A DNA stretch of 64,000 nucleotides from Plazaster borealis (lineage: Eukaryota > Echinodermata > Asteroidea > Forcipulatida > Labidiasteridae). Position numbers and translations under genes: made by a program. Of the stretch, positions 1 to 64,000 are shown in pieces. The stretch's first letter is position 1, and each line of letters opens with the position of its first letter. The stretch lies in the NCBI GenBank assembly GCA_021014325.1, contig CM037470.1, positions 2,046,001 through 2,110,000 on the forward strand. The letters run 5' to 3'. The notes beneath the pieces are model-generated. The model was given only the letters and a program-made list of their open reading frames with translations. It was not told the origin of the DNA and made no database searches.

Positions 1-800
1 TAACTGAGCTTTTTTTTAAGGCTAAATGACAACGTAACAGATGTGTACAAGTATGTTACTGTAAAAGAAGCAGTCATGTGGAAAAGAAGTGAAAAGAAAG
101 GAGTAAAATGCAGTCAGGTCTGGTCGGAAGAATCAAGAAAATTAACAAAGAGTAGTAACCATGTGGGATGGAAGAAAATGAGCTCATGTCACCACAAAGA
201 TGTCCGTGTTTAGCATAGAGTATTATAATAGAACATACATTTGGTGCTTGATATGGGGCATGATGGTACCCCCTTCTATTGTGTCTTCATTATGTGCTTG
301 GAATCTTAGGAATTCTTCAGAGGATTTTAGGGGGGTACTGTATAAGAGGAAAATAGTGCGTTCAAGTATGGGAACATTGGGGGGGATACCCTTGTTTACC
401 TTGTTGTCATACAGTATAGGCTGATCGAAACGAGTTGTTGCTATACCATCGGTTCTTCTCAGAACCACCCCAACCCATGAAGAGTTTTTTTTTGTACATA
501 GTGTTTCCACAAACCTCACTAGATTAGGTGATTTTGGTTGGTGAACAGTTTGTAACACATCGTTTCCATTTTAATGTTAAAACACAAATTAATATTTAGT
601 ACGACAAGAACGTGCACAAAATCCCCGACAACGGAACTTTATAAGTTCAATTTTAGAGGTTAGCTCTGCACAGCTTCTTGCCAAGAGTTACTGCAAAAAA
701 ACATCCCACAAAATCCTAAACTATTTGGGGAAAAAATCATAATAATTGGTGATCTGATAACTTAAAGAAGAAGTAATGATTTTGAATTAATAATATTATT
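1..800. other. no gene seen, contains one histone-type hairpin
   Basis: I see no convincing exon here. The short open frames on both strands have no domain, no splice context and no codon bias. The only structured item is the hairpin at 451-466, listed separately. Confidence 0.5.
451..466 (+). other. histone-mRNA-type 3' hairpin sequence, orphan
   Basis: The 16 bases GGTTCTTCTCAGAACC form a perfect 6-bp stem with a TTCT-type tetraloop. They are preceded by CCATC and followed by ACCCC. This fits the animal histone mRNA 3' stem-loop consensus (GGYYCTTYTCAGRRCC then ACC), which binds SLBP and marks U7-dependent cleavage. No histone reading frame lies upstream within the window, so it is either the end of a gene outside the window or a repeat relic. 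Two related hairpins occur at 9758 and 33947. Confidence 0.5.
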
Positions 801-807
801 GCTTTGG

Positions 808-1375
808 TTATATATAGGGAATATCTAGTAACTCTTTTCTGCACTTGCCAACAGACTGCGTATTTCCACATAAGGACGCTTTACAATGTTTCTTTCCAAC
901 GTTAAAGGGACACGTTGCCCTTGATTGGGCGATTTGAGCTATAAAAGGCATTTTAAAGCGTTCGTTATGAAACGAATATGGTTGGAAAGCTGCTTTAAAA
1001 GTATAATATAATGATTCACACAAATATGCCTCGAAATTGTGTGATTTTTCCTTTTTGTCTTCTTGAACTAACACGGTCCGCCGTTTTGTATAACCAAATT
1101 GTTTTACTCCACAAAATGGCGGACCGTGTTAGTTCACGAAATAAAAGGAGAACCATAACACTTTGAGGCGTATTAGTATGGATGATTATGTTTTACTTTT
1201 AAAACATCTTTCAATTCAGAATGAATGTTTTCAAACGCTTTGTAGAGCCCAAATCGCCCAATCCAAGGCAGGGTGTCCCTTTCAAGCAAAGTGTAACTTG
1301 GAATCAAACAGGCTAAAATGTTCCAATACATGTTAGACTTGGGCGGTCGGTCCCGAGTCCAAGCTATAACTCACC
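808..1375 (-). repeat. duplicated intronic flank of Ig exon E, split by a MITE
   Basis: Read on the minus strand below 1375, this segment matches the downstream intronic flank of exon D (about 1790-1972) and of the + strand exon 2 (10290-10460). Matching stretches include the donor region, a TTGGAACATTT stretch and an AACAGACTG stretch. The match is interrupted by an inverted-repeat element at about 902-1284. It shows that the exon E copy carried its flank with it before the element landed. Confidence 0.65.
902..1284. mobile_element. long-inverted-repeat MITE (AAAGGGACAC termini)
   Basis: The left half, from AAAGGGACACGTTGCC, and the right half, ending in GGGTGTCCCTTT, are imperfect reverse complements over roughly 180 bp each. 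They meet at a palindromic centre around ACACGGTCCGCC / GGCGGACCGTGT. There is no transposase, so this is a non-autonomous foldback element. It sits inside the duplicated flank of Ig exon E, between halves that are continuous in the exon D and exon 2 copies. I cannot define the target-site duplication. Confidence 0.75.
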
Positions 1376-1505
1376 TCTTTGTACTATAAGTTCAGTCGTA
1401 CTATATGCATAGCCATCGTTGGCAATTACTCCACAAGTAAACATTACCGCGTCAGTGGTCCGTAGATTATATATTGTTAAGCTACCGGTTTCTAGATCAA
1501 ACTTA
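1375..1505 (-). pseudogene. Ig exon E, 5'-truncated copy
   Basis: The minus strand encodes the C-terminal half of an Ig domain: FDLETGSLTI, then a stretch with FTCGV (the F-strand cysteine) and TTELIVQRG, ending at a GTGAG donor. It matches exon D closely but lacks the first half, including the B-strand cysteine and the tryptophan. The break falls in an AAGGCTATCT-type short repeat (about 1505-1555) that also lies downstream of D and of + strand exon 2. This suggests the truncation arose by recombination at that repeat. It cannot form a complete Ig fold alone. Confidence 0.7.
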
Positions 1506-1560
1506 GATAGCCTTATCCTAGATAGCCTTAGCCTTAGCCTAGATAGCCTTATCTTTGTCT
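1505..1560. repeat. short tandem repeat at a duplication breakpoint
   Basis: Several imperfect copies of TAGATAGCCTTA/AGCCTTAGCC lie directly at the truncated edge of Ig exon E. The same GATAAGGCTATCT sequence is found once in the + strand copy near 10705. It is a plausible microhomology that produced the truncated exon. Confidence 0.6.
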
Positions 1561-1972
1561 TGTAAGTGGATCCAAACAATCTTCTTTATTTGGCGGGAAG
1601 AAAGAAACTTACACAAGTGTGTGTACATAATAGTGGTATCACACGCACAGTAAAAGCTAAACCACTTAAAAAAATATTTAGCCACTTGTTCCAAATATAA
1701 TGCAAAACTCACCATGAACGATATCATGTTACTTTATTACTTAATAAAGTAAAACTGAATTGGTGTTGATAGAATATTTATTTAATTTGGGAAAATGTCA
1801 AATTTCTCTTCTCACCAACAGACTGTAATACAAGTCTTATTTTCACATAAGGACACATTACAATGTTTCATTTCAACGTTAAAGCAAAGTATAACTTGGA
1901 ATAAAATAGGCTTAAATGTTCCAATACATGTGAGACTTGGACGGTTTGTCCCAAGTCCAAGCTATAACTCAC

Positions 1973-2299
1973 CTCTTTCTACGATAAGTTTAGTCGTGTT
2001 AGATGCATATCCATATTCGCCATTTACTCCACAAGTAAAGTTTGCTGCATCGGCGGTCCTTGTATTATGTATTGTTAAGCTACCGGTTTCCAGATCAAAC
2101 TTGAGCTCTCTTGAATAATTGTCAAGACTTCCCTTTAAGCAAGATGCTATGGTTGAGTCATTCATGAGCCATTCGATTTGAACATCGTCATCACTGCATG
2201 GTGGAACTAACGTGCCGTCACTGTGGGTCACATTGCACTTCAGCACGGCGTCGTCTCCCTCAGTAACTTCCACCTTATCGATGGTCGACACGTCAAATC
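1973..2299 (-). CDS. Ig-domain exon D, minus-strand receptor gene
   Basis: This exon encodes one Ig-like domain of about 108 residues. It starts in phase 1 after a TAAG acceptor and ends in phase 1 at a GTGAG donor, the symmetric 1-1 phase typical of Ig exons. Visible hallmarks are DDAVLKC (B-strand Cys), IEWLM (core Trp), SLTI, and ANFTC (F-strand Cys). An extra Cys pair (PPC and SC) flanks the Trp, and there are several N-glycosylation sequons. It is nearly identical to + strand exon 2 (9952-10284), differing at roughly ten residues, so it is a very recent inverted duplicate. The leader exon at 2507-2570 joins in frame. The rest of this gene would lie left of the window. The function is inferred to be an extracellular ligand-binding domain. 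Confidence 0.85.
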
Positions 2300-2506
2300 C
2301 TTATGTTCACAATAAGTGAAATAAATTGATAAATACAAAATATAAAATTAAAATAAAACTTCCCTGAAAAAACCCATTGCCTTTTTAACAGCTTTCACTA
2401 AAACTGAAATTCCCACAAGGGGTATAATTGACGACTATAAAATAATGTAATTAAATGATACACTTGCGGATATTTTCTCATGATCGAAGGTAGTAAGATT
2501 TCTTAC

Positions 2507-2570
2507 CTTTGCAGTAACTCCTCATCGTAAACACCTCAAGTAGAAAACAAATTGCGAGAAAATAGTTCAT
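2507..2570 (-). CDS. candidate signal-peptide exon for the minus-strand Ig receptor
   Basis: On the minus strand an ATG at 2570 opens a 21-codon frame with a hydrophobic core (MNYFLAICFLLEVF). It ends in phase 1 at a good GTAAGA donor. The next Ig exon downstream, D, starts in phase 1, so the join gives Gly-Phe-Asp-Val-Ser followed by the Ig domain. The leader sequence is unrelated to that of the + strand gene although the Ig exons are near-identical, so this duplicate has a different 5' end. A TATA-like run lies only about 20-30 bp upstream, too close for a convincing promoter. Confidence 0.55.
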
Positions 2571-3414
2571 AGTGATTACCCCGATCATATAAAAATATAG
2601 ACCCTACCGGTGTGATGCTCAAAGTCTTAGAACCGCGATATGTACAAGAACAATCCAAACAACTAAATAAAGAAACACTTAAACTTTGACTAACAAACCA
2701 GGCAAGATTTTGCAAGTTTGTATTTCCTCAAAACTGTGGCAGTCTTGTTAATCTGTGTTCGTTCACAACATCAGAATGACATTGCGTCCAGCCATGCTTT
2801 CCAACCATGGGAAACTGGCAAACCAGACAGTCGTGTTTCCAATTTTGAGGTAGTATTTAAGGGTCTTGTTTGGATGCCATCAACACAGACATGTATCTGG
2901 GCTGCATCAAAATATAGACACAGGAACATTCCGGGTCAGGAGAACTTTGCTTCTTCATGTAGAATGTTGTCCACTTCGTGCTAGTGCTCCAAACCGTTTG
3001 GTTTTGGTCTTGAATATTTCGCAGTTTCTGTTTTAAAATAAACGCTGAAGTGAAACTGCAGATTACTTTCAATTCTCATCAATGCCAACTTAATATTTTC
3101 TGCTTCTTCCTACACTATGCAATAGTGGTTTCCTTTTCCAGGAATGAAATATTTCACCAGATTAGGTGGTTCTTATTTATCATACAATTTCGTTTTGTTT
3201 TTCAAGGAATTTTTGTGAATTATTTTGGTGCTGCAAATAAATATGAAAACGACGTCTTGCTGTAATTGGACTCTCAATTTCTTACTCTTGGAAGTTTTTT
3301 TTTTGTTTACTTGCCAGATTTAGAACTGGAAGCATCAACAAGACCATACGAAAAATAAACGCGTATATGACGTAATGACGTACCAACTTGCCTGTTCAGT
3401 ATAGCCAAATAAAT
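2571..3414. other. no gene seen
   Basis: This is AT-rich sequence between the minus-strand leader exon and the duplicated flank of exon C. Open frames here lack ATG starts or domains, and I see no repeat of note. Confidence 0.5.
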
Positions 3415-3915
3415 CATTGACGATGTTTGACATGTCTATAAAATGGGTCTGGCTAGATTTATTTTTGGATTAACCGCAGTTGAAGGACGCGCTGGTTATT
3501 GTGTGAACAAATCCAAACAATGAGAGAACAAAGAGAAGTTCTCGATTCACCGGGTCGACAAACGTGTGTGAGGGCGTTTCCTCGTTCTAGGTGTTTTTTT
3601 TAATTTTATTTTTTATTTTTTATGCATAATAAAAGAGACGTTACTAAAGACAAAATGAGCAACAATCAACCTTTATCATGGTGAGGCCGTCTTGATTTTC
3701 TCCCATTCAACTCAATGTAATCAAAAATAGTCTGGTTCCTTTTTGTACACTTATTATTAGCTTTCATTACTGTTACTGGATACGGGAACATGACCAAGAT
3801 GGTGGCATCATGGCAAAGGTTTATGAGATAACACAGAGAGGTTCTCAATTTACCGGCTTAACAAACAATATGTCACTGTGTCATGTACATACAATGCATA
3901 CATATTACAACTTAC
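3415..3915 (-). repeat. inverted duplicate of the intron after Ig exon 3
   Basis: Read on the minus strand, this block matches + strand 11358-11757, the intron following Ig exon 3. Shared marks include CACCATCTTGGTCATG, AACCAGACTATTTTT and ATTTTATAGA near the far end. There are small insertions and deletions, including a T/A-rich tract near 3590-3620. With exon C it forms an inverted duplicon of about 0.8 kb. Confidence 0.75.
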
Positions 3916-4243
3916 TTTGTGCAACATTCAAATGAGTAGAGTTAGATTGCACGTAGAATGAGTCATTGGCCGTCCACGTGTAAATCCCTGTGTCATTTCT
4001 CTCCACGCTCACAATAGTGAGAATGCAACTGAGGTTGCTACCATGATACTCGTACTTGTCTTTCTCGCTCGACCCCTCGATATCTTTGCACATGTTATCT
4101 GACAGCGTGACTTTGTCTCTTGACCATTGGAATTGAAACTGACGGTCATGCAGTGGACTGTCTGCAAGCACAGAACACTGCAAACTAACATTACCCCCAA
4201 TGTACGCAGTCTGAAAAAACTGATGTTTTGACTCTGACCTTTT
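3916..4243 (-). pseudogene. Ig exon C, frameshifted copy of receptor exon 3
   Basis: This minus-strand exon is a near copy of + strand exon 3 (11031-11357), with acceptor (TTCTTCAG) and GTAAG donor retained. Two defects are visible. First, near the 5' end a short T-run is one base longer than in exon 3, so the phase-1 frame runs into a stop within about 20 codons; only a shifted frame reads through the rest. Second, the F-strand cysteine (YTC in exon 3) is YTW here, which removes the canonical intradomain disulphide. The rest, including the B-strand Cys, QWSRD and SCILTI, is intact. It looks like a recently dead exon, unless another acceptor restores the frame. Confidence 0.75.
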
Positions 4244-4305
4244 CTGAAGAAAATACAAATAGTCAAGGTTATTTTTTGTTTTAGTTTTCTTTAACCTACT
4301 TTGTT

Positions 4306-4801
4306 CACTTAAAGACACTGGACACCTTTGGTAATTGTCAAAGACCAGTCTTCTCACTTGGTGTATCTCAACATATGCACAAAATAACAAACCTGTGGAA
4401 ATTTTAACTCAATTGGTCATCGAAGTTGTGAGATAATAATGGAAGAAAAAACACCCTTGTCACACGAAGTTGTGCGTTTCAGAGTGACATCTTACACCAT
4501 TTCAAGGTGAGGTTTAAAGGCAGTGGACACTATTGGTAATTACTCAAAAAGAAAGAAGTTATTTTCCACGAATTTGATTTCGAGACCTCAGAATTAGATT
4601 TTTTTGAGGTCCCGAAAACAAGCATCTGAAAGCACACAACTTTGTGTGACAAGGGTGTTTTTTTCTTCCATTGTTATCTCGCAACTTCGACGACCAATTG
4701 AGTTCAAATTTTCACAGGTTTGTTATTTTGTGCATATGTTGAGATACACCAAGTGAGAAGACTGGTCTTTGACAATTACCAATAGTGTCCAGTGGCTTTA
4801 A
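4306..4801. mobile_element. two adjacent TTAA-type MITEs, one truncated
   Basis: About 4306-4513 is a 5' fragment beginning with a degenerate terminus (TTAAAGACACTGG). 4514-4801 is a complete copy in the family's GGCAGTGGACAC subfamily, starting TTAAAGGCAGTGGACAC and ending GTGTCCAGTGGCTTTAA. Both carry the family body (TTTTCACAGGTTTGTTATTTT, CAATTGAGTTCAAA) in opposite orientations. They lie between Ig exons B and C. Confidence 0.8.
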
Positions 4802-4946
4802 GAACTCTTCCCAATTTTGAAATGGACTCTATCTATTGTAAGACGACCGTAAAACTGAATTTGACCTCTGATAGAGCCCTTCTTTTAGAAGTCACCTTTC
4901 TTCGGACAGGCTGAGGAAGACACCAGCAATGCATGTCATTACTTAC

Positions 4947-5276
4947 TTCTTTTTACTGTGAGCTCTGTCGTGCTACTACGTTCAGATCCGAACAGACTGT
5001 ATGCATGACAAGTAAAAGTACCCTCATCTGAGACCAGTGTATTAGGTATTGTTAAGCTGCCGGTTACTGGATCAAACCTGAACTCTCTGGGACGATGATA
5101 ATGAAATTCATCTGAGCAGTGTGCTATTAATAAATCGTTCTCATAAAACCAAAGGAGTTCCCGATTGTCAACAAGATCATCGCAGGCAGGCAGTATCGTG
5201 CCCGTAATACGGCACTCTAGCACAGCTTCCTCCCCTTCGACGACTACCAGTTTTGGAAGAGTCGACACCATAATAC
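4947..5276 (-). CDS. Ig-domain exon B, minus strand
   Basis: This is a phase 1-1 exon (acceptor GATAG, donor GTAAGT) encoding one Ig domain: VVEGEEAVLEC (B-strand Cys), LLWFYE (core Trp), SLTIPN, EGTFTC (F-strand Cys) and a terminal TTELTVKR. Extra cysteines (PAC and HC) parallel those of exon D. It is a tandem paralogue of exon A 100 bp upstream and a more distant relative of D. I cannot see a leader or transmembrane exon for A/B, so they may belong to an alternative-exon gene or a partial duplicate. Confidence 0.8.
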
Positions 5277-5375
5277 CTATCAGTATATATTTATATTATT
5301 TATAACTTTAATTTTACTTTTTGAGTTATTTTCATTGTCTTTTTAATTTCATTTATCACTTCTGTCATTACTTAC

Positions 5376-5705
5376 TTCTTTTTACTGTGAGCTCTGTCGT
5401 CGAGCTATATCCAAATCCGAACCATTCTCGTACAAAACAAGTAAAATTACCCTCATCTGAGACCATGATATCAAGTATTGTTAGGCTGGCGGTTTCTGGA
5501 TCAATCCTGATCCCTCTGGGACGATGTCCATGAACATAATTGAAGCAGGATGCTAACAAATAGTCCTCATAAAACCAACCGAATGTCAGAATGTCATCAT
5601 CGCAGACAGGGAGTATCGTGCCATTGGTGTCCGTAACACGGCACTCTAGCACAGCATCCTCCCCTTCGACGACTACCAGTTTTGGAAGAGTCGACACAAT
5701 AATTC
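5376..5705 (-). CDS. Ig-domain exon A, minus strand
   Basis: This phase 1-1 exon (acceptor TTGACAG, donor GTAAGT) encodes an Ig domain with VVEGEDAVLECRV, FGWFYED, SLTILD and EGNFTCFV, ending TTELTVKR. It shares the start (VSTLPKLVVVEGE) and end with exon B and clearly arose by tandem duplication. The domain boundaries and the extra Cys pair match exons B and D. No in-phase leader exon is evident in the 2.5 kb upstream. Both exons are intact and spliceable, so expression is possible. Confidence 0.8.
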
Positions 5706-5759
5706 CTGTCAATAGAAATATATTTTTTTTTTAAACTTTAACTCTTTGAGTTGTTTTCA

Positions 5760-6020
5760 TTTTTTGTTCATTTCATTTATCAATTCTGGCTATGAGGGCA
5801 AAGAATCTTTGAGTTATTTTCATTTATTTTCATTTCATTTCATTTATCAATTCTGGTTGTGAGGGCAAGTACTCTCAGAATAAAGCGAACTTAAACAATA
5901 CCAGCCAAGAACCCAATGAAAAGAAGACAATGAAAAGAAGTTTCAGTTTTTCAGATAATAATGGCAGGAAAATTCCAGACAATTATTCCAGGCAAAATCC
6001 ACGCGATCACGAAGGGACTG
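5760..6020 (-). mobile_element. SINE fragment (tail region), minus strand
   Basis: The stretch with CAATTCTGG, GAGGGCAAG, CTCTCAGAATAAAGCGAACTTAA and CCAAGAACC matches the tail part of the tRNA-like SINE at 52730-53010, in the same orientation. The tRNA-like head is missing or too diverged to recognise. Confidence 0.55.
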
Positions 6021-7200
6021 CAGCCATACCTTTGCCCAAAGTAACCTTTTTTAACCTTTGTGCTCATCTCTATAGTACACTAATCTACCCAACGATTTGC
6101 ACCAATTTCCGGGTCACCGTTGCCTGTTTTCCCAATCAGAATGACCCGGAGTCTTGGGTCAATAACACCCGAAATTGTGTCATGACCCATAGTCTTCACT
6201 GGCTTATTGTGACCCGTGAATTTTGTTGGAGTTTTATACTCCAGACAATACTCTAGTACAGTCTCTTTTCATCCCGTTGTCTCGTTACCTAGATTTTTGC
6301 TCAGTTTCAACGTGGTTTTCACATTTCGTTTAGTTTAGTTTAGTTTATTACCTTTATTGCACAAACATCAAAATACAACGTAGTGCAAAAGGGAAGCCCT
6401 GAATAGGCACACAGGCCCACTAAATGGGGACTCTTGTTCACACATCAGAAATAAACAAACGACAACAGTAAAAATGCAAAAACAACTCTAGAAAACAAGG
6501 ATGATTGTTTAAATTACATTTCATCTTCATAAACTTTCTGAATTTTCTCATGTTTATGTTCATCGTCCTTTTTCTTGCCGTTGCCACCGAGATTGGTGAC
6601 CCAACTTCATTGATCCTGACATTGTTTTTGTAACACCGTTATTAGAAACAATACCCAGATTTGTCAATTATACTTGTTTGCTTTGTTCATAAAGAAATTA
6701 AACCTTCCCCACAGAATAATATCGTTGTCAAAATGTATACACAGATTTGTTTCGTTTCTTTTGTTTTGTTTATAAAGAAATTTGACTTTCCCTACCTTTA
6801 ACACAGCATATCTTGTTAAAAAACACCAGAGTGACATAAAGTATGTTCAGGATATTCATAATTAATCTGCTGTCGATTACAATTATTAATTATACATTTA
6901 CCCCCACACTCTATATGAAAACCAGTTACAAGTAAATATTCTACCAAAGAAGTTTTCAGGTGCAACTGAAAATAAAAACACTAGGCCGTTCCTTTTATAA
7001 ACAATTAAACATCAGGGGGTTTTCCAGATCAGTTTTGATTTCCTTAAACTGTCATGCAGAACAGTGTTTCTTTATGACAATTAGTTAACAAATGATAATT
7101 GACTATTATGAACAGTTAAACATCGGGTTTGTTTTTCTGCTCAGTTTTGATGTCCTTGAATTGTCACGCAGAACCGTGTTTCTTTATGACAATTAGTTTT
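6021..7200. other. gene-free spacer with retroelement tail and local duplications
   Basis: No exon is supported. It includes a fragment of the CCGGGTCA repeat family (about 6105-6190), a retroelement 3' tail (6325-6450), and a roughly 110-bp tandem duplication (about 7006-7095 and 7115-7200) sharing TCAGTTTTGAT and GTTTCTTTATGACAATTAG. Confidence 0.55.
6325..6450 (-). mobile_element. 3' end of a non-LTR retroelement
   Basis: On the minus strand the segment runs into CAATAAAGGTAATAAACTAAAC and ends in a short (TAAAC)n repeat. A 3' terminal microsatellite with no poly(A) is typical of CR1/L2-like LINE ends. No reverse transcriptase frame is attached. Confidence 0.5.
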
Positions 7201-7235
7201 AAAATAATAATAATAATAATAACGTAGCATCCGGA

Positions 7236-8030
7236 CCTGAATGTAGCATCTAACTTGTAATTAATTGAGGCTACATATACGGTTAGGGTTGAGTTACAGG
7301 TACAGGGTTTGAGCTATATTAAGGTACGGGGTTGGGCTACATTTAGGTACAGGGTTGGGCTACATTTGGGTACAGGGTTGGGCTACATTTGGGTACAAGT
7401 TTGGGCACATTTAGGTACAAGGATGGGCTAAATATACAGAGTAAGGCTACATTTTAGGTACAGGGTTGGGCTACATTAAGGTAGGGTTGGGCTACATTTA
7501 GGTAGGGTTGGTCTACATTTAGATACAGGGGTTGGGCTAAATTTAGGTACAGAGTAAGGCTACATTTAGGTACAGGGGTGGGCTACATTTAGGTACAGGG
7601 TTGGGCTACATTTAGGTACAGAGTAAGGCTACATTTAGGTACAGGGGTGGGCTACATTAAGGTAGGGTTGGGCTCAATTTAGGTACAGAGTAAGGCTACA
7701 GGGGCGGATCCAGGATTTTCCAAACGGGGGGGCGTGAAAATATACCAAGCAGCAAAATGATAAATGAAGTTTGTTGCCCCACTTCTCCCTCCCCTTCTCT
7801 CTCTCCCTCTTTTTTTTTCTTTTCTCCCTTTTTTTTTTTTTTTTAAATATGAAAAGGGGGGCGTGCGCCCCCCCACGCCCCCCTGGATCCGCGCCTGGGC
7901 TACATTTAGGTACAGGGTAAGGCTATATTTAGGTACAGCGGTGGGCTACATTTAGGTACAGGGTTGGGCTACATTGGTCGACTTTAGGTACATGGTTGGA
8001 GATACATTTAGGTATCGGGTAATTTTTCTC
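7236..8030 (+). repeat. 23-bp minisatellite, GGGTTGGGCTACATTTAGGTACA unit
   Basis: About 25 imperfect copies of a roughly 23-bp unit, with GGCTACATTTAGGTACAGGG as its core, run through this block. Some units are a few bases shorter. The array is interrupted by an inserted inverted-repeat element at about 7698-7898. A shorter array of the same unit is at 48420-48640. Confidence 0.85.
7698..7898. mobile_element. short TIR element inserted in the minisatellite
   Basis: The termini GGGGCGGATCCAGGATTTT and CCCCCTGGATCCGCGCCTGG are near-perfect inverted repeats. The interior holds pyrimidine/T tracts. It lies within the minisatellite, so it inserted after the array formed. It has no coding capacity. 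Confidence 0.65.
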
Positions 8031-8399
8031 CTTGCGCTACATTTTTAAGGGCCGGCTGACACACGACCTTTGATCGAAGATGATCCTGGTTCAAAGGATT
8101 TGTTTTCTTCCTTTTTTTTTAAGCGTTAATATGTTCTCGATCGTCAGGAGGAAATGCATTTTTAATACTTTGACATGAAATACACCGAGAGCATAAAGTA
8201 TATTGACTGACAAGTGTTACGTTTATATACATGTCATTTAATCTTGTTTATACATCAGCGTGAAACCACCAACCAGTGGTAAATTATTGCGTCCGTTAAA
8301 TGGTTATAGCCTGTTCATACGAGGCAACTTTTTTACATGCAACTTCGAATGCAATACATTTCAATGTACATACAAGGAATAGTCTACTTCCGAAACACA

Positions 8400-8560
8400 A
8401 GCTACTTTGTCAGCTCCCTTTGAAGTCTCCGCCCTTACAGGTACCCATTTACCCTGGGTGAAGAGAAGCAATTAAAGTTAAATGTCTTGCTCAAGGACAC
8501 AAGGGTCATGACCGGGATTCGAACCCACGCCCTGATAACTCAGAAACCAGAACTTGATTC
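8400..8560 (-). mobile_element. tRNA-derived SINE fragment, minus strand
   Basis: On the minus strand a B-box-like GGGTTCGAATCCCGG is followed by TGACCCTTGTGTCCTTGAGCAAGACATTTAAC and a CTTCACCCAGGG block. The same body (CTTGAGCAAGACA-type) occurs at 32500-32720 and 41168-41490. It is a Pol III SINE relic. Confidence 0.65.
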
Positions 8561-8704
8561 TGATGCACTATTTTTATTTTTTTATTTTTGTTGCAATAAA
8601 ATTCACCGCAAGGTTTCAGATTAAGTTCCTGGAACAAAAAATTATTATTATTATTAACTTGTGGGACTTCCCGAGATTCAGCCCAAAACTTCACTTTCGC
8701 TGAC

Positions 8705-8714
8705 TATATAAATA
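8705..8714 (+). promoter_or_regulatory. candidate TATA box of the Ig receptor gene
   Basis: TATATAAATA lies about 190 bp upstream of the receptor ATG at 8903. That leaves room for a transcription start near 8735 and a 5' UTR of about 165 bases. No other core element is obvious. Confidence 0.5.
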
Positions 8715-8902
8715 TATGCGTGTACATAACACGCAGTTCATACTTCTCGCTCCAGAGACAGTCTCAAACCCAAACCTCCAGTAGTGTGACAGTTTTGTAA
8801 AAAATTGTATTGAGTTTGTTGAGCAAGGAAGACCAAAGTGTATACTCTCCTGGAGATTGTTGGGAGTGCCACCCCCGTGAATCCCGAAGTGTCTTTGCCG
8901 AC

Positions 8903-8957
8903 ATGAAAACCCTGGCGATGATCGCTTGGATTGCGTTGATATGCTGTTACCCAATTG
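8903..8957 (+). CDS. ITIM/ITSM Ig receptor, exon 1: signal peptide
   Basis: The ATG, in context CGACATGAAA, opens an 18-codon hydrophobic leader (MKTLAMIAWIALICCYPI). It ends one base into a Gly codon at a GTGAGT donor (phase 1). Exon 2 starts in phase 1 at 9952, giving Gly-Val-Ala-Ala-Val-Asn-Val-Ser before the Ig domain, so the leader targets the receptor to the ER. An upstream TATA box supports this as the true first coding exon. Its protein sequence is unrelated to the leader of the minus-strand copy (2507-2570). Confidence 0.8.
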
Positions 8958-9099
8958 GTGAGTTTAAAAAAAAGAAAATCTCAAACACAAACAAATGTTC
9001 TGTCTTGACTGTGATTCACTCAATTTGCTTGTTCCTAGAATTAACCTTTTTGGTGGATATGGTGGACACTATAGGAGTGCACTGTTTGGTTTGGGTGTA

Positions 9100-9560
9100 C
9101 AGAGACAAATTAACCCCCAAACTAATAATAGTGTCATTGTGTCCAACATCTCAAAATGGCTTATGGCCACACCGCTGAGAAATATTACGTAGTAATATTC
9201 CTTTTTTTCTTTTTCTTTTCGGCTTCATTTTTGTTTAAATGAATCTGTGAATAAAACTGTGTTTCCTACTTTTTTCGCCACCCACTTGCATGCACAACGT
9301 CAGCAACACCAGTACCACCCCCCCCCCCTCCCAATAGAGACAAATATACCCCCAAACTAATAGTGTCATTGTGTCCACCATAATCTCAAAATGGCTTATG
9401 GCCAAACTGCTGGGAAATATTAGGTAGTTATCTTCCTTTTGTTTTCTTATCTTTTCGGTTTCTTTATTTAAAAAAAAAACATGTGAATGAAACTTTGCTT
9501 CATTTCTTTGTTCGCCACCCACTTGTATGCAAGACGACAGCGACACCAGTAACCCCCCCC
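9100..9560 (+). repeat. tandem duplication of about 230 bp in receptor intron 1
   Basis: Two adjacent units (about 9100-9335 and 9336-9560) share CCCCCAAACTAATA, GTCATTGTGTCCA, CTCAAAATGGCTTATGGCC, GCCACCCACTTG and a terminal poly-C run. They differ by scattered changes and no coding frame is shared. Confidence 0.75.
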
Positions 9561-9689
9561 CCCCTTGTTTATCCTCCCTGGACGCATTACTGTTTTAGTC
9601 CTCCAACGTTTGTGCAAATTTTTGAAGAGACTTGTCATTAGTGGCTGAAATGTTTGTCTTTTGACCCCAGATTTTATAAATTTATTTGT

Positions 9690-9895
9690 TTAATTGAAGT
9701 AACTTTAACTAGTAAATTTGTGGATGCAATCCTGCAAACTCTTATTGAAGGAGTGTTGGCTCTGAAAAGAGCCGATGTGGTCTTTACACATGGTTGTATC
9801 CGCAAGTTTATTAGTTATACTTACTTCTTATTTTCCACACCGTGCAAAGCTTCAAACATCACTTATTTTTTATTTTTTCAATCGTTTTAGCATTC
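9690..9895 (-). repeat. dispersed repeat carrying a histone-type hairpin, copy 1
   Basis: On the minus strand the hairpin GGCTCTTTTCAGAGCC (9758-9773) matches the animal histone mRNA 3' stem-loop exactly. Its surroundings (GTTGTATCCGCAAGTTTA and GTGCAAAGCTTCAAACATCACT on the + strand) recur around a second hairpin at 33947. The hairpin is therefore part of a dispersed element of at least 150 bp, not a local histone gene. It lies in receptor intron 1. Confidence 0.6.
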
Positions 9896-9951
9896 TGAAG
9901 ACATGTTGGTGAGTTCAAAAAATAACTAAGGATGTATCTTTTGGATAACAG

Positions 9952-10284
9952 GTGTAGCTGCGGTTAATGTTTCTACCATCGATAAGGTGGAAGTTACTGA
10001 GGGAGACGACGCCGTGCTGAAGTGCATTGTGACCCACAGTAACGGCACGTTAGTTCCACCATGCAGTGACGATGTTCAAATCGAATGGCTCATGAATGAC
10101 TCAACCATAACATCTTGCTTAAAGGGAAGTCTTGACAATTATTCAAGAGAGCTCAAGTTTGATCTGGAAACCGGTAGCTTAACAATACATAATACAAGGA
10201 CCGCCGATGCAGCAAACTTTACTTGTGTAATAAATGGCAAATATGGATATACATCTAACACGACTAAACTTATCGTAGAAAGAG
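9952..10284 (+). CDS. ITIM/ITSM Ig receptor, exon 2: first Ig domain
   Basis: This phase 1-1 exon has acceptor GATAACAG and donor GTGAGT. The domain has GDDAVLKC (B-strand Cys), VQIEWLM (core Trp), GSLTIHN, and a variant F strand reading DAANFTC instead of the usual DxGxYxC. A second Cys pair (VPPC and TSC) brackets the Trp and could form an extra disulphide. Sequons NGT, NDS, NYS, NFT and NTT suggest heavy N-glycosylation. It is almost identical to exon D on the opposite strand (1973-2299), and the match continues about 420 bp into the following intron. The role is inferred: the distal, ligand-contacting domain of a cell-surface receptor. Confidence 0.85.
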
Positions 10285-10710
10285 GTGAGTTATAGCTTGG
10301 ACTTGGGACAAACCGTCCAAGTCTCACATGTATTGGAACATTTAAGCCTATTTTATCCCAAGTTATACTTTGCTTTAACGTTGAAATGAAACATTGTAAT
10401 GTATCCTTATGTGAAAATAAGACTTGTATTACAGTCTGTTGGTGAGAAGAGAAATTTGACATTTTCCCAAATTAAATAATTATTCTATCAACACCAATTC
10501 AGTTTTACTATATTAAGTAATAAAGTAACATGATATCGTCCATGAAGAGTTTTGCATTATATTTGGAACCAGTGGCTAAACATTTATTTTAAGTGGTTTA
10601 GCTTTTACTGTGCGTGTGATACCACTATTATGTACACATACTTGTGTAAGTTTCTTTCTTCCCGCCAAATAAAGAAGATTGTTTGGATCCACTTACAAGA
10701 CCAAAGATAA
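10285..10710 (+). repeat. intron flank shared with minus-strand exon D
   Basis: This intron segment is the reverse complement of about 1555-1972 with only scattered differences, ending at GATAAGGCTATCT. With exon 2 it makes an inverted duplicon of about 0.75 kb whose homology starts near the exon 5' edge. Confidence 0.8.
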
Positions 10711-11030
10711 GGCTATCTAGCAAAAGGTTGGTGTCAGGGGTCATAAAGCAATTGATAATGGGGACGCTCTGCTTCGTTGCGCAAAAAACAGACAAACAAA
10801 CACAAACCCCAACAAACATTAATTAACAAACATCTTTGTGGGTTTACAATCCTTGAAAAGTAAAGGCATGATATTGATATAGAAACAAAATTTTACAAAA
10901 TGAAGAAAACAATTTTTCAAACTGCTTGTTTGGTTTGATGGGACTACGGAACTGTGGAAGTAAACAAAAACACCGATATGCTGAACATAAGCTAATCACC
11001 TGGAATTATTATATATATATTTTTTTCCAG

Positions 11031-11357
11031 AAAAAGTCAGAGTCAAAACGTCAGTACTTCAGACTGCGTACATTGGGAGTAATGTTAGTTTGCAGTGTTC
11101 TGTGCTTGCAGACCGCCCACTGCAGGACCGTCAGTTTCAATTCCAATGGTCACGAGACAACGCCACGCTGTCAGATAACATGTGCAAAGATATCGAGGGG
11201 TCGAGCGAGAAAGACAAGTATGAGTATCTTGATGGCAACCTCAGTTGCATTCTCACTATTCTGTGCGTGGAGAGAAATGACACAGGGATTTACACGTGCA
11301 CGGTCAATGACTCATTCTACGTGCAATCTAACTCTACTCATTTGAATGTTGCAGAAA
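11031..11357 (+). CDS. ITIM/ITSM Ig receptor, exon 3: second Ig domain
   Basis: This phase 1-1 exon has a strong acceptor (TTTTTTCCAG) and a GTAAGT donor. It encodes an Ig domain with GSNVSLQC (B-strand Cys), FQFQWSRD (core Trp), SCILTI, and the classical DTGIYTC F strand. Additional cysteines (NMC, LSC) may pair, and sequons include NVS, NAT, NLS, NDS and NST. It joins exon 2 in frame as Gly/Glu-Lys-Val. A broken inverted copy of this exon and its flank lies at 3415-4243. It is the membrane-proximal Ig domain, directly before a short stalk. Confidence 0.85.
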
Positions 11358-11760
11358 GTAAGTTATAATATGTACGCCACCATCTTGGTCATGTTCCCTG
11401 TATCCAGTAACAGTAATTGAAGCTAATATTAGGTGTACAAAAAAGGAACCAGACTATTTTTCCTTCCAGCCTCGGTTTGATTACATTGAGTTGAATGGGA
11501 GAAAATCACGATGGCCGCACCATGATAAAGGTCTACTGTTGCACCTTTTGTTTTAAGCACCAAAGATCGCAAACCACCTAGAACGAGTAAACACCCTCGC
11601 ACATGTTTGTCGACCCGGTAAAGTAAATCGAGAACTTCTCTTTGTTATCCCATTGTTTGGATTTGTTCACATAATGATCAGCGTGTCCTCCAACTGTGGT
11701 TATTCCAAAAAAATAATCTAGCCAGACCCATTTTATAGATATGTCAAACACTCATAGACG

Positions 11761-12035
11761 CACAGCTCTGTGCTGCATACACTCTGTGGACATTCCTCTG
11801 TTATGTGCACTTAGAACAAAAGAAGTCCACAGAGTGTAGGGACTTGAAACACAATGTGGACTAACACAGCGCCATTTTTATTTTTTATTTTTTAATTTTT
11901 TTACAGTGTTGAACAGAACAAAGGAATATCCACAGAGTGTATGCAGCAAAGAGCTGTGTGTAAATCAACATAGTGTTTCAAGTCACTTCATTGTGTGGTG
12001 GAATTCTTTTGTTCTCAGGTCCACACTTAGTATGT
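11761..12035. mobile_element. palindromic MITE (CACAGCTCTGTG...), intronic
   Basis: The left arm CACAGCTCTGTGCTGCATACACTCTGTGG is answered by a right arm CCACAGAGTGTATGCAGCAAAGAGCTGTG near 11930-11958. Further homology extends to CAGGTCCACACTTAGTA at 12035. A relative at 55640-55825 shares CATAGTGTTTCAAGTC and CTCAGGTCCACACTT. Confidence 0.6.
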
Positions 12036-12727
12036 TTCATCCCCCGAACTCGGGCCTAGGATCCGACTCATGGCTGTGGACTCCAATAGTGACAGTGACA
12101 ATCTTTGTGATTTTTCGCACTCGTTTCGGAAATTGGTGGATTCCATTTAAAGCACAATACTATAGACCATGTAAGCCAATGTACAAAAATGGTTACTTTG
12201 TACATTCCAGGGCATTACCTGGCAGGCAAGATACTGCACTGGTCAAATAGGAAATTGTACATTGGGTGTGCATATAAATTCAAGAATTATAAAAATAACA
12301 GCTGGACAAGTTTTGAGCTATGCCCCCTTTATTCATATCAAAACTTGATAACAAAAAACAGATCAGAAAATATAGGAAATAAGATTTTTTATTTCACTGG
12401 GCTGTGTACAAATTATGCCTGCAGGAAGTCCAGGCTCTGTGACTCTTTTGTGAAAACATGACGTTACATGATCTATATAAATCAACAATCAATGATACAC
12501 AATAATATTCATAATATCTTTGGTAAAGAAAAATTTGTTGCAATCAAAATAGTGTGATTGGTTTTTCCCTATACACAGAATGTATAACAAGCGCTGTGCA
12601 TTTTATTCACGATGCTCAAATTCTTAGTTAAGACAACAGCAAAGGAAACAGTCACCATAGGTTATTCATGCTTTCTTTTGTTGTCATTAAAGCCGCAGTC
12701 GGGAAAAGTACATCTATTTAAAGCAAT
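12036..12727. other. receptor intron sequence, nothing recognised
   Basis: This is AT-rich intron between exons 3 and 4. The open frames present have no domain features. Confidence 0.5.
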
Positions 12728-13079
12728 TAAAGGGTGTGTACAACATAGGTAATTGCCAAAGACCTGTATCCAAACTCGATGTGACCCAACATAATACATG
12801 CAATAACAAACCTGTGAAAGTTTCAGCTAAATCGGTCTTCGGAGTCATGAGAAAACAGTGGAAAAAAACCTTATGTGTTTTAACTTTTTTTCAAACATCG
12901 GAATTTATCCTGCGGGATAAATACGACTATTTTACTCATTTTGTAAAAACTATGGCATTTCAAGCAAAACTATTTCAAGGGAAGTTTTCGACCATGACCG
13001 TCTTTATACCATGTGAGTTATGTGCAAATCTGTGAGCATTTATATTTTCATTCTTACCAATGTTGTACACACCCTTTAA
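12728..13079. mobile_element. TTAA-type MITE, subfamily GGGTGTGTACAAC
   Basis: The element runs from TTAAAGGGTGTGTACAACAT to ATGTTGTACACACCCTTTAA, about 350 bp, with near-perfect terminal inverted repeats within TTAA ends. A second copy is at 34656-35003. It has no coding capacity. The TTAA ends are compatible with piggyBac-type mobilisation (inference). Confidence 0.85.
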
Positions 13080-13149
13080 AACAACAGCAAAGGAAACGAG
13101 CGTCAGTTATGGTTTTGTTTAATGCTTTGTTTCGTTATTATTGATGCAG

Positions 13150-13239
13150 GAGTTATAACTACAAAAAAGCCGAGGTCCGAAACTGTAAGTACGTATCCAG
13201 AAACACCAACAGTAATCTCTACAGGAGCCACTGCGAGTT
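13150..13239 (+). CDS. ITIM/ITSM Ig receptor, exon 4: Thr/Ser/Pro stalk
   Basis: This is a 90-base exon with acceptor TTGATGCAG and donor GTATGT. Phases in and out are 1, consistent with exon 3. It encodes about 30 residues rich in Thr, Ser, Pro and Val (VITTKKPRSET...TPTVISTGATAS), typical of an O-glycosylated membrane-proximal stalk. An earlier donor (ACTGTAAGT) inside the exon could give a shorter form but would break phase. It lies immediately upstream of the transmembrane exon in the transcript model. Confidence 0.65.
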
Positions 13240-13298
13240 GTATGTACAGTGTCATATTTTGTTTACTAAAGTTTCTTAAGTACTTTTGTAACTCTTTC

Positions 13299-13672
13299 TT
13301 AAAGGCACTGAACACGTTTGGAAATTGTCAAAGACCAGTGTTATCACTGGGTGTATCCCAACATATGCATAAAATAACAAGCCTGTGAAAATTTGGGCTC
13401 AATTGGTCATCGAAGTTGCAAGAAAATGCTGAAAGAAAAAACACCCTTGTTGTACAAATTTGTGTGCTTTCAGAAAGGAATAAAAACTTCTTGCAAGAAG
13501 TTTTTATTATTTTAGTGAGAAATTACCTCTTTCTCAAAAACTACGTTACTTCAGAGGGAGTCGTTTCCTACAATGTTTTATACCAACAACACCTCTCCGT
13601 TGCCTGTTACCAAGTAAATTTTTATGCTAATATTTGTTTTGAGTCATTACCAAACGTGTACGATACCTTTAA
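13299..13672. mobile_element. TTAA-type MITE, subfamily GGCACTGAACACG/GGTATCGTACACG
   Basis: It runs from TTAAAGGCACTGAACACG to CGTGTACGATACCTTTAA. The body carries TTCTTGCAAGAAGTTTTTATT (a central hairpin) and ACTACGTTACTTCAGAGGGAGTC. It sits in the receptor intron between the stalk and transmembrane exons. Confidence 0.85.
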
Positions 13673-13857
13673 AACTTCTTCACTGCATCGACGTTTGTTT
13701 TTTGTGACCATAATATTAAAAACACATTCTTAACACGGTGCTGCCATTTTAAATGCCGTTCAAAAACAACACCTCCGAGATGAGGCCATGATAGTCTGGT
13801 TTCTTAAACACTATGTTGTAGTGTATACAAGGAGTACGGCTAAGGGAACTACGAGAG

Positions 13858-13986
13858 CAACTGAACCGGTCATGACAGAGATGACTTTAACCAGTCCTGC
13901 GCTACTTCTAGTCTCTGTGCTCTTTTTGGTTCTACTCTGTGCTGTACTAAGCCTAGTGGTTTGGTTTTATTGGATCCGTAGGAAAG
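13858..13986 (+). CDS. ITIM/ITSM Ig receptor, exon 5: transmembrane segment
   Basis: The frame encodes a short Thr-rich run, then about 25 hydrophobic residues (ALLLVSVLFLVLLCAVLSLVVWFYW, roughly 13899-13973) and a basic stop-transfer IRRK, ending in phase 1 at a GTACGC donor. This is a type I single-pass helix with no acidic or basic residue inside, so it need not pair with an ITAM adaptor. The acceptor is uncertain: 13858 keeps phase 1 from the stalk exon, but its pyrimidine tract is poor. The frame stays open further upstream. Confidence 0.7.
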
Positions 13987-14189
13987 GTACGCATGAAGCA
14001 CTTGTATCGAGTCTATGTTTCGTGCCCATTGGCGTTAAAATACAGTTATTATATAAGTCATGGCTTTCGTTGAGTTTACTTGTTGTCGTTTATTGTTGTT
14101 CTCCATCAGTGACTCTATGTACTTGTTCGAGAAACAACCCCAAAATATTATACGGAAACTTTAATATCGACCATGAATACGTCGAATAA

Positions 14190-14818
14190 AAGCAACCCTT
14201 ATAAGGCCTTATAGTGAACCGAAACAACCTTAAAGGAAAGTGTTATCATAGCTGTATATTTTGGGGGGAAATGTGAAGTAGGATTCAATGTAAAATGTCG
14301 TTCAACAAACGACCTGTTTACATTTCAGTCCTTGACTGCAGGGAAAAACGAGAGCATAATTGGTGACAATTGTAAACTATCAGACAAATCTTGTTGTATA
14401 AAAACTCACACGTTCAAACGATGGTTGGCCGATCATCTCTCCAAAATGATACAACGTTGCATTTTAATTGAACTTAAACAACACCTGGCAAAACGGTTTC
14501 ACTTGATACTTGGGAATAATCATTTACTTTCAGTCAAGTAAGTTACTTTGTAGTAAATTGGAAGTACATTTTGTTCATGCCTGCAAATGATGTGATCTAC
14601 CTTTAGTTGTATAAAAAACATTGCAGACTGTTTAAAAACAAAATACAAGCGCGTTCAAAAATTATTTACAATGCTAAGGGAATGACAGTCTAACTGATTA
14701 TTGTCAGATTCAAAAGCTACAATTACTAAGATCGTAAAGGTTTGGGTTTTCTGCAAATTGTTACGCAAGAGTGATCGGATTATGTATGTTTAAGATTTAT
14801 TTTATGTTGTACATGAGT
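14190..14818. other. receptor intron, no exon resolved
   Basis: One strong-looking acceptor (TTTACATTTCAG near 14328) is followed by a short Cys-containing open stretch, but no phase-compatible donor was found. I leave it as intron. Confidence 0.4.
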
Positions 14819-15187
14819 TTAAAGGCATCGTACACGTTTGGTAATTGTCAAAGACCAGTGTTCTCATTTGGTGTATCCAACATATGCATAAAATAGCCTG
14901 TGAACATTTGGGCTCAATTGGTCATCGAAGTTGCAAGAAAATGATGAAAGAAAAAACACCTTTGTTGTTCACATTTGTGTGCTTTCAGATAGGAATAAAA
15001 ACTTCTTGCAAAAAGTTTTTATTATTTTAGTGAGAATTTACCTCTTTCTCAAAAACTACGTTACTTCAGAGGGAGTCGTTTCTCACAATGTTTTATACTA
15101 TCAACAGCTCTCTGTTGCTCGTTACCAAGTCAGTTTTTATGCTAATATATATTTTGAGTAATTACCAAACGTGTACGATGCCTTTAA
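14819..15187. mobile_element. TTAA-type MITE, subfamily GGCATCGTACACG
   Basis: It runs from TTAAAGGCATCGTACACG to CGTGTACGATGCCTTTAA, with near-perfect terminal inverted repeats and the family's central TTCTTGCAAAAAGTTTTTATT hairpin. It is intronic in the receptor gene. Confidence 0.85.
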
Positions 15188-15248
15188 AACAAACATTACA
15201 CTGCGATAAAAAAAGTGATGTCTGTTTTTGTTTCATTCTCAATCCCAG

Positions 15249-15270
15249 GTGGTCACGAACAGAACAACCA
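15249..15270 (+). CDS. ITIM/ITSM Ig receptor, exon 6: micro-exon of the tail
   Basis: This is a 22-base exon with a strong acceptor (TTCTCAATCCCAG) and a consensus GTAAGT donor. It enters in phase 1 and leaves in phase 2, which matches exon 5 before it and exon 7 after it. It encodes Gly-Gly-His-Glu-Gln-Asn-Asn-Gln. The support comes from splice signals and phase, not homology. It is cytoplasmic, just after the stop-transfer sequence. Confidence 0.55.
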
Positions 15271-15952
15271 GTAAGTTATAAGTTATATGTTTATTTATTT
15301 ATTATTCATAATAGGTTTTCAGAAAAGGAACAAATAATAGTTTAATTAACACGCAATATTCAAATCCACGCATGTTTCCCTAATTCATTCAATCTAGTTT
15401 TCGTTTACGTACTATTACATTCGATTTCGCTTTCGTGCACAATGATTTCGTTCTTCTCATTCAGGTTCGTTAATCATTTTATTTCAACTCCAGAAACCCA
15501 AGGCTACATTTTCATTATTGAATTTCTACTACCTATTTACAATTTATGAAATTAATTGGTTGACCAGGCCTCAGTCTTGCTGTTGCCTTTGAAGAAATGA
15601 AAAGACATTTGCGACTTAATGAATTCGAATGATCTTATTTGACCAGTTATTGTTTAAAAAAAATTTTTGAATTACTCCTTTTGACTGTTGAATACTGATG
15701 CAACGGAGCATTAATTTTCAGACTAAATTGAATGAGCCGGGTGTTAAATTGAATAGTGTCTGTTGCTATTGGCCAGAAAAAGATGCAATACACCAGCATT
15801 ACACAACGTATGGAACTCAACCTTGATGACAAACGGAAGTTTCGATGTTGACCTTCCCCTATGATGCACTGTGGGATGCATGACACCTCAAGGGTCAACA
15901 CTTGGTGGCGCACTTTATTCCAAAACACATAACATTTACTTCTTTTCTTCAG

Positions 15953-16038
15953 GTACTCTGTGCATTTCAGACGCAATTCCAATCTGACGCCTGAGCAGCA
16001 AGCCCTCACGGCACCGGAAGAATCCGAAATTGTCATAG
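15953..16038 (+). CDS. ITIM/ITSM Ig receptor, exon 7: cytoplasmic tail
   Basis: This 86-base exon has a good acceptor (CTTTTCTTCAG) and a GTATAA donor, phase 2 in and 1 out. Only this frame fits and it is open throughout. It encodes YSVHFRRNSN, LTPEQQALTAPEE, and SEIVI, a polar charged stretch suited to a cytoplasmic tail. One tyrosine is present but not in an ITIM. Confidence 0.6.
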
Positions 16039-16080
16039 GTATAATTATTACTTTGGTATTTCTTATGCGGCTCCTTTGCA

Positions 16081-16410
16081 TTAAAGGCACTGAACACGTT
16101 TGGTAATTGTCAAAGGCCTGTGAAAATTTGGGCTCAATTGGTCATCGAAGTTGCAAGAAAATGATGAAAGAAAAAACACCCTTGTTGTACAAATTTGTGT
16201 GCTTTCAGATAGGAACAAAAACTTCTTGCAAGAAGTTTTTTATTATTTTAGTGAGAAAATTTTCTTCCTCAAAAACTACGTTACTTCAGAGGGAGTCGTT
16301 TTCTACAATGTTTTATACTATCAACAGCTCTCCGTTGCTTGTTACCAAGTAAGTTTTTATGCTAATATTATTTGTTTTGAGTCATTACCAAACGTGTACG
16401 ATACCTTTAA
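16081..16410. mobile_element. TTAA-type MITE, internally deleted
   Basis: It runs from TTAAAGGCACTGAACACG to CGTGTACGATACCTTTAA. Compared with the 13299 copy it lacks about 40 bp after CAAAGGCCTG. It directly follows exon 7 in the intron. Confidence 0.85.
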
Positions 16411-16741
16411 AGACGAAAATATTACTTATAACAATTTGCTGCTCAGTAGAAATGAGCAGGATACCATTTACCAGGATACCAATGTACATTAGACATGGTA
16501 GTTTGGCTGGTATACGCATATTTTTGTTGTGCTTAGCAATTTGTTGTAAGCAGCTCTATGAAATTGGGCCATGATGATGACTGGCCGGTAACTCTGGGTG
16601 TCAATGCAGTGCACGACAAGTAGCCAATCACGCATTTAAATCAATGTAACAGAGTCAAGACAAGAATTATTTTCATTTCACTTTCATAATAGAGTGTAAA
16701 TATCTTCCCTTTGAAACTTCCCCTTCCTCTTCCACTTTAAG

Positions 16742-16855
16742 ATACGAGTAACATTTACGACGAGAGTCCTACGTCGGTGAGACACGTGACTTCCGCTCCA
16801 ACAGCGCCATCATCGACGAACACCAACCTAAATGTCGGAGTTCAACATACAACCA
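16742..16855 (+). CDS. ITIM/ITSM Ig receptor, exon 8: cytoplasmic tail
   Basis: This 114-base exon has a pyrimidine-rich acceptor (CTTCCACTTTAAG) and a GTAATA donor, phase 1 in and out. The other two frames contain stops, so the frame is fixed. It encodes DTSNIYDESP followed by a Ser/Thr/Pro-rich linker ending QHTT. The tyrosine in NIYDES has an acidic context that could be a kinase or SH2 site, but it is not an ITIM. Confidence 0.6.
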
Positions 16856-16969
16856 GTAATAAGACTTTTTTTAACTTTGGAAGGGATATAGCTAGGCTTG
16901 ATATGGGGTTGGAACATAAAAGAGAGCAGGAAAAGGGTGGAGAGGGATTAATGCATTTTGTTGTTGCTT

Positions 16970-17045
16970 CATCTATTTATTTATTTATTTATTTATTTAT
17001 TTATTTGTTTGTTTATTTATTAATTATTTTATTTATTTATTATGG
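16970..17045 (+). repeat. (TTTA)n microsatellite
   Basis: A run of about 15 TTTA units with minor variants lies in the receptor intron. Confidence 0.95.
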
Positions 17046-17736
17046 TTTTTCTTTATCTGTTTATGTTTTGACAAACAAAATACGGATTGTTATTGTTAGA
17101 GCCTACATTATGGCAATATCACCAAAAAGCCGTCCGTTTGCACAAAGCGTTACGTCATAAGGCTGTATACATGAAAACCTAACAGGCAGTCAAAGATTGA
17201 GACACGCCGACATGTACAAACACCGCATGGCTTTCGGCCGTGGCCTTGACCAGGTTGCTATAAGGCCAAATAAAAATAAAAACATGTTTAGCGTCCCCGC
17301 CCGCTTCCTTTTTAGAGGCCGCCTCCTTTTGTTTTTGTTGTCCCCCTTTTTAAAGAAAAAAATGATACATTTTTAACGATCCCTGACGATTAATTTTTTG
17401 TATATAAATAAGTTAGTATTTTAGACTTTAGCACACCGAAAAAAGAAAACCGAAAAAAGCTGGCAACCATCTTGAAAAAAATCTCGGCCGGTTGTCTCGA
17501 AAAATGTGTCAAATGTGTCAATAAAAAAAGGCCCTCCTCCTTCCTTTTTTCAAAAAGGCAGGACGCTAAACATGTTTTTGTTTTGCTTTTTGCCTAAATT
17601 CCTACTTTTCAACACAAACGCTGTAGCAAACATCCGAATATTTTGGGAAACTATAGAGAAAAAGATAATAGCATTCAAAATTATAAAGATTCTACTCTCA
17701 CATTGACACAGCTTCTATATACTCTCACGTTGACAG

Positions 17737-17900
17737 GAAATGGGGTCCAATATGCTAGAGTCACCCTACGAAATAAAGCAAGAACGTGGTATCATCCCGC
17801 AAACAGCAGAGCAGGAACTCAGCCTAAACGAGTACGTACAAGCTTTACCCTTGCTCAATTTCAATTTAAAACTACCAGACGCTCTGTGGCAACACAATAG
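17737..17900 (+). CDS. ITIM/ITSM Ig receptor, exon 9: tail exon with VQYARV motif
   Basis: After acceptor GTTGACAG two frames are open across this exon. The phase-1 frame required by exon 8 reads Arg-Asn-Gly-VQYARV-Thr-Leu. VQYARV (17745-17762) fits the ITIM consensus (I/V/L)xYxx(I/V/L). This frame meets TAG at 17898. The phase-0 frame (NMLESPYEIKQERG...) reads to an ATAG/GTATAA donor. Thus either the receptor ends here, or an internal donor (GTGGTA at 17786 or GTACAA at 17836) links to the final exon. The 3' boundary is unresolved, and alternative isoforms are plausible. Confidence 0.5.
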
Positions 17901-18158
17901 GTATAATAAAAGTTTGCAAACAGATGAAAGACATCCTTAGGGACAGAGCTGTGTATTTCGAGAGAGTTGCGACATCATTGCATGTAAATGTCTATCCACC
18001 AATGAAACCATTGGTTTTGTTAGACCAATGCCTGTCTTTGTAATCATTGATATAGACAGGGAACCAGTCTAGAGAGTAAAGCAGAAGTAAAGAAATGGTA
18101 AAGATGTTTGTTTGTTTGTTGTTACGCTATATTTTTATTGAATTTTGTGATCAAACAG

Positions 18159-18183
18159 AATCTGGATCAGATTCCGGGTCACG
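18159..18183 (+). CDS. optional small tail exon
   Basis: After acceptor GATCAAACAG, a 25-base stretch ends at a weak GTGACC donor. In phase 2 it encodes IWIRFRVT and leaves in phase 0, matching the final exon. It is compatible with exon 9 ending at 17785 (phase 2). The evidence is only splice phase and the acceptor, so it may be intron. Confidence 0.25.
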
Positions 18184-18277
18184 GTGACCTTGGAGGAAAA
18201 ACAAAATTATGTTATTGACCTTGATAGATCTGGTTCAACTTTGATCCGGGACCCTCATGTTTCCATTAATATCACAG

Positions 18278-18505
18278 ATAGCCCGTTCACAGGAGGAACT
18301 CATCTATATCGACATACAACACGTACGGGAGCATCCCAGGAACGCCCCGCCGATCCGTACGGAACCCCCCACTGAATACGCTGAAATCCTGCACATCACG
18401 GCATCCGGTTCGACTTTAGCCGGACTTAATGGCTTTGGTGCAGAAGGGGGACAAGTGTTACTTAGAACCGGTGTGGCAGGAGATTCTGTACCCAGGAGAT
18501 ACTAA
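18278..18505 (+). CDS. ITIM/ITSM Ig receptor, final exon: LIYIDI and TEYAEI motifs
   Basis: The exon starts at 18278 or 18293 (both acceptors CACAG, phase 0) or at 18282 (ATAG, phase 1), and stops at TAA 18503. It encodes EELIYIDIQH, a Pro/Arg-rich spacer, then PPTEYAEILH and a Gly-rich end. LIYIDI (18299-18316) fits the ITIM consensus, which recruits SHP-1/SHP-2 or SHIP through SH2 domains. TEYAEI (18371-18388) fits the ITSM consensus TxYxx(V/I), which binds SAP-type adaptors or SHP-2. The spacing of 24 residues between the tyrosines resembles vertebrate SLAM-, SIGLEC- and PD-1-type tails. No such activity is shown here; it is inferred from the motifs. Confidence 0.7.
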   Translation: MARSQEELIYIDIQHVREHPRNAPPIRTEPPTEYAEILHITASGSTLAGLNGFGAEGGQVLLRTGVAGDSVPRRY

Positions 18506-19527
18506 GTTTTCTCAAGCCACGAGATCGTATATCATGAGACTTTAATACACATGTACTGTTGAACGAAAACCCTAAACAATTTGTTAGTCATGCGCAAATT
18601 TATTGAATTGTGCGATAACTATATTTAGGCCGCCACGCTGTAGGAATCCAATAACAATGTACATAATTTATGATAACTTGGTAGACCGAAGTAAGTCCAA
18701 ACTCCAACTAGATCTTCGCCATAGTGCATAAACAATACAGGGAGGATCTATCAACCAACAAGAACGTCACATTATCAAGTCTATCATAGCACCACGTTTT
18801 GGCAATGGTGCCAAGATTTACCAATCAGCCTTTCCAATGAAATATGAAAAATTGCATTAACGCATGCGTACAGACAATAATTGGTTGTGCACTAGGCAGA
18901 CGCACAAACGCGTATGCCTCACACACCACCATCCCCATATAAAAAAAGGCCCGTAATTTGTTAACTTTGCCAAGTTTTTGAAAAGTTGTGTTTTTATCTA
19001 CACTTTTAGAACCATATCTTTTGTACACAGATAGAGAACGCGATATTAATGACGTCAGACGTATCAAAGACTAATAAACCAGATGCACATCTAGAAATCA
19101 AAACAGAATATAACTGTAAATGAAATTGGAAGGTCTGATGTATACTTTCTGAGGTATGTTCATAACAAGATTGACTAATTAAATCCTGCTACAGATTATG
19201 AACATGTGCCTTACAAAATGTAAATTAATTTTGTTACCGACATTTTGTTTGAAGAAATGTATGTTGCTGTCACAACAGTACATGCCTGTATGGTGGCTGT
19301 ATGAAATTCAAAAATCTCAGTTGCGTTTCTTGTTCCACTAATGACGTCACATCATGATCAGGGCCTGGTCATTTTTTAGTGCTCCTGGAAAGCATTATTT
19401 TAAACAAAAGTACCTTTTTGAAATAAATATAAACCATTAGGGGAAAGTTAAAGTACACTGATTCATTATTTTATTAAATACAAACTTCGACGTGACCTAG
19501 TAGACAAGGTAGCACGGCACACATGCT
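18506..19527. other. 3' flank of the receptor gene
   Basis: No further exon is seen. A consensus poly(A) signal AATAAA lies at 19073-19078, about 570 bases after the stop; a nearer weak variant (AATACA) is near 18543. Either could end the receptor transcript. Confidence 0.45.
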
Positions 19528-19924
19528 TTAAAGGGTCTGTATACGTTTGGTAATGACTCTGAAAATTAATGGCAACAAAAACTTACTTTGTAAGAAGTAC
19601 AGCAGCTTTGAAAAGTATAATGCATTTTGGGAAACTTTTCACTTCGATGTAATGCGGTTATGGAAAAAGATATCACTTTTTATCCCCAAAAATATGAATC
19701 TGAGAAGCGTTACCGAAAGTAACGTTTCTCAGGTTGTGTATTCCAATTGCAGATTATTCTTCCTGCGTGGGCACAACCGCTCCAGATTTTCGGCAATATC
19801 TCTCACACGCTTCCACCTTTTGAAATGAAATTTTCACAGGTTAGTTTGGTGGTATATATCTACAACTACATATGATTGAAACAAACAGTGGGTTCCAATT
19901 ACCAAACGTATACAATCCCTTTAA
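19528..19924. mobile_element. TTAA-type MITE, subfamily GGGTCTGTATACG
   Basis: It runs from TTAAAGGGTCTGTATACG to CGTATACAATCCCTTTAA. The body has AATGACTCTGAAAATTAATGG, ATATCACTTTTTATCCC and CCGCTCCAGATTTTCGGCAATATCTC. The same subfamily occurs at 26570, 40648, 41606 and 47236. Confidence 0.85.
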
Positions 19925-21410
19925 TGTTATTGGGGGGGATCATATTGCTTGGGAGCTTGGCGATCACTATCTGAAACGCTAGCAATAAATGGGGGATACT
20001 TGTATGATCAATGACGCAGAGAGTTGCGTGGCTCATTCTTCAAAGTTTTAAACCATTGCTTTGTTCCAAAGATTGTGTTGAAATCAAATATTAAAGAGAG
20101 CCGAAGGTACAAGATGGGGGACTAGAGCTCTATCTGTTGTTGGAACGTGAAATAACGCATGAGCGCCATTTCAGCAAGTGATGTGTGTTGTAATATCATT
20201 CATAGCAATGGGCAAATGTCTGCACTGATCTATTGCTGCATTAAAAGAGTTGCTTGCTAAAATTGCGTCCAGTGTACATGTCACATTTTAGCCAGAGTTC
20301 CTCATCCTGCGCTTTTGGCGCTCTGTAATATTTGGTTTGGATTGTAAAGTATGCACGGACGCCATTCCAGTAAGCAACTATTTTGAAGCAATTAATAGAT
20401 CAGTGCAGACTATACTCATGGGAGATATGACGGGAACCTACACAAAGGCCGTAAATATCACGTTGTATATTATTAGTTTTATAGTAAAATGTGTTCAATT
20501 AATTCAATTGGGTTGTGTTTTGTTTAGTTGATGGTCGAAATAGAGAAACTCTGTGAAATTAGCCACTATCGTAGAAGTGAAATAATGTTAAGGATTACGA
20601 GTTAGTTTTTGAGGCACCAGCACTATCCAATGAATAGCTGGTTAATCTAAAACTTTCGAGCCATCATCCCAAAAAAGAATTTTTTTAACAGGCCTAAATG
20701 CCATAAATAACAAATTGTACGCAAGTGCACTTATATATTTCTAATTCAACAATAAAGCTGCATAAATCACAAATAATGAGTGTCAACAATCATTTGTAAT
20801 GTTTCCAATTTTATTTCAATCACGTGTCTTATTATACTACATGTAGATGATTAACATATGACGTCACAAATTATGCACAGGCACTCTATTATATTTACAT
20901 CGAAAGGCCACAATTTGATGTGCACAAAAATACCAAAAATAAACACACGCAAAATATTTAACAAAAGCTTACAACATTAAAGGTAATTTAGGTGAATTAT
21001 AAAAATCTGAAATCAGCTGTGTAAAAAATTGATTAAGCTCGGGTGTTTTAAAGGAAAACAAGTAATCAAAGAATTTTCGAAGGAGCTGTGAATGAATATA
21101 CTTAAAATATCAATAATTAATAAATCACTTTTCAACCCAAAATAAATAATTGTATACCTTTATAAACAACTTCACTTTACGTTACGATGTCTCACAAAAA
21201 TAAAAAGTTCGCCCAAATAGCAAACAAGCAAATATGTGTGGATAATAACCATTAAGCTAAAATTAATGCATACTGGTTTTTACAAATTAATATCTATACC
21301 AAAACTTAATGGTTATAGATCAGAACCCCCCCCCCGTCCCCTTTTTAAATTTTAACAACCAGGAAAATAATTGGGAACAATAATAACCGTCCGAAATAAA
21401 GACATACTGC
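19925..21410. other. gene-free AT-rich spacer
   Basis: No exon, RNA gene or clear repeat unit is recognised. A poly-C tract lies near 21330. Confidence 0.5.
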
Positions 21411-21556
21411 ACTCTAAAAGCTTTAGGGTCAGAATTGAACCGGACCTGGGTCCCGTGGGGCATGAAGCCATTTCCGGGTCAGCCTGACCCGGAAATGGGT
21501 CAGGCCCCAAGCTTGAAGTCAGAATCCGGGTCAATTCTGACCAAGGAATTTTCAGA
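21411..21556. mobile_element. CCGGGTCA-family repeat, copy near H1
   Basis: It begins ACTCTAAAAGC and includes GGGTCAGAATTGA, a GTCCCGTGGGGC block, and the palindrome ATTTCCGGGTCAGCCTGACCCGGAAAT (21471-21497). It ends with GGGTCAATTCTGACC. Relatives lie at 29285, 50092 and 51508. There is no coding capacity; it is a foldback MITE by structure. Confidence 0.65.
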
Positions 21557-21770
21557 TTGTTTTTTTTGCTTTACAAATTTCTATAAACGTAAAGCTTCTA
21601 TCTAAATATTGCAAATCCAATCGTAACAATTATCAACACAGAAAATACAGTTAAATTAAATAAGGTTTTATAAATATGAATAAGTAGATGCAATTTTTTA
21701 CGAAAACAAATGATAATTTTAGATTGCTTGAGAGAAGTTACTTTACACAAAATTCATACAAAGGAAAGAG

Positions 21771-22568
21771 TTACTTTTTCTTTTTAGGTGCGTCTTTGCC
21801 AGCAGCCTTTCCACCTTTAGATGTCTTAGTAGCCTTTACTGGCACCTTGGCTGGTTTCTTGCTGGTCTTTGCAGCCGGTTTAGCATCTGGCGACATAGCG
21901 GCAGATGGCTTCGCAGCCGATTTCTTCGTTGGCTTCGCCGCTGCAGCTTTCTTCGCCACCGGAGAAGTGGTTGTCTTTTTCTTACCGGCGACAGACTTTG
22001 TCTTTGGCTTGATCATCTTCGGGGTGCGGAGTGGGGAGTGGGACTTGCTCAACCGACTCCGGACCTTCTTGGATTTGCTGACTCGTGGTGTAGCGCTCAC
22101 CGAGCGTGCACGGGACCGGGGGAAGGGTTTCTTGCCGGTCACCTTCGGTGACGTTGACCGGCCACGCGGATTCTCAGCTGCTTTACCCTTCACTGTTTTT
22201 TTAGTCTTCAGCTCCGCCACCTTCTTTGCGCGGGTCTTAGCAGCAGGTTTGGGCGCTTTGGGCAGCTTGTATCGTCCCACAAGAACCGCTGTGATGTCAG
22301 CCTGGTCTCTCGGTCGCTCAATAGCCCCCGTGGCCAGTGCCTTCGTGAATGCGTTCTTAAGGTGTACCCCTAGTTTAGCATCCGGATAATTGGCACCTAT
22401 CCACTTCTTTACTGATAGCACGCTTGTGCCTTTCCGTGGGTTATCGATGCTGTCTCGTAGAGCCTCCATGAGCATGTCGATAGTTTTTGGATGGGTAGCC
22501 ACAGGCCGCGCTTTCTTGCCAATATCTTCAGCGCCCCCACCATTCTCAAATACGGTAGAGTCAGCCAT
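21771..22568 (-). CDS. H1: histone H1 (linker histone)
   Basis: This intronless 265-residue protein binds linker DNA at the nucleosome dyad and compacts chromatin in the nucleus. Residues about 24-102 form the winged-helix GH5 domain (HPKTIDMLMEALRDS, SVKKWIGANYPDAKLG, LKNAFTKALATGAIE, VGRYKLPK). The C-terminal tail from about 103 is rich in Lys, Ala and Pro and carries CDK-type sites (TSPK 139-142, RTPK 181-184, TSPVAK, SPDAK). The ATG at 22568 has a good context (ATAATGG), and the frame is far more GC-rich than the flanks. I see no histone 3' hairpin downstream of the stop and no other histone gene nearby. It is probably a replacement-type H1 with a polyadenylated mRNA (inference). Confidence 0.95.
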   Translation of the reverse strand: MADSTVFENGGGAEDIGKKARPVATHPKTIDMLMEALRDSIDNPRKGTSVLSVKKWIGANYPDAKLGVHLKNAFTKALATGAIERPRDQADITAVLVGRYKLPKAPKPAAKTRAKKVAELKTKKTVKGKAAENPRGRSTSPKVTGKKPFPRSRARSVSATPRVSKSKKVRSRLSKSHSPLRTPKMIKPKTKSVAGKKKTTTSPVAKKAAAAKPTKKSAAKPSAAMSPDAKPAAKTSKKPAKVPVKATKTSKGGKAAGKDAPKKKK

Positions 22569-22755
22569 TATGATGTTTCATCAACCTCAACCAGGTATCA
22601 CAGTTAACACGGCACCGTTGCTTGGAGTGAGAGTTTAGTTTTGAGTATATTGTTCTGCTCTTGAGTATACACAGCTTTGTGTTGTGATGCAATTCTAAAC
22701 GGTCACACCACGCTGGTTTTTACATTGATTTGAAACCCTGACGTCACCCCCACAC

Positions 22756-22765
22756 TTTATTTATA
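22756..22765 (-). promoter_or_regulatory. candidate TATA box of histone H1
   Basis: The minus strand reads TATAAATAAA about 190 bp upstream of the H1 ATG. A TGACGTCA-like CRE (about 22738-22746) lies just downstream, near the expected start site. A classic H1 box (AAACACA) is not clearly present; AACACAAAG near 22680 is the closest match. Confidence 0.45.
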
Positions 22766-22799
22766 GACTTATTACGGACGTCCTGGAACCAACTCGTGA

Positions 22800-24410
22800 A
22801 TAATTCATGAGCCGGGGCTCAAAATGGATCGCTGTTGGAAACTTGTGTTTTTGACACTTCTATTTGGGTAAACCTATCACTTTCCAGTTTATAATTGAAT
22901 GTTTTTGTTCACAAAATGGCATTTTGACGACCATATTTCCCTCGATTTATCATAGTTTCAATATTTAATCACAGAAGAAAAAGTAAAACTAATGACAAAA
23001 AAGTATCAACATTATTTTCAAATGCTCGAATGTTTTATCTTTCGGTGTTTTTTCTCCCTTTTCAGTTGTTGCAGCGAAATTTGAAAATCGTAGCATAACG
23101 ATGAATGTATGTGTATTGTGTATCCTTTTGATGTACAGACATTTAATTGGTAACTAAAGGTAACAAATTAATTTGAAATGCGTCCTTCAAGTAATAACTA
23201 GTTGATACACTGGCGGTTTTTTTTTGGGGGGGGCAATAATTTATCGGCTAAACGTATTCTAATCACTGCATAATTATTCCCAATTCGTTATTTTCATATA
23301 TAGTTTCCTAGTTTAGTACTAGAATTAAGTTCAGTCGTATTTGTTCTACTTGTGTTTTGAGAGACAAAAAGAAAACAATTAATTTCGATCCCGCGTCGAA
23401 CATCAACTACACGGCGAATTCAAACCTTGATCAGATTAAATCTTGGTACATAAATCGTAATTATATAATATTTAAGGACCTATTTGTATGTTTGTTTGGG
23501 GTTTTTGAGGGGGTTTTTTTTGTTTGTTTTTTGTTGGGGTGTTGGGGTGTTGGGGTGTTTGTTTGTTTGTTTGTTTGTTGGGGTGTTTGTTTGTTTGTTT
23601 GTTTGTTTGTTTTTCTCTTCTTCTTTCTTTCTTTCTGTCTCTCGGTAAGTTTTTGTTTACGTTGTTATTTTATCAAAGGAATACACACAAGTATGGGTTT
23701 TTTTTAACTGCCTTGAAAAAAAATCATTCAAGAGACGAAAAGTTATATAACTGTTTATATTTTGTATGTTTATAATATTGACAGTTATTTTTCAGACAGT
23801 TTTTCCCTGGGTTCTTACATTTCGTCTTCGACCGAAGCTCGTGCTCGAAGAATACTTTATTTTACATTATTTTAATTTTCAAATCAGATTTATTATTTCA
23901 AATTTTATTTGGCTTATTTTGCAGGCTCTCTGCTGATGAAGCGATGTAGTTTGTTCCTTGCTTGCATTTTCATTATTACTGTAAAATTATTTATACTTAT
24001 TCAAAATAAGTTGACAACAAACTAGCAGGTCGAGGTTCTATACTCCACTGGAGTTGAGAAACGTTAACAACATTATTTTAGTAACCCTGAAAACCAGAGG
24101 TAATCACATTCTTCATCTACTTACTAAAATGTATCTACTTTATAAGTATGTAAAACTCTAAATCAAATTATTTTAAAGTAACAATTTAGAATAACAAAGA
24201 TATACGCAGTTTCCCATGTACCGATCTTAACTCTCGCATTTCCTCGTATATGCTCACGTGCTTTGGCAGCAAACTCTCATAGATTCTATGTTTCATCCTT
24301 AGTCTTCATTATCTCGCAGGGTTTTTTTTGTTTTCATCAAATAGTTTGATGCCAATCTTATGAGCAACCTCAATTTTGACTTCTACGCGACTCCAGTGAC
24401 GTCATGGCAG
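22800..24410. other. gene-free spacer with simple repeats
   Basis: No exon is supported. It contains GTTT/GGGGT low-complexity sequence at 23510-23640 whose reading frames are artefacts of composition. Confidence 0.55.
23510..23640 (+). repeat. TGGGGTGT and (GTTT)n low-complexity repeat
   Basis: Several TTGGGGTG units are followed by two runs of GTTT, then a CTTT run. The array is G/T-rich on one strand. Confidence 0.9.
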
Positions 24411-26569
24411 TAGCTTCATTTCTAAAATTATTATTGTCATAAAATGACATAGAAATAAAATGCGATTCTACGGTCCGTAAGCGCAGGATTCCGCCACAAT
24501 GACATTGGGCCCAGGTATTTGTTACATATAATCCATGAATTTTGACACAGGGCGCTGTTTATGAAAACAGTGAAATTAATAGCATTTCTAACCATTGGAG
24601 GTGGGCCTGTGTATTATTGATAAAAAGTAGCATTTCGGTCTTTATGTACTACCACTCACCAGTAGGGCGCCCCCTTTTGTTAACTTTACGACTAAACTTT
24701 GACCACTCCCAACCACAGTAAAAAAAAAAAAAAACATTACCGCCAACTCCGTCAAGAAGCAACCCCCCCCCCCCCGCCACAAATCAGCCATGGGAAATAC
24801 GGTTACCAGCCAAAACTTCATCTGGTGTGTACTATTTTTGATTGGTTCCTTAAAGTTTCATCCTCGGATTGTAACCATCGCTATTTTCCCCTTGGGTAAG
24901 TTGCATGTGAGACATTATACGCATCCACAAAGGGATTTCAGCGCGTTGAGCTGAGACTCGTCGTCTTACGTCACAGCCACTCTGTCTCTTTTGTCCGCCA
25001 TGTTGTTTTTACCCGGGGGCTACACTCTGCATGTTGGTTGCCTGCTGGATTCCACCAGTGTAATGTACATGGCATATCATGCGGGATTACTGGGGGTATC
25101 CTTGGAGCTTAAAATAACATCAATTAAAAAGCTCTTGGTGAGTTGACAATAAAGTGCAGTCAAGAAGACTGTGAGAAAGCGTTCTTGTTGGAATAATCAT
25201 AATCCAATGAAACGCAACCACTTCGAATCAGAGATGTGGATATCTGCTTTGAAACCCGATCTGTAAGTACCGAGTGTGTATACAGAGGATAGCAGTTTAA
25301 CCCATCTTAGGAAAAGTTATTTTGGAGAAGGTTTTAGCAAAGGTCCTGTTTGGTTTCCGGAACGGAATCATCGGGTTTTTTTAAGGAAGGGAATTTGTGT
25401 CATCTCGTGGGGGAAAATGAGAAAAAATACTTACAAATTAACACTGTTGTTCTATCCGTGTTTTTTTTTAAATAATGTGTTATCGCTTGAGAGCAACCAA
25501 AGGTTAAAGAAAAAAAGACATAGACTTTTCAAAATCAACCGATAGTCTTTGGAGCTGTAAACATTGTGGTACAATTTTGAAGTAAAATAAATGCTTGTAG
25601 TGCCTTTTATTAGCAGATCGTTATTTATACAGAAGTAGGATCGTTAAACAAGAAACCATACTCTTTTTACAGGGAAATCTGAACAGGGAAATTCAAAGAC
25701 AACTTCCTGCTAATAAATGTGTAGATAGCGTATCTCAATAGAGACACTGTAAACATTGATAAGTATCATGATCCACTCCAACTGACCCTCAATTCAAGTT
25801 GATTAATTTGGGTCTTCGGTCAGCTCACACCAGCGTGCCTCGCTCACAGTTACCATCTCGTGTAGACATTATTTCAAGGTTTGGTTGTCCATCCCTTTTG
25901 TCCAATATACCTTGTGATTCCCGAGTGGTAACAGTGCTCCGAAATAATATAACGGACTTTCTTCGCGTGGCGTTTATTTGACTTCAGTGACGTCATCGCA
26001 TGTTAGCATGACGGGAGTATTTCGTAGGAAATCGACTACTCGTCACGTGTCATATTGAACGAATCACAAACAAATATTTGTTTCTCGAGAGCTCTGTTCG
26101 TTACGGTTTATATAAACACTGATTGTTGATTGATTATTGGTCGATTGTGGGTTAAACAGTTAAATTCAAGGTAGGGCCTACCTGTAAACGAGGCTGTCCG
26201 GGGGATTTTAAGCTTCGCGACCCCATCAACACTGAAGGGTGAACAGCAGTCAGTAAACAGTGGACTTGTCCAGCGTGGTCCACAACTTTCAACCGTCGAG
26301 TGCTGGGATTTATCGGGCTTCATGCATACACTGTTGTCCCGTGGGTGTCGTGTGATGGAATGTAACTACAAGAGCGAAGGCCGACATCTATATATTTCCA
26401 CATTTGGTAAGGAATTGCTTGTAGCAGATTTATACGTCAGTATTACTTCAATACCGGGATATGAGAAGAATAACGTTTTAACATATTTATCTTATAGGCC
26501 TATGTGTTGTCTTTGTTTTCAAACTTGAAGAGCACTCTACAGCTAAAGCCTTAATTGGTCAAATCAGCC
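24411..26569. other. gene-free spacer
   Basis: No exon is recognised. It includes a possible fragment of the GGGCCC/GTAAGC MITE near 24475-24515 and poly-A/poly-C tracts near 24720-24775. The ORF at 26322 on the + strand shows no protein-like features. Confidence 0.5.
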
Positions 26570-26953
26570 TTAAAGGGTCTGTATACGTTTGGTAATGACT
26601 CTGAAAATTAATGGCAATAAAATCTTACTTTGGATAAGAAGTACAGCAGCTTTGGGTACTATAATGCATTTTGAGCAACTAAGAAGTACTGCGGTTATGA
26701 AAAAGATATCACTTTTTATCCCAACAAAATTGAATTTTGAGAAACGTCACTGACAGTTACGTTTCTCAGATTGTGTATTCCAATTGCAGATTATTCTTCT
26801 GTGGACATAACTGCTCCAGATTTTCGGCAGTATCTCAAAAACGCTACCACCTTTTGAAATAAAATTTCCACAGGTTAGTTTTATGGTATATCTACAACTA
26901 TAGGATTGAAACAAACAGTGGGTTCCAAATACCAAACGTATACAATCCCTTTA
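26570..26953. mobile_element. TTAA-type MITE, subfamily GGGTCTGTATACG
   Basis: It runs from TTAAAGGGTCTGTATACG to CGTATACAATCCCTTTAG. The last base of the right TTAA is changed. It is the same subfamily as 19528-19924. Confidence 0.85.
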
Positions 26954-28348
26954 GTATAAATAATGTTCGTCTTGAATTAACTGCTTGTAAAATGGTTCCT
27001 TTAGAACCACTGTCTTTTTGGGGGGCAAGTGGATTCTTTTTAAATCCTAATTAGGGGTATGTCGGAACGCACAGGAAAAAAGTTGCAATGGATGGTATCG
27101 TTAGCTTCGCATTCAAAAATAAAACGTTGCATTGGCCTACGGTAGTTGATTTTGAAGCTATAAAAACAAACACAAATAATAAACGTTGTTCGGAACCCAT
27201 CGAAAATTAGATTGAAAAGTCCCCTTGGAGAAAATCCACCGTATTACCCCGGGAACAGTTGTGTGTTATTACATTTTGAGTGTAGTCGTTTCGACAAGTC
27301 CGCAACCTAATCTAATAGCGGGACTACACAACACGTTCGGCCGTGCCATATGGCGGATCATCCCCACCGCGATGTGGGTCTCGAGGCCCAACTGCCACGG
27401 AACATTTTGTTGTTTTAAAAAGCAACTCTGATTAATGGAAGCCGAGCAAACATTATGCGAAGGTTGAAAACACATCTGCGACGAGCATTTGGTTCAACCT
27501 GTCTGAATTAAAAAAACATTATTCTAAGTCAGGTATACAACCTCGTATTGCGATCGACCTCATCTCTGTACATAGTAATGGGAATCTTGGTCCATCTGGG
27601 AAAAGGTTGAAATTTTGTTTTCAAGTATTTAATTTTGTATAAAATATTATTTGGTATATTATATAGAGATATCGTGTCAATATTTTCAGTTAAGGGAAAA
27701 CAAAATAAACAAAACACATATAAATAAAATGAACAAAAAACTCAAACGCCTTGGTAAAGGCAACATTTGGGCCGAAAATGGCGTCCAGCAACCACTTAGA
27801 CCAAAGAAAATTATGTCGCAACTCCCTCAATACGCAGCTCTGGTTCAACACCTCCGGAGGGCGCTGTTCGTAGCTTTTATAATAAATAATGCAGTATATG
27901 TCTCATTTTGTTTTTTTATTGCCTAATATTTGACCATAGCTACATCTCTCACGTTGAACTATCTTAGTATAATATTATCACTAAGTTCAAACAGACAAAA
28001 ACATCTACGTTATTAGGTCTGAGTACGATATAGCAGGGGACAACAGAAAGGCGTCACACGGGGTGTACTGCTGCTGCACATAAAGCAGTGCTAAATGGAA
28101 GCATACCACATTATTATGGACTTGATTATTTGTTGCTATTTATTTATTTATTTATTTTATTTTTTCTGTTGAGATAACCTACGTCACTACGCCAACGCTA
28201 AGCCTGTTTAGTTACTTTCCATCAACGCGAATTCTTATGACGTATAAACATTCAAGCCTTACGCACTGTATGTTTTCTAACTGGCAATGCAAAAAAATCG
28301 CTTCGTGTTTGCAAATTACATCAAGTATGAACTGGTCTTTTTAGAGCT
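26954..28348. other. gene-free spacer
   Basis: No exon or domain is recognised. An (ATTT)n microsatellite lies at 28136-28165. Confidence 0.5.
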
Positions 28349-28727
28349 TTAAATGTATCGTACACGTTTGGTAATGACTCAAAACAAATATAAGCATAAA
28401 AACTTACTTGGTAACAAGCAACGGAGAGCTGTTGATAGTATAAAACATTGTAAGAAACGACTCCCTCTGAAGTAACGTAGTTTTTGAGAAAGAGGTAATT
28501 TCTCACTAAATTAATAATAAAAACTTCTTGCAAGAAGTTTTTATTCCTATCTAAAAGTACACAAATTTGTACAACAAGGGTGTTTTTTCTTTCATCATTT
28601 TCTTGCAACTTCAATGACCAATATTGAGCCCAAATTTTCACAGGCTTGTTATTTTATGCATATGTTGGGATACACCAAGTGAGAACACTGGTCTTTGACA
28701 ATTTCCAAACGTGTTCAGTGCCTTTAA
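28349..28727. mobile_element. TTAA-type MITE, GTATCGTACACG/GTGTTCAGTGCC ends
   Basis: It starts TTAAATGTATCGTACACG and ends CGTGTTCAGTGCCTTTAA, with the central TTCTTGCAAGAAGTTTTTATTCC hairpin. The two ends carry different subfamily sequences, as in several other copies. Confidence 0.85.
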
Positions 28728-29284
28728 CAATTATTGTTCGCTCTGAATCGTGTGTGTTCGCCTGAATTTACAATTATCCAGTTACAAGCATAATCCTGTC
28801 TTTGTGTATGTACAAGATAACATGATGATGATGATGTTTTTTCCCGATGGAATAAGCTCAACTATCAGGGTCCGTGAATCCCGATTAAGCGTCTCCATTG
28901 TGAAGTCCACGCCGTGATAATAGCCACATGTCCCCGTGGTGTAATTCCAATTACCGGTGGATGACCGTGTTCAACGGGTTCTTTTGAGGTGATCATAGTC
29001 GGAACTCGCATGATTGGTTTGGGGGTATTTCTTTTGGTAATTGTAACGACAGGGATTCCAATAAACTAGGCTCCATTGGGTGAAGCGAACTATAGTGGAA
29101 GGTTCTGCATTGAATTTAATGTTCATATTAATATGCCTATGTTTCAAGAAAAAATAATTGATAACACGTCTTCGGACGAAGGAATTATGCCATGGGGGGC
29201 ACCAAAAATGTATATAATCTTGCTTTTCCTTTGAATATTGTTGGTAATGGTTTGTAATACTGTTTGTAAAATTACCCCAGCAGG
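28728..29284. other. gene-free spacer
   Basis: Nothing beyond a short GATGAT repeat near 28820 is recognised. Confidence 0.5.
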
Positions 29285-29535
29285 TGCACTTTAAAATCTA
29301 CCGGGTCAGAATCGACCCGGATTCCGGGTCCCACTATGGGGCTGACCTATATCCGGAACAGGCTGAACCGAAAAGTGGTTAACAAAATAATGGGATTTTT
29401 ACTCCGATTCTGCATAATTTTGACCCATTTCTGGGTCATTTGAACACAGATTCCGAGTCTTTACTGACCTGGAACTGGGTCAGGGCCCACGGGACTCAGA
29501 TCTGGGTCAAATTCTGACCCGGAAGTAATTAGTTA
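29285..29535. mobile_element. CCGGGTCA-family repeat, copy 2
   Basis: It starts with CACTTTAAAATCTACCGGGTC and ends with CTGACCCGGAAGTAATT. Multiple GACCCGG/CCGGGTC half-palindromes and a GGGCCCACGGGACTC block match the copies at 21411 and 50092. Confidence 0.65.
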
Positions 29536-31504
29536 TATTAAGCTTTTGCTAAATTCCTAACTACTAAATATACCACTAGTTTTGCCACTAAAGTTCCTCT
29601 TTTTAAATAAAATCAGTTTGCTACCTTACACGGCAATTCCTTCCATGATTGACTGTGTTATCTAGTTATATCGTTTCTATTCTGTGTTTTTGTAAGAGTA
29701 TTTCGAACTGTGTAAAACGCTGATATCGTCTGATACGCTGCTAAAAATGATTGACAAATTCAAGTTTGTCCCCAAAAGAGAGTAGTTATACCACACATTG
29801 TAGTTGTTTACAGACAAGCAAAGATATCAGCAGTTTGCAGTTGAGTTTATTTGCTCAGTCTCACCGACAGGTACAAATCTAACGGTTACAACTTCTGACA
29901 TGTTCGTCATAAAGCCCGAAATTACTCCAATTCTGTATCTTATCACGAAGCAAATAACCAATCAATACAGCCGACTAATCAATCAACAGAAGTGGGTGAT
30001 GAACTTTGACCCTGACCTCTGTATCAGGTTATCGAATCGCGATGGACAAAATATCAATCACGATATCGAACCAAGCAATCAATTATAAGGCACTGACAGG
30101 TTTCTGTGGTAGCATGTTGTTTTGATATGAGGTACCATGGTTAAATCAAACTGTCAAACTCAGGGACTTTTCTGTTGGCCTAGAGACTGCAATGGCCTTT
30201 ATTCTAGATAGTTCACCTTTTCCATAGATTCTCCACAGTGGAATCGATGTTAGTACAACCATGTTAGAGGAACACTGATGTTACACTCTTTACAGGGCAA
30301 AATACATACAAGATAATGATCACAGAGGAAAATATACAATTTAAAACTGAAAGCCGAAAGGGGATGATGAGTTCACGTTTGAATCCCATCACTCCTGATG
30401 ATGCCGAACGGTAAAACAAAACGATTTTTAAGTAACCCAGTGTTCTCAAAAACAATATCACGACAATACTTTTACAAGATTGATTTGAATGATATCTGAA
30501 TGGCAAGACAACAAACATAAACACGTTTTATAATACACGATATGTATCCATAAAGTTTCAGTTTACAAACCTAAAACCTGTGCGAAAAGTCATTAAAAAT
30601 ATTCCGAATCACTGTCATGTCTGACAAAATTGTGCCACAACACACAGTATATTGCTATGTATGCACATCGTACGTGCATCAAATAATTTCAAGAAATTTA
30701 AACTATTATTTCGAGAACGTGACAATTTTTATGAAATTTCTGAGAATGTTTTATCGATGTGGTTATTGAAAACCCGAATGGGTGGATTAATGTACTCTTC
30801 CCAAACAAATAATGGGTTTTTTTGTGTATGGTATCGTACATTATTTAAACAGAGTAATAACAATAACTAGACAAGTCGGTTTGTACTTAGTATACATGTT
30901 GTGTTCCATCAAAGACTTCTCGGTGAAAAAGTTCCTTTAGTTGATACGAACATGATAATTAAAGGTGTGGTTCAGGAATTTTGATACCATTTATTTTTTC
31001 TGTAAGATAAATTAAAGATAAACATAAATGAATGATCCATATTTAAAAAGTATAATAACAATAACTTTAAACTAGACAAGATTTTTGTGTCGGATGTACG
31101 TTTCTTCTTCGACCGAGTCCTCCTTAGTAAAAAGTTAGTTTAGGACAGAATTTGAACCAATAATAATGAGCAATTTGTTGCTTCTAAGAAGAGCGTACGT
31201 GCAAAAATTCGTTGTAAATAGTACATTCATGTTAACATATAATACATTAGAAAAGAAATATGTTCATACTCAAAACCCAAATTCCGTTGTGCTCAAGAGA
31301 ACATCACTTATTTCAACTAACTTTTACCGTAGTTTTGTTTTTAATATAAACTGTTTCCCTCAGGGGAGGCAACATTTTCGACTTTCTTTCACATGTTTCA
31401 GGACACCATACAATGTAAACTTGCACAATATTATAAATAATGTCATTATCAAGTTATAAACCACAAGGGAAACTGATGACTGGGTAAAGGAGACCGCCAA
31501 CATA
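29536..31504. other. gene-free AT-rich spacer
   Basis: No exon or RNA gene is recognised. The open frames at 29804 and 31166 lack protein-like composition. Confidence 0.5.
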
Positions 31505-31505
31505 G

Positions 31506-31625
31506 GGCTTGATAGCTCAGTTGGCAATGCGCCGGCACGTTAATCCGGAGGTCGCAGGTTCAAGTCCTGCGCTATAGTAAATGTTTTCTTTGTTCAGCCC
31601 AAAATCATAAACAATGACATTGTAT
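31506..31625 (+). mobile_element. tRNA-like SINE head
   Basis: Perfect Pol III promoter boxes are present: A box TAGCTCAGTTGG and B box GGTTCAAGTCC. There is a good T-arm (GCAGG/CCTGC) and a plausible anticodon arm with GTT. The acceptor ends do not pair and position 33 is C, so a working tRNA is unlikely. The following TTTTCTTTGTTCAGCCCAAAATCA resembles sequence at 38090, as expected for a SINE body. Confidence 0.6.
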
Positions 31626-31679
31626 ATCTTAACCTTTTGACTGATCTTTTGTGTGTTTATATGCGTATTTGTTTTATCT

Positions 31680-31920
31680 TCTTTTTTTAATTGATATATA
31701 TTTTTTATTGCGGGTAATTTTTGTTCTTTTTTTAAACCAGCTGGAGAGGAGAGCCTCTATACAGGAATTGTGTTTCTTTTAGGCAATCCTTCAGGCTCAA
31801 GCTGGTTCTCTTTCCTCCTTCCTCTTTATTAATTGCTCTTGGTGTAACTTTGTATGGTTTTTACCAATGTGCAATGATGTACTTTTTATCTGCCCGAGAA
31901 ATGAAATACATATAAAGCTC
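31680..31920 (+). mobile_element. probable retroelement 3' end
   Basis: A block with GCCTCTATACAGGAATTG, CCTTCAGGCTCAAGCTGG and a terminal GAGAAATGAAATACATATAAA resembles a LINE 3' UTR. No coding frame is attached. Identification is by general appearance only. Confidence 0.3.
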
Positions 31921-32499
31921 CAAACATACATACCATGTTTTTCCCCTGGCTTTATCGAGTGGCGTAAGCACGGGGACGTGATCCCTTATCTCTTCAACCA
32001 ACCCTTGGCGTAACATACTTAAAAACCCATCAATAAGATAGCATCAAACCTAATTCAAATTGACAATGTTTTCACGGGGTGGTGCATTGAGTCTAAAGAA
32101 AACATGTACAAGGTTGGTTCACAAGAGTCCTGACAACCAATGAAAGGCTGGGGTGTATCACGCTTGGCTAGGCGTCACTCATGCTCGAACAATTCCCACA
32201 TAATTGCGAGATGGTAAAGCGATATAATAAAGTACTTGTTACGTTTTTGAGTTCCATGCCAAACCCCACGCCAGGCAAATAAACTATACCGGTTTGAACT
32301 GATACTGTGGAAGGTAAGACTTACAATTTTTACCTCAATTGAAAAGATTTTCGCCATAAAACCGTTCATGAATTCATTATGCTTGTCATGTATTTATGAG
32401 AGGCGAATGGTGACGAATTATGATCAACATTATATCAACAAGCATGTCGTGCAATGAGTGTATGTTTTGGCGTTAGTTAGTATTATATATATCTCTGGT
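31921..32499. other. gene-free spacer
   Basis: Nothing is recognised. Confidence 0.5.
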
Positions 32500-32720
32500 A
32501 ATGAAACCTCATAAGTGAACTTAATCACTGTAGCTCACAAGCCTGAGAAAACCTGTAAACAAGGGTGCTTGCTATGTGAACCAGAAATACCGGGGTTAAC
32601 CCCTGCTCTTCCACGATATGTTTTCTGGGTTCTTTTATGTGCGCTACCAATCCTAATAATACATGGGACCTACGGCTTAATGTCCCATCCGAAGGACAAA
32701 GCAATTATGGTAAAGTAATA
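32500..32720 (-). mobile_element. SINE body, minus strand
   Basis: It matches the reverse complement of 41310-41490: ACCTACGGCTTAATGTCCCATCCGA, GGGTGCTTGCTATGTG, and CTCATAAGTGAACTTAATCAC. The two copies are about 9 kb apart in opposite orientation. Confidence 0.7.
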
Positions 32721-32732
32721 AGTGTTTTACGC

Positions 32733-33112
32733 TTAAAGGCAGGGTATATTGGTAGCTACTCCAAAAATTAATGACCATAAAAACTGATTTGGTAAGAAGC
32801 ACTGCAGCTGTTGATAATGTATAACATTTTGAGAAGAGATTCCGTTCCAAGGAATATGGTTTTAGAGAAAGGGATTCAACAAATTTTCAATCGAAAGGTG
32901 TCATGCATGAAACGTTTCTCAAAATGTTTATTGCAATATTGCGGATTATTCTTCCAGAGTGAATATAACCGCTTCAGTTTTTATGTATCTAAAAATCGCC
33001 ACCTTTTGAAATAAAATTTTGACAGGTTAGTTATATTGTAAATATCTACATTTTAAGAAGGATTAAAACAATCCAACGATTAAAAAAAACAAAGGTATAC
33101 TTTGCCTTTAAA
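32733..33112. mobile_element. TTAA-type MITE, subfamily GGCAGGGTATA
   Basis: It starts TTAAAGGCAGGGTATATTGG and ends GGTATACTTTGCCTTTAA. The body has TGATTTGGTAAGAAGCACTGCAG and CACCTTTTGAAATAAAATTTTGACAGGTTAG. Related copies lie at 35003 and 61958. Confidence 0.8.
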
Positions 33113-33930
33113 TCTACATTGATGGCCCAGAAAATTAGCAGAATCTTCACGGGAAGGTCATAGGTGCAATTCAGGTCATAAAATGGTGCTTTTACTCTGA
33201 CATGTGCTTTAGTAATGAAGAGATCGTACGTTTAACGACAATGTAACTGGAAACTCATGTCACTTATTCGTCATCGTGAATTGTCCTGCAATGGGTGCCG
33301 ATAAACAGACGGAAATGTATTGATAAATAGTGAGTTCTCAGAATGAGGCTCTAATCATTAGCCCCAACCCTACCCCAAACTCACCCCACCCCACCCCAGT
33401 GATAGCAAATATTGTGTACTTTGTCTTTAAATTGAACAGAAAAACTCTTGCTTAGGTAAAATAGGTTACCAGCCAAAATACCATACAGTTACCATTGCTG
33501 TGACTGGTACCCCACTCATTTCTTGCTTAGCAAACAAATTTGCTTTTCTGCTAATCAGCTTTATGAAATTGGGCCCAGGTAAACAACTTCAAGGAAGTGA
33601 ATGTACAGAAGGAAATCGCATCATTTATACAAATCTGTGGAATAATTTAATAATAGTTTCTGGAAGTGTCTACTGGTAAGTTCATAAGGTCAGTTAAAGG
33701 AGATAACTAATGCCGGTGGAAAACGCTGGGACTGTTCTCTTACAATCAAACATATCACACTTGATAAACCAGATTATTGATACAGATAAAAAGAAGTTCA
33801 GCAAGTATGCTTCAGTTTAAAATCATATACAACAAAAACATGTAATAATAATAACAATCCAATAATGCTTTGAATCCACGCAAAAGTATGTTGTTTTAGG
33901 AATATTGTGTGCTCTTTTTTTATTAATACA
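33113..33930. other. gene-free spacer
   Basis: It contains a C-rich CACCCCACCCCACC run near 33385 and a fragment ending ATGAAATTGGGCCCAG at 33577, reminiscent of a GGGCCC MITE end. Confidence 0.5.
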
Positions 33931-34070
33931 AATATTAAGAAGTGTTGGTTCTGAGAAGAACCGGTGTGGTCTCAGAATCTAAATTTCTTCAAAAAGAGTT
34001 CTAAAAAATGGTTATACCCACAAGTTTACTACACCATGCAAAGCTTCAAACATCACTCAATTCGGGTGTG
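33930..34070 (-). repeat. dispersed repeat carrying a histone-type hairpin, copy 2
   Basis: The minus strand has GGTTCTTCTCAGAACC (33947-33962) preceded by CCACACC and followed by AACACTTC. The + strand neighbourhood (CCACAAGTTTACTACACC, TGCAAAGCTTCAAACATCACT) matches the copy at 9690-9895. Confidence 0.6.
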
Positions 34071-34655
34071 TTTAGTGGGTTCGTGAAACGCACCATTAAG
34101 CCGCAGCGAATTATATTCAAAGAACCAATCTGGAGCCAGTCTAACTCAAATCTGTTCCATGTATTACACTTTGCATAAAACATTTTGACAGTCCATTGTG
34201 CACGTTTCGTGCAACACAAACACCCACCCAACTTCATTCCGTTTTTCGCCTCCGTGGCCCTACATGTGCTTGGGTCATAATTGTAAAGTTTATGTAGAGA
34301 AACCGCACTTTGCTAGCAGTTGTTACACTTATCGTTTAGCTAACTGTATTGAACAGCAAGCTCCAGATTGTGGCAAACACGGGGAAATGGATGTATAGAC
34401 TCTCTCTGCACTGGCGAGAAAGACCCGTTTCAGTGAGTTATGAGTGTATACACTTATCATCTTTTAAAATAAAAATAACTTTTTCAAATATGTCATCACC
34501 GAACCCCCATGTTTAATGTGATGGTATTTTCATTTCGTTTTTTCAATGTATCGGTTTCCTACAATATGAATATGAATGACATTGTTGTGGTTTATTTGTG
34601 GATTGTACTGCACGATAAAGATGTCAGCCAACGTTGCGATTTTTTAACATTATTT
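34071..34655. other. gene-free spacer
   Basis: No exon is recognised. Confidence 0.5.
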
Positions 34656-35003
34656 AAAGGGTGTGTACAACATAGGTAATTGCCAAAGACCTCTATCCAA
34701 ACTTGATGTGACCCAACATATACATATAATAACAAACCTGTGAAATTTTAAGCTAAATCGGTCTTCGGAGTCATGAGAAAACATTGGGAAAAAAATTATG
34801 TTTTAACTTTTTTTCAAACATCGGAATTTATCCTGCAGGATAAAGACTATTATTTTACTAATTTCCTAAAAACTATGGCATTTCAAGCATAACTATTTCA
34901 AGGGAAGTTTTCTACCATGGCCATCTTTATACCATGTAAGTTATGTGCAAATCTGTGAGCATTTATATTTTCATTCTTACATTCATGTTGTACACACCGT
35001 TTA
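34656..35003. mobile_element. TTAA-type MITE, subfamily GGGTGTGTACAAC, copy 2
   Basis: It runs from TTAAAGGGTGTGTACAACAT to ATGTTGTACACACCGTTTAA. It closely matches 12728-13079, including CGGTCTTCGGAGTCATGAGAAAAC. The next MITE starts at its end, sharing a TTTAA. Confidence 0.85.
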
Positions 35004-35391
35004 AAGGGAGGGTGTACCTTTGGTAATTACTCCTAAAATTAACGGCCATAAAAGCTTACTTTGTACGTACGAAGCACTGCAGTTATTGATTATGTTTAAA
35101 ATTTTGAGATTCCCTTCAGAAGGAATGTGGTTTTAGAGAGAGGGATTCAAAAACATTTCAGTCTGAGAAACGTTTCATGCATGAACGTTTCTCAGATTGT
35201 GTGTTCCAATTACGGAGAATTCTTTCTGCGGGGACATAACCGCTCAAGATTTTCGGCGATATCTCCAAAAATGCTATTCCACCTTTCGAAATGAAACCTT
35301 CACAGGTTAGTTTTATTGTATATATCTACATTGAAATAGGATTAAAACAAGCAAACGGTTCCAAAAGCCAAAGGTATACTTTGGCTTTAAT
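35000..35391. mobile_element. TTAA-type MITE, subfamily GGGAGGGTGTACC
   Basis: It starts TTAAAGGGAGGGTGTACCTTTGG and ends CCAAAGGTATACTTTGGCTTTAA, with a central ACGTTTCATGCATGAACGTTTCTC hairpin. It directly abuts the preceding element. Confidence 0.8.
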
Positions 35392-36090
35392 AATTAAGTC
35401 TATAATCAAATTCACTTCGAACAAAAAGTAATACTTATTTCAGTTTGCATTGTCCCCAAATGATTGGTTTATCCTCATTCCCAGAAAGAAAATTCACCAG
35501 AGGTGGTCATGAAAAAGTCCTAGTATTTTCTGCACCTTTCTCGTTTCTTTTCTTTTTCCTTTTCTAACAATAGAAAGCTACCCCAAAGGCATACTGGGTG
35601 TTCGAGTTACAGTCCATTTCACCAATTGTTACTTGACAGGTATTGACTGTCTCCCTATAGTAACAGCTAATATTATTGGCGGCAATGACCGTTCAATGAC
35701 CTCAATGACATGGTTGGACGCGTTTACAAAGAGAGAGAAAAGAAAATAGTGCAGTTTATTCGTTTCGGAAGTGATTTGAAAGTACTATGACCGAAAGTGT
35801 ATGATATTTGGTTACTTCATCTAAATGCTAATAGAAACGTTTATCTTTCAACATATTTATTGGCCTCACGTGCGTAACCCTGCGGAGTGTTTCTCAAATG
35901 ACGCAACGCACACACCGTATATTAAATTAATTATCAAGTAATAAACCACATTTTTTAGAAATCAGATGAAAAATTTGTGGAAAGGTAGAATAATGCAGCC
36001 AAAACAAGCAGATGATCTGTTACCATCTAACATTATGAGGTTCTGGTTACTATTATGTTCTTAAATCTTCCATGGGAAAATAACACAATG
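35392..36090. other. gene-free spacer
   Basis: Nothing is recognised. Confidence 0.5.
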
Positions 36091-36104
36091 ATTAGTTATA
36101 ATCA

Positions 36105-36389
36105 TTATCTTGGGAATAAGGTTGGCTTAGTGGTTTCTTCCCTTGCCTTGACTACCTCGGGCCTAACCCCTTGCTCTTCCTGAATGACATTTAAAACTGA
36201 CGTTTCTTCAACATCTTCTCTTCGTATTGTATCTTCAGACCTACGGGCTAACAGTGCAGGGCACTTTTGAGGGTTCTTTTGTTTCTTTACCAGAAAGACA
36301 TCATGATAATAACAATAACACTTGCAGAATACCTCATTTGGATTTGGAGAAATGTAAATTAATTCTAAGCATTTTGATAAAAACATCAT
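36105..36389 (-). CDS. hypothetical terminal exon, unrecognised
   Basis: The minus-strand frame has a plausible C-terminal part: a Lys/Arg stretch (KKQKNPQKCP), LARRSEDTIRREDVEE, then EEQGVRPEVVKAREET, ending at TAA. The last 60 residues are polar, charged and compositionally protein-like. No domain is recognised, the acceptor is uncertain, and no in-phase neighbour was found, so it may be a chance ORF or the 3' exon of an unseen gene. Confidence 0.2.
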   Translation of the reverse strand: MMFLSKCLELIYISPNPNEVFCKCYCYYHDVFLVKKQKNPQKCPALLARRSEDTIRREDVEETSVLNVIQEEQGVRPEVVKAREETTKPTLFPR

Positions 36390-36479
36390 AGAGGACGACG
36401 GATAGCCCTACATCATTGATAAAATGATGATTACTAGATGCATTCTATTCAATTAGTATTCAAACAAAATACGAAAAAT

Positions 36480-36815
36480 TTATAATAATAATAATAAAGA
36501 TGCATTTATATGTAAAATAGCCCAAAGCGCCTCACAATAACAACTATAAAACCTAGGCAATAAAAAAATACTTCAAATAAAATTTAAAGACTGTTTAAAA
36601 TGTACAGATAACACTTTAACAGCCAAGTAATTAAACACGGAAGCAAACTAAAATAAAATTAAGTTAAAAAAAAACCCAAAAGAAAATAAACCTAGGAAAT
36701 AAAAATACTTCCAATAAAAATTGCTTAATAATGTACAGATAACAGCCAAGTAATTAGACACGGAAGCAAACTAAACTAAAATAAATGAAATGTAAAAAAA
36801 CAAGAAGAAAACAAA
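36480..36815. repeat. AAT microsatellite and roughly 140-bp tandem duplication
   Basis: After an (AAT)n run and a CCCAAAGCGCCTCACAATAAC block, two copies share AACCTAGG, AATAC TTC, TGTACAGATAACA, CAGCCAAGTAATTA and CACGGAAGCAAACTAAA (about 36550-36692 and 36693-36815). It looks like retroelement-derived untranslated sequence. Confidence 0.6.
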
Positions 36816-37117
36816 GTATCTACAAAACCAAATCAAAGCATTGAAAATGATAAGTAATGCAAAGTAAACAATGTTTTCATAGAACCGTTCCCATGCTAAC
36901 AAGACCTTGTGACAACTAATAAGTACAGCTTCATAACATGATTAATTCTAGTTGAACTTTGCTGCTTTTTTTCTTTTCTTTTTTCCTAATTGAACATTGT
37001 AGGTTTCGTTTAGAAGCTGTTTTACATGTTTTCCTTTGGTAGTTCTTGAGCTTACTCCCACTGTGAAACCAAATACATCAAGAGATAATGCGGTTACGAG
37101 AAAGGTCAATAAACTAA

Positions 37118-37490
37118 TTAAAGGTATCGTACACGTTTGGTAATGACTCAATTAGCATAAAAACTTACTTGGTAACGAGCAACGGAGAGCTATTGATAGT
37201 ATAAAACATTGTGAGAAACGACTCCCTCTGAAGTAACGTAGTTTTTCAGAAAGAGGTAATTTCTCACGAAAATAATAAAAGACTTCGAATTGCAAGGAAG
37301 CCTTTTATTCCTATCTGAAAGCACACAAACTTGTACAACAAGGGTGTTTTTTTTCATCATTTTCTTGCAACTTCGATGACCAATTGAGCCCAAATTTTCA
37401 CAGGCTTGTTATTTTATGCATATTATGTTGGGATACACCAAGTGAGAACACTGGTCTTTGACAATTACCAAACGTGTAAAATGCCTTTAA
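37118..37490. mobile_element. TTAA-type MITE, subfamily GGTATCGTACACG
   Basis: It starts TTAAAGGTATCGTACACG and ends CGTGTAAAATGCCTTTAA. In the centre the usual TTCTTGCAAGAA hairpin is disrupted by an insertion (GACTTCGAATTGCAAGGAAGCC). Confidence 0.85.
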
Positions 37491-40400
37491 TATCATTGTA
37501 CATTTCTAGTAATGAAACTACACAAGGATTCCTTCAAGTGCATTGCAGTGTAACCCGTAGTCCTGACAATACATTATGATGAGTTCTTGCAGAAATCTCA
37601 ATTTTAGGTGTGGGAGGGAATTAGTAACCGAAAATAGGTAAAACCCGCGCAATAAATGCAATTTTAAAATCCATAATAAATTGTTTTCACTTGACATGAT
37701 GCCATTTCATCTGTATTATAATTAAGGTTTTAAACAAATGGTTACAATACGCTTTAGTATCAGGAGGTTTAAAAGTAATGTGAAATTGATGTAGAAATCA
37801 CATGTAGTCCTCGGGCGCCCTCTGTTGGTCTACTAAACCCATCGATTTACATTCTACAAGTACAAGTAAAGTTTATTTCCGTAAAGAAAGATGTGTCACG
37901 TTTGAAGTGCATGCTTTTGTTTCCTTCACACGTGACACTGGCAACCAAAACTTTCCAAAAGTTAATGTTCGAAAATTGCGCTCATCGAGACCTGGGCCAA
38001 ATTTCATGGCTCTGCTTACCGCGAAATTCTGCACTTACGGGGTCCTGTAAAGCATAATATGGGACATAAGCGTAGAATTCCGCTGTAGTCAAATTTTCTT
38101 TGCTCAACCCCAAAATCAATTATTTTGGTATACATTAGCTCAATGTAGCACTACTAATCCTTACATACAACAGCCGTCAAGAGTATGCCCAATTTCATAG
38201 TCATGAAGCTGCAGTAAGCAAACAAACCTACTAACAAGCAAACGCCCGTTTTGCTTTTTAGAAGAAGAAAACAAAACCAATGTTACCATGTAATTTGTAC
38301 TGCATGGTTCGCGACTATTTTCCCCATTTGTTTTTTTCCTTTTCGGTATGTTCCGCTCAGCTTATTCACTTTAGGTGATGCTGACGATGACATTTTTGTA
38401 TTTGTTTATAAACAGCCGTAAGTGTTATTCCCAGACTCTACTGGACACTTCAAATGTTAATCCAATTTTAAAAAGTATCTCCCCCGCCTCGATAGTATAT
38501 GCTCTGAATCCGATGGATCGATCATAAAAACGCCCGGACCAATTAGCTAAATACGCCACCACAAAACGACGGCATTTTTGGGGGGTAGCAATCAATAAAC
38601 AATCCTCTTTGTTTACTCGTCATAGTCGATGCAGTCTATTGCAACTATTTACACGCCCAAATGCAGAGAGTTATTAAAGGGATAAACGTTCATTATGATT
38701 TGGACTTAACCAACTGCTTACTTATTTATTATTCTACACCCCCTTTTAAAATTAAACATTTACCCGTATTGATTGTGTTGCATGGACTGTCTGTGTTAAA
38801 CAATAGACCGATAAAAGGACTCAACGCGGCTTCTGTATACAGCAGGATTTTAACGCATCCCCTGCCTGTTCAAAGAGAACCGCTGCATGCGTCCCCCTTG
38901 CGGCCACACAGGGCCAGGGTTTCAACTAATGACACACTCAAGTCTACCTTATAAATACCATAACCAGATTGTGTGTTGGACGTGTATTGATAGGGTACCA
39001 TATTATCTCTTGAAGGACCAAGCAAACACTTCATCTAAGACGGTAAGCTCGAAGAGCAAACTAAACTGGAGAGGTGGTTTACAAAGGAATACCTGAGCCA
39101 AACTGTACGGGATTCAAACCGAGTGAATAGGAAAAGACAGCGTAGAGTAGGCCTACAGCAAAAGACTACGCCACAACGCCGGAGATTTACCGAGCGGTGT
39201 ACTTAGTTTGACCCGGACAAAGACCACTTGACACGGCAGAGCTAAGCTCTTTGGCCACGGTGACAACTACTTCCTTGATTGAGGTATGTCGTATAATCAT
39301 ATTTCTTCTGGGTATAAATTCATCGAACAGCTAATAATTTGACACTGTCGAAGGCTTTTAAGACCAATTAGATGTTAAGTTAAGCTCAAGCACAAATCGC
39401 ATGTGAAAGGAAAATCTGCGCAGAGCATGCAGATACCACATCATTAAAATAGCCACGAAGCTTCACAACTTAACCAAAAACTGAAAATTAAATATTGCTG
39501 ATAAAAATGCAAGTTGGGGAAATGGGTTTGGGAAGATTCGAAACGTAGATGAAGGAAACTGTGTTTCGCTGATGGTGGGTAACGACACAATAATGTCAGA
39601 AGCTGACGTCATAATTTATCGGTGATTTATCTATCGTGAGGTTGCATGAATGCTGACAATCTAAATCTGCCCATAAATGCAAGACGTGAAGTCTTAGCTC
39701 TGTGATGTGTTCGAGCGAGGTCGTGCAGTCTATTTCAATTAACGCAGCTGTCGAGAGAAGGAGGTTGCCCCGTACACCTGGTCCATAAAAACTTTCCGAA
39801 CTGTCATGTATCAAGATAGTATGTTATACATAAAAAGGTACAATTACTGTTTGTAGTTTTTGAGTAATGTTGTGTATTGTTGCCTCCTTTCCCCCTTCAT
39901 TTTACATAACGTAACTAAGAAACCGAGTGTTGAAGGACAAAATAATGTTTATGGTACAAAGTTTTATAATGTCATTGTTTATCACACTGTTGTTCGACTA
40001 ATAAAATTAATTGCAGTGTCCTCGTTATATTCGGTACTAAGGTTTCAAATAAACTTTCCTTGTATCTAATCGATTTAATTCCCCTGAGCGTAAAAGTTCG
40101 ATTTCTCTATAGCGACTCGACCGTTATGAGCTCACAAACTCAAGATGTGAGGTCACAAATACAGAAAGATCACTTCCCAGAAACTCAGACTATTGGCTAT
40201 AGCCTTCAAGTGGTTTAGTTTTCAAGCAAATCAAGCCGCAAACAGTAGACAAATCCGACTAAAATGAAGGCCCGAAGCTTGCTCTTTGCAAGTCGTTTAC
40301 TTTAAATCAACCCCTAATAAGATTAAGTAACACTACTGTACGGAAGAACCTCCGTCAATGTACAAGCCAAACCATAAAAGTGTCACCGCATTCAGTTAAA

Positions 40401-40647
40401 GTATCCGTTCAAAGAAATAATTTAAAGCATTTTCATTAATGGTATACCGTACATCAATAATTGAGTACAGACCGTGCACAATTTCGCACTCGACAAATTT
40501 TGTGATCCTTGGGTTCAAGAACATTGCATTGAACTCAGAAGGAAACCAAATTGCGCGGTTAAACGGGGCGCAACGCGTTCAAAACGCGTGAGACTTCCGC
40601 AATCGCTTGTTTTAAAAACATTTTTCAAAACAATGTTTAACCAAGCT
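37491..40647. other. gene-free spacer
   Basis: No convincing exon. A partial GGGCCC-type MITE (GGCCAAATTTCATGGCTCTGCTTACCGCG) lies at about 37990-38085. ORFs at 38661 and 38887 overlap in different frames and have no domain features. Confidence 0.5.
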
Positions 40648-40995
40648 TGGCTTGTATACGTTTAGCAATTAGAACCCACTGTTTATTTCAATCCTATATG
40701 GTTGAAGATATATACCACAAAATTAACATGTGAAAACTGGTCGCGTTTTTGAGATATTGCCGAAAATCTGGAGCAGTTATGTCTACAGGAAGAATAATCT
40801 GCAATTGGAATACACAATCTGAGAAACTTTACTGTCAGTAACACTTCTCAGATTCAATTTTTGTATGATAATAAGTGACATCTTTTTCCATAACCGCAGT
40901 AATTCTGAGTGAAAAGTTTCTCAAAATGCATTGCAAACTAAGTTTGTACTGCCATTTATTTTCAGAGTCAATACCAAACGTATACAGACCCTTTA
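40648..40995. mobile_element. TTAA-type MITE, subfamily GGGTCTGTATACG, inverted
   Basis: The right end CGTATACAGACCCTTTAA is intact. The left end (GTATACGTTTAGCAATTAGAACCCACTG) has lost its TTAA. The body is the reverse complement of 19528-19924. Confidence 0.8.
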
Positions 40996-41167
40996 ATGCA
41001 TCATCCTTTACATCGTGTTAGTTTGTATTCGAATTGATGAAGTTAAGACTGTAATTTGCACACCCTCCCGACAGTAGTGAAACTGACAAATTATGTGATG
41101 AAAAGAGGACCATTTCATTTTCTAGAATAATGAATTACGAGCTGTGTTCTATCTATTTTGTTTTTGT
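40996..41167. other. short spacer
   Basis: Nothing is recognised. Confidence 0.5.
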
Positions 41168-41490
41168 GACGTGTCGGGTGGTTAACACATAGAGCACCGG
41201 ACTCAAGCACCGCTGGTGTTTCTGATCAGTAGAGCGTGGATCGAGTCCTGGTCGTCGTGACACTACCTACTGTCTTGTGCCCCTGAGCAAAATACTTGAC
41301 CATATGTTGCTTTGTCATTCGGATGGGACATTAAGCCGTAGGTCTCGTGTTAAAAAACGATTTCAGAACACTAATCATGGAAGAGTATATGGGTTAATTA
41401 ACCACATATTATAGCAAGCACCCTTGTTTACAGGTTTCCTCGGGCTTGCGAGCTTCCGTGATTAAGTTCACTTATGAGGCTTCCTTAATT
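41168..41490 (+). mobile_element. tRNA-derived SINE
   Basis: The tRNA-like head has a diverged A region (GGGTGGTTAACACATAGAGC) and a B box (GTGGATCGAGTCCTGG). It is followed by the body CTTGTGCCCCTGAGCAAAATACTTGACC and TTCGGATGGGACATTAAGCCGTAGGTC. It is the most complete copy; 32500-32720 and 8400-8560 are partial relatives. Confidence 0.7.
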
Positions 41491-41605
41491 TCACTACCAG
41501 AATTATAATAATTTAATTGACTTGTCGACATTGTTGATATTTAAATAGGAGGTTGACTTTGCAAACGGACGAAACCAGTCTCACGCCATGATGAGCAATG
41601 CACAC

Positions 41606-41985
41606 TTAAAGGGTTTGTGTACGTTTGGTATTGACTCTGAAAATTAATGGCAACACAAACTTACTTGGTAAGAACTTGGGTAGAATAATGCATTTTGAGA
41701 AACTGCTCACTTCGAAGTACTGCGGTTATGGAAAAAATTTCAGCTTTTATCCCAAAAAATTTGAATCTGAAAAGCTTTACTGCAGTAACGTTACTAAGGT
41801 AGTGTATTCCAATTGCAAATTATTCTTCCTGCGTGGACAAACCGCTCCAGATTTTCGGCAATATCTCAAAAACGCTACCACCTTTTGAAATGAAATTTTC
41901 ACAGGTTAGTTATATTGTATATATCTACAACTAGGGTTGAAACAAACAGTGGGTTCCAATTACCAAACGTATACAATCCCCTTAA
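41606..41985. mobile_element. TTAA-type MITE, subfamily GGGTTTGTGTACG
   Basis: It starts TTAAAGGGTTTGTGTACG and ends CGTATACAATCCCCTTAA, with the same body as 19528-19924. Confidence 0.85.
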
Positions 41986-44900
41986 AAATTGTTTTTTCAA
42001 GTAATTATACATACAAAGATGGCATGCTCAAGTCCAATGTGGATTGTCAAACCTGTAAAGAGAACCGTTGTATTCGTCCATTTTTCTGGATTATCCGAGT
42101 CTTTGAATTCCTCAGTTGAGCTAAGCTCGGTGAACTCATTAAAGCCGCTGAAGAATTCAAATCCTTTTGAAGGAAATAAGCAGTTAATCCATGACACCTT
42201 TGTGCGCCTTGTGAAGAGGCTATTCTCAGTGCACGTCGCTCCCTTTAAACCACATCCATGCTTTAAAGGAGCAAGCTTACAAACCATGTCTAGTTTTGCA
42301 TATTAAAGGAACGCTCGCGAAGCATTGTTGGACAATCTGAGGGATTTGGCAAAGTCTAGTTTGTGAGGCTTTGCTAATTTGTGTGTAATCAAAGTGTGTG
42401 TACCTTATATTATTCATAGTTATTGTCTTCTTGTTGCACGAGTACAACTCGAAAAGTGTTGTTGGAAATGCTGGGAGCCTTGGCAAGTCTCTTCTTTTGA
42501 TTGACGGTCAGATGACGGTGTTTAGGTCATTGCTCAAAATGTACGTAATTTTTATATTCCTAAAAAGTAGATAGGAGAGTGGATTTAACAGAAAAGATTC
42601 TGTCCAATTGGTTCCTCAATTGTTTAAAGGTTTTGGTAATTATCAACAAAACTAGCCTAAAATGTTGTGTTGATGAAGTCTGTTTTTACCGGCCGTTTTG
42701 AAAAATATCCCATTTAAAAAATACTTACATTCTTTTCTTGAGGAGGAAAATTTGCGATCTTCGTACAAAAACTTTCACAAAATGTTTTACTCCCTTCTCC
42801 ACATGTTCTCTTTTGATGAAAATGTTCCTTTTGAGTTTTATGTTTTATAAAACTGAATTCTGTTCATTTCATGCCAGATTTTATTGTTCCTTGAAATTAG
42901 TAGATTGGAAAGATAGACCCAAAACATTAAATATTTCATCTCCTAATGACGCGTTTTTTTAAACTAGATGATTGAAATGAGCGTATACTCTTCTAAACCT
43001 GATAATTATGTTGTAACATCCGTTGTGGCCGTGTCTCATTTTAATGATCTTACTTTTCATAACCACTGGTTATCATCACCTCTTACTATACACAGTCGTT
43101 ATTGGGTGGTATCATCGTGAGAAACATCGTTAAAAACTTTGAGAAATGTTGTTATTGTTCTTGTATCGGACTTCACGCAAATTGTAAAAGTGTGTTTTGG
43201 GTTGTCATCCGTTGTTTACTTTGAGTTGACCCAAGGGGTGAGAGGGAAATTCAACGTGTTTGTCCGAACTCCGAAAGGGACTAAAGAGGTGATTAAACAA
43301 GGGCTCTTGTTGCGAGTTTTGTCAACATTTGAAAAATCTCACACCTCGCCTCGTGTGGTCCATGTCCCATTTTTTTTCAGAAGCCGGACCGAACCCGCGT
43401 GTTTCCCGAACAATGGATGTTTGTTTTTCTAACCCGTGTCAATATTGAAGACTGGCAGCCAAGCTAGTTATTGCGATCTTGTGTGGCATCATTTTACTTC
43501 GTGGGATTTTGCGTCTGTTTTCGGGGTTTTTTTTCTCGAAATGAATAAAGACGTTTGCAGGGATCGATACTAAATAGGCACACTGTATCGAACAACCTGG
43601 TATACTCACGGTTGTCGGGTATTGATACATAATTGAATGTACAGACATAACAACCAGGCTACATAAACTTTAATAGACTGTAAAATGAACCTAACCTATA
43701 TCCTTCAACCATGTGTTGCTTGTTTATTTTAGTTATGCCTCCAATGGTAGACTCGGTGCACGGCGTCGCTAAGCCATTTTTATTTTGACACGGTTTTTAT
43801 TCCTCCATGAAATTGACGAGTTTTTGTCTCTTCTTCTTGTTGTCTTTAATTGCTACCACTACCGTCCTTGTTTACTGCTATCTCTATTAGCCTTCGTTTT
43901 TTTCCCGAAAGCTCATTCACTCATATTTCCACACACGCAAGCTTTCAATCTAGCTTCCATTTCCACAGAATTCAATCAGATATTTTCAGTTGCTAGACCC
44001 AGTCTGTACTAGTCCTCATATTTTGCCGACCGGATACACGGCCAAAAAGAGGACGAATTCTCCGTTGTCAATCAGCGACTTGTGATCGTATCATCACTCC
44101 ACCAATTTTGTGGTCGTGTTTACACTGTCACGATTTTCATAATAATAGGGTAGGTCCAGCTGTCCTTATTGCGCTGCTATTTTGGTAAACACACGATCGT
44201 GTTTCCGACACGTGTGGCGCAATTGACTGTTTTCTGTAAGAATGAAAAACAAGTTTTATTTTGTATACCTATTTTTAGGTGTTCGGGCATTCAGCCCGGA
44301 ACACCTCTTATTTTTGTTCGGTTTTTTTTTTTTTTTACTTCTTCTGCTTCTCTTCATCCCTTGTCCGGTAACTAAGACACCTTTCCCAACATCACATGAA
44401 CTTGAAACTTCACATATGATTAGATATTCATTAGGAGATGAAACCGCTTTAGTTACGTCATGGTGACGTCATCAGTATCAAATTACAAGCCATTTTAAGG
44501 AAAAAAAGTGACCATATGCCAATGCCCGTATGTCTCTGAATATTACAGCTATGGTATTCATATTTGGGCATATGATAGATCAAGACACGGGCAACATTTA
44601 AAAAGTTAACGTCAAAATCGTATGACCTTAACTTCCGGTCGTACCGGAAGGTCAAAGTTGCCTTGGTGTAATTCTTCAAAACACTTTCCCGGCAAAAACA
44701 TTAACTTCTGTGTATCAGATCAACTTCAAATTTACACCGTAAGGAACTTGATAAAACCTCAATCAAGTAGTTGTGACGTCATGATTACGTCATCAAGTGT
44801 TGAAATACAGTAAATCAAAGTTTAATCATTTAAAAATTCATAACGCAAGAAGTACATATGCTATTATAACAATCTATACATCATCGGAGAGGTCTTGACA

Positions 44901-45330
44901 AATGTAGCAAATACTAAACAGAGTCTTATACCGTTTGACCTTGTCTTCCTGTTCAAACCGGAAGTTGAAAACTTCACAATTCAAACTTTAAGGAATACTT
45001 GTACTTTTTACATACACATTACTCACAATTTTTACATCATGTTGTAGATTTTTAAGCCTTCTCAAACTTTTTCACAGAGATGTTACCTTTTTGACCTTCA
45101 CTTATGGTTGTAATTGGGTATACATTGACCACGGGAATAAACTGCATTGAAAACACACACAATACGCGATCTAAACCAGTTAGACGGTGAGCGGCTGCCC
45201 TTCAAACATGCTTGTAGTCTAGTCTCTTTTCAAGGTTCGCGCAACCTGATTTTGACATTACGCTTTGTTAGTCTCTAAAACAGCCGTCCGTGCAAACCTC
45301 GCTAACAATCAAATGTCAGATTTTAAAAAA
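41986..45330. other. gene-free spacer
   Basis: No exon is supported. Open frames around 42000-42300 exist on both strands over the same bases and show no domain. Several TGACGTCA-type sites cluster at 44440-44475 and 44770-44800, of unknown significance. Confidence 0.45.
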
Positions 45331-45340
45331 AAAACATAAT

Positions 45341-46320
45341 TCAAGAACTACACAACCGATTTTCAAACTTTGTTCAGTTATAAACTCCTTGGGCATTGGA
45401 GATTAGCCTTGGGTAACCGTGATCCCATGTTGACCTTTACTTCCGGGTCAACCGGAAGTGGGACCATATCTCAAGAACTACACAACCGATTTTCAAACTG
45501 TTTTCAGTGATAGACTCCTTGGGCATTGGAGATTAGCTTTGGGTAACCGTGACCCCATGTTGACCTTTACTTCCGGGTCAACCGGAAGTAACAACATATC
45601 TCAAGAACTACTAAACCGATTTTCAAACTTGTTTCAGTTATAGACTCCTTGGGCATTGGAGATTAGCCTTGGGTAACCGTGACCCCATGTTGACCTTTAC
45701 CTCCAGGTCAACCGGAAGTGAGATCATATCTCAAGAACTACACAACCGATTTTCAAACTGTTTTCAGTTATAGACTCCTTGGGCATTAGAGATTAGCTTT
45801 GGGTAGCCGTGACCCCATGTTGCCCTTTACTTCCGGGTCAACCGGAAGTGATATCTCAAGAACTACACAACCGATTTTCAAACTGTTTTCAGTTATAGAC
45901 TCCTTGGGCATTTGAGATTAGCCTTGGGTAACCGTGACCCCATGTTTGACTTTTACTCGGTCGTCAAGTGACACCATATCTCAAGTACTACTCAACCGAT
46001 TTTCAAACTTTTTACAGTTATAGACTCCTTGGGCATTGGAGATTGGCCCGGTACCGTGACCATGTTGACCTTTACTTTTCCGGGTCAAACGGAAGTGACA
46101 CCATATCTCAAGAACTACTCGCTCGATTTTCAGACTGTTTTCAGGTATAGACTCCTTGGGCATTGGAGATTAGAGCCTTGTAGGTGTGTGACCCCATGTT
46201 GACCTTTACTCGGGTCAACCGGTGATACCATATATCTCAAGAACTACTCAACCGATTTTCAAACTTTGTTTAGTTATGGACTCCTTGGGCATTGATATTA
46301 GCCTTGGGTACCGTGACCCC
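45341..46320 (+). repeat. 130-bp tandem array, eight units
   Basis: Units begin at 45341, 45471, 45601, 45731, 45856, 45981, 46108 and 46237, with spacings of 125-130 bp. Each holds TCAAGAACTACACAACCG, TTTTCAAACT, AGACTCCTTGGGCATTGGAG, TAGCCTTGGGTAACCGTGACC and ACTTCCGGGTCAACCGGAAGT. The last segment is a palindrome in the best units. The units have drifted, more so in the last three. The translated frames are not conserved as protein. Confidence 0.95.
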
Positions 46321-47235
46321 AAATTTCATAATTCATAACTCCTGGACCAGGCATTGGATTGATAAGGTAGAATGTTTATTCATTCAATCACTCCCCGCGA
46401 ACACCTTGTTTTTGTCACATGACAAAAACTCATCTCTAGTTATTTATGGATTTCAACTCAGATCTATCGCTCCTTTTCTAAAAATGCCTTCATATTGACG
46501 TCATAGATACACATGTTACCGTAGAGGGCGTTTTGGATTACGACCAGGGGAAAGTCAACGAGAGTTTGTCGATGTGTGGTAATTGTGTGGCTTTTGCTGT
46601 CGTTTTTTGGTTTATATTCCCGCAAGTCAGACTGTTTCTGCTGTGAGACAGACGCCTGGTCACAGCCACAAGCATTAATTCACACAATGCATTAGATATA
46701 GGCCTACAATTTATTTGAACTATGGGTATTTTCGAAATTTGAAGTTTACAGAAAGAAAATGGTCCGCAGTGGTTAATACAAGAACACATCCGTTTTATGT
46801 ATAAATATTCGGTATTAAATTGCAACTTCCTCAAGGGTCTGGTTGGGGGTTATGCAAACAAGAGACTCTGGAAGTTTACAAAGAACGTTTTGCGTCGACA
46901 GAAAAACAAAATGGCGTCTCCAGAGGGTCTTTTTCGCCTTGGGGTGTATTGAATGCAACGTGTTACCTCACAGTTGCTCCTTCGCACGGTGTTAAACTAA
47001 CAGGTGCTAATTGTTGTTACACAAAATGTAGAACTATTCGGTGATGTCTTTTGTGAACCAGAAAAATCACCTTGTGTTTTGATTTTGCCACAGAGTGTTA
47101 TAAAGCTATCTTCTGTTCGGTTCGTGCTTTTAGACATCGACTCGTGAAAAAAAATCTCGGTCTCTGACTGATTATTCTCCTTAACACATGCAGATGGTTG
47201 CATTGAGTTAAAGAGTAGATATACAGCGTTTGGGT
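46321..47235. other. gene-free spacer
   Basis: Nothing is recognised. Confidence 0.5.
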
Positions 47236-47622
47236 TTAAAAGGATTGTATACGTTTGGTAATTGGAGCTCACTGGGTTTTTTTCTTTTCAATCCTACATA
47301 GTTGTGGATATATACAATAAAACTAACCTGTGAAAATTTCGTTTCAAAATGTGGCAGCGTTTTTGATATATTGCCGAAAATCTGGAGCGGTTTATGTCCA
47401 CGCAGGAAGAATAATCTGAGAAGGGTTACTGCAGTAACGCTTCTCAGATTCAGCATTTTTGGGATAAAAGTGATATCTTTTTCCATAACCGCAGTATACT
47501 TCGAAGTGAAAAGTTTCTCAAAATGCATAATACTATTCAAAGCTGCTGTTCTTCTTACCAAGTAAGTTTTTATTTGCCATACATTTTCAGAGTCATTACA
47601 AACGTATACACAGACCCTTTAA
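47236..47622. mobile_element. TTAA-type MITE, GGGTCTGTATACG subfamily, inverted
   Basis: It starts TTAAAAGGATTGTATACG and ends ACGTATACACAGACCCTTTAA, with the body inverted relative to 19528-19924. Confidence 0.85.
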
Positions 47623-48400
47623 AATTTAACGTTTCGAGAATTGTTTTTTGATACATTTGATTGCAGATTGACCTCTCATTTCGAAAATTCAGCACACTTT
47701 TTAATTCGTTGAAGAATGTGTGCTCGTTCAGAATGTTTAAAGTTTTGTACATATTCCAGTAAACAAAAACAAAATATGTATGTCTTTTTCAAATAGCCAA
47801 AACAATCAAGAAAGCGGTCATAAATTGCAATAATTAAATGAAATGTTTTTACTTATACACGATTTTCTAAGTACCATGCATACACGGTAGTTTTCAAAAT
47901 GTTCCCCTTAATAGAAAAGGTTGAACCTTAGCTACAGTAATTACAGAAAACAATTTTTTGGCCAGGTTGGCCTTACCTCCAGTCGCTATCAATCAATGAT
48001 CTGAGCATAACACACGGGTGAGAATGCGTGCAGATTGCACAGCGTTTCCGATACCGACTGCGAGAGAGGTCAATACAAGCCCAGATTATGTCAACACTAC
48101 ACAGGAAATTACAAAATCTGTTTTGGGGCCAAGCAAACAGACCATTATTCTTTATGCTTCTTGATTTTTTGCTCACGCTACAAAGAATCTTGCACTCCTC
48201 CGTTAATAAACCGTGGAGTTGTGCTTTCATTGAATGGTGTTTCTCTGTAGAGCTATATTTATTGACGAGTTTGCGGCATCTATGAGTAAAGTCCGATTTC
48301 AAAATGAAATTGGACATAAATGTAGTCCCAACCCTATACTGTAACTAAATGAAGCCCATTCTTTTTTAAAGTAGCCCGATTCATGTACATAGCCAGAGTT
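47623..48400. other. gene-free spacer
   Basis: Nothing is recognised. Overlapping ORFs in three frames at 47973-48317 are unlikely to be coding. Confidence 0.5.
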
Positions 48401-48419
48401 GGAGCTACACAATGTACAG

Positions 48420-48645
48420 TGTGTTGGAGTTACATTAAGGTACAGGGTTCGAACCACCTTCACGTAGAGGGTTGGGCTTCATTTGGGTAACCGGTTGGGC
48501 TACATTTAGGTACAGATTGGTATTGCATTAAGGCCCGGGTTAGAGCTACATTTAGGAACAGGGTTGGGCTTCATTTGGGTAACTGGTTGGGCTACATTTA
48601 GGTACCAGCTTGGGCTATAGGTCCAGATTGGAGCTCCATTTAGGC
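48420..48645 (+). repeat. degenerate 23-bp minisatellite, second locus
   Basis: About eight drifted copies of the unit GGGTTGGGCTACATTTAGGTACA are present. It is the same unit as the array at 7236-8030, more decayed. Confidence 0.85.
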
Positions 48646-48895
48646 CTTTTGTCATTTAGGTCCCACACAGACTAGTTTCAGATTCTGATAGACTCGACTT
48701 TTTTGGATTCCTGATAATGAGTCATGTTCAAGTCAGTTTAACCATGAAGGATTTTGTTAAAAAGAAACTGTTGTCCAGTAGATCCTGAACGTGTGTAGGT
48801 ATCTTTAGAATCTTCAGACAATTATTCTGCATGAAAACGCCTGGAGTAGCCTTCTAAACTTGCAGTAGGCCTACGTCATGCATGCGGCAGGCTAC

Positions 48896-49020
48896 CTAAA
48901 TTTTAAAAAGGGCTTTTTGAGTCAGATTCTCTAGGTCAATGGCATCAAGTCTGGATTTGAAGTACTTAAAGTCGGTTGTCTCTTTCATGTCAGCTGGTAG
49001 GAGATTCCACTCTGGTATAG
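48896..49020 (-). pseudogene. C-terminal fragment of a non-LTR retrotransposon ORF2
   Basis: On the minus strand the frame reads PEWNLLPADMKETTDFKYF then KSRLDAIDL and stops shortly after. The WNxLP motif followed by a FKxRLD ending is typical of the C-terminus of CR1/L2-like LINE reverse transcriptase proteins. Upstream sequence does not continue as reverse transcriptase, so this is a short 5'-truncated relic. Confidence 0.6.
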
Positions 49021-50091
49021 ACTTGATTCAAGTCCCGTTCTCGTGCGAGAGGTCTCCAGGCATATCGCGCCAACTATATCGCGTGCGGAACAGGTTGGGG
49101 AATGCAGACCATCACAAAACAATAGTTTTATGGCGATGGCACGGGATTGGGACTTGATGCAAGTCTAACTCTGGTATGGTGTATGGGTAGAATGAGAACT
49201 TGTAGCAATATTTGTTTACTGTAACTCTTTCGAAGTTGTTTTGGTGATATTTTATGGATTGTCTGTTGTGGGTTGTTTTATCCATTGTCACCTTAAGGTG
49301 GTCAATGTTGGATGGAGCTAGATTGTTCGGTTCTTTGAAAAACACCAGGGTTTTTTGTTGAAAGTTTCGTTATAGGAGTTGCAGCACAGGTTGTCAAGTT
49401 GCAATACATTATCTAGCAATCAACGTCAACTATATAAGATACCATCATCAAAACATTTTTCCCCCAATATTCTCCTACAGCTAAAATTAACCAATCCTTC
49501 CATCTAAAGTCGCGTTACATCACGGTACGCGCCGTCACCAAGCATGGTTTCTTGTCTTTATATAACCACCAAGTTTCCCCTTCAGCGTAATTATGAGATG
49601 ATCTTGACGTCTGGTGACGTCACTAGATTTCGGATTAAATAACTAATGGCACCCAAAGGCGACGGTAGATATTCACCGTCAGATATGAATCTGGTACATC
49701 TTCATATTTGATAGAGTCCAATATCTCTGTCTATATGAAGTAGATGAAATAAATAGATTTGTTACGTTTGACATGTCAGCTGTGTTGAGAATAATCTTTA
49801 ATTACACAAAATGACAGATTTTTAACAACTCGTTATCACCAACGGTGTCGTCGGTCTAGAGGCAGATACAGGAGACGATGAGGGCCGGGTTACTGTGTGT
49901 ATTTAACACAGAAACAGCTCACAAATGTTGTGGCTTTCAAGAATAATATAGGCCTAAATTGTATTGAAGTAAGTATAGACTGTAAAAGGCTGGTGTGACA
50001 TGTTTTCGAACCGTGTATTTTGTTTACTTCACACGTTACATTGGAACCCGAGGTTATAAAAACGTACGTGCTTGGGCCCTACACTCTAAAA
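49021..50091. other. gene-free spacer
   Basis: Nothing is recognised. Confidence 0.5.
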
Positions 50092-50560
50092 CCTCCCTGG
50101 TTAGAATTGACCCGGATTCCGGATCCGAGGGAGTGACCAAGGGGTGATCCAAGGGGGTGACTAAATAGGTCACACTGACCTAGAGGTCAGTGTGACCTAG
50201 AGGTCAGTGTGACCTAGAGTTCAATGTGACCTAGAGGTAAGTGTGACCTAGAGGTCAGTGTGACCTAGAGGTCAGTGTGACCTAGAGGTCAGTGTGACCT
50301 AGAGGTCAGTGTGGCCTAGAGGTCAGTGTGACCTAGAGGTCAGTGTGACCTAGTGGTCAGTGTGACCTAGAGGTCAGTATGACCTAGAGGTCAGTGTGAC
50401 TTAGAGGGTGACCTGGAATCTATATCAAACTGACCCATAATTGTGGCAACTGAAGCAGAATCTGAGTCAAAATCCCCCCTTTTTAACCAGTTTCCGGCTA
50501 AGCCTGCCCCTGGGTCAGGCCCCGGGCCAAGAATCCGGATCTGACCGGAGATGTTCAGAA
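50092..50560. mobile_element. CCGGGTCA-family repeat expanded by an internal minisatellite
   Basis: The left end is CACTCTAAAACC and TAGAATTGACCCGGATTCCGG. The right part has CCCCTGGGTCAGGCCCCGGG. Both match the copies at 21411 and 29285. The interior is enlarged by a 17-bp tandem array (50176-50405). Confidence 0.65.
50176..50405 (+). repeat. 17-bp array of AGGTCA-nnn-TGACCT palindromes
   Basis: About thirteen units of GTGACCTAGAGGTCAGT are present. Because of the unit's symmetry, every junction gives AGGTCAGTGTGACCT. I count seven exact copies, plus one with a GTA spacer and one with TGGTCA. AGGTCA is the nuclear-receptor half-site, and an inverted repeat spaced by three is the consensus oestrogen-response-element layout (IR3). 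Binding is not shown. Confidence 0.9.
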
Positions 50561-51507
50561 TGATACAGAAGCCTGATTTAAACGTGGTTAGTCTGCTATT
50601 ATTTTTTCCATGAAAGCTGAAAAACAAAAGGGTAAATTTCTAGTTCATATTTTGATAACTTTCCTTATGTTACTTTCTTTTCTTTTTCTTTTTTGTATGT
50701 AACTCTCTGTAGCACTTTTGTCCATTTATGTCAAGTTTCTGGCCACCCAAAAAGAAGCTTGCGAAGACTTTACAAATAAAGTTATGATTCGTCAAAGTTC
50801 TTCAACCAGCCTGTTTAAAGAAAGGTTAAGATTGGATTTGGTTTCAACTAGTTCACAGACAGTGCACCTTTTTTAGAGAAAAACGATATCACAAAATCGT
50901 TTTCGGTGAAAAAAAAAGAAAAAAAGTTCGTACTTTTATATTATTAAAATGTTGATGGATTTTTTGTGATATTTTCCCCGTTGTGATAAAATTTAAAGGT
51001 CCACCTCACCGGAGCAGATTTTATATTTTAGATTTTGTGAGATGACTATCAGACGGTTCTAACCCAACTTGCAGCAAGCCGTTTCATCTCCTTTACGATA
51101 TACCGGCACCAAAATCGAAGCTTATTCACCTGCCTCGGGTCTCAAGTTCACTCTCAAACACAAGCATTAATAGTCTTATCAGTTTGACGAAGGTTTTTTA
51201 ACGGTTATCTGCCATCTTTTGGTCATCTTTTAAGTCAAGGCTCTCATGATAGCTCTGATAGCGTGCATCCAACACGAACAAGATTGGCTTCAGGCTGTTG
51301 CTGTTTTTATTGGCCGGCTTATCGCTTTGTACCTGTGAATTAAACATGATAATTCATCCGCAGAGAAATCTAAGAAATGGTTGAGGTGGCTTTAATGTGC
51401 CCGTGGGGGCTCGTGTGATGGTTGGATGTTCGCAATCCTGGAAGCTACGGAATCCTCCAAAAACAGGCAAAAGGGGAAAACTGTGGTAAAACCATCGTAA
51501 AACCTGT
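50561..51507. other. gene-free spacer
   Basis: Nothing is recognised. Confidence 0.5.
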
Positions 51508-52143
51508 ACACTCTAAAAATATTTTTTTTTAAATCCGGGTCAGAATTGACACCGATCCGGGTCCCGTGGGGCCTAATCCATTTCTGTGCCAGTATAGCCC
51601 GGAATAATGTTTCTCTTCATTCTAATTTGCCATAGTTTGCCAGAACTGAGTAAGTGGAAACAATTTGCAAAATGTTCATCTGGAAATAGTATTAATAATA
51701 TGTATATGTTAGAAACGAAAAAAACGACACCCTGAAGTAATGTAGTTTTAGAGAAAGAGGTAATTGTTCACCAAAAAATGTGAATCTGAGAAAGGCTTTA
51801 GGCATGAAGCCTTTCTCAGGCATCTGAAAGTACATAATTCTATGCAACGAGGGTGTTTTTTTCTTTCACTATTTTCTGCAAATTCGATGACCAATTGAGC
51901 CAAAATTTTCACAGGTTTGTTATTTTATGCATATGTTGGGATACACACCAAGTGAGGATACTGGTCTTTGACAATTACCAAAAGTATACCATGCCTTTAA
52001 TCAAGTTGGAAATTATAAAAATATGTATATCTGTATACCGAAGTAAAATCCCATTTTTAACCATTTTCAGGGTCAGCCTGACCCGGAAATGGTTCAGGTC
52101 CCCTGGGACTTTGACTCCAGGTCAATTCTGCCCCCGGGAGGTT
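51508..52143. mobile_element. CCGGGTCA-family repeat split by a TTAA-type MITE
   Basis: The left part (51508-51600) has ACACTCTAAAAATA, GGGTCAGAATTGACAC and GTCCCGTGGGGCC. The right part (52065-52143) has AGGGTCAGCCTGACCCGGAAATGG and GGTCAATTCTG. Between them, about 51690-52002, lies a MITE fragment with ACTTTCTCAGG and TTTTCACAGGTTTGTTATTTT, ending ATGCCTTTAA. Confidence 0.6.
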
Positions 52144-52729
52144 TCAAGACTGCTCCATTCACGTAATACACTCGTAGGTAATTTCTTTATGGGATAAACT
52201 ATAGTAGTTCTCAGCATTCGGAGATGAAAATGACAACCACATTAACACCCCAACGGGACATTCCCAAGTCCTTGTAATAAATCACTGGTTAAACATCCCC
52301 TCTGGTCAATGGTTATTGATTGGTTTAAACGTCATGACGTCACAAGCGTGCAGGCTGAGCTGATTAGTGCGCAGTGGACAATGCAAAATGGCGTTGCTAA
52401 TACGAAAGACTTTAGAGAAATCGTTAAGGGGCTGGGTTACTGTAGGGTATGACCGGGAATGGACTGGGTGTGTTTTGTTCAATGTTGGTCATTAATCAGA
52501 AGGTTATTAGGTTTGGACAAAGAGATCTTCACTGTCAGTTTATTGGTTACTTTTATAATGAAGTTGTCAAGCTTGTCAATACAAGTTGCGTTGAGGCCTC
52601 ACATACGTGGTGAAATGTGCACTGGTTGGTAGGGAAAGATTCCAATCGTTAATTTTCTCTTTAAAACATTAAGGATCTACAAGCGACCTCGGAACGTGGC
52701 AACCATAAATCAACTTTACAATTATTTAG
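52144..52729. other. gene-free spacer
   Basis: Nothing is recognised. Confidence 0.5.
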
Positions 52730-53010
52730 TTTATTAATTCTGGCTGTGAAGCGAAGGACTCTCAGAAAAACGAACTTAATCATTACACTAAGCCAAGAAC
52801 CTCATATAGAGAGGTGACAAAGAAGGAAAATTCAGTTTAGATGTGGGAGGAAAACCCCAGAGAACTACCCCAGGGTAAACGCATGCAGTCAGGTAGGGAC
52901 TGAAAACCCAATCCACATAGTGCCCTCGGTGGGATTCGAACCGTGATCCTAGAGGTGGAAGGCGAGAAAACGGATACCACTACACCAACCCAACCGCCTA
53001 AACAATTATT
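52730..53010 (-). mobile_element. tRNA-Gly-like SINE, minus strand
   Basis: On the minus strand the head reads GGTTGGTGTAGTGGTATCCG, then TTTTCTCGCCTTCCACC, then the B box GGTTCGAATCCC. This resembles tRNA-Gly(GCC). The body contains CCTGACTGCATGCG, CTGGGGTTTTCCTCCCACAT, and GAGAGTCCTTCGCTTCACAGCC. A head-less relative is at 5760-6020. Confidence 0.75.
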
Positions 53011-53287
53011 ATAAACAATAATACAAAAAAATTCCCGGACATGCCAGTTTCTTGATAACAGTTGCATCGTAATGTTACGTCAAAAGACTAATCATTTTCT
53101 TGTTTATCAATTTTGTTTTAAAAATATATGTGAATAAAAATAATAATAAATGCAATTTTAAAAACCCCAAAACAAGAATTAGAAATTACAAAACAACAAA
53201 ATGGGCTATTTGATTTGCAGCCCTTCATCTGGAGTATACAAAACAATGCTAAGAACATCACAAATACTTTTTTGTATCCATAAACAC

Positions 53288-53530
53288 TACACTGCAAACA
53301 CCGGGGTGTTAAAATTAACACCATGGGTGTTGTCACATACTGATACCCAAGAGAGAATCAACATTAACATCAGAGGGTGTTTAAATAACAACAATGTAGT
53401 TGTGTTAGTTGGCAGAAATTTGTGTTATTTTAACACCCTATGGTGTAAATTTTGATTCCTTTTTTCGGTATCTATAATTATGTAACAACACCTATGGTTT
53501 CAATTTTAACACCCCGGTTTTGGCAGTGTA
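53288..53530. mobile_element. 243-bp MITE (CACTGCnAAACACCGGGGTGTT termini)
   Basis: It begins TACACTGCAAACACCGGGGTG and ends with the inverted CACCCCGGTTTTGGCAGTGTA. The outer TA at each end may be the target duplication. Repeated GTGTTAAAAT/ATTTTAACAC segments fill the arms. There is no coding sequence. Confidence 0.8.
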
Positions 53531-54913
53531 TGTCACACTAGGACCTAGTTAGGCCTATACCTGGTAGCTAATTGCGTGTAGGCCCCTTTAATTATGGTTT
53601 ACTTTTTCAAAAGATTGACCCTACCCTCTAAAGTGGCACCATTTTAAGAGTTAGTGATTAAACCTTTTTAAAACTCGGTAAACTTACATTTTCTTTTCTT
53701 CTAGTTGTTAGTCGTTGAATAATCCCCATAATTTGTTGTTTTTCTGATTTATTGCTGAGTCAATAAACTGATTTTTTTTAAGTCAGAGGGACTTGAAGAG
53801 CAACTCTAATATTCATTGAATCTACGTCATCAAAATGATATCGAACCACTGCTGCTCAGATATTGTCGCTGTGTTTTGATGACGCTACAGAAAGCTAGAT
53901 CTTCCCTGCTTGATGAGCAGTACAGCAAGATCTTCCTCCGTGGTATCTCCGTAATTGTACTAATGACCGACTGTGTTAAGGCTGATGATGCGCAAGCTGC
54001 CTTGTTACATCGATTGAACCATGGATGAGGGTGGAGCATTGTTAATAATCTCCGTGCACAAACATTACAGTTCGGATCTTTTGAGGCGAAATCACGTTTT
54101 GATCGGTGTGTTTCTCAATTTATGTTTGTGTTTGTTGTTTATAGAGATGAGTACCTGCGTTTAAAACGGCTGGTGAGTGGTGAGTTTACTTTTCAAATAT
54201 TGTGTAATCAGAGGATTGAGGTGCAGTGCAACGAGGCGTGTGAAATCATGTATAATACCTACCGATGAATCACGCTCTTAGCCCCGGCAGATGTCTTGAT
54301 GTGATTGTCTTCATTAAAAAAAAAACGAGCCTTAAAAAATATCCGCTCAGTGAAGAGCACAAATCTTGTCTGTGGGACTGATGAAACCTCGAGAAAAACC
54401 GATGAACTAACGAGATTAGACAGTACTCAGAGGATGCTGTCGAGATTCTAGTCAGACCTAATTTTGAGGACATCAAAGGGACTGAGTATATAATATCGTG
54501 TGTACGTTTAATCTTTTGACAATATTAATTGGGCATCGAGAAACTGTAGCCTTAAACACGGGGCGCCGAGAGGGCTACACTCGAGTCGCTGGGTGTAACA
54601 GAGATATTACACGAACCGGACAGCTAAGAGGCTAGTGACTTGAAAACAGGTAAGATGGGGATGAAATTTTGTGTTGTTGTCTTTGAATGCATCCATCTAT
54701 CTAGGCTGTATGTTATCGCTCGATTTTGTTCTTTGAGAACTTGTCTTGCTATTTATACACAAAATCTACACAGCAAAGTAAATAAATACACATGGTGTTA
54801 CCGCAAACCGAATATACATTGATACCTCACCATGCAATGCCTCAAATCCCATATACTTAACAATGGTTGATCAAAATGTATACGTGTTGGTCCTCATGTT
54901 GCAATTTTTTCAG
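53531..54913. other. mostly gene-free spacer with one weak ORF
   Basis: The frame at about 53820-54028 (+) has a helical-looking composition (LLLRYCRCVLMTLQKARSSLLDE, IFLRGISVIVL). It opens with no good start and ends at TGA, with no recognised domain. I do not call it as a gene. Confidence 0.4.
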
Positions 54914-55293
54914 TTAAAGGCATCGTACACGTTTGGTAATTTTCAAAGACCAGTGTTCTCATTTGGTGTATCCCAACATAGGCCTATGCATAAAATAACA
55001 AGCCTGTGAAAATTTGGGCTCAATTGGTCATCGAAGTTGCAAGAAAATGATGAAAGAAAAAAACACCCTTGTTGTACAAATTTGTGTGTTTCAGATAGGA
55101 ATAAACACTTCTTGCAAGAAGTTTTTATTATTTTAGTGAGAAATTACCTCTTTCTCAAAAATTACGTTACTTCAGAGGGAGTCGTTTCTCACAATGTTTT
55201 ATACTGTCAACAGCTCTCTGTTGCTTGTTACCAAGTCAGTTTTTATGCTAATATATATTTTGAGTAATTACCAAACGTGTACGATGCCTTTAA
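54914..55293. mobile_element. TTAA-type MITE, subfamily GGCATCGTACACG
   Basis: It runs from TTAAAGGCATCGTACACG to CGTGTACGATGCCTTTAA. It has the same body as 14819-15187 with few changes, so both are relatively young. Confidence 0.9.
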
Positions 55294-55639
55294 ATCCAAT
55301 CCATTGCATCATACATATTCATACCGTGCGTTGTATTGGCCTTTTTTGTTTTATGTGGAGGGCTGCAATAAAGCGCATGTTGATGGGGAGACTGTTCCGT
55401 TGATGTAAGGCGACAGTGCAAAATGCCTGCGGACCAACAGGATCTCACTTGATATTGAAGATGCAAATTTACTTTAGCATTATTATTTGTTATAAATTTT
55501 ATGTATATTTTTTTTTGAGAAAATTTTGTATTCAATCGAAAGCATTTTCTCTATAGTGGGATACAAAGCTATTTAGGGAACCCATGGGCGTATGAGGACT
55601 AATTGGAGGAGGTCAGAGGGGTTGATTTGCCCAAAACAT

Positions 55640-55825
55640 TACACACAGATAAACACTCTGTATTGCATTCACGCTGTGGACATTTATTTGTTCTGTACGA
55701 GGAAAATTCCATTCTTCAACACTGTAAAACAAACACTATGTGGACATATGTGTAAGTCCACATAGTGTTTCAAGTCCCTACATTATGTAGACCTCTCTTG
55801 GTCTCAGGTCCACACTTCGTACGTA
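55640..55825. mobile_element. palindromic MITE relic, family of 11761-12035
   Basis: The centre ACTATGTGGACATATGTGTAAGTCCACATAGT is palindromic. The right end CATAGTGTTTCAAGTCCC...CTCAGGTCCACACTTCGTA matches 11970-12035. Confidence 0.55.
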
Positions 55826-57520
55826 GCGTTAAAACGTAAGTATACCGGATAATAGGTTTTTGTTTGCTTCCTCTGGCCATTTGTATTCATTCTTGCTGTG
55901 ATCGAAGTTTTCCCACCTCTCTCTGTGTCATAAGCTTATGGGGAAACCATGAATTTAATTTAGATGAAACGTACTCCAGAATTGCCCTTAACATGGTTCA
56001 AATTAGTCCAATTTTGTATAAAACTGCACATTAAGAAATAATTTGGTTACATATATAAGACTTTTTCTGCAAAATATCAACGTCCTACATGTATTTTTAA
56101 ATTGTTCATGGAATGGTCTGCAATCGTCTCTATTTTCAGAAGATGTTGATTTATACAATAAAGACCACTTTAGTATTACCTTTTTCACCACTTTCCCAGC
56201 CTGCTCCAGCTGTATGATACTGAATTTGAAAACCAAATTATTAAAAAATTTACCCAGTCAGTTTCCCTTGTAATTTGTTACTTGATATCTGAATCTGAAA
56301 ACCGTAAAAAAAAATCCTTGCCACACGCCATCTCCTAGGGCCGACACCGAAGATGATTGCAACGACAGCACTGCACTATAAAATCATTACTTAGAAAGCC
56401 AGACTGATTCTAAATAACCCGATTGAATCCAAAGGGGAAACTACAAAAGATATTGTGGGTGTTTTTTTCTCAAAATAGTCTCTCCGTCGTCTAATCTTGT
56501 AATTATTATATCACCAGCATCGTTTATTTAGCCAAGTATTGTGTCCTGCAGGTTGTCTTTTTCTAACCAATTCGGAAAAGAAGATTACTTCAAATCCAAT
56601 CTCTAATTATTCCGCCCAGTGAAGTTTCTTCCCATTATCCTCTCTACTAGAGACACTGCACTATCCATAATCGACGGGTGGGATTTCGATTCTTTTACTA
56701 TTCGACCGACGGGTGGTATGGCGCCGGATACTGACCCCTGCTGCTGTTATTACCACCGGTATCGACTCTATTATGGTGTCATTTGATAATCGCTTTAATG
56801 GTTTAAAAGAATCTATTGTTCTGCCCTATGCATCCAACTGTGTTCCACCGTTGCTCTTTTTCTATTTTTAGCTCGATTTCTAAGATATGGGATAAAGGGT
56901 ATTGACGTGGTGGCTGGTGTTCGTAATCTCTCAAACTCTTCCAACATTTTCAAACATTTCGTAACGACAGATCAAATTCTCCATCTGTCGTGTAGATCCA
57001 AAACGGGGTGAGTAAGAGGTGGGGAGTTGCCATGGAAATCTGAAATCGTTACTTTGATGTTTGGATTTGTCTTGAGCATCAATACTGACAGTTACTGTCA
57101 TTCAAACCTTATGTGTTGGAGGACCCCCCTCTGTGTTGGCTCCCGGGGCCCCCACTTCCCCTCATCCCGACCCATCCCCGAATCACCATCCTCACTTCCA
57201 CCCCACCCCAGTCCCACCCCCAAACCACTACCCCAACCACCACCCCCACCTTCACCGTAGAAATAACATAAAGATCAAAATTGTCACATTAAAGCGTATA
57301 AAATGTAACATTTTACTCTGGAAATTTCCAATCCCAAATTCCAGATTTTAAATTGGGCGGGGGGCACCCGGGGCACAGACATCAATTGGGGTCACGGGCA
57401 AAGTTACGCCACTAGCGACGACTGTGCAAGTCTAGCGCGGAACATTTGGACCCGTTAAAGAGCGCGAGTCTGTTTCCTTCACGCGTTAAAGCAATGTAGG
57501 GCTCGTGGGACCAAAGTAGT
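55826..57520. other. gene-free spacer
   Basis: It includes a strongly C/A-rich low-complexity run (CCCCACC-type) at about 57120-57258. No exon is supported. Confidence 0.5.
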
Positions 57521-57527
57521 CTAAAAA

Positions 57528-57860
57528 ATGTACGAATACGAGCGAGACTTGTACGGTCTATTCCAAATGAACAACCTCTCATTACAAATGTTCAGTCTAC
57601 GACGTCTGTCTTCTTTCTTTAGCTCCATGATTAAGAATGACTCGCCGACCGTCACGATAGACGAATTAGCGAGGGGATGGACGGTGCATATTCTCCCATG
57701 GGGAGAGAGCATCCGCTTCTCATTTTACGGAGTAGGTTCCAATTTTCAGGAGTTCCTTCCGCAGCACGTCTCTGTAATTCTCAGACAAATTATTGCAAGT
57801 TTTACTCCCGAGTGGCCCAAGAATGAGACAGACGCGTCTCGAGCTTTGTCTCGTGGCTAA
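57528..57860 (+). CDS. hypothetical 110-residue intronless ORF
   Basis: The ATG at 57528 follows an in-frame stop by two codons. The frame is open to TAA/TCTC at 57858, and a poly(A) signal AATAAA comes about 6 bases after the stop. The frame is more GC-rich than its surroundings and looks protein-like: MNNLSLQMFSLRRLSSFF, SPTVTIDELARGW, LPWGESIRFSFYGVGS, FLPQHVSVILRQIIASF. The second half faintly resembles the middle, non-catalytic domain of M16 peptidases (insulin-degrading enzyme or nardilysin), where an xLAxxxY stretch precedes a strand, a turn and an LLxxII helix. This is a weak impression, not an identification. It may be a small gene or a retrocopied fragment. Confidence 0.35.
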   Translation: MYEYERDLYGLFQMNNLSLQMFSLRRLSSFFSSMIKNDSPTVTIDELARGWTVHILPWGESIRFSFYGVGSNFQEFLPQHVSVILRQIIASFTPEWPKNETDASRALSRG

Positions 57861-57910
57861 TCTCAAATAAACAGTTATTTCAACCACGGTAAAATAGGTT
57901 TATTTTTAAA

Positions 57911-58090
57911 ATGAAAGCAATACCTTTAATATATTATGCAGGAATGGTAGAGCTGACAAAATTGTCGCAGACAGTGTCCATGTTTTGTGTGGTGGTTTTT
58001 TTTTTTTTATGAAAGCAAGACCTTAAATATATTATACAGGAAATGTATAGCTAACAAAACAGTCGCAGACAGTGTTCATGTTTTGTGTGA
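57911..58090 (+). repeat. tandem duplication of about 90 bp
   Basis: Two units share ATGAAAGCAA, CCTTAAATATATTAT, CAGG, GTCGCAGACAGTGT and CATGTTTTGTGTG (57911-57992 and 58009-58090), separated by a T-run. Confidence 0.8.
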
Positions 58091-58851
58091 TCAACATAAA
58101 CATGGAATTACAAATCTGTGAAAATGTAGGCTTAATCCGTTGTGTGAGTCAGAAGAAATTAGTCTAAACAAAACATGCACAATTTTTTTAGCGTGTAAAC
58201 AAATTGTCTTTAATTTTGGTTGTAAACAACTGAAAACAGCTGTAACGTTTTTGTAGGTGTTCAGGTACAGTTTTCTCGAATATGATTTCATTTAGTATAG
58301 TTTTGATACATGAACCAATCGCAGTCTGGGTACTCCACTACAGGATGGTTATACCTCATCTGGATGTTACCTCCATTTGTACCTTCTTACATATCCATTA
58401 ACAATCATAACTGTTGTTTGAGACAGACAGACAGGAAACATTTATTTCATACTGACTCAACACATTATTTAATGTATTTTCAAGTTTGTTGTGCAGATGG
58501 AAATAAACCAAACAAGCAAACAAACGATGCCATTTCCATAATTACAAGATTTGTTTCCTTTTACATTGCAACGCCATCTTCGATCTTCGTTTTAGCTGAC
58601 ATCCACTCAAATGATTTCCCAAGAAAGTGAATCACTTAACACGAGACTTCCCTGTGTAACTTAACACTGTTCCTAATATCAAAATGCTCTTCTCCTCCTT
58701 AAAAAAAAACCATTGTAAAACACATAGGCCCTAAAGAGAATGTGGAAATGAACCAAGAAAGGAAATAAACATTAGTATTTGCAGATTTATTCTGCATAAT
58801 TGTTTTTTCTAAATCTGTCTTTTAATATTAGTTTGTTTGCCCCTACACCCT
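58091..58851. other. gene-free spacer
   Basis: Nothing is recognised. Confidence 0.5.
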
Positions 58852-59244
58852 CTAGCCCGGTGGCTATACACCAATCCTTCGCCGATCTTGAACTCTTGGT
58901 GGCAGCAGAAACGCCTCCATTACTGCGGTGGTACCTGGGTGGTACTGTGCTGCCTATCGATGAGCTTAAGGGCTGGGCTACACTAGTTAATTTATAAATG
59001 GTTATATGTAAATAATGGTTGTTTATAAATAATAGTTACATAAATGGCAAGGTCGTACCACCGCAGTACCACCGCAGTACCACCGCAGTTTGTCTGCTGC
59101 CACCAAGAGTTCAAGATCGGTGAAGGATTGGTGTATATGAGGCAGTTCGAATCCTTTGCAGCGGGTACCGCTACGATGCAAAATTATCATATTAAATCGT
59201 TGCTAAGATATCTGTATTCAAACTGCCTCTAGCCACTGGGCTAG
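58852..59244. mobile_element. palindromic MITE (CTAGCCCGGTGGC termini)
   Basis: The left end CTAGCCCGGTGGCTATACACC and right end TAGCCACTGGGCTAG are inverted. Inner arms (CCAATCCTTCGCCGATCTTGAAC and GTTCAAGATCGGTGAAGGATTGG) are also inverted. A small GTACCACCGCA tandem repeat lies at about 59057-59090. It abuts a tRNA-like SINE. Confidence 0.75.
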
Positions 59245-59575
59245 CTCGGCGGTCTAGCGGTAAGATATCAGGGCCCAATTTCTTGGCTCTGCTTACCGCG
59301 AATTCTGCGCTTGCCATCGCCATTCTTCGCTCTAACAGGGAAAGCGCCGAATTTCTTCGCTAGCTGGAGCGAAGAATGCTTAGTAACGTGGAGTACGCAC
59401 GTGCACAAGCAACAATTCCCTGCTAACCTGTGAAATACGCTTGACGTATAAGCGCGGAAAATCCCTGTTTCCGATTATTTGCTTATGGTAAGCAGAGCCA
59501 TGAAATTTGGCCCTACTCTAGCATGGCAAAGGTGGTGATCTCGAATCCCACCGAGTGGTATACCTGTGGACTTGA
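59245..59575 (+). mobile_element. tRNA-like SINE interrupted by a GGGCCC-end MITE
   Basis: Left of the insert, CTCGGCGGTCTAGCGGTAAGATATCA looks like a tRNA 5' half. Right of it, GGTGATCTCGAATCCCACCGAGTGG looks like the T-arm region. Between them (59271-59513) sits a MITE running GGGCCCAATTTCTTGGCTCTGC to GCAGAGCCATGAAATTTGGCCC. Confidence 0.6.
59271..59513. mobile_element. GGGCCC-end MITE, copy 1
   Basis: Its terminal inverted repeats are GGGCCCAATTTCTTGGCTCTG / CAGAGCCATGAAATTTGGCCC. The interior has several GAATTCTGCGCTT / AAGCGCGGAA-type internal palindromes. Copy 2 lies at 62651-62903. Confidence 0.75.
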
Positions 59576-60495
59576 GGACTGCATATTATACGCATCGATG
59601 TATGGCAAAACCAAATAATATTCCTTACTCCCCATGCATAATCTACCGTAATCTATCAAAGCTTTACTACTGCTCCGTTGGGAAATTATTCCTATAACAA
59701 TAAGCTCTTAATGAGGTCCCACCATCATTACGGCTGCGTGTTTATAAAAAGCATTAATGCTTTTTGTCTGTTTGTAGACTGTACAAGGACTTGAAAAATT
59801 GTATTGTCTTAGGACGATACAACACGGAAGGTAACTTCGGCCTTACATTACTCTTATATTTCAACAAATATTGGCAGTAAAACATTGGGCATTAATGGAG
59901 GTCGCTTACATCTCATTCTTATTGTTTTTAAATATAACTAAAAGTGACCGTTTTTGCGGGTTGTTTTTATGATTTATTTCATTGTTTATTTACTCTCCTT
60001 ATTACTATATATGTTTTTGGGGGTTTTTTTTCATTTTTGAAAATTTGGTTAAGAGAGAGTATTACTCGGGTTTCATTTACAAAAAAAGTGATAAAATGGA
60101 TAATCAAGAGTAACGTCTAAGCAATGTACTTTTTTATTTTATTTTAAATTTGTTTAGCCAATCAATACATTGTACCGAGTCTCACTCTTTATTGTTATTG
60201 CCCTGTCCTTGTCCGTTTGTTGTTGTTGTCTTGAGTTGTTGTCCCTGTTTTCTAGGGAAAAGGTACAAAAGCTATGCTTCATCTTTTTTTATACGTTGTT
60301 GACGTCTTAATAATGTTTTTGTTTACAGTCAGTTCTCAGGCCCTAAATGTAAACCTACCCACAAGAAGGATAACTGGCTAAATTATAAATTTATTTTAGG
60401 GGTGATGCACACATACAGTAATCCTGACATGTTATGGTTGTTTCTGTTATAAACTACTGTTCAAATCTTCCTTATAATTTGTTTATAAACTGTCG
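59576..60495. other. gene-free spacer
   Basis: Nothing is recognised. Confidence 0.5.
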
Positions 60496-60780
60496 TTAAA
60501 GGCATCGTATACGTTTGGTAATGACTCTGATAATTAATGGCAATAAATACTTACATGGTAAGAAGTACAGCAGCTTTGGATAACGTTTCTCAGGGTGTGT
60601 ATTCCAATGCAGATTATTTTTCCTGCGTGGACATAACCGCTCCAGATTTTCGGCAATATCTCAAAAATGCTACCAGCTTTTGAAATGAAATTTTCACAGG
60701 TTATGGTATAATATCTACAACCATTATAGGTTTGGAACAAACAATATGCTCCAATTACCAAACGTGTACGATGCCTTTAA
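60496..60780. mobile_element. TTAA-type MITE, chimeric and internally deleted
   Basis: The ends belong to the GGCATCGTAnACG subfamily (TTAAAGGCATCGTATACG, CGTGTACGATGCCTTTAA). The interior (GACTCTGATAATTAATGGCAATAAA, CGCTCCAGATTTTCGGCAATATCTC) is that of the GGGTCTGTATACG subfamily. About 100 bp of the body is missing. Confidence 0.8.
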
Positions 60781-61955
60781 GGATGCCAATGCTGTGAAAT
60801 AAATGTCGGGAATTTTTTTTTTTTTTAACCAACCCAAAATACATCGTTGTAAAAGGATGTATCTTTAGCTAATACATAAATCGATGGAATTTGAAAGGTG
60901 GGAACAATGTTAGAATTGAAAGAGAAAATAAATTGGTAGTTTCTGAACTTAATATTTAGGCTTATTGATAAACTGAATAACAACACAAATTTTCACAAGT
61001 TTTCCCTGTTAAATTCTTCAATGTGCCATAAGATTGGATGGGGGATAAATAGGTTGGTCGTTTTTTAAAAAGGCCGACCCTTCCCTTCTTAGAAAGAACA
61101 CTGTGACATGCTTTCTGAATTATTCACTACTCCGCTTCACTGCACATCGGTTTCGATTTCAGTCCAACTCCTAAAAGTACAAAGCTTCCCCAACAATTTG
61201 TAATTAATTAGCAATCTGCACAAAGGACCCGCCGTCCATCTCCTGTCAATAACTTGATCGGGTGGCAATCAGGGAGTTGACGGGGCGGAAAGGGTGTATC
61301 GCTCCCTCGAGGTCGCCTGGGGGGGGGGTAAAGTCGGCCCGGACAAATCAAATTCCCAAAGAACACTCTGAAATCCAATTGATTTTCCTATTCTCCGTCG
61401 AAGCGATGTGCTTTTGAAGAGTCTCAGCTCGATTTAACATGGATTGTTAAAAGTCTCTTCATAGACAAACACGATCGTATGCCTTTCATATTAATAACCG
61501 TGAAAAGTATACGTTGTCTGCTGAATTTAATGCTGATGCGTTTTTATGGAAAGATATAGCGGTGGTTTATTTAGTGTGTACATCTTTCCGTAATTAAGGC
61601 AATGCATGGAGCACAAGGTAAACAACTCTCGAATTTTATGTTTAACGTTAAATTGATATTCGTAAAAAAACAGATGAATAAGTTAGTTATGGAGTAATAA
61701 ATCATTATTATTAGTATGTGTAATGCGCCGGTCATCAGTATGTATTTTATGTTCAAGGCACAAAGAGGGAGAAAGACAATATTGGAAACCTACGGGTTAG
61801 CTGAAGGGACTGGTTTGGCGTTGTGTATTTTTACCTGTCTTTCACCTGTTAGAACCCCGGTTCAACTATCACCATGGGCCGGTGACCCAATGTGTTCATT
61901 GCATTTACATTACTTGGTGCTTCCCTTTTCAGCCTCCCCCCCCCCCCCCCATGTA
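60781..61955. other. gene-free spacer
   Basis: No exon is supported. A poly-G tract lies at about 61320. Confidence 0.5.
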
Positions 61956-61956
61956 T

Positions 61957-62332
61957 TGAAGGCAGGGTATACTTTACTTTTGGTAATTGTCAAAGACCAT
62001 CCTCACTTGGCGTATCCCAACATATTCATACAATTAAAAAAATGTGAAAATTTGGGCTCAATTGGCCATCGAAGTTGCACAAAAATATTAACAGAAAAAC
62101 AACTTTGTTGCTTAGAATTGTGTGCTTTCAGATGCCTGATGAGAAAGGCTTCATGCCTGATGAAGCCTTTCTCAGATTCAAAATTGTTGATGAACAGTTA
62201 CCTCTTTCTCTTAAACTATACTTTAAAGGTGGTCGTTTCTAACAGTGTTTTATAATGTCAACAGCTCCCCAGTGCTCTTTACTAAGTAAATGTTTATGGT
62301 CATACATTGTTGGAGTACCCTGCCTTTAAACA
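61957..62332. mobile_element. TTAA-type MITE, subfamily GGCAGGGTATAC
   Basis: It starts near TGAAGGCAGGGTATACTTTAC (the left TTAA is mutated) and ends GTACCCTGCCTTTAA. The body includes CCTGATGAGAAAGGCTTCATGC, a hairpin shared with the fragment at 51690-52002. Confidence 0.75.
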
Positions 62333-62650
62333 TGTCTTTTTTTTTAATGATGATGGAAGTCATTGGAAAGAAGCAGTGGTTTTGATATTAATTGGGTGTC
62401 AGCTTGACTGAAGAAAACTGTGTGGTCAGTTTTGCTCGTTGTCTGCTTTTATAATTTCCTCATTGGCTTTTTCGTGAAGGGACTAATGAGGTCCTAATGA
62501 GAGAGGAGATGACTTCCCCATCCCGTCCTTCGTGTAAGGAAATGCTCCTGCCCTCGTGTTTTCTTGAAGAAGAAGAAAAAAGGGTTTGGAAAAGTATGTT
62601 ATCCAGACTGTCCGGGGTCTTAATGGGCCTGTGTCGTCATGATCAAAGCA
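62333..62650. other. short spacer
   Basis: Nothing is recognised. Confidence 0.5.
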
Positions 62651-62903
62651 GGGCCCAATTTCATGGCTCTGCTTACCGTAAGCAAAGAATCGGCGCTTAC
62701 GGAGGCAGTTAATTCCGCGCTTACGTCAAGTGTATTTCACAGGTTAGCAGGGATTTTTTTCTTGTGCGCGTGCGTAGGCCTATACTTACTAGGCATTCTT
62801 CGCTTACACAGCTAGCGCAGAAATTCGGCGCTTGCACAGTAAGCGGGGAATGGTGGTCGTAAGCGCAGAATTCAGCGGTAAGCAGAGCCATGTAATTGGG
62901 CCC
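62651..62903. mobile_element. GGGCCC-end MITE, copy 2
   Basis: It runs from GGGCCCAATTTCATGGCTCTGC to GCAGAGCCATGTAATTGGGCCC. The interior repeats GTAAGCGCAGAATTC-like motifs in both orientations. Confidence 0.8.
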
Positions 62904-63126
62904 AGATCTGTGGCTGTAAAATTTGAACTCTCACCTAGTTACTGCACATGCGCGTCCTCCTCCCTCCGTATCATGTCTATGGAGAATGCGTGGGCGCGTG
63001 CAGTAACTGGGTAAGAAGAGTTCATAATTTCATGTGCAGTCACAGGCCCGTTTGATCATGACGAAACACCGCCCTCTAATTGAATAACTGTATTCAATTA
63101 ATGTTGATAATATTTCCAATATACAG

Positions 63127-63369
63127 GTAATGCTGACCATTTGAATCAACACAATCCAAATCAGCAACGATGTCCGAGAATGCCTCGCTTTCGGACAGCC
63201 TCGTTTTAGATGACAACGCGGATGATACGGGAGGGGAAGGTGGGATGGATGACGTCATCATCAGGGCTATCTCGCCAATCTTACTTGGTGTCATGTCGTC
63301 ACTGGCGCTGTTTGGTATCGTCCTTGCCGTCTCCTTCCTGAGTTTTAACATAAAGTACCGTGAGAGCAG
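63127..63369 (+). CDS. class C GPCR, GPR156/GABA-B-like: N-terminus and TM1
   Basis: The exon starts after acceptor CCAATATACAG, and the ATG is at 63170. Stops lie upstream in frame, so 63127-63169 is 5' UTR and the protein starts here. It has a short acidic N-terminus of about 33 residues (SENASLSDSL, DDNADDTGGEGG) with no signal peptide or Venus-flytrap domain. TM1 follows (ISPILLGVMSSLALFGIVLA, then VSFLSFNIKYRESR), ending in phase 2 at a GTATGT donor. The SPxLLG...FNIK pattern and the next exon's IKMSSPNLN are characteristic of GABA-B-type receptors. The missing ectodomain points to the orphan GPR156 branch, a G-protein-coupled plasma-membrane receptor. The remaining six helices lie beyond the window. 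Confidence 0.8.
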
Positions 63370-63447
63370 GTATGTAAAATCTTAACTGTGACGTAGTTCC
63401 ACTTTAAGCCACGCCCACTTCACACAATCACACAAACAGAAAGCTGC

Positions 63448-63800
63448 TTAGGCATCGTACACGTTTGATAATTGTCAAAGACCAGTGTTCTCACTTGGTG
63501 TATCCCAACATTTATGCATAAAATAACAAGCCTGTGAAAATTTGGGCTCAATTGGTCATCGAAGTTGCAAGAAAATGATGAAAGAAAAAACACCCTTGTT
63601 GTACAAATTTGTGTGCTTTCAGATAGTTTTTTTTTATTTTAGTGAGAAATTACCTCTTTCTCAAAAACTTCGTTACTTCAGAGGGAGTCGTTTCTCACAA
63701 TGTTTTATAACTATCAACAGCTCTCTGTTGCTCGTTACCAAGTCAGTTTTTATGCTAATATATATTTTAAGTAATTAACATACGTGTTCAGTGCCTTTAA
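63448..63800. mobile_element. TTAA-type MITE in GPCR intron 2
   Basis: The left end is degenerate (CTTAGGCATCGTACACG) and the right end is GTGTTCAGTGCCTTTAA. The central hairpin is mostly deleted. It lies inside the intron between the TM1 exon and the next exon. Confidence 0.85.
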
Positions 63801-63955
63801 GCTTACTCTACAATTTTGATCAACCAAAACAATACATATAGGTTTTTATTTTCAATATGCTTTTTGTTTGTTTTAAATATAAATAAGTCGAGAGTGATCC
63901 ACCATCTCGTTGGTGATTCTTGTTGAATCATTTTTGATTTTGTTACTGATTTCAG

Positions 63956-64000
63956 ACTGATAAAGATGTCAAGTCCAAACCTAAACATATTAATCGGAAT
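63956..64000 (+). CDS. class C GPCR, next exon (partial)
   Basis: After a strong acceptor (TACTGATTTCAG) the exon opens in phase 2, completing an Arg codon. It then reads LIKMSSPNLNILIG and runs off the window. IKMSSPNLN is the conserved first intracellular loop to TM2 motif of GABA-B and GPR156 receptors. This motif confirms the family assignment of the preceding exon. Confidence 0.85.

What the first reader, a model, noticed from the sequence alone, without database searches (positions are those of the whole stretch)
8705..18505. Invertebrate Ig receptor with ITIM and ITSM-type tail motifs
Seen: a phase-compatible chain of leader, two Ig domains, Thr/Ser stalk, one hydrophobic helix with a basic stop-transfer, and several small tail exons. 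The final exon has LIYIDI and TEYAEI, and exon 9 has VQYARV. Established: ITIM and ITSM motifs recruit SH2 phosphatases and SAP-type adaptors in vertebrate SLAM, SIGLEC and PD-1 receptors. Inference: this is an inhibitory or switch-type immune receptor in an echinoderm, a setup best known from vertebrates.
Basis: partly seen in the sequence, partly recalled or inferred. Interest (0 to 1): 0.85.

Follow-up and report, generated by a model that had tools for sequence, protein, structure and literature searches.

The report
Sea-star Ig receptor with inhibitory tail
A sea star genome carries a gene for a cell-surface receptor with two immunoglobulin domains and a tail bearing the same kind of tyrosine switches that vertebrate immune brakes use; the tail motifs are kept in a related sea star, but what the receptor does has not been tested.

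Summary
Ten exons on the + strand (8903-18505) join in phase into a 504-residue type I membrane protein: signal peptide, two Ig domains, Thr/Ser stalk, one transmembrane helix, 184-residue tail. A predicted Asterias rubens protein, LOC117301704, is 70% identical over 93% of it and reads across eight of the nine exon junctions. The block with LIYIDI (ITIM) and TEYAEI (ITSM-type) is 47/49 identical, against 293/431 elsewhere. The third motif, VQYARV, is VQCAQV in A. rubens. Five further family Ig exons lie on the opposite strand, one 90% identical to Ig1, one decayed, one truncated.

Best reading: an inhibitory-type receptor whose paired phosphotyrosines recruit an SH2 phosphatase. This is inferred, not shown. 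The SAP 'switch' part is unsupported. ITIM-bearing Ig receptors are already reported in Botryllus and Hydractinia, so the kind is known. Clear relatives of this receptor were found only in Asterias, within the limits of three capped searches.

The parts
8705..8711 (+). TATA-box-like sequence (TATATAA) 198 bases before the start codon
   Evidence: sequence; no transcription start site data
8903..8957 (+). exon 1, start codon and signal peptide MKTLAMIAWIALICCYPIG, ends in phase 1
   Evidence: not confirmed by P0001, whose model starts elsewhere; two minus-strand leader-like exons of the same phase support the pattern
9952..10284 (+). exon 2, Ig domain 1 (I-set-like, extra Cys pair 56/74)
   Evidence: 66% identical to P0001
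11031..11357 (+). exon 3, Ig domain 2 (V/I-set-like)
   Evidence: 73% identical to P0001
13150..13239 (+). exon 4, Thr/Ser/Pro stalk
   Evidence: reading across both ends matched by P0001
13822..13986 (+). exon 5, rest of stalk and transmembrane helix (helix about 13899-13973) with IRRK stop-transfer
15249..15270 (+). exon 6, 22-base tail exon
   Evidence: junction matched by P0001 (NNQY.VHF)
15953..16038 (+). exon 7, tail, 26 of 28 residues identical to P0001
16742..16855 (+). exon 8, tail, contains SNIYDES (not an ITIM; aligned with SSIYQEL in P0002 and P0003)
   Evidence: tail homology to the paralogue is not significant pairwise
17737..17831 (+). exon 9, tail, VQYARV (17745-17762), Tyr403; Cys in P0001
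18278..18505 (+). exon 10, tail end with LIYIDI (18299-18316, Tyr439), TEYAEI (18371-18388, Tyr463) and stop
   Evidence: residues 427-475 (which begin three codons before exon 10) are 47 of 49 identical to P0001
6796..6859 (-). leader-like exon of a divergent family member (MNILNILYVTLVFFNKICCVK), phase 1 donor
   Evidence: inferred from sequence
5376..5705 (-). Ig domain exon of the divergent family member
4947..5276 (-). second Ig domain exon of the divergent family member
3914..4243 (-). degenerate copy of Ig domain 2: one-base insertion and F-strand Cys codon changed to Trp
2507..2570 (-). leader-like exon MNYFLAICFLLEVFTMRSYCK of a further family member, phase 1 donor
1973..2299 (-). Ig domain exon 90% identical in protein to Ig1 of the main gene
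1367..1501 (-). truncated copy of the second half of the Ig1 exon

Best explanation
A single-pass Ig receptor of a sea star related to Asterias, made as one spliced product of the ten exons. Two glycosylated Ig domains bind an unknown surface ligand. On engagement a Src-family kinase phosphorylates Tyr439 (LIYIDI) and Tyr463 (TEYAEI), 24 residues apart. The doubly phosphorylated tail then recruits a tandem-SH2 phosphatase (SHP2/PTPN11 type, possibly a SHIP-type one instead) that dampens activating signals in the same cell, probably a coelomocyte. Shown here: gene structure in the DNA, domain order, motifs and their conservation in A. rubens. Inferred: expression, glycosylation, phosphorylation, phosphatase recruitment, inhibition, cell type. 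VQYARV is an accessory site that can be lost.
For: In-phase ten-exon chain; Ig domains; A. rubens predicted protein LOC117301704 reads across eight of the nine junctions, Ig1 through the tail; ITIM/ITSM block 47 of 49 identical versus 293 of 431 elsewhere (Fisher p 8e-6) and versus 89 of 124 in the rest of the tail (p 3e-4), residues facing a gap dropped, block edges chosen after seeing the alignment; a faster-changing ectodomain beside a slow-changing tail end, as in vertebrate inhibitory receptors (recalled). An amphioxus receptor with ITIM-type tyrosines binds SHIP1 and to a lesser degree SHP1/2 in human T cells (PMC8211107, abstract and passages). Botryllus ampullae express homologues of nearly every protein of the ITAM/ITIM pathway (PMC12065747 passages). 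The fit of the 24-residue spacing to tandem-SH2 binding and the likeness of the pYID(I/L) core to known SHP2 ligands are recalled, not tested.
Against: No RNA, no protein, no binding data. The comparison of the tail rests on one A. rubens model. One of the three motifs has lost its Tyr in A. rubens, and the paralogue's VAYADV (A. amurensis, P0003) is VAFADV in A. rubens (P0002), so single sites are not strictly kept. The same motifs also fit the YxxPhi endocytosis signal (recalled rule). No SHP2 or SHIP orthologue of this species was looked up. Shuffling alone gives one ITIM and one ITSM in 1.8% of tails. The PDB sequence and fold matches of the Ig domains are generic.
Confidence: 0.6

Rival explanations
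1. Ig adhesion or guidance receptor whose YIDI, YAEI and YARV are mainly YxxPhi sorting signals for endocytosis; immune inhibition plays no part.
For: All three motifs also fit YxxPhi (sequence; rule recalled). The best PDB sequence hits are titin, Dscam, contactins and FGF receptors, generic I-set proteins, with antibody light chains and JAM-A further down the 60 shown of 165. No expression data.
Against: Sorting signals need only YxxPhi, yet the residues at -2 (L, T) and the whole stretch around both tyrosines are conserved, 47 of 49. Ectodomain change and local gene duplication fit immune receptors better than guidance receptors (judgement).
Confidence: 0.2
2. Docking receptor that recruits an SH2 phosphatase or other SH2 protein for a positive signal (growth, spreading, phagocytosis), as SHP2 does downstream of many growth-factor receptors.
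For: SHP2 is positive in many pathways (recalled); motifs alone do not give the sign of the signal.
Against: No YxxM or YxN docking sites among the seven tail tyrosines (contexts); the ITIM plus ITSM pair is typical of inhibitory receptors in vertebrates (recalled).
Confidence: 0.13
3. SLAM-like switch receptor using a SAP-type adaptor on TEYAEI.
For: TEYAEI fits TxYxx(V/I).
Against: Only one such motif; SAP-type adaptors recalled as vertebrate only, not searched; Ig1 has the canonical Cys pair that the first SLAM domain lacks (recalled).
Confidence: 0.03
4. Artefact: motifs by chance in a wrongly joined gene model.
For: Short motifs; shuffled tails give one ITIM and one ITSM in 1.8%.
Against: A. 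rubens predicted protein with the same joins and 78% identity over 92% of the tail.
Confidence: 0.04

Closest known systems
Asterias rubens LOC117301704 (P0001, uncharacterised predicted protein)
   Same: Same domain order and joins from Ig1 on, 70% identity over 93%, identical LIYIDI and TEYAEI
   Different: VQYARV is VQCAQV; no signal peptide of this kind in its model; different last residues
Asterias rubens LOC117301669 and an A. amurensis homologue (P0002, P0003)
   Same: Ig1 65-66% identical; leader, two Ig domains, helix; tail with SIYQEL (ITIM pattern) in both and VAYADV in P0003
   Different: Ig2 24% identical; tails not significantly alike (BLASTP E 61, P0003 tail only); no LIYIDI or TEYAEI
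Botryllus schlosseri fester co-receptors (FcoR)
   Same: Invertebrate type I Ig receptors encoded in one locus, tails that can encode ITIMs or hemITAMs (PMC12065747 passages)
   Different: V-type Ig, sushi, two C2 Ig domains; no sushi here; FcoR sequences were not compared directly
Hydractinia Alr family
   Same: Invertebrate Ig-superfamily proteins with ITIM/ITAM motifs in an allorecognition complex (as stated in PMC12065747; the primary paper is not held)
   Different: No Alr sequence was compared here; searches listed no cnidarian protein
Amphioxus BbLcLRR
   Same: Non-vertebrate receptor with ITIM-type tyrosines that recruits SHIP1 and SHP1/2 (PMC8211107)
   Different: Leucine-rich-repeat ectodomain; its ITSM-like TRYLRV lies in the predicted ectodomain
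Vertebrate PD-1, SIGLEC, SLAM-family receptors
   Same: ITIM and/or ITSM in the tail of a single-pass Ig receptor (recalled)
   Different: No ectodomain relation beyond generic Ig similarity was seen

Membership tests
ITIM-bearing inhibitory Ig receptors (functional class) | Single-pass membrane protein with extracellular Ig domains | tested here: met
   by prediction
ITIM-bearing inhibitory Ig receptors (functional class) | (S/I/V/L)xYxx(I/V/L) in the cytoplasmic tail, conserved | tested here: met
   LIYIDI conserved in P0001; VQYARV not conserved
ITIM-bearing inhibitory Ig receptors (functional class) | Phosphorylation-dependent recruitment of SHP1/SHP2/SHIP and inhibition | not testable with these tools
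   needs bench work
SLAM family (CD2 subset) | TxYxx(V/I) in the tail | tested here: met
   one motif, TEYAEI
SLAM family (CD2 subset) | First Ig domain without the canonical disulfide (recalled) | tested here: not met
   Ig1 has Cys43 and Cys110
SLAM family (CD2 subset) | Binding of SAP/EAT-2 | not tested
   no binding data; presence of SAP not searched
PD-1 / CD28 family | One Ig V-set domain (recalled) | tested here: not met
   two Ig domains
SIGLEC | Sialic-acid-binding V-set domain, detectable sequence relation (recalled) | tested here: inconclusive
   no SIGLEC in the 60 shown of 165 PDB sequence matches; sialic-acid site not examined
Botryllus FcoR | Sushi domain beside the Ig domains | tested here: not met
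   no sushi domain among the 10 Pfam matches at E up to 1
Asterias LOC117301704 family | Full-length homology with the same domain order | tested here: met
   70% identity, 93% coverage, E 6e-206

The most novel reading that the evidence does not exclude
The locus is a sea-star paired-receptor (possibly allorecognition) cluster: divergently oriented Ig receptors share a near-identical Ig1 domain (90% in protein, with amino-acid changes about as frequent as silent and intronic ones) but carry different tails, with this gene as the conserved inhibitory arm that sets the threshold for coelomocyte attack on foreign cells.
Probability: 0.12. Interest if true: 0.85.

Novelty: new member of a known kind. 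Interest (0 to 1): 0.52.

Why it matters
Sea stars mount immune responses to grafts (Karp and Hildemann 1976, as cited in PMC2248247) and their coelomocytes show allorecognition (PMC13428168, PMC9763293), but the passages I saw name no receptor. Receptors with ITIMs are reported in cnidarians, tunicates, amphioxus and vertebrates. An echinoderm one, with a nearly unchanged ITIM-ITSM block on a faster-changing Ig ectodomain, would extend the design to deuterostomes outside chordates and give a concrete gene to test.

Tried and rejected
Chance or mis-joined exons: spoken against by the A. rubens protein. The strong-looking donor at 13185 in exon 4 was rejected because it would break the frame (35 bases instead of 90; sequence) and because P0001 reads on past that point. 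A transmembrane exon for the minus-strand relatives: a hydropathy scan of minus-strand 1-5000 (mean above 2.2 over 19 residues) passed one segment, at 2678, in a short stretch flanked by stops, which I did not take as an exon; the tails may lie beyond the window's left end. Relatives outside Asterias: the profile search added only a rhinoceros CEACAM-like protein at E 6.6e-4, 23% identity over 41%, taken as generic Ig similarity; the tail search gave only P0001 among 741 candidates at E up to 1. Searches scored only the 7997 and 7996 candidates sharing most words, and all three searches only proteins of limited length, so absence elsewhere is not proven. Structure: the Ig1 model failed (mean pLDDT 35); the Ig2 model is middling (69) and the first 50 of its Foldseek matches are generic Ig domains (sDscam, FGFR, B7-H4, BTN3A1, antibody V domains), so no ligand inference was drawn. 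Homology between the tails of the two paralogue groups was considered from the alignment, but pairwise BLASTP (most of the window tail against the P0003 tail) is not significant (E 61). The ITIM-ITSM block has no meaningful PDB match (one at E 0.93). A megablast of 8700-18600 against plasmids gave nothing. In P0001 the ITIM pattern also matches VWYYLI at residue 309, at the membrane end of the helix; I did not count it. One further Ig-profile hit at 37620-37537 (E 0.47) is below the threshold and was dropped. The species of the window was not identified: no row or 47 was marked as the window's own, and the nearest protein is only 70% identical to A. rubens. Of 10 other open frames scanned with Pfam, 4 matched (histone H1 and three of the Ig exons) and 6 did not; the rest of the window was not annotated.
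Full report
What was checked. I rebuilt the gene exon by exon. Ten exons with nine GT-AG introns join in phase into one frame of 504 residues: signal peptide, Ig1, Ig2, a stalk rich in Thr and Ser (22 of residues 239-298, a count that includes the first residues of the helix), a helix with peak mean hydropathy 3.2, IRRK, and a tail of 184 residues with seven tyrosines. Pfam finds two Ig domains well above the curated cut-offs. There are 12 N-glycosylation sequons in the first 300 residues.

Support for the exon joins. A search of 5.77 billion proteins gave three hits at E up to 1 among the 7997 candidates scored. The best, P0001, is the predicted A. rubens protein LOC117301704: 70% identity over 93% of the query. 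It reads across eight of the nine junctions, from Ig1 to the last exon. It does not show transcription, and the exons of P0001 itself were not seen. P0001 lacks my exon 1; its model begins with MVDTLGVHC, which matches a stretch at window 9059-9091 inside my first intron. I prefer exon 1 because it encodes a signal peptide and because two minus-strand relatives have leader-like exons of the same phase.

Are the motifs more than chance? Shuffling the tail 200,000 times gave at least one ITIM and one ITSM in 1.8%, and at least two ITIMs plus one ITSM in 0.17%. Conservation is the better evidence. Residues 427-475, holding LIYIDI and TEYAEI, are 47 of 49 identical to P0001, against 293 of 431 aligned residues elsewhere (Fisher p 8e-6; 24 residues facing a gap dropped) and 89 of 124 in the rest of the tail (p 3e-4; 11 dropped). 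The block edges were chosen after seeing the alignment, so these p values are optimistic. Exon 7 of the tail is also well kept (26 of 28), so the motif block is not the only slow part. Against the reading: VQYARV is VQCAQV in A. rubens, so only two of the three motifs are kept, and VAYADV of the A. amurensis paralogue is VAFADV in A. rubens. No ITAM pattern was found in any of the four proteins.

Surroundings. Seven Ig exons of this family lie in the window, all between 1.3 and 11.4 kb: two on the plus strand and five on the minus strand (the profile was built from 11 domains, five of them from this window, so five of the seven matches are by construction). Two minus-strand Ig exons at 5705-5376 and 5276-4947 follow a leader-like exon at 6859-6796, head to head with the main gene. 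Another leader-like exon (2570-2507) precedes an Ig exon (2299-1973) that is 90% identical in protein to Ig1. A copy of Ig2 at 4243-3914 is decayed (one-base insertion, F-strand Cys to Trp), and 1501-1367 is a truncated Ig1 copy. Between Ig1 and its 90% copy (106 codons) there are 8 amino-acid-changing and 3 silent differences (dN 0.033, dS 0.042), and the following intron differs at 11 of 419 bases (0.026). Amino-acid changes are thus about as frequent as neutral ones, which fits relaxed or diversifying selection; the numbers are too small to separate these, or to exclude that the copy is dying. No convincing transmembrane exon was found on the minus strand in 1-5000, so the tails of these relatives, if any, lie outside the window.

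Spread. A profile search (7996 candidates scored) added only a rhinoceros CEACAM-like protein at E 6.6e-4, which I take as generic Ig similarity. A search with the tail alone (741 candidates) gave only P0001. Within these limits clear relatives are known only from Asterias: two in A. rubens and one in A. amurensis. The window's species was not identified; the six requests to search its own genome did not complete.

How it most likely works. Ligand binding by the Ig domains leads to phosphorylation of Tyr439 and Tyr463, 24 residues apart, and to recruitment of a tandem-SH2 phosphatase, which dampens a co-engaged activating receptor. Only the anatomy and its conservation are shown. [quoted passage not shown] That the pYID(I/L) core resembles known SHP2 ligands is recalled. 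A switch through SAP has no support here. Endocytic sorting and positive SH2 docking remain as rivals.

What is known. PMC12065747 (passages) reports canonical ITIM and hemITAM motifs in an Ig-superfamily receptor family of the Botryllus fuhc locus and says such motifs were also found in candidate genes of the Hydractinia alr locus. PMC8211107 (abstract and passages) reports an amphioxus LRR receptor whose ITIM-type tyrosines inhibit T-cell signalling, binding SHIP1 and, to a lesser extent, SHP1/2. PMC2248247 (passages) cites sea-star graft responses. PMC9763293 (abstract start and passages) and PMC13428168 (passages) treat sea-star allorecognition; the passages shown name no receptor, and 'receptor' occurs nowhere in the held main text of PMC9763293. 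Searches for ITIM with echinoderm and immunoglobulin (23 papers), sea star (1) or sea urchin (19), and for ITSM with ITIM and invertebrate (9), listed no paper whose title describes an echinoderm ITIM Ig receptor; only titles, abstract beginnings and some passages were seen, and the library holds open-licence papers only.

Verdict. It is a new member of a known kind (ITIM-bearing Ig receptors of animals) in a phylum where these searches showed none, and part of a locally duplicated family.

Noticed in passing
window 21774-22568, minus strand: Single-exon linker histone H1 gene (Pfam Linker_histone, E 4.5e-10).
   Followed up: partly
window 4322, 4764, 13312, 14832, 16094, 28690, 37453, 51963, 54927, 61974, 63459: Dispersed repeat: 11 matches (up to 3 mismatches) to a 25-base sequence, none in 100 shuffles; by eye the intron copies end in the inverted form of their start, like a MITE, and one pair of arms (4308-4451, 4659-4802) is 94% complementary.
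   Followed up: partly
window 7298-7975 and 48464-48617: Minisatellite of 23-base units (AGGTACAGGGTTGGGCTACATTT) between the head-to-head genes, and a similar unit again at 48.5 kb.
   Followed up: no
window 1281-4215 versus 9964-11711: Seven inverted repeat pairs of 83-98%: pieces of the main gene's Ig exons and introns lie in scrambled order on the minus strand.
   Followed up: partly
window 45341-46321: Tandem array of 130-base units, about 7.7 copies.
   Followed up: no
P0001 start and window 9059-9091: The A. rubens model starts with MVDTLGVHC; a stretch MVDTIGVHC lies in the first intron here and by eye could splice in phase to Ig1: an alternative start or a model error.
   Followed up: partly
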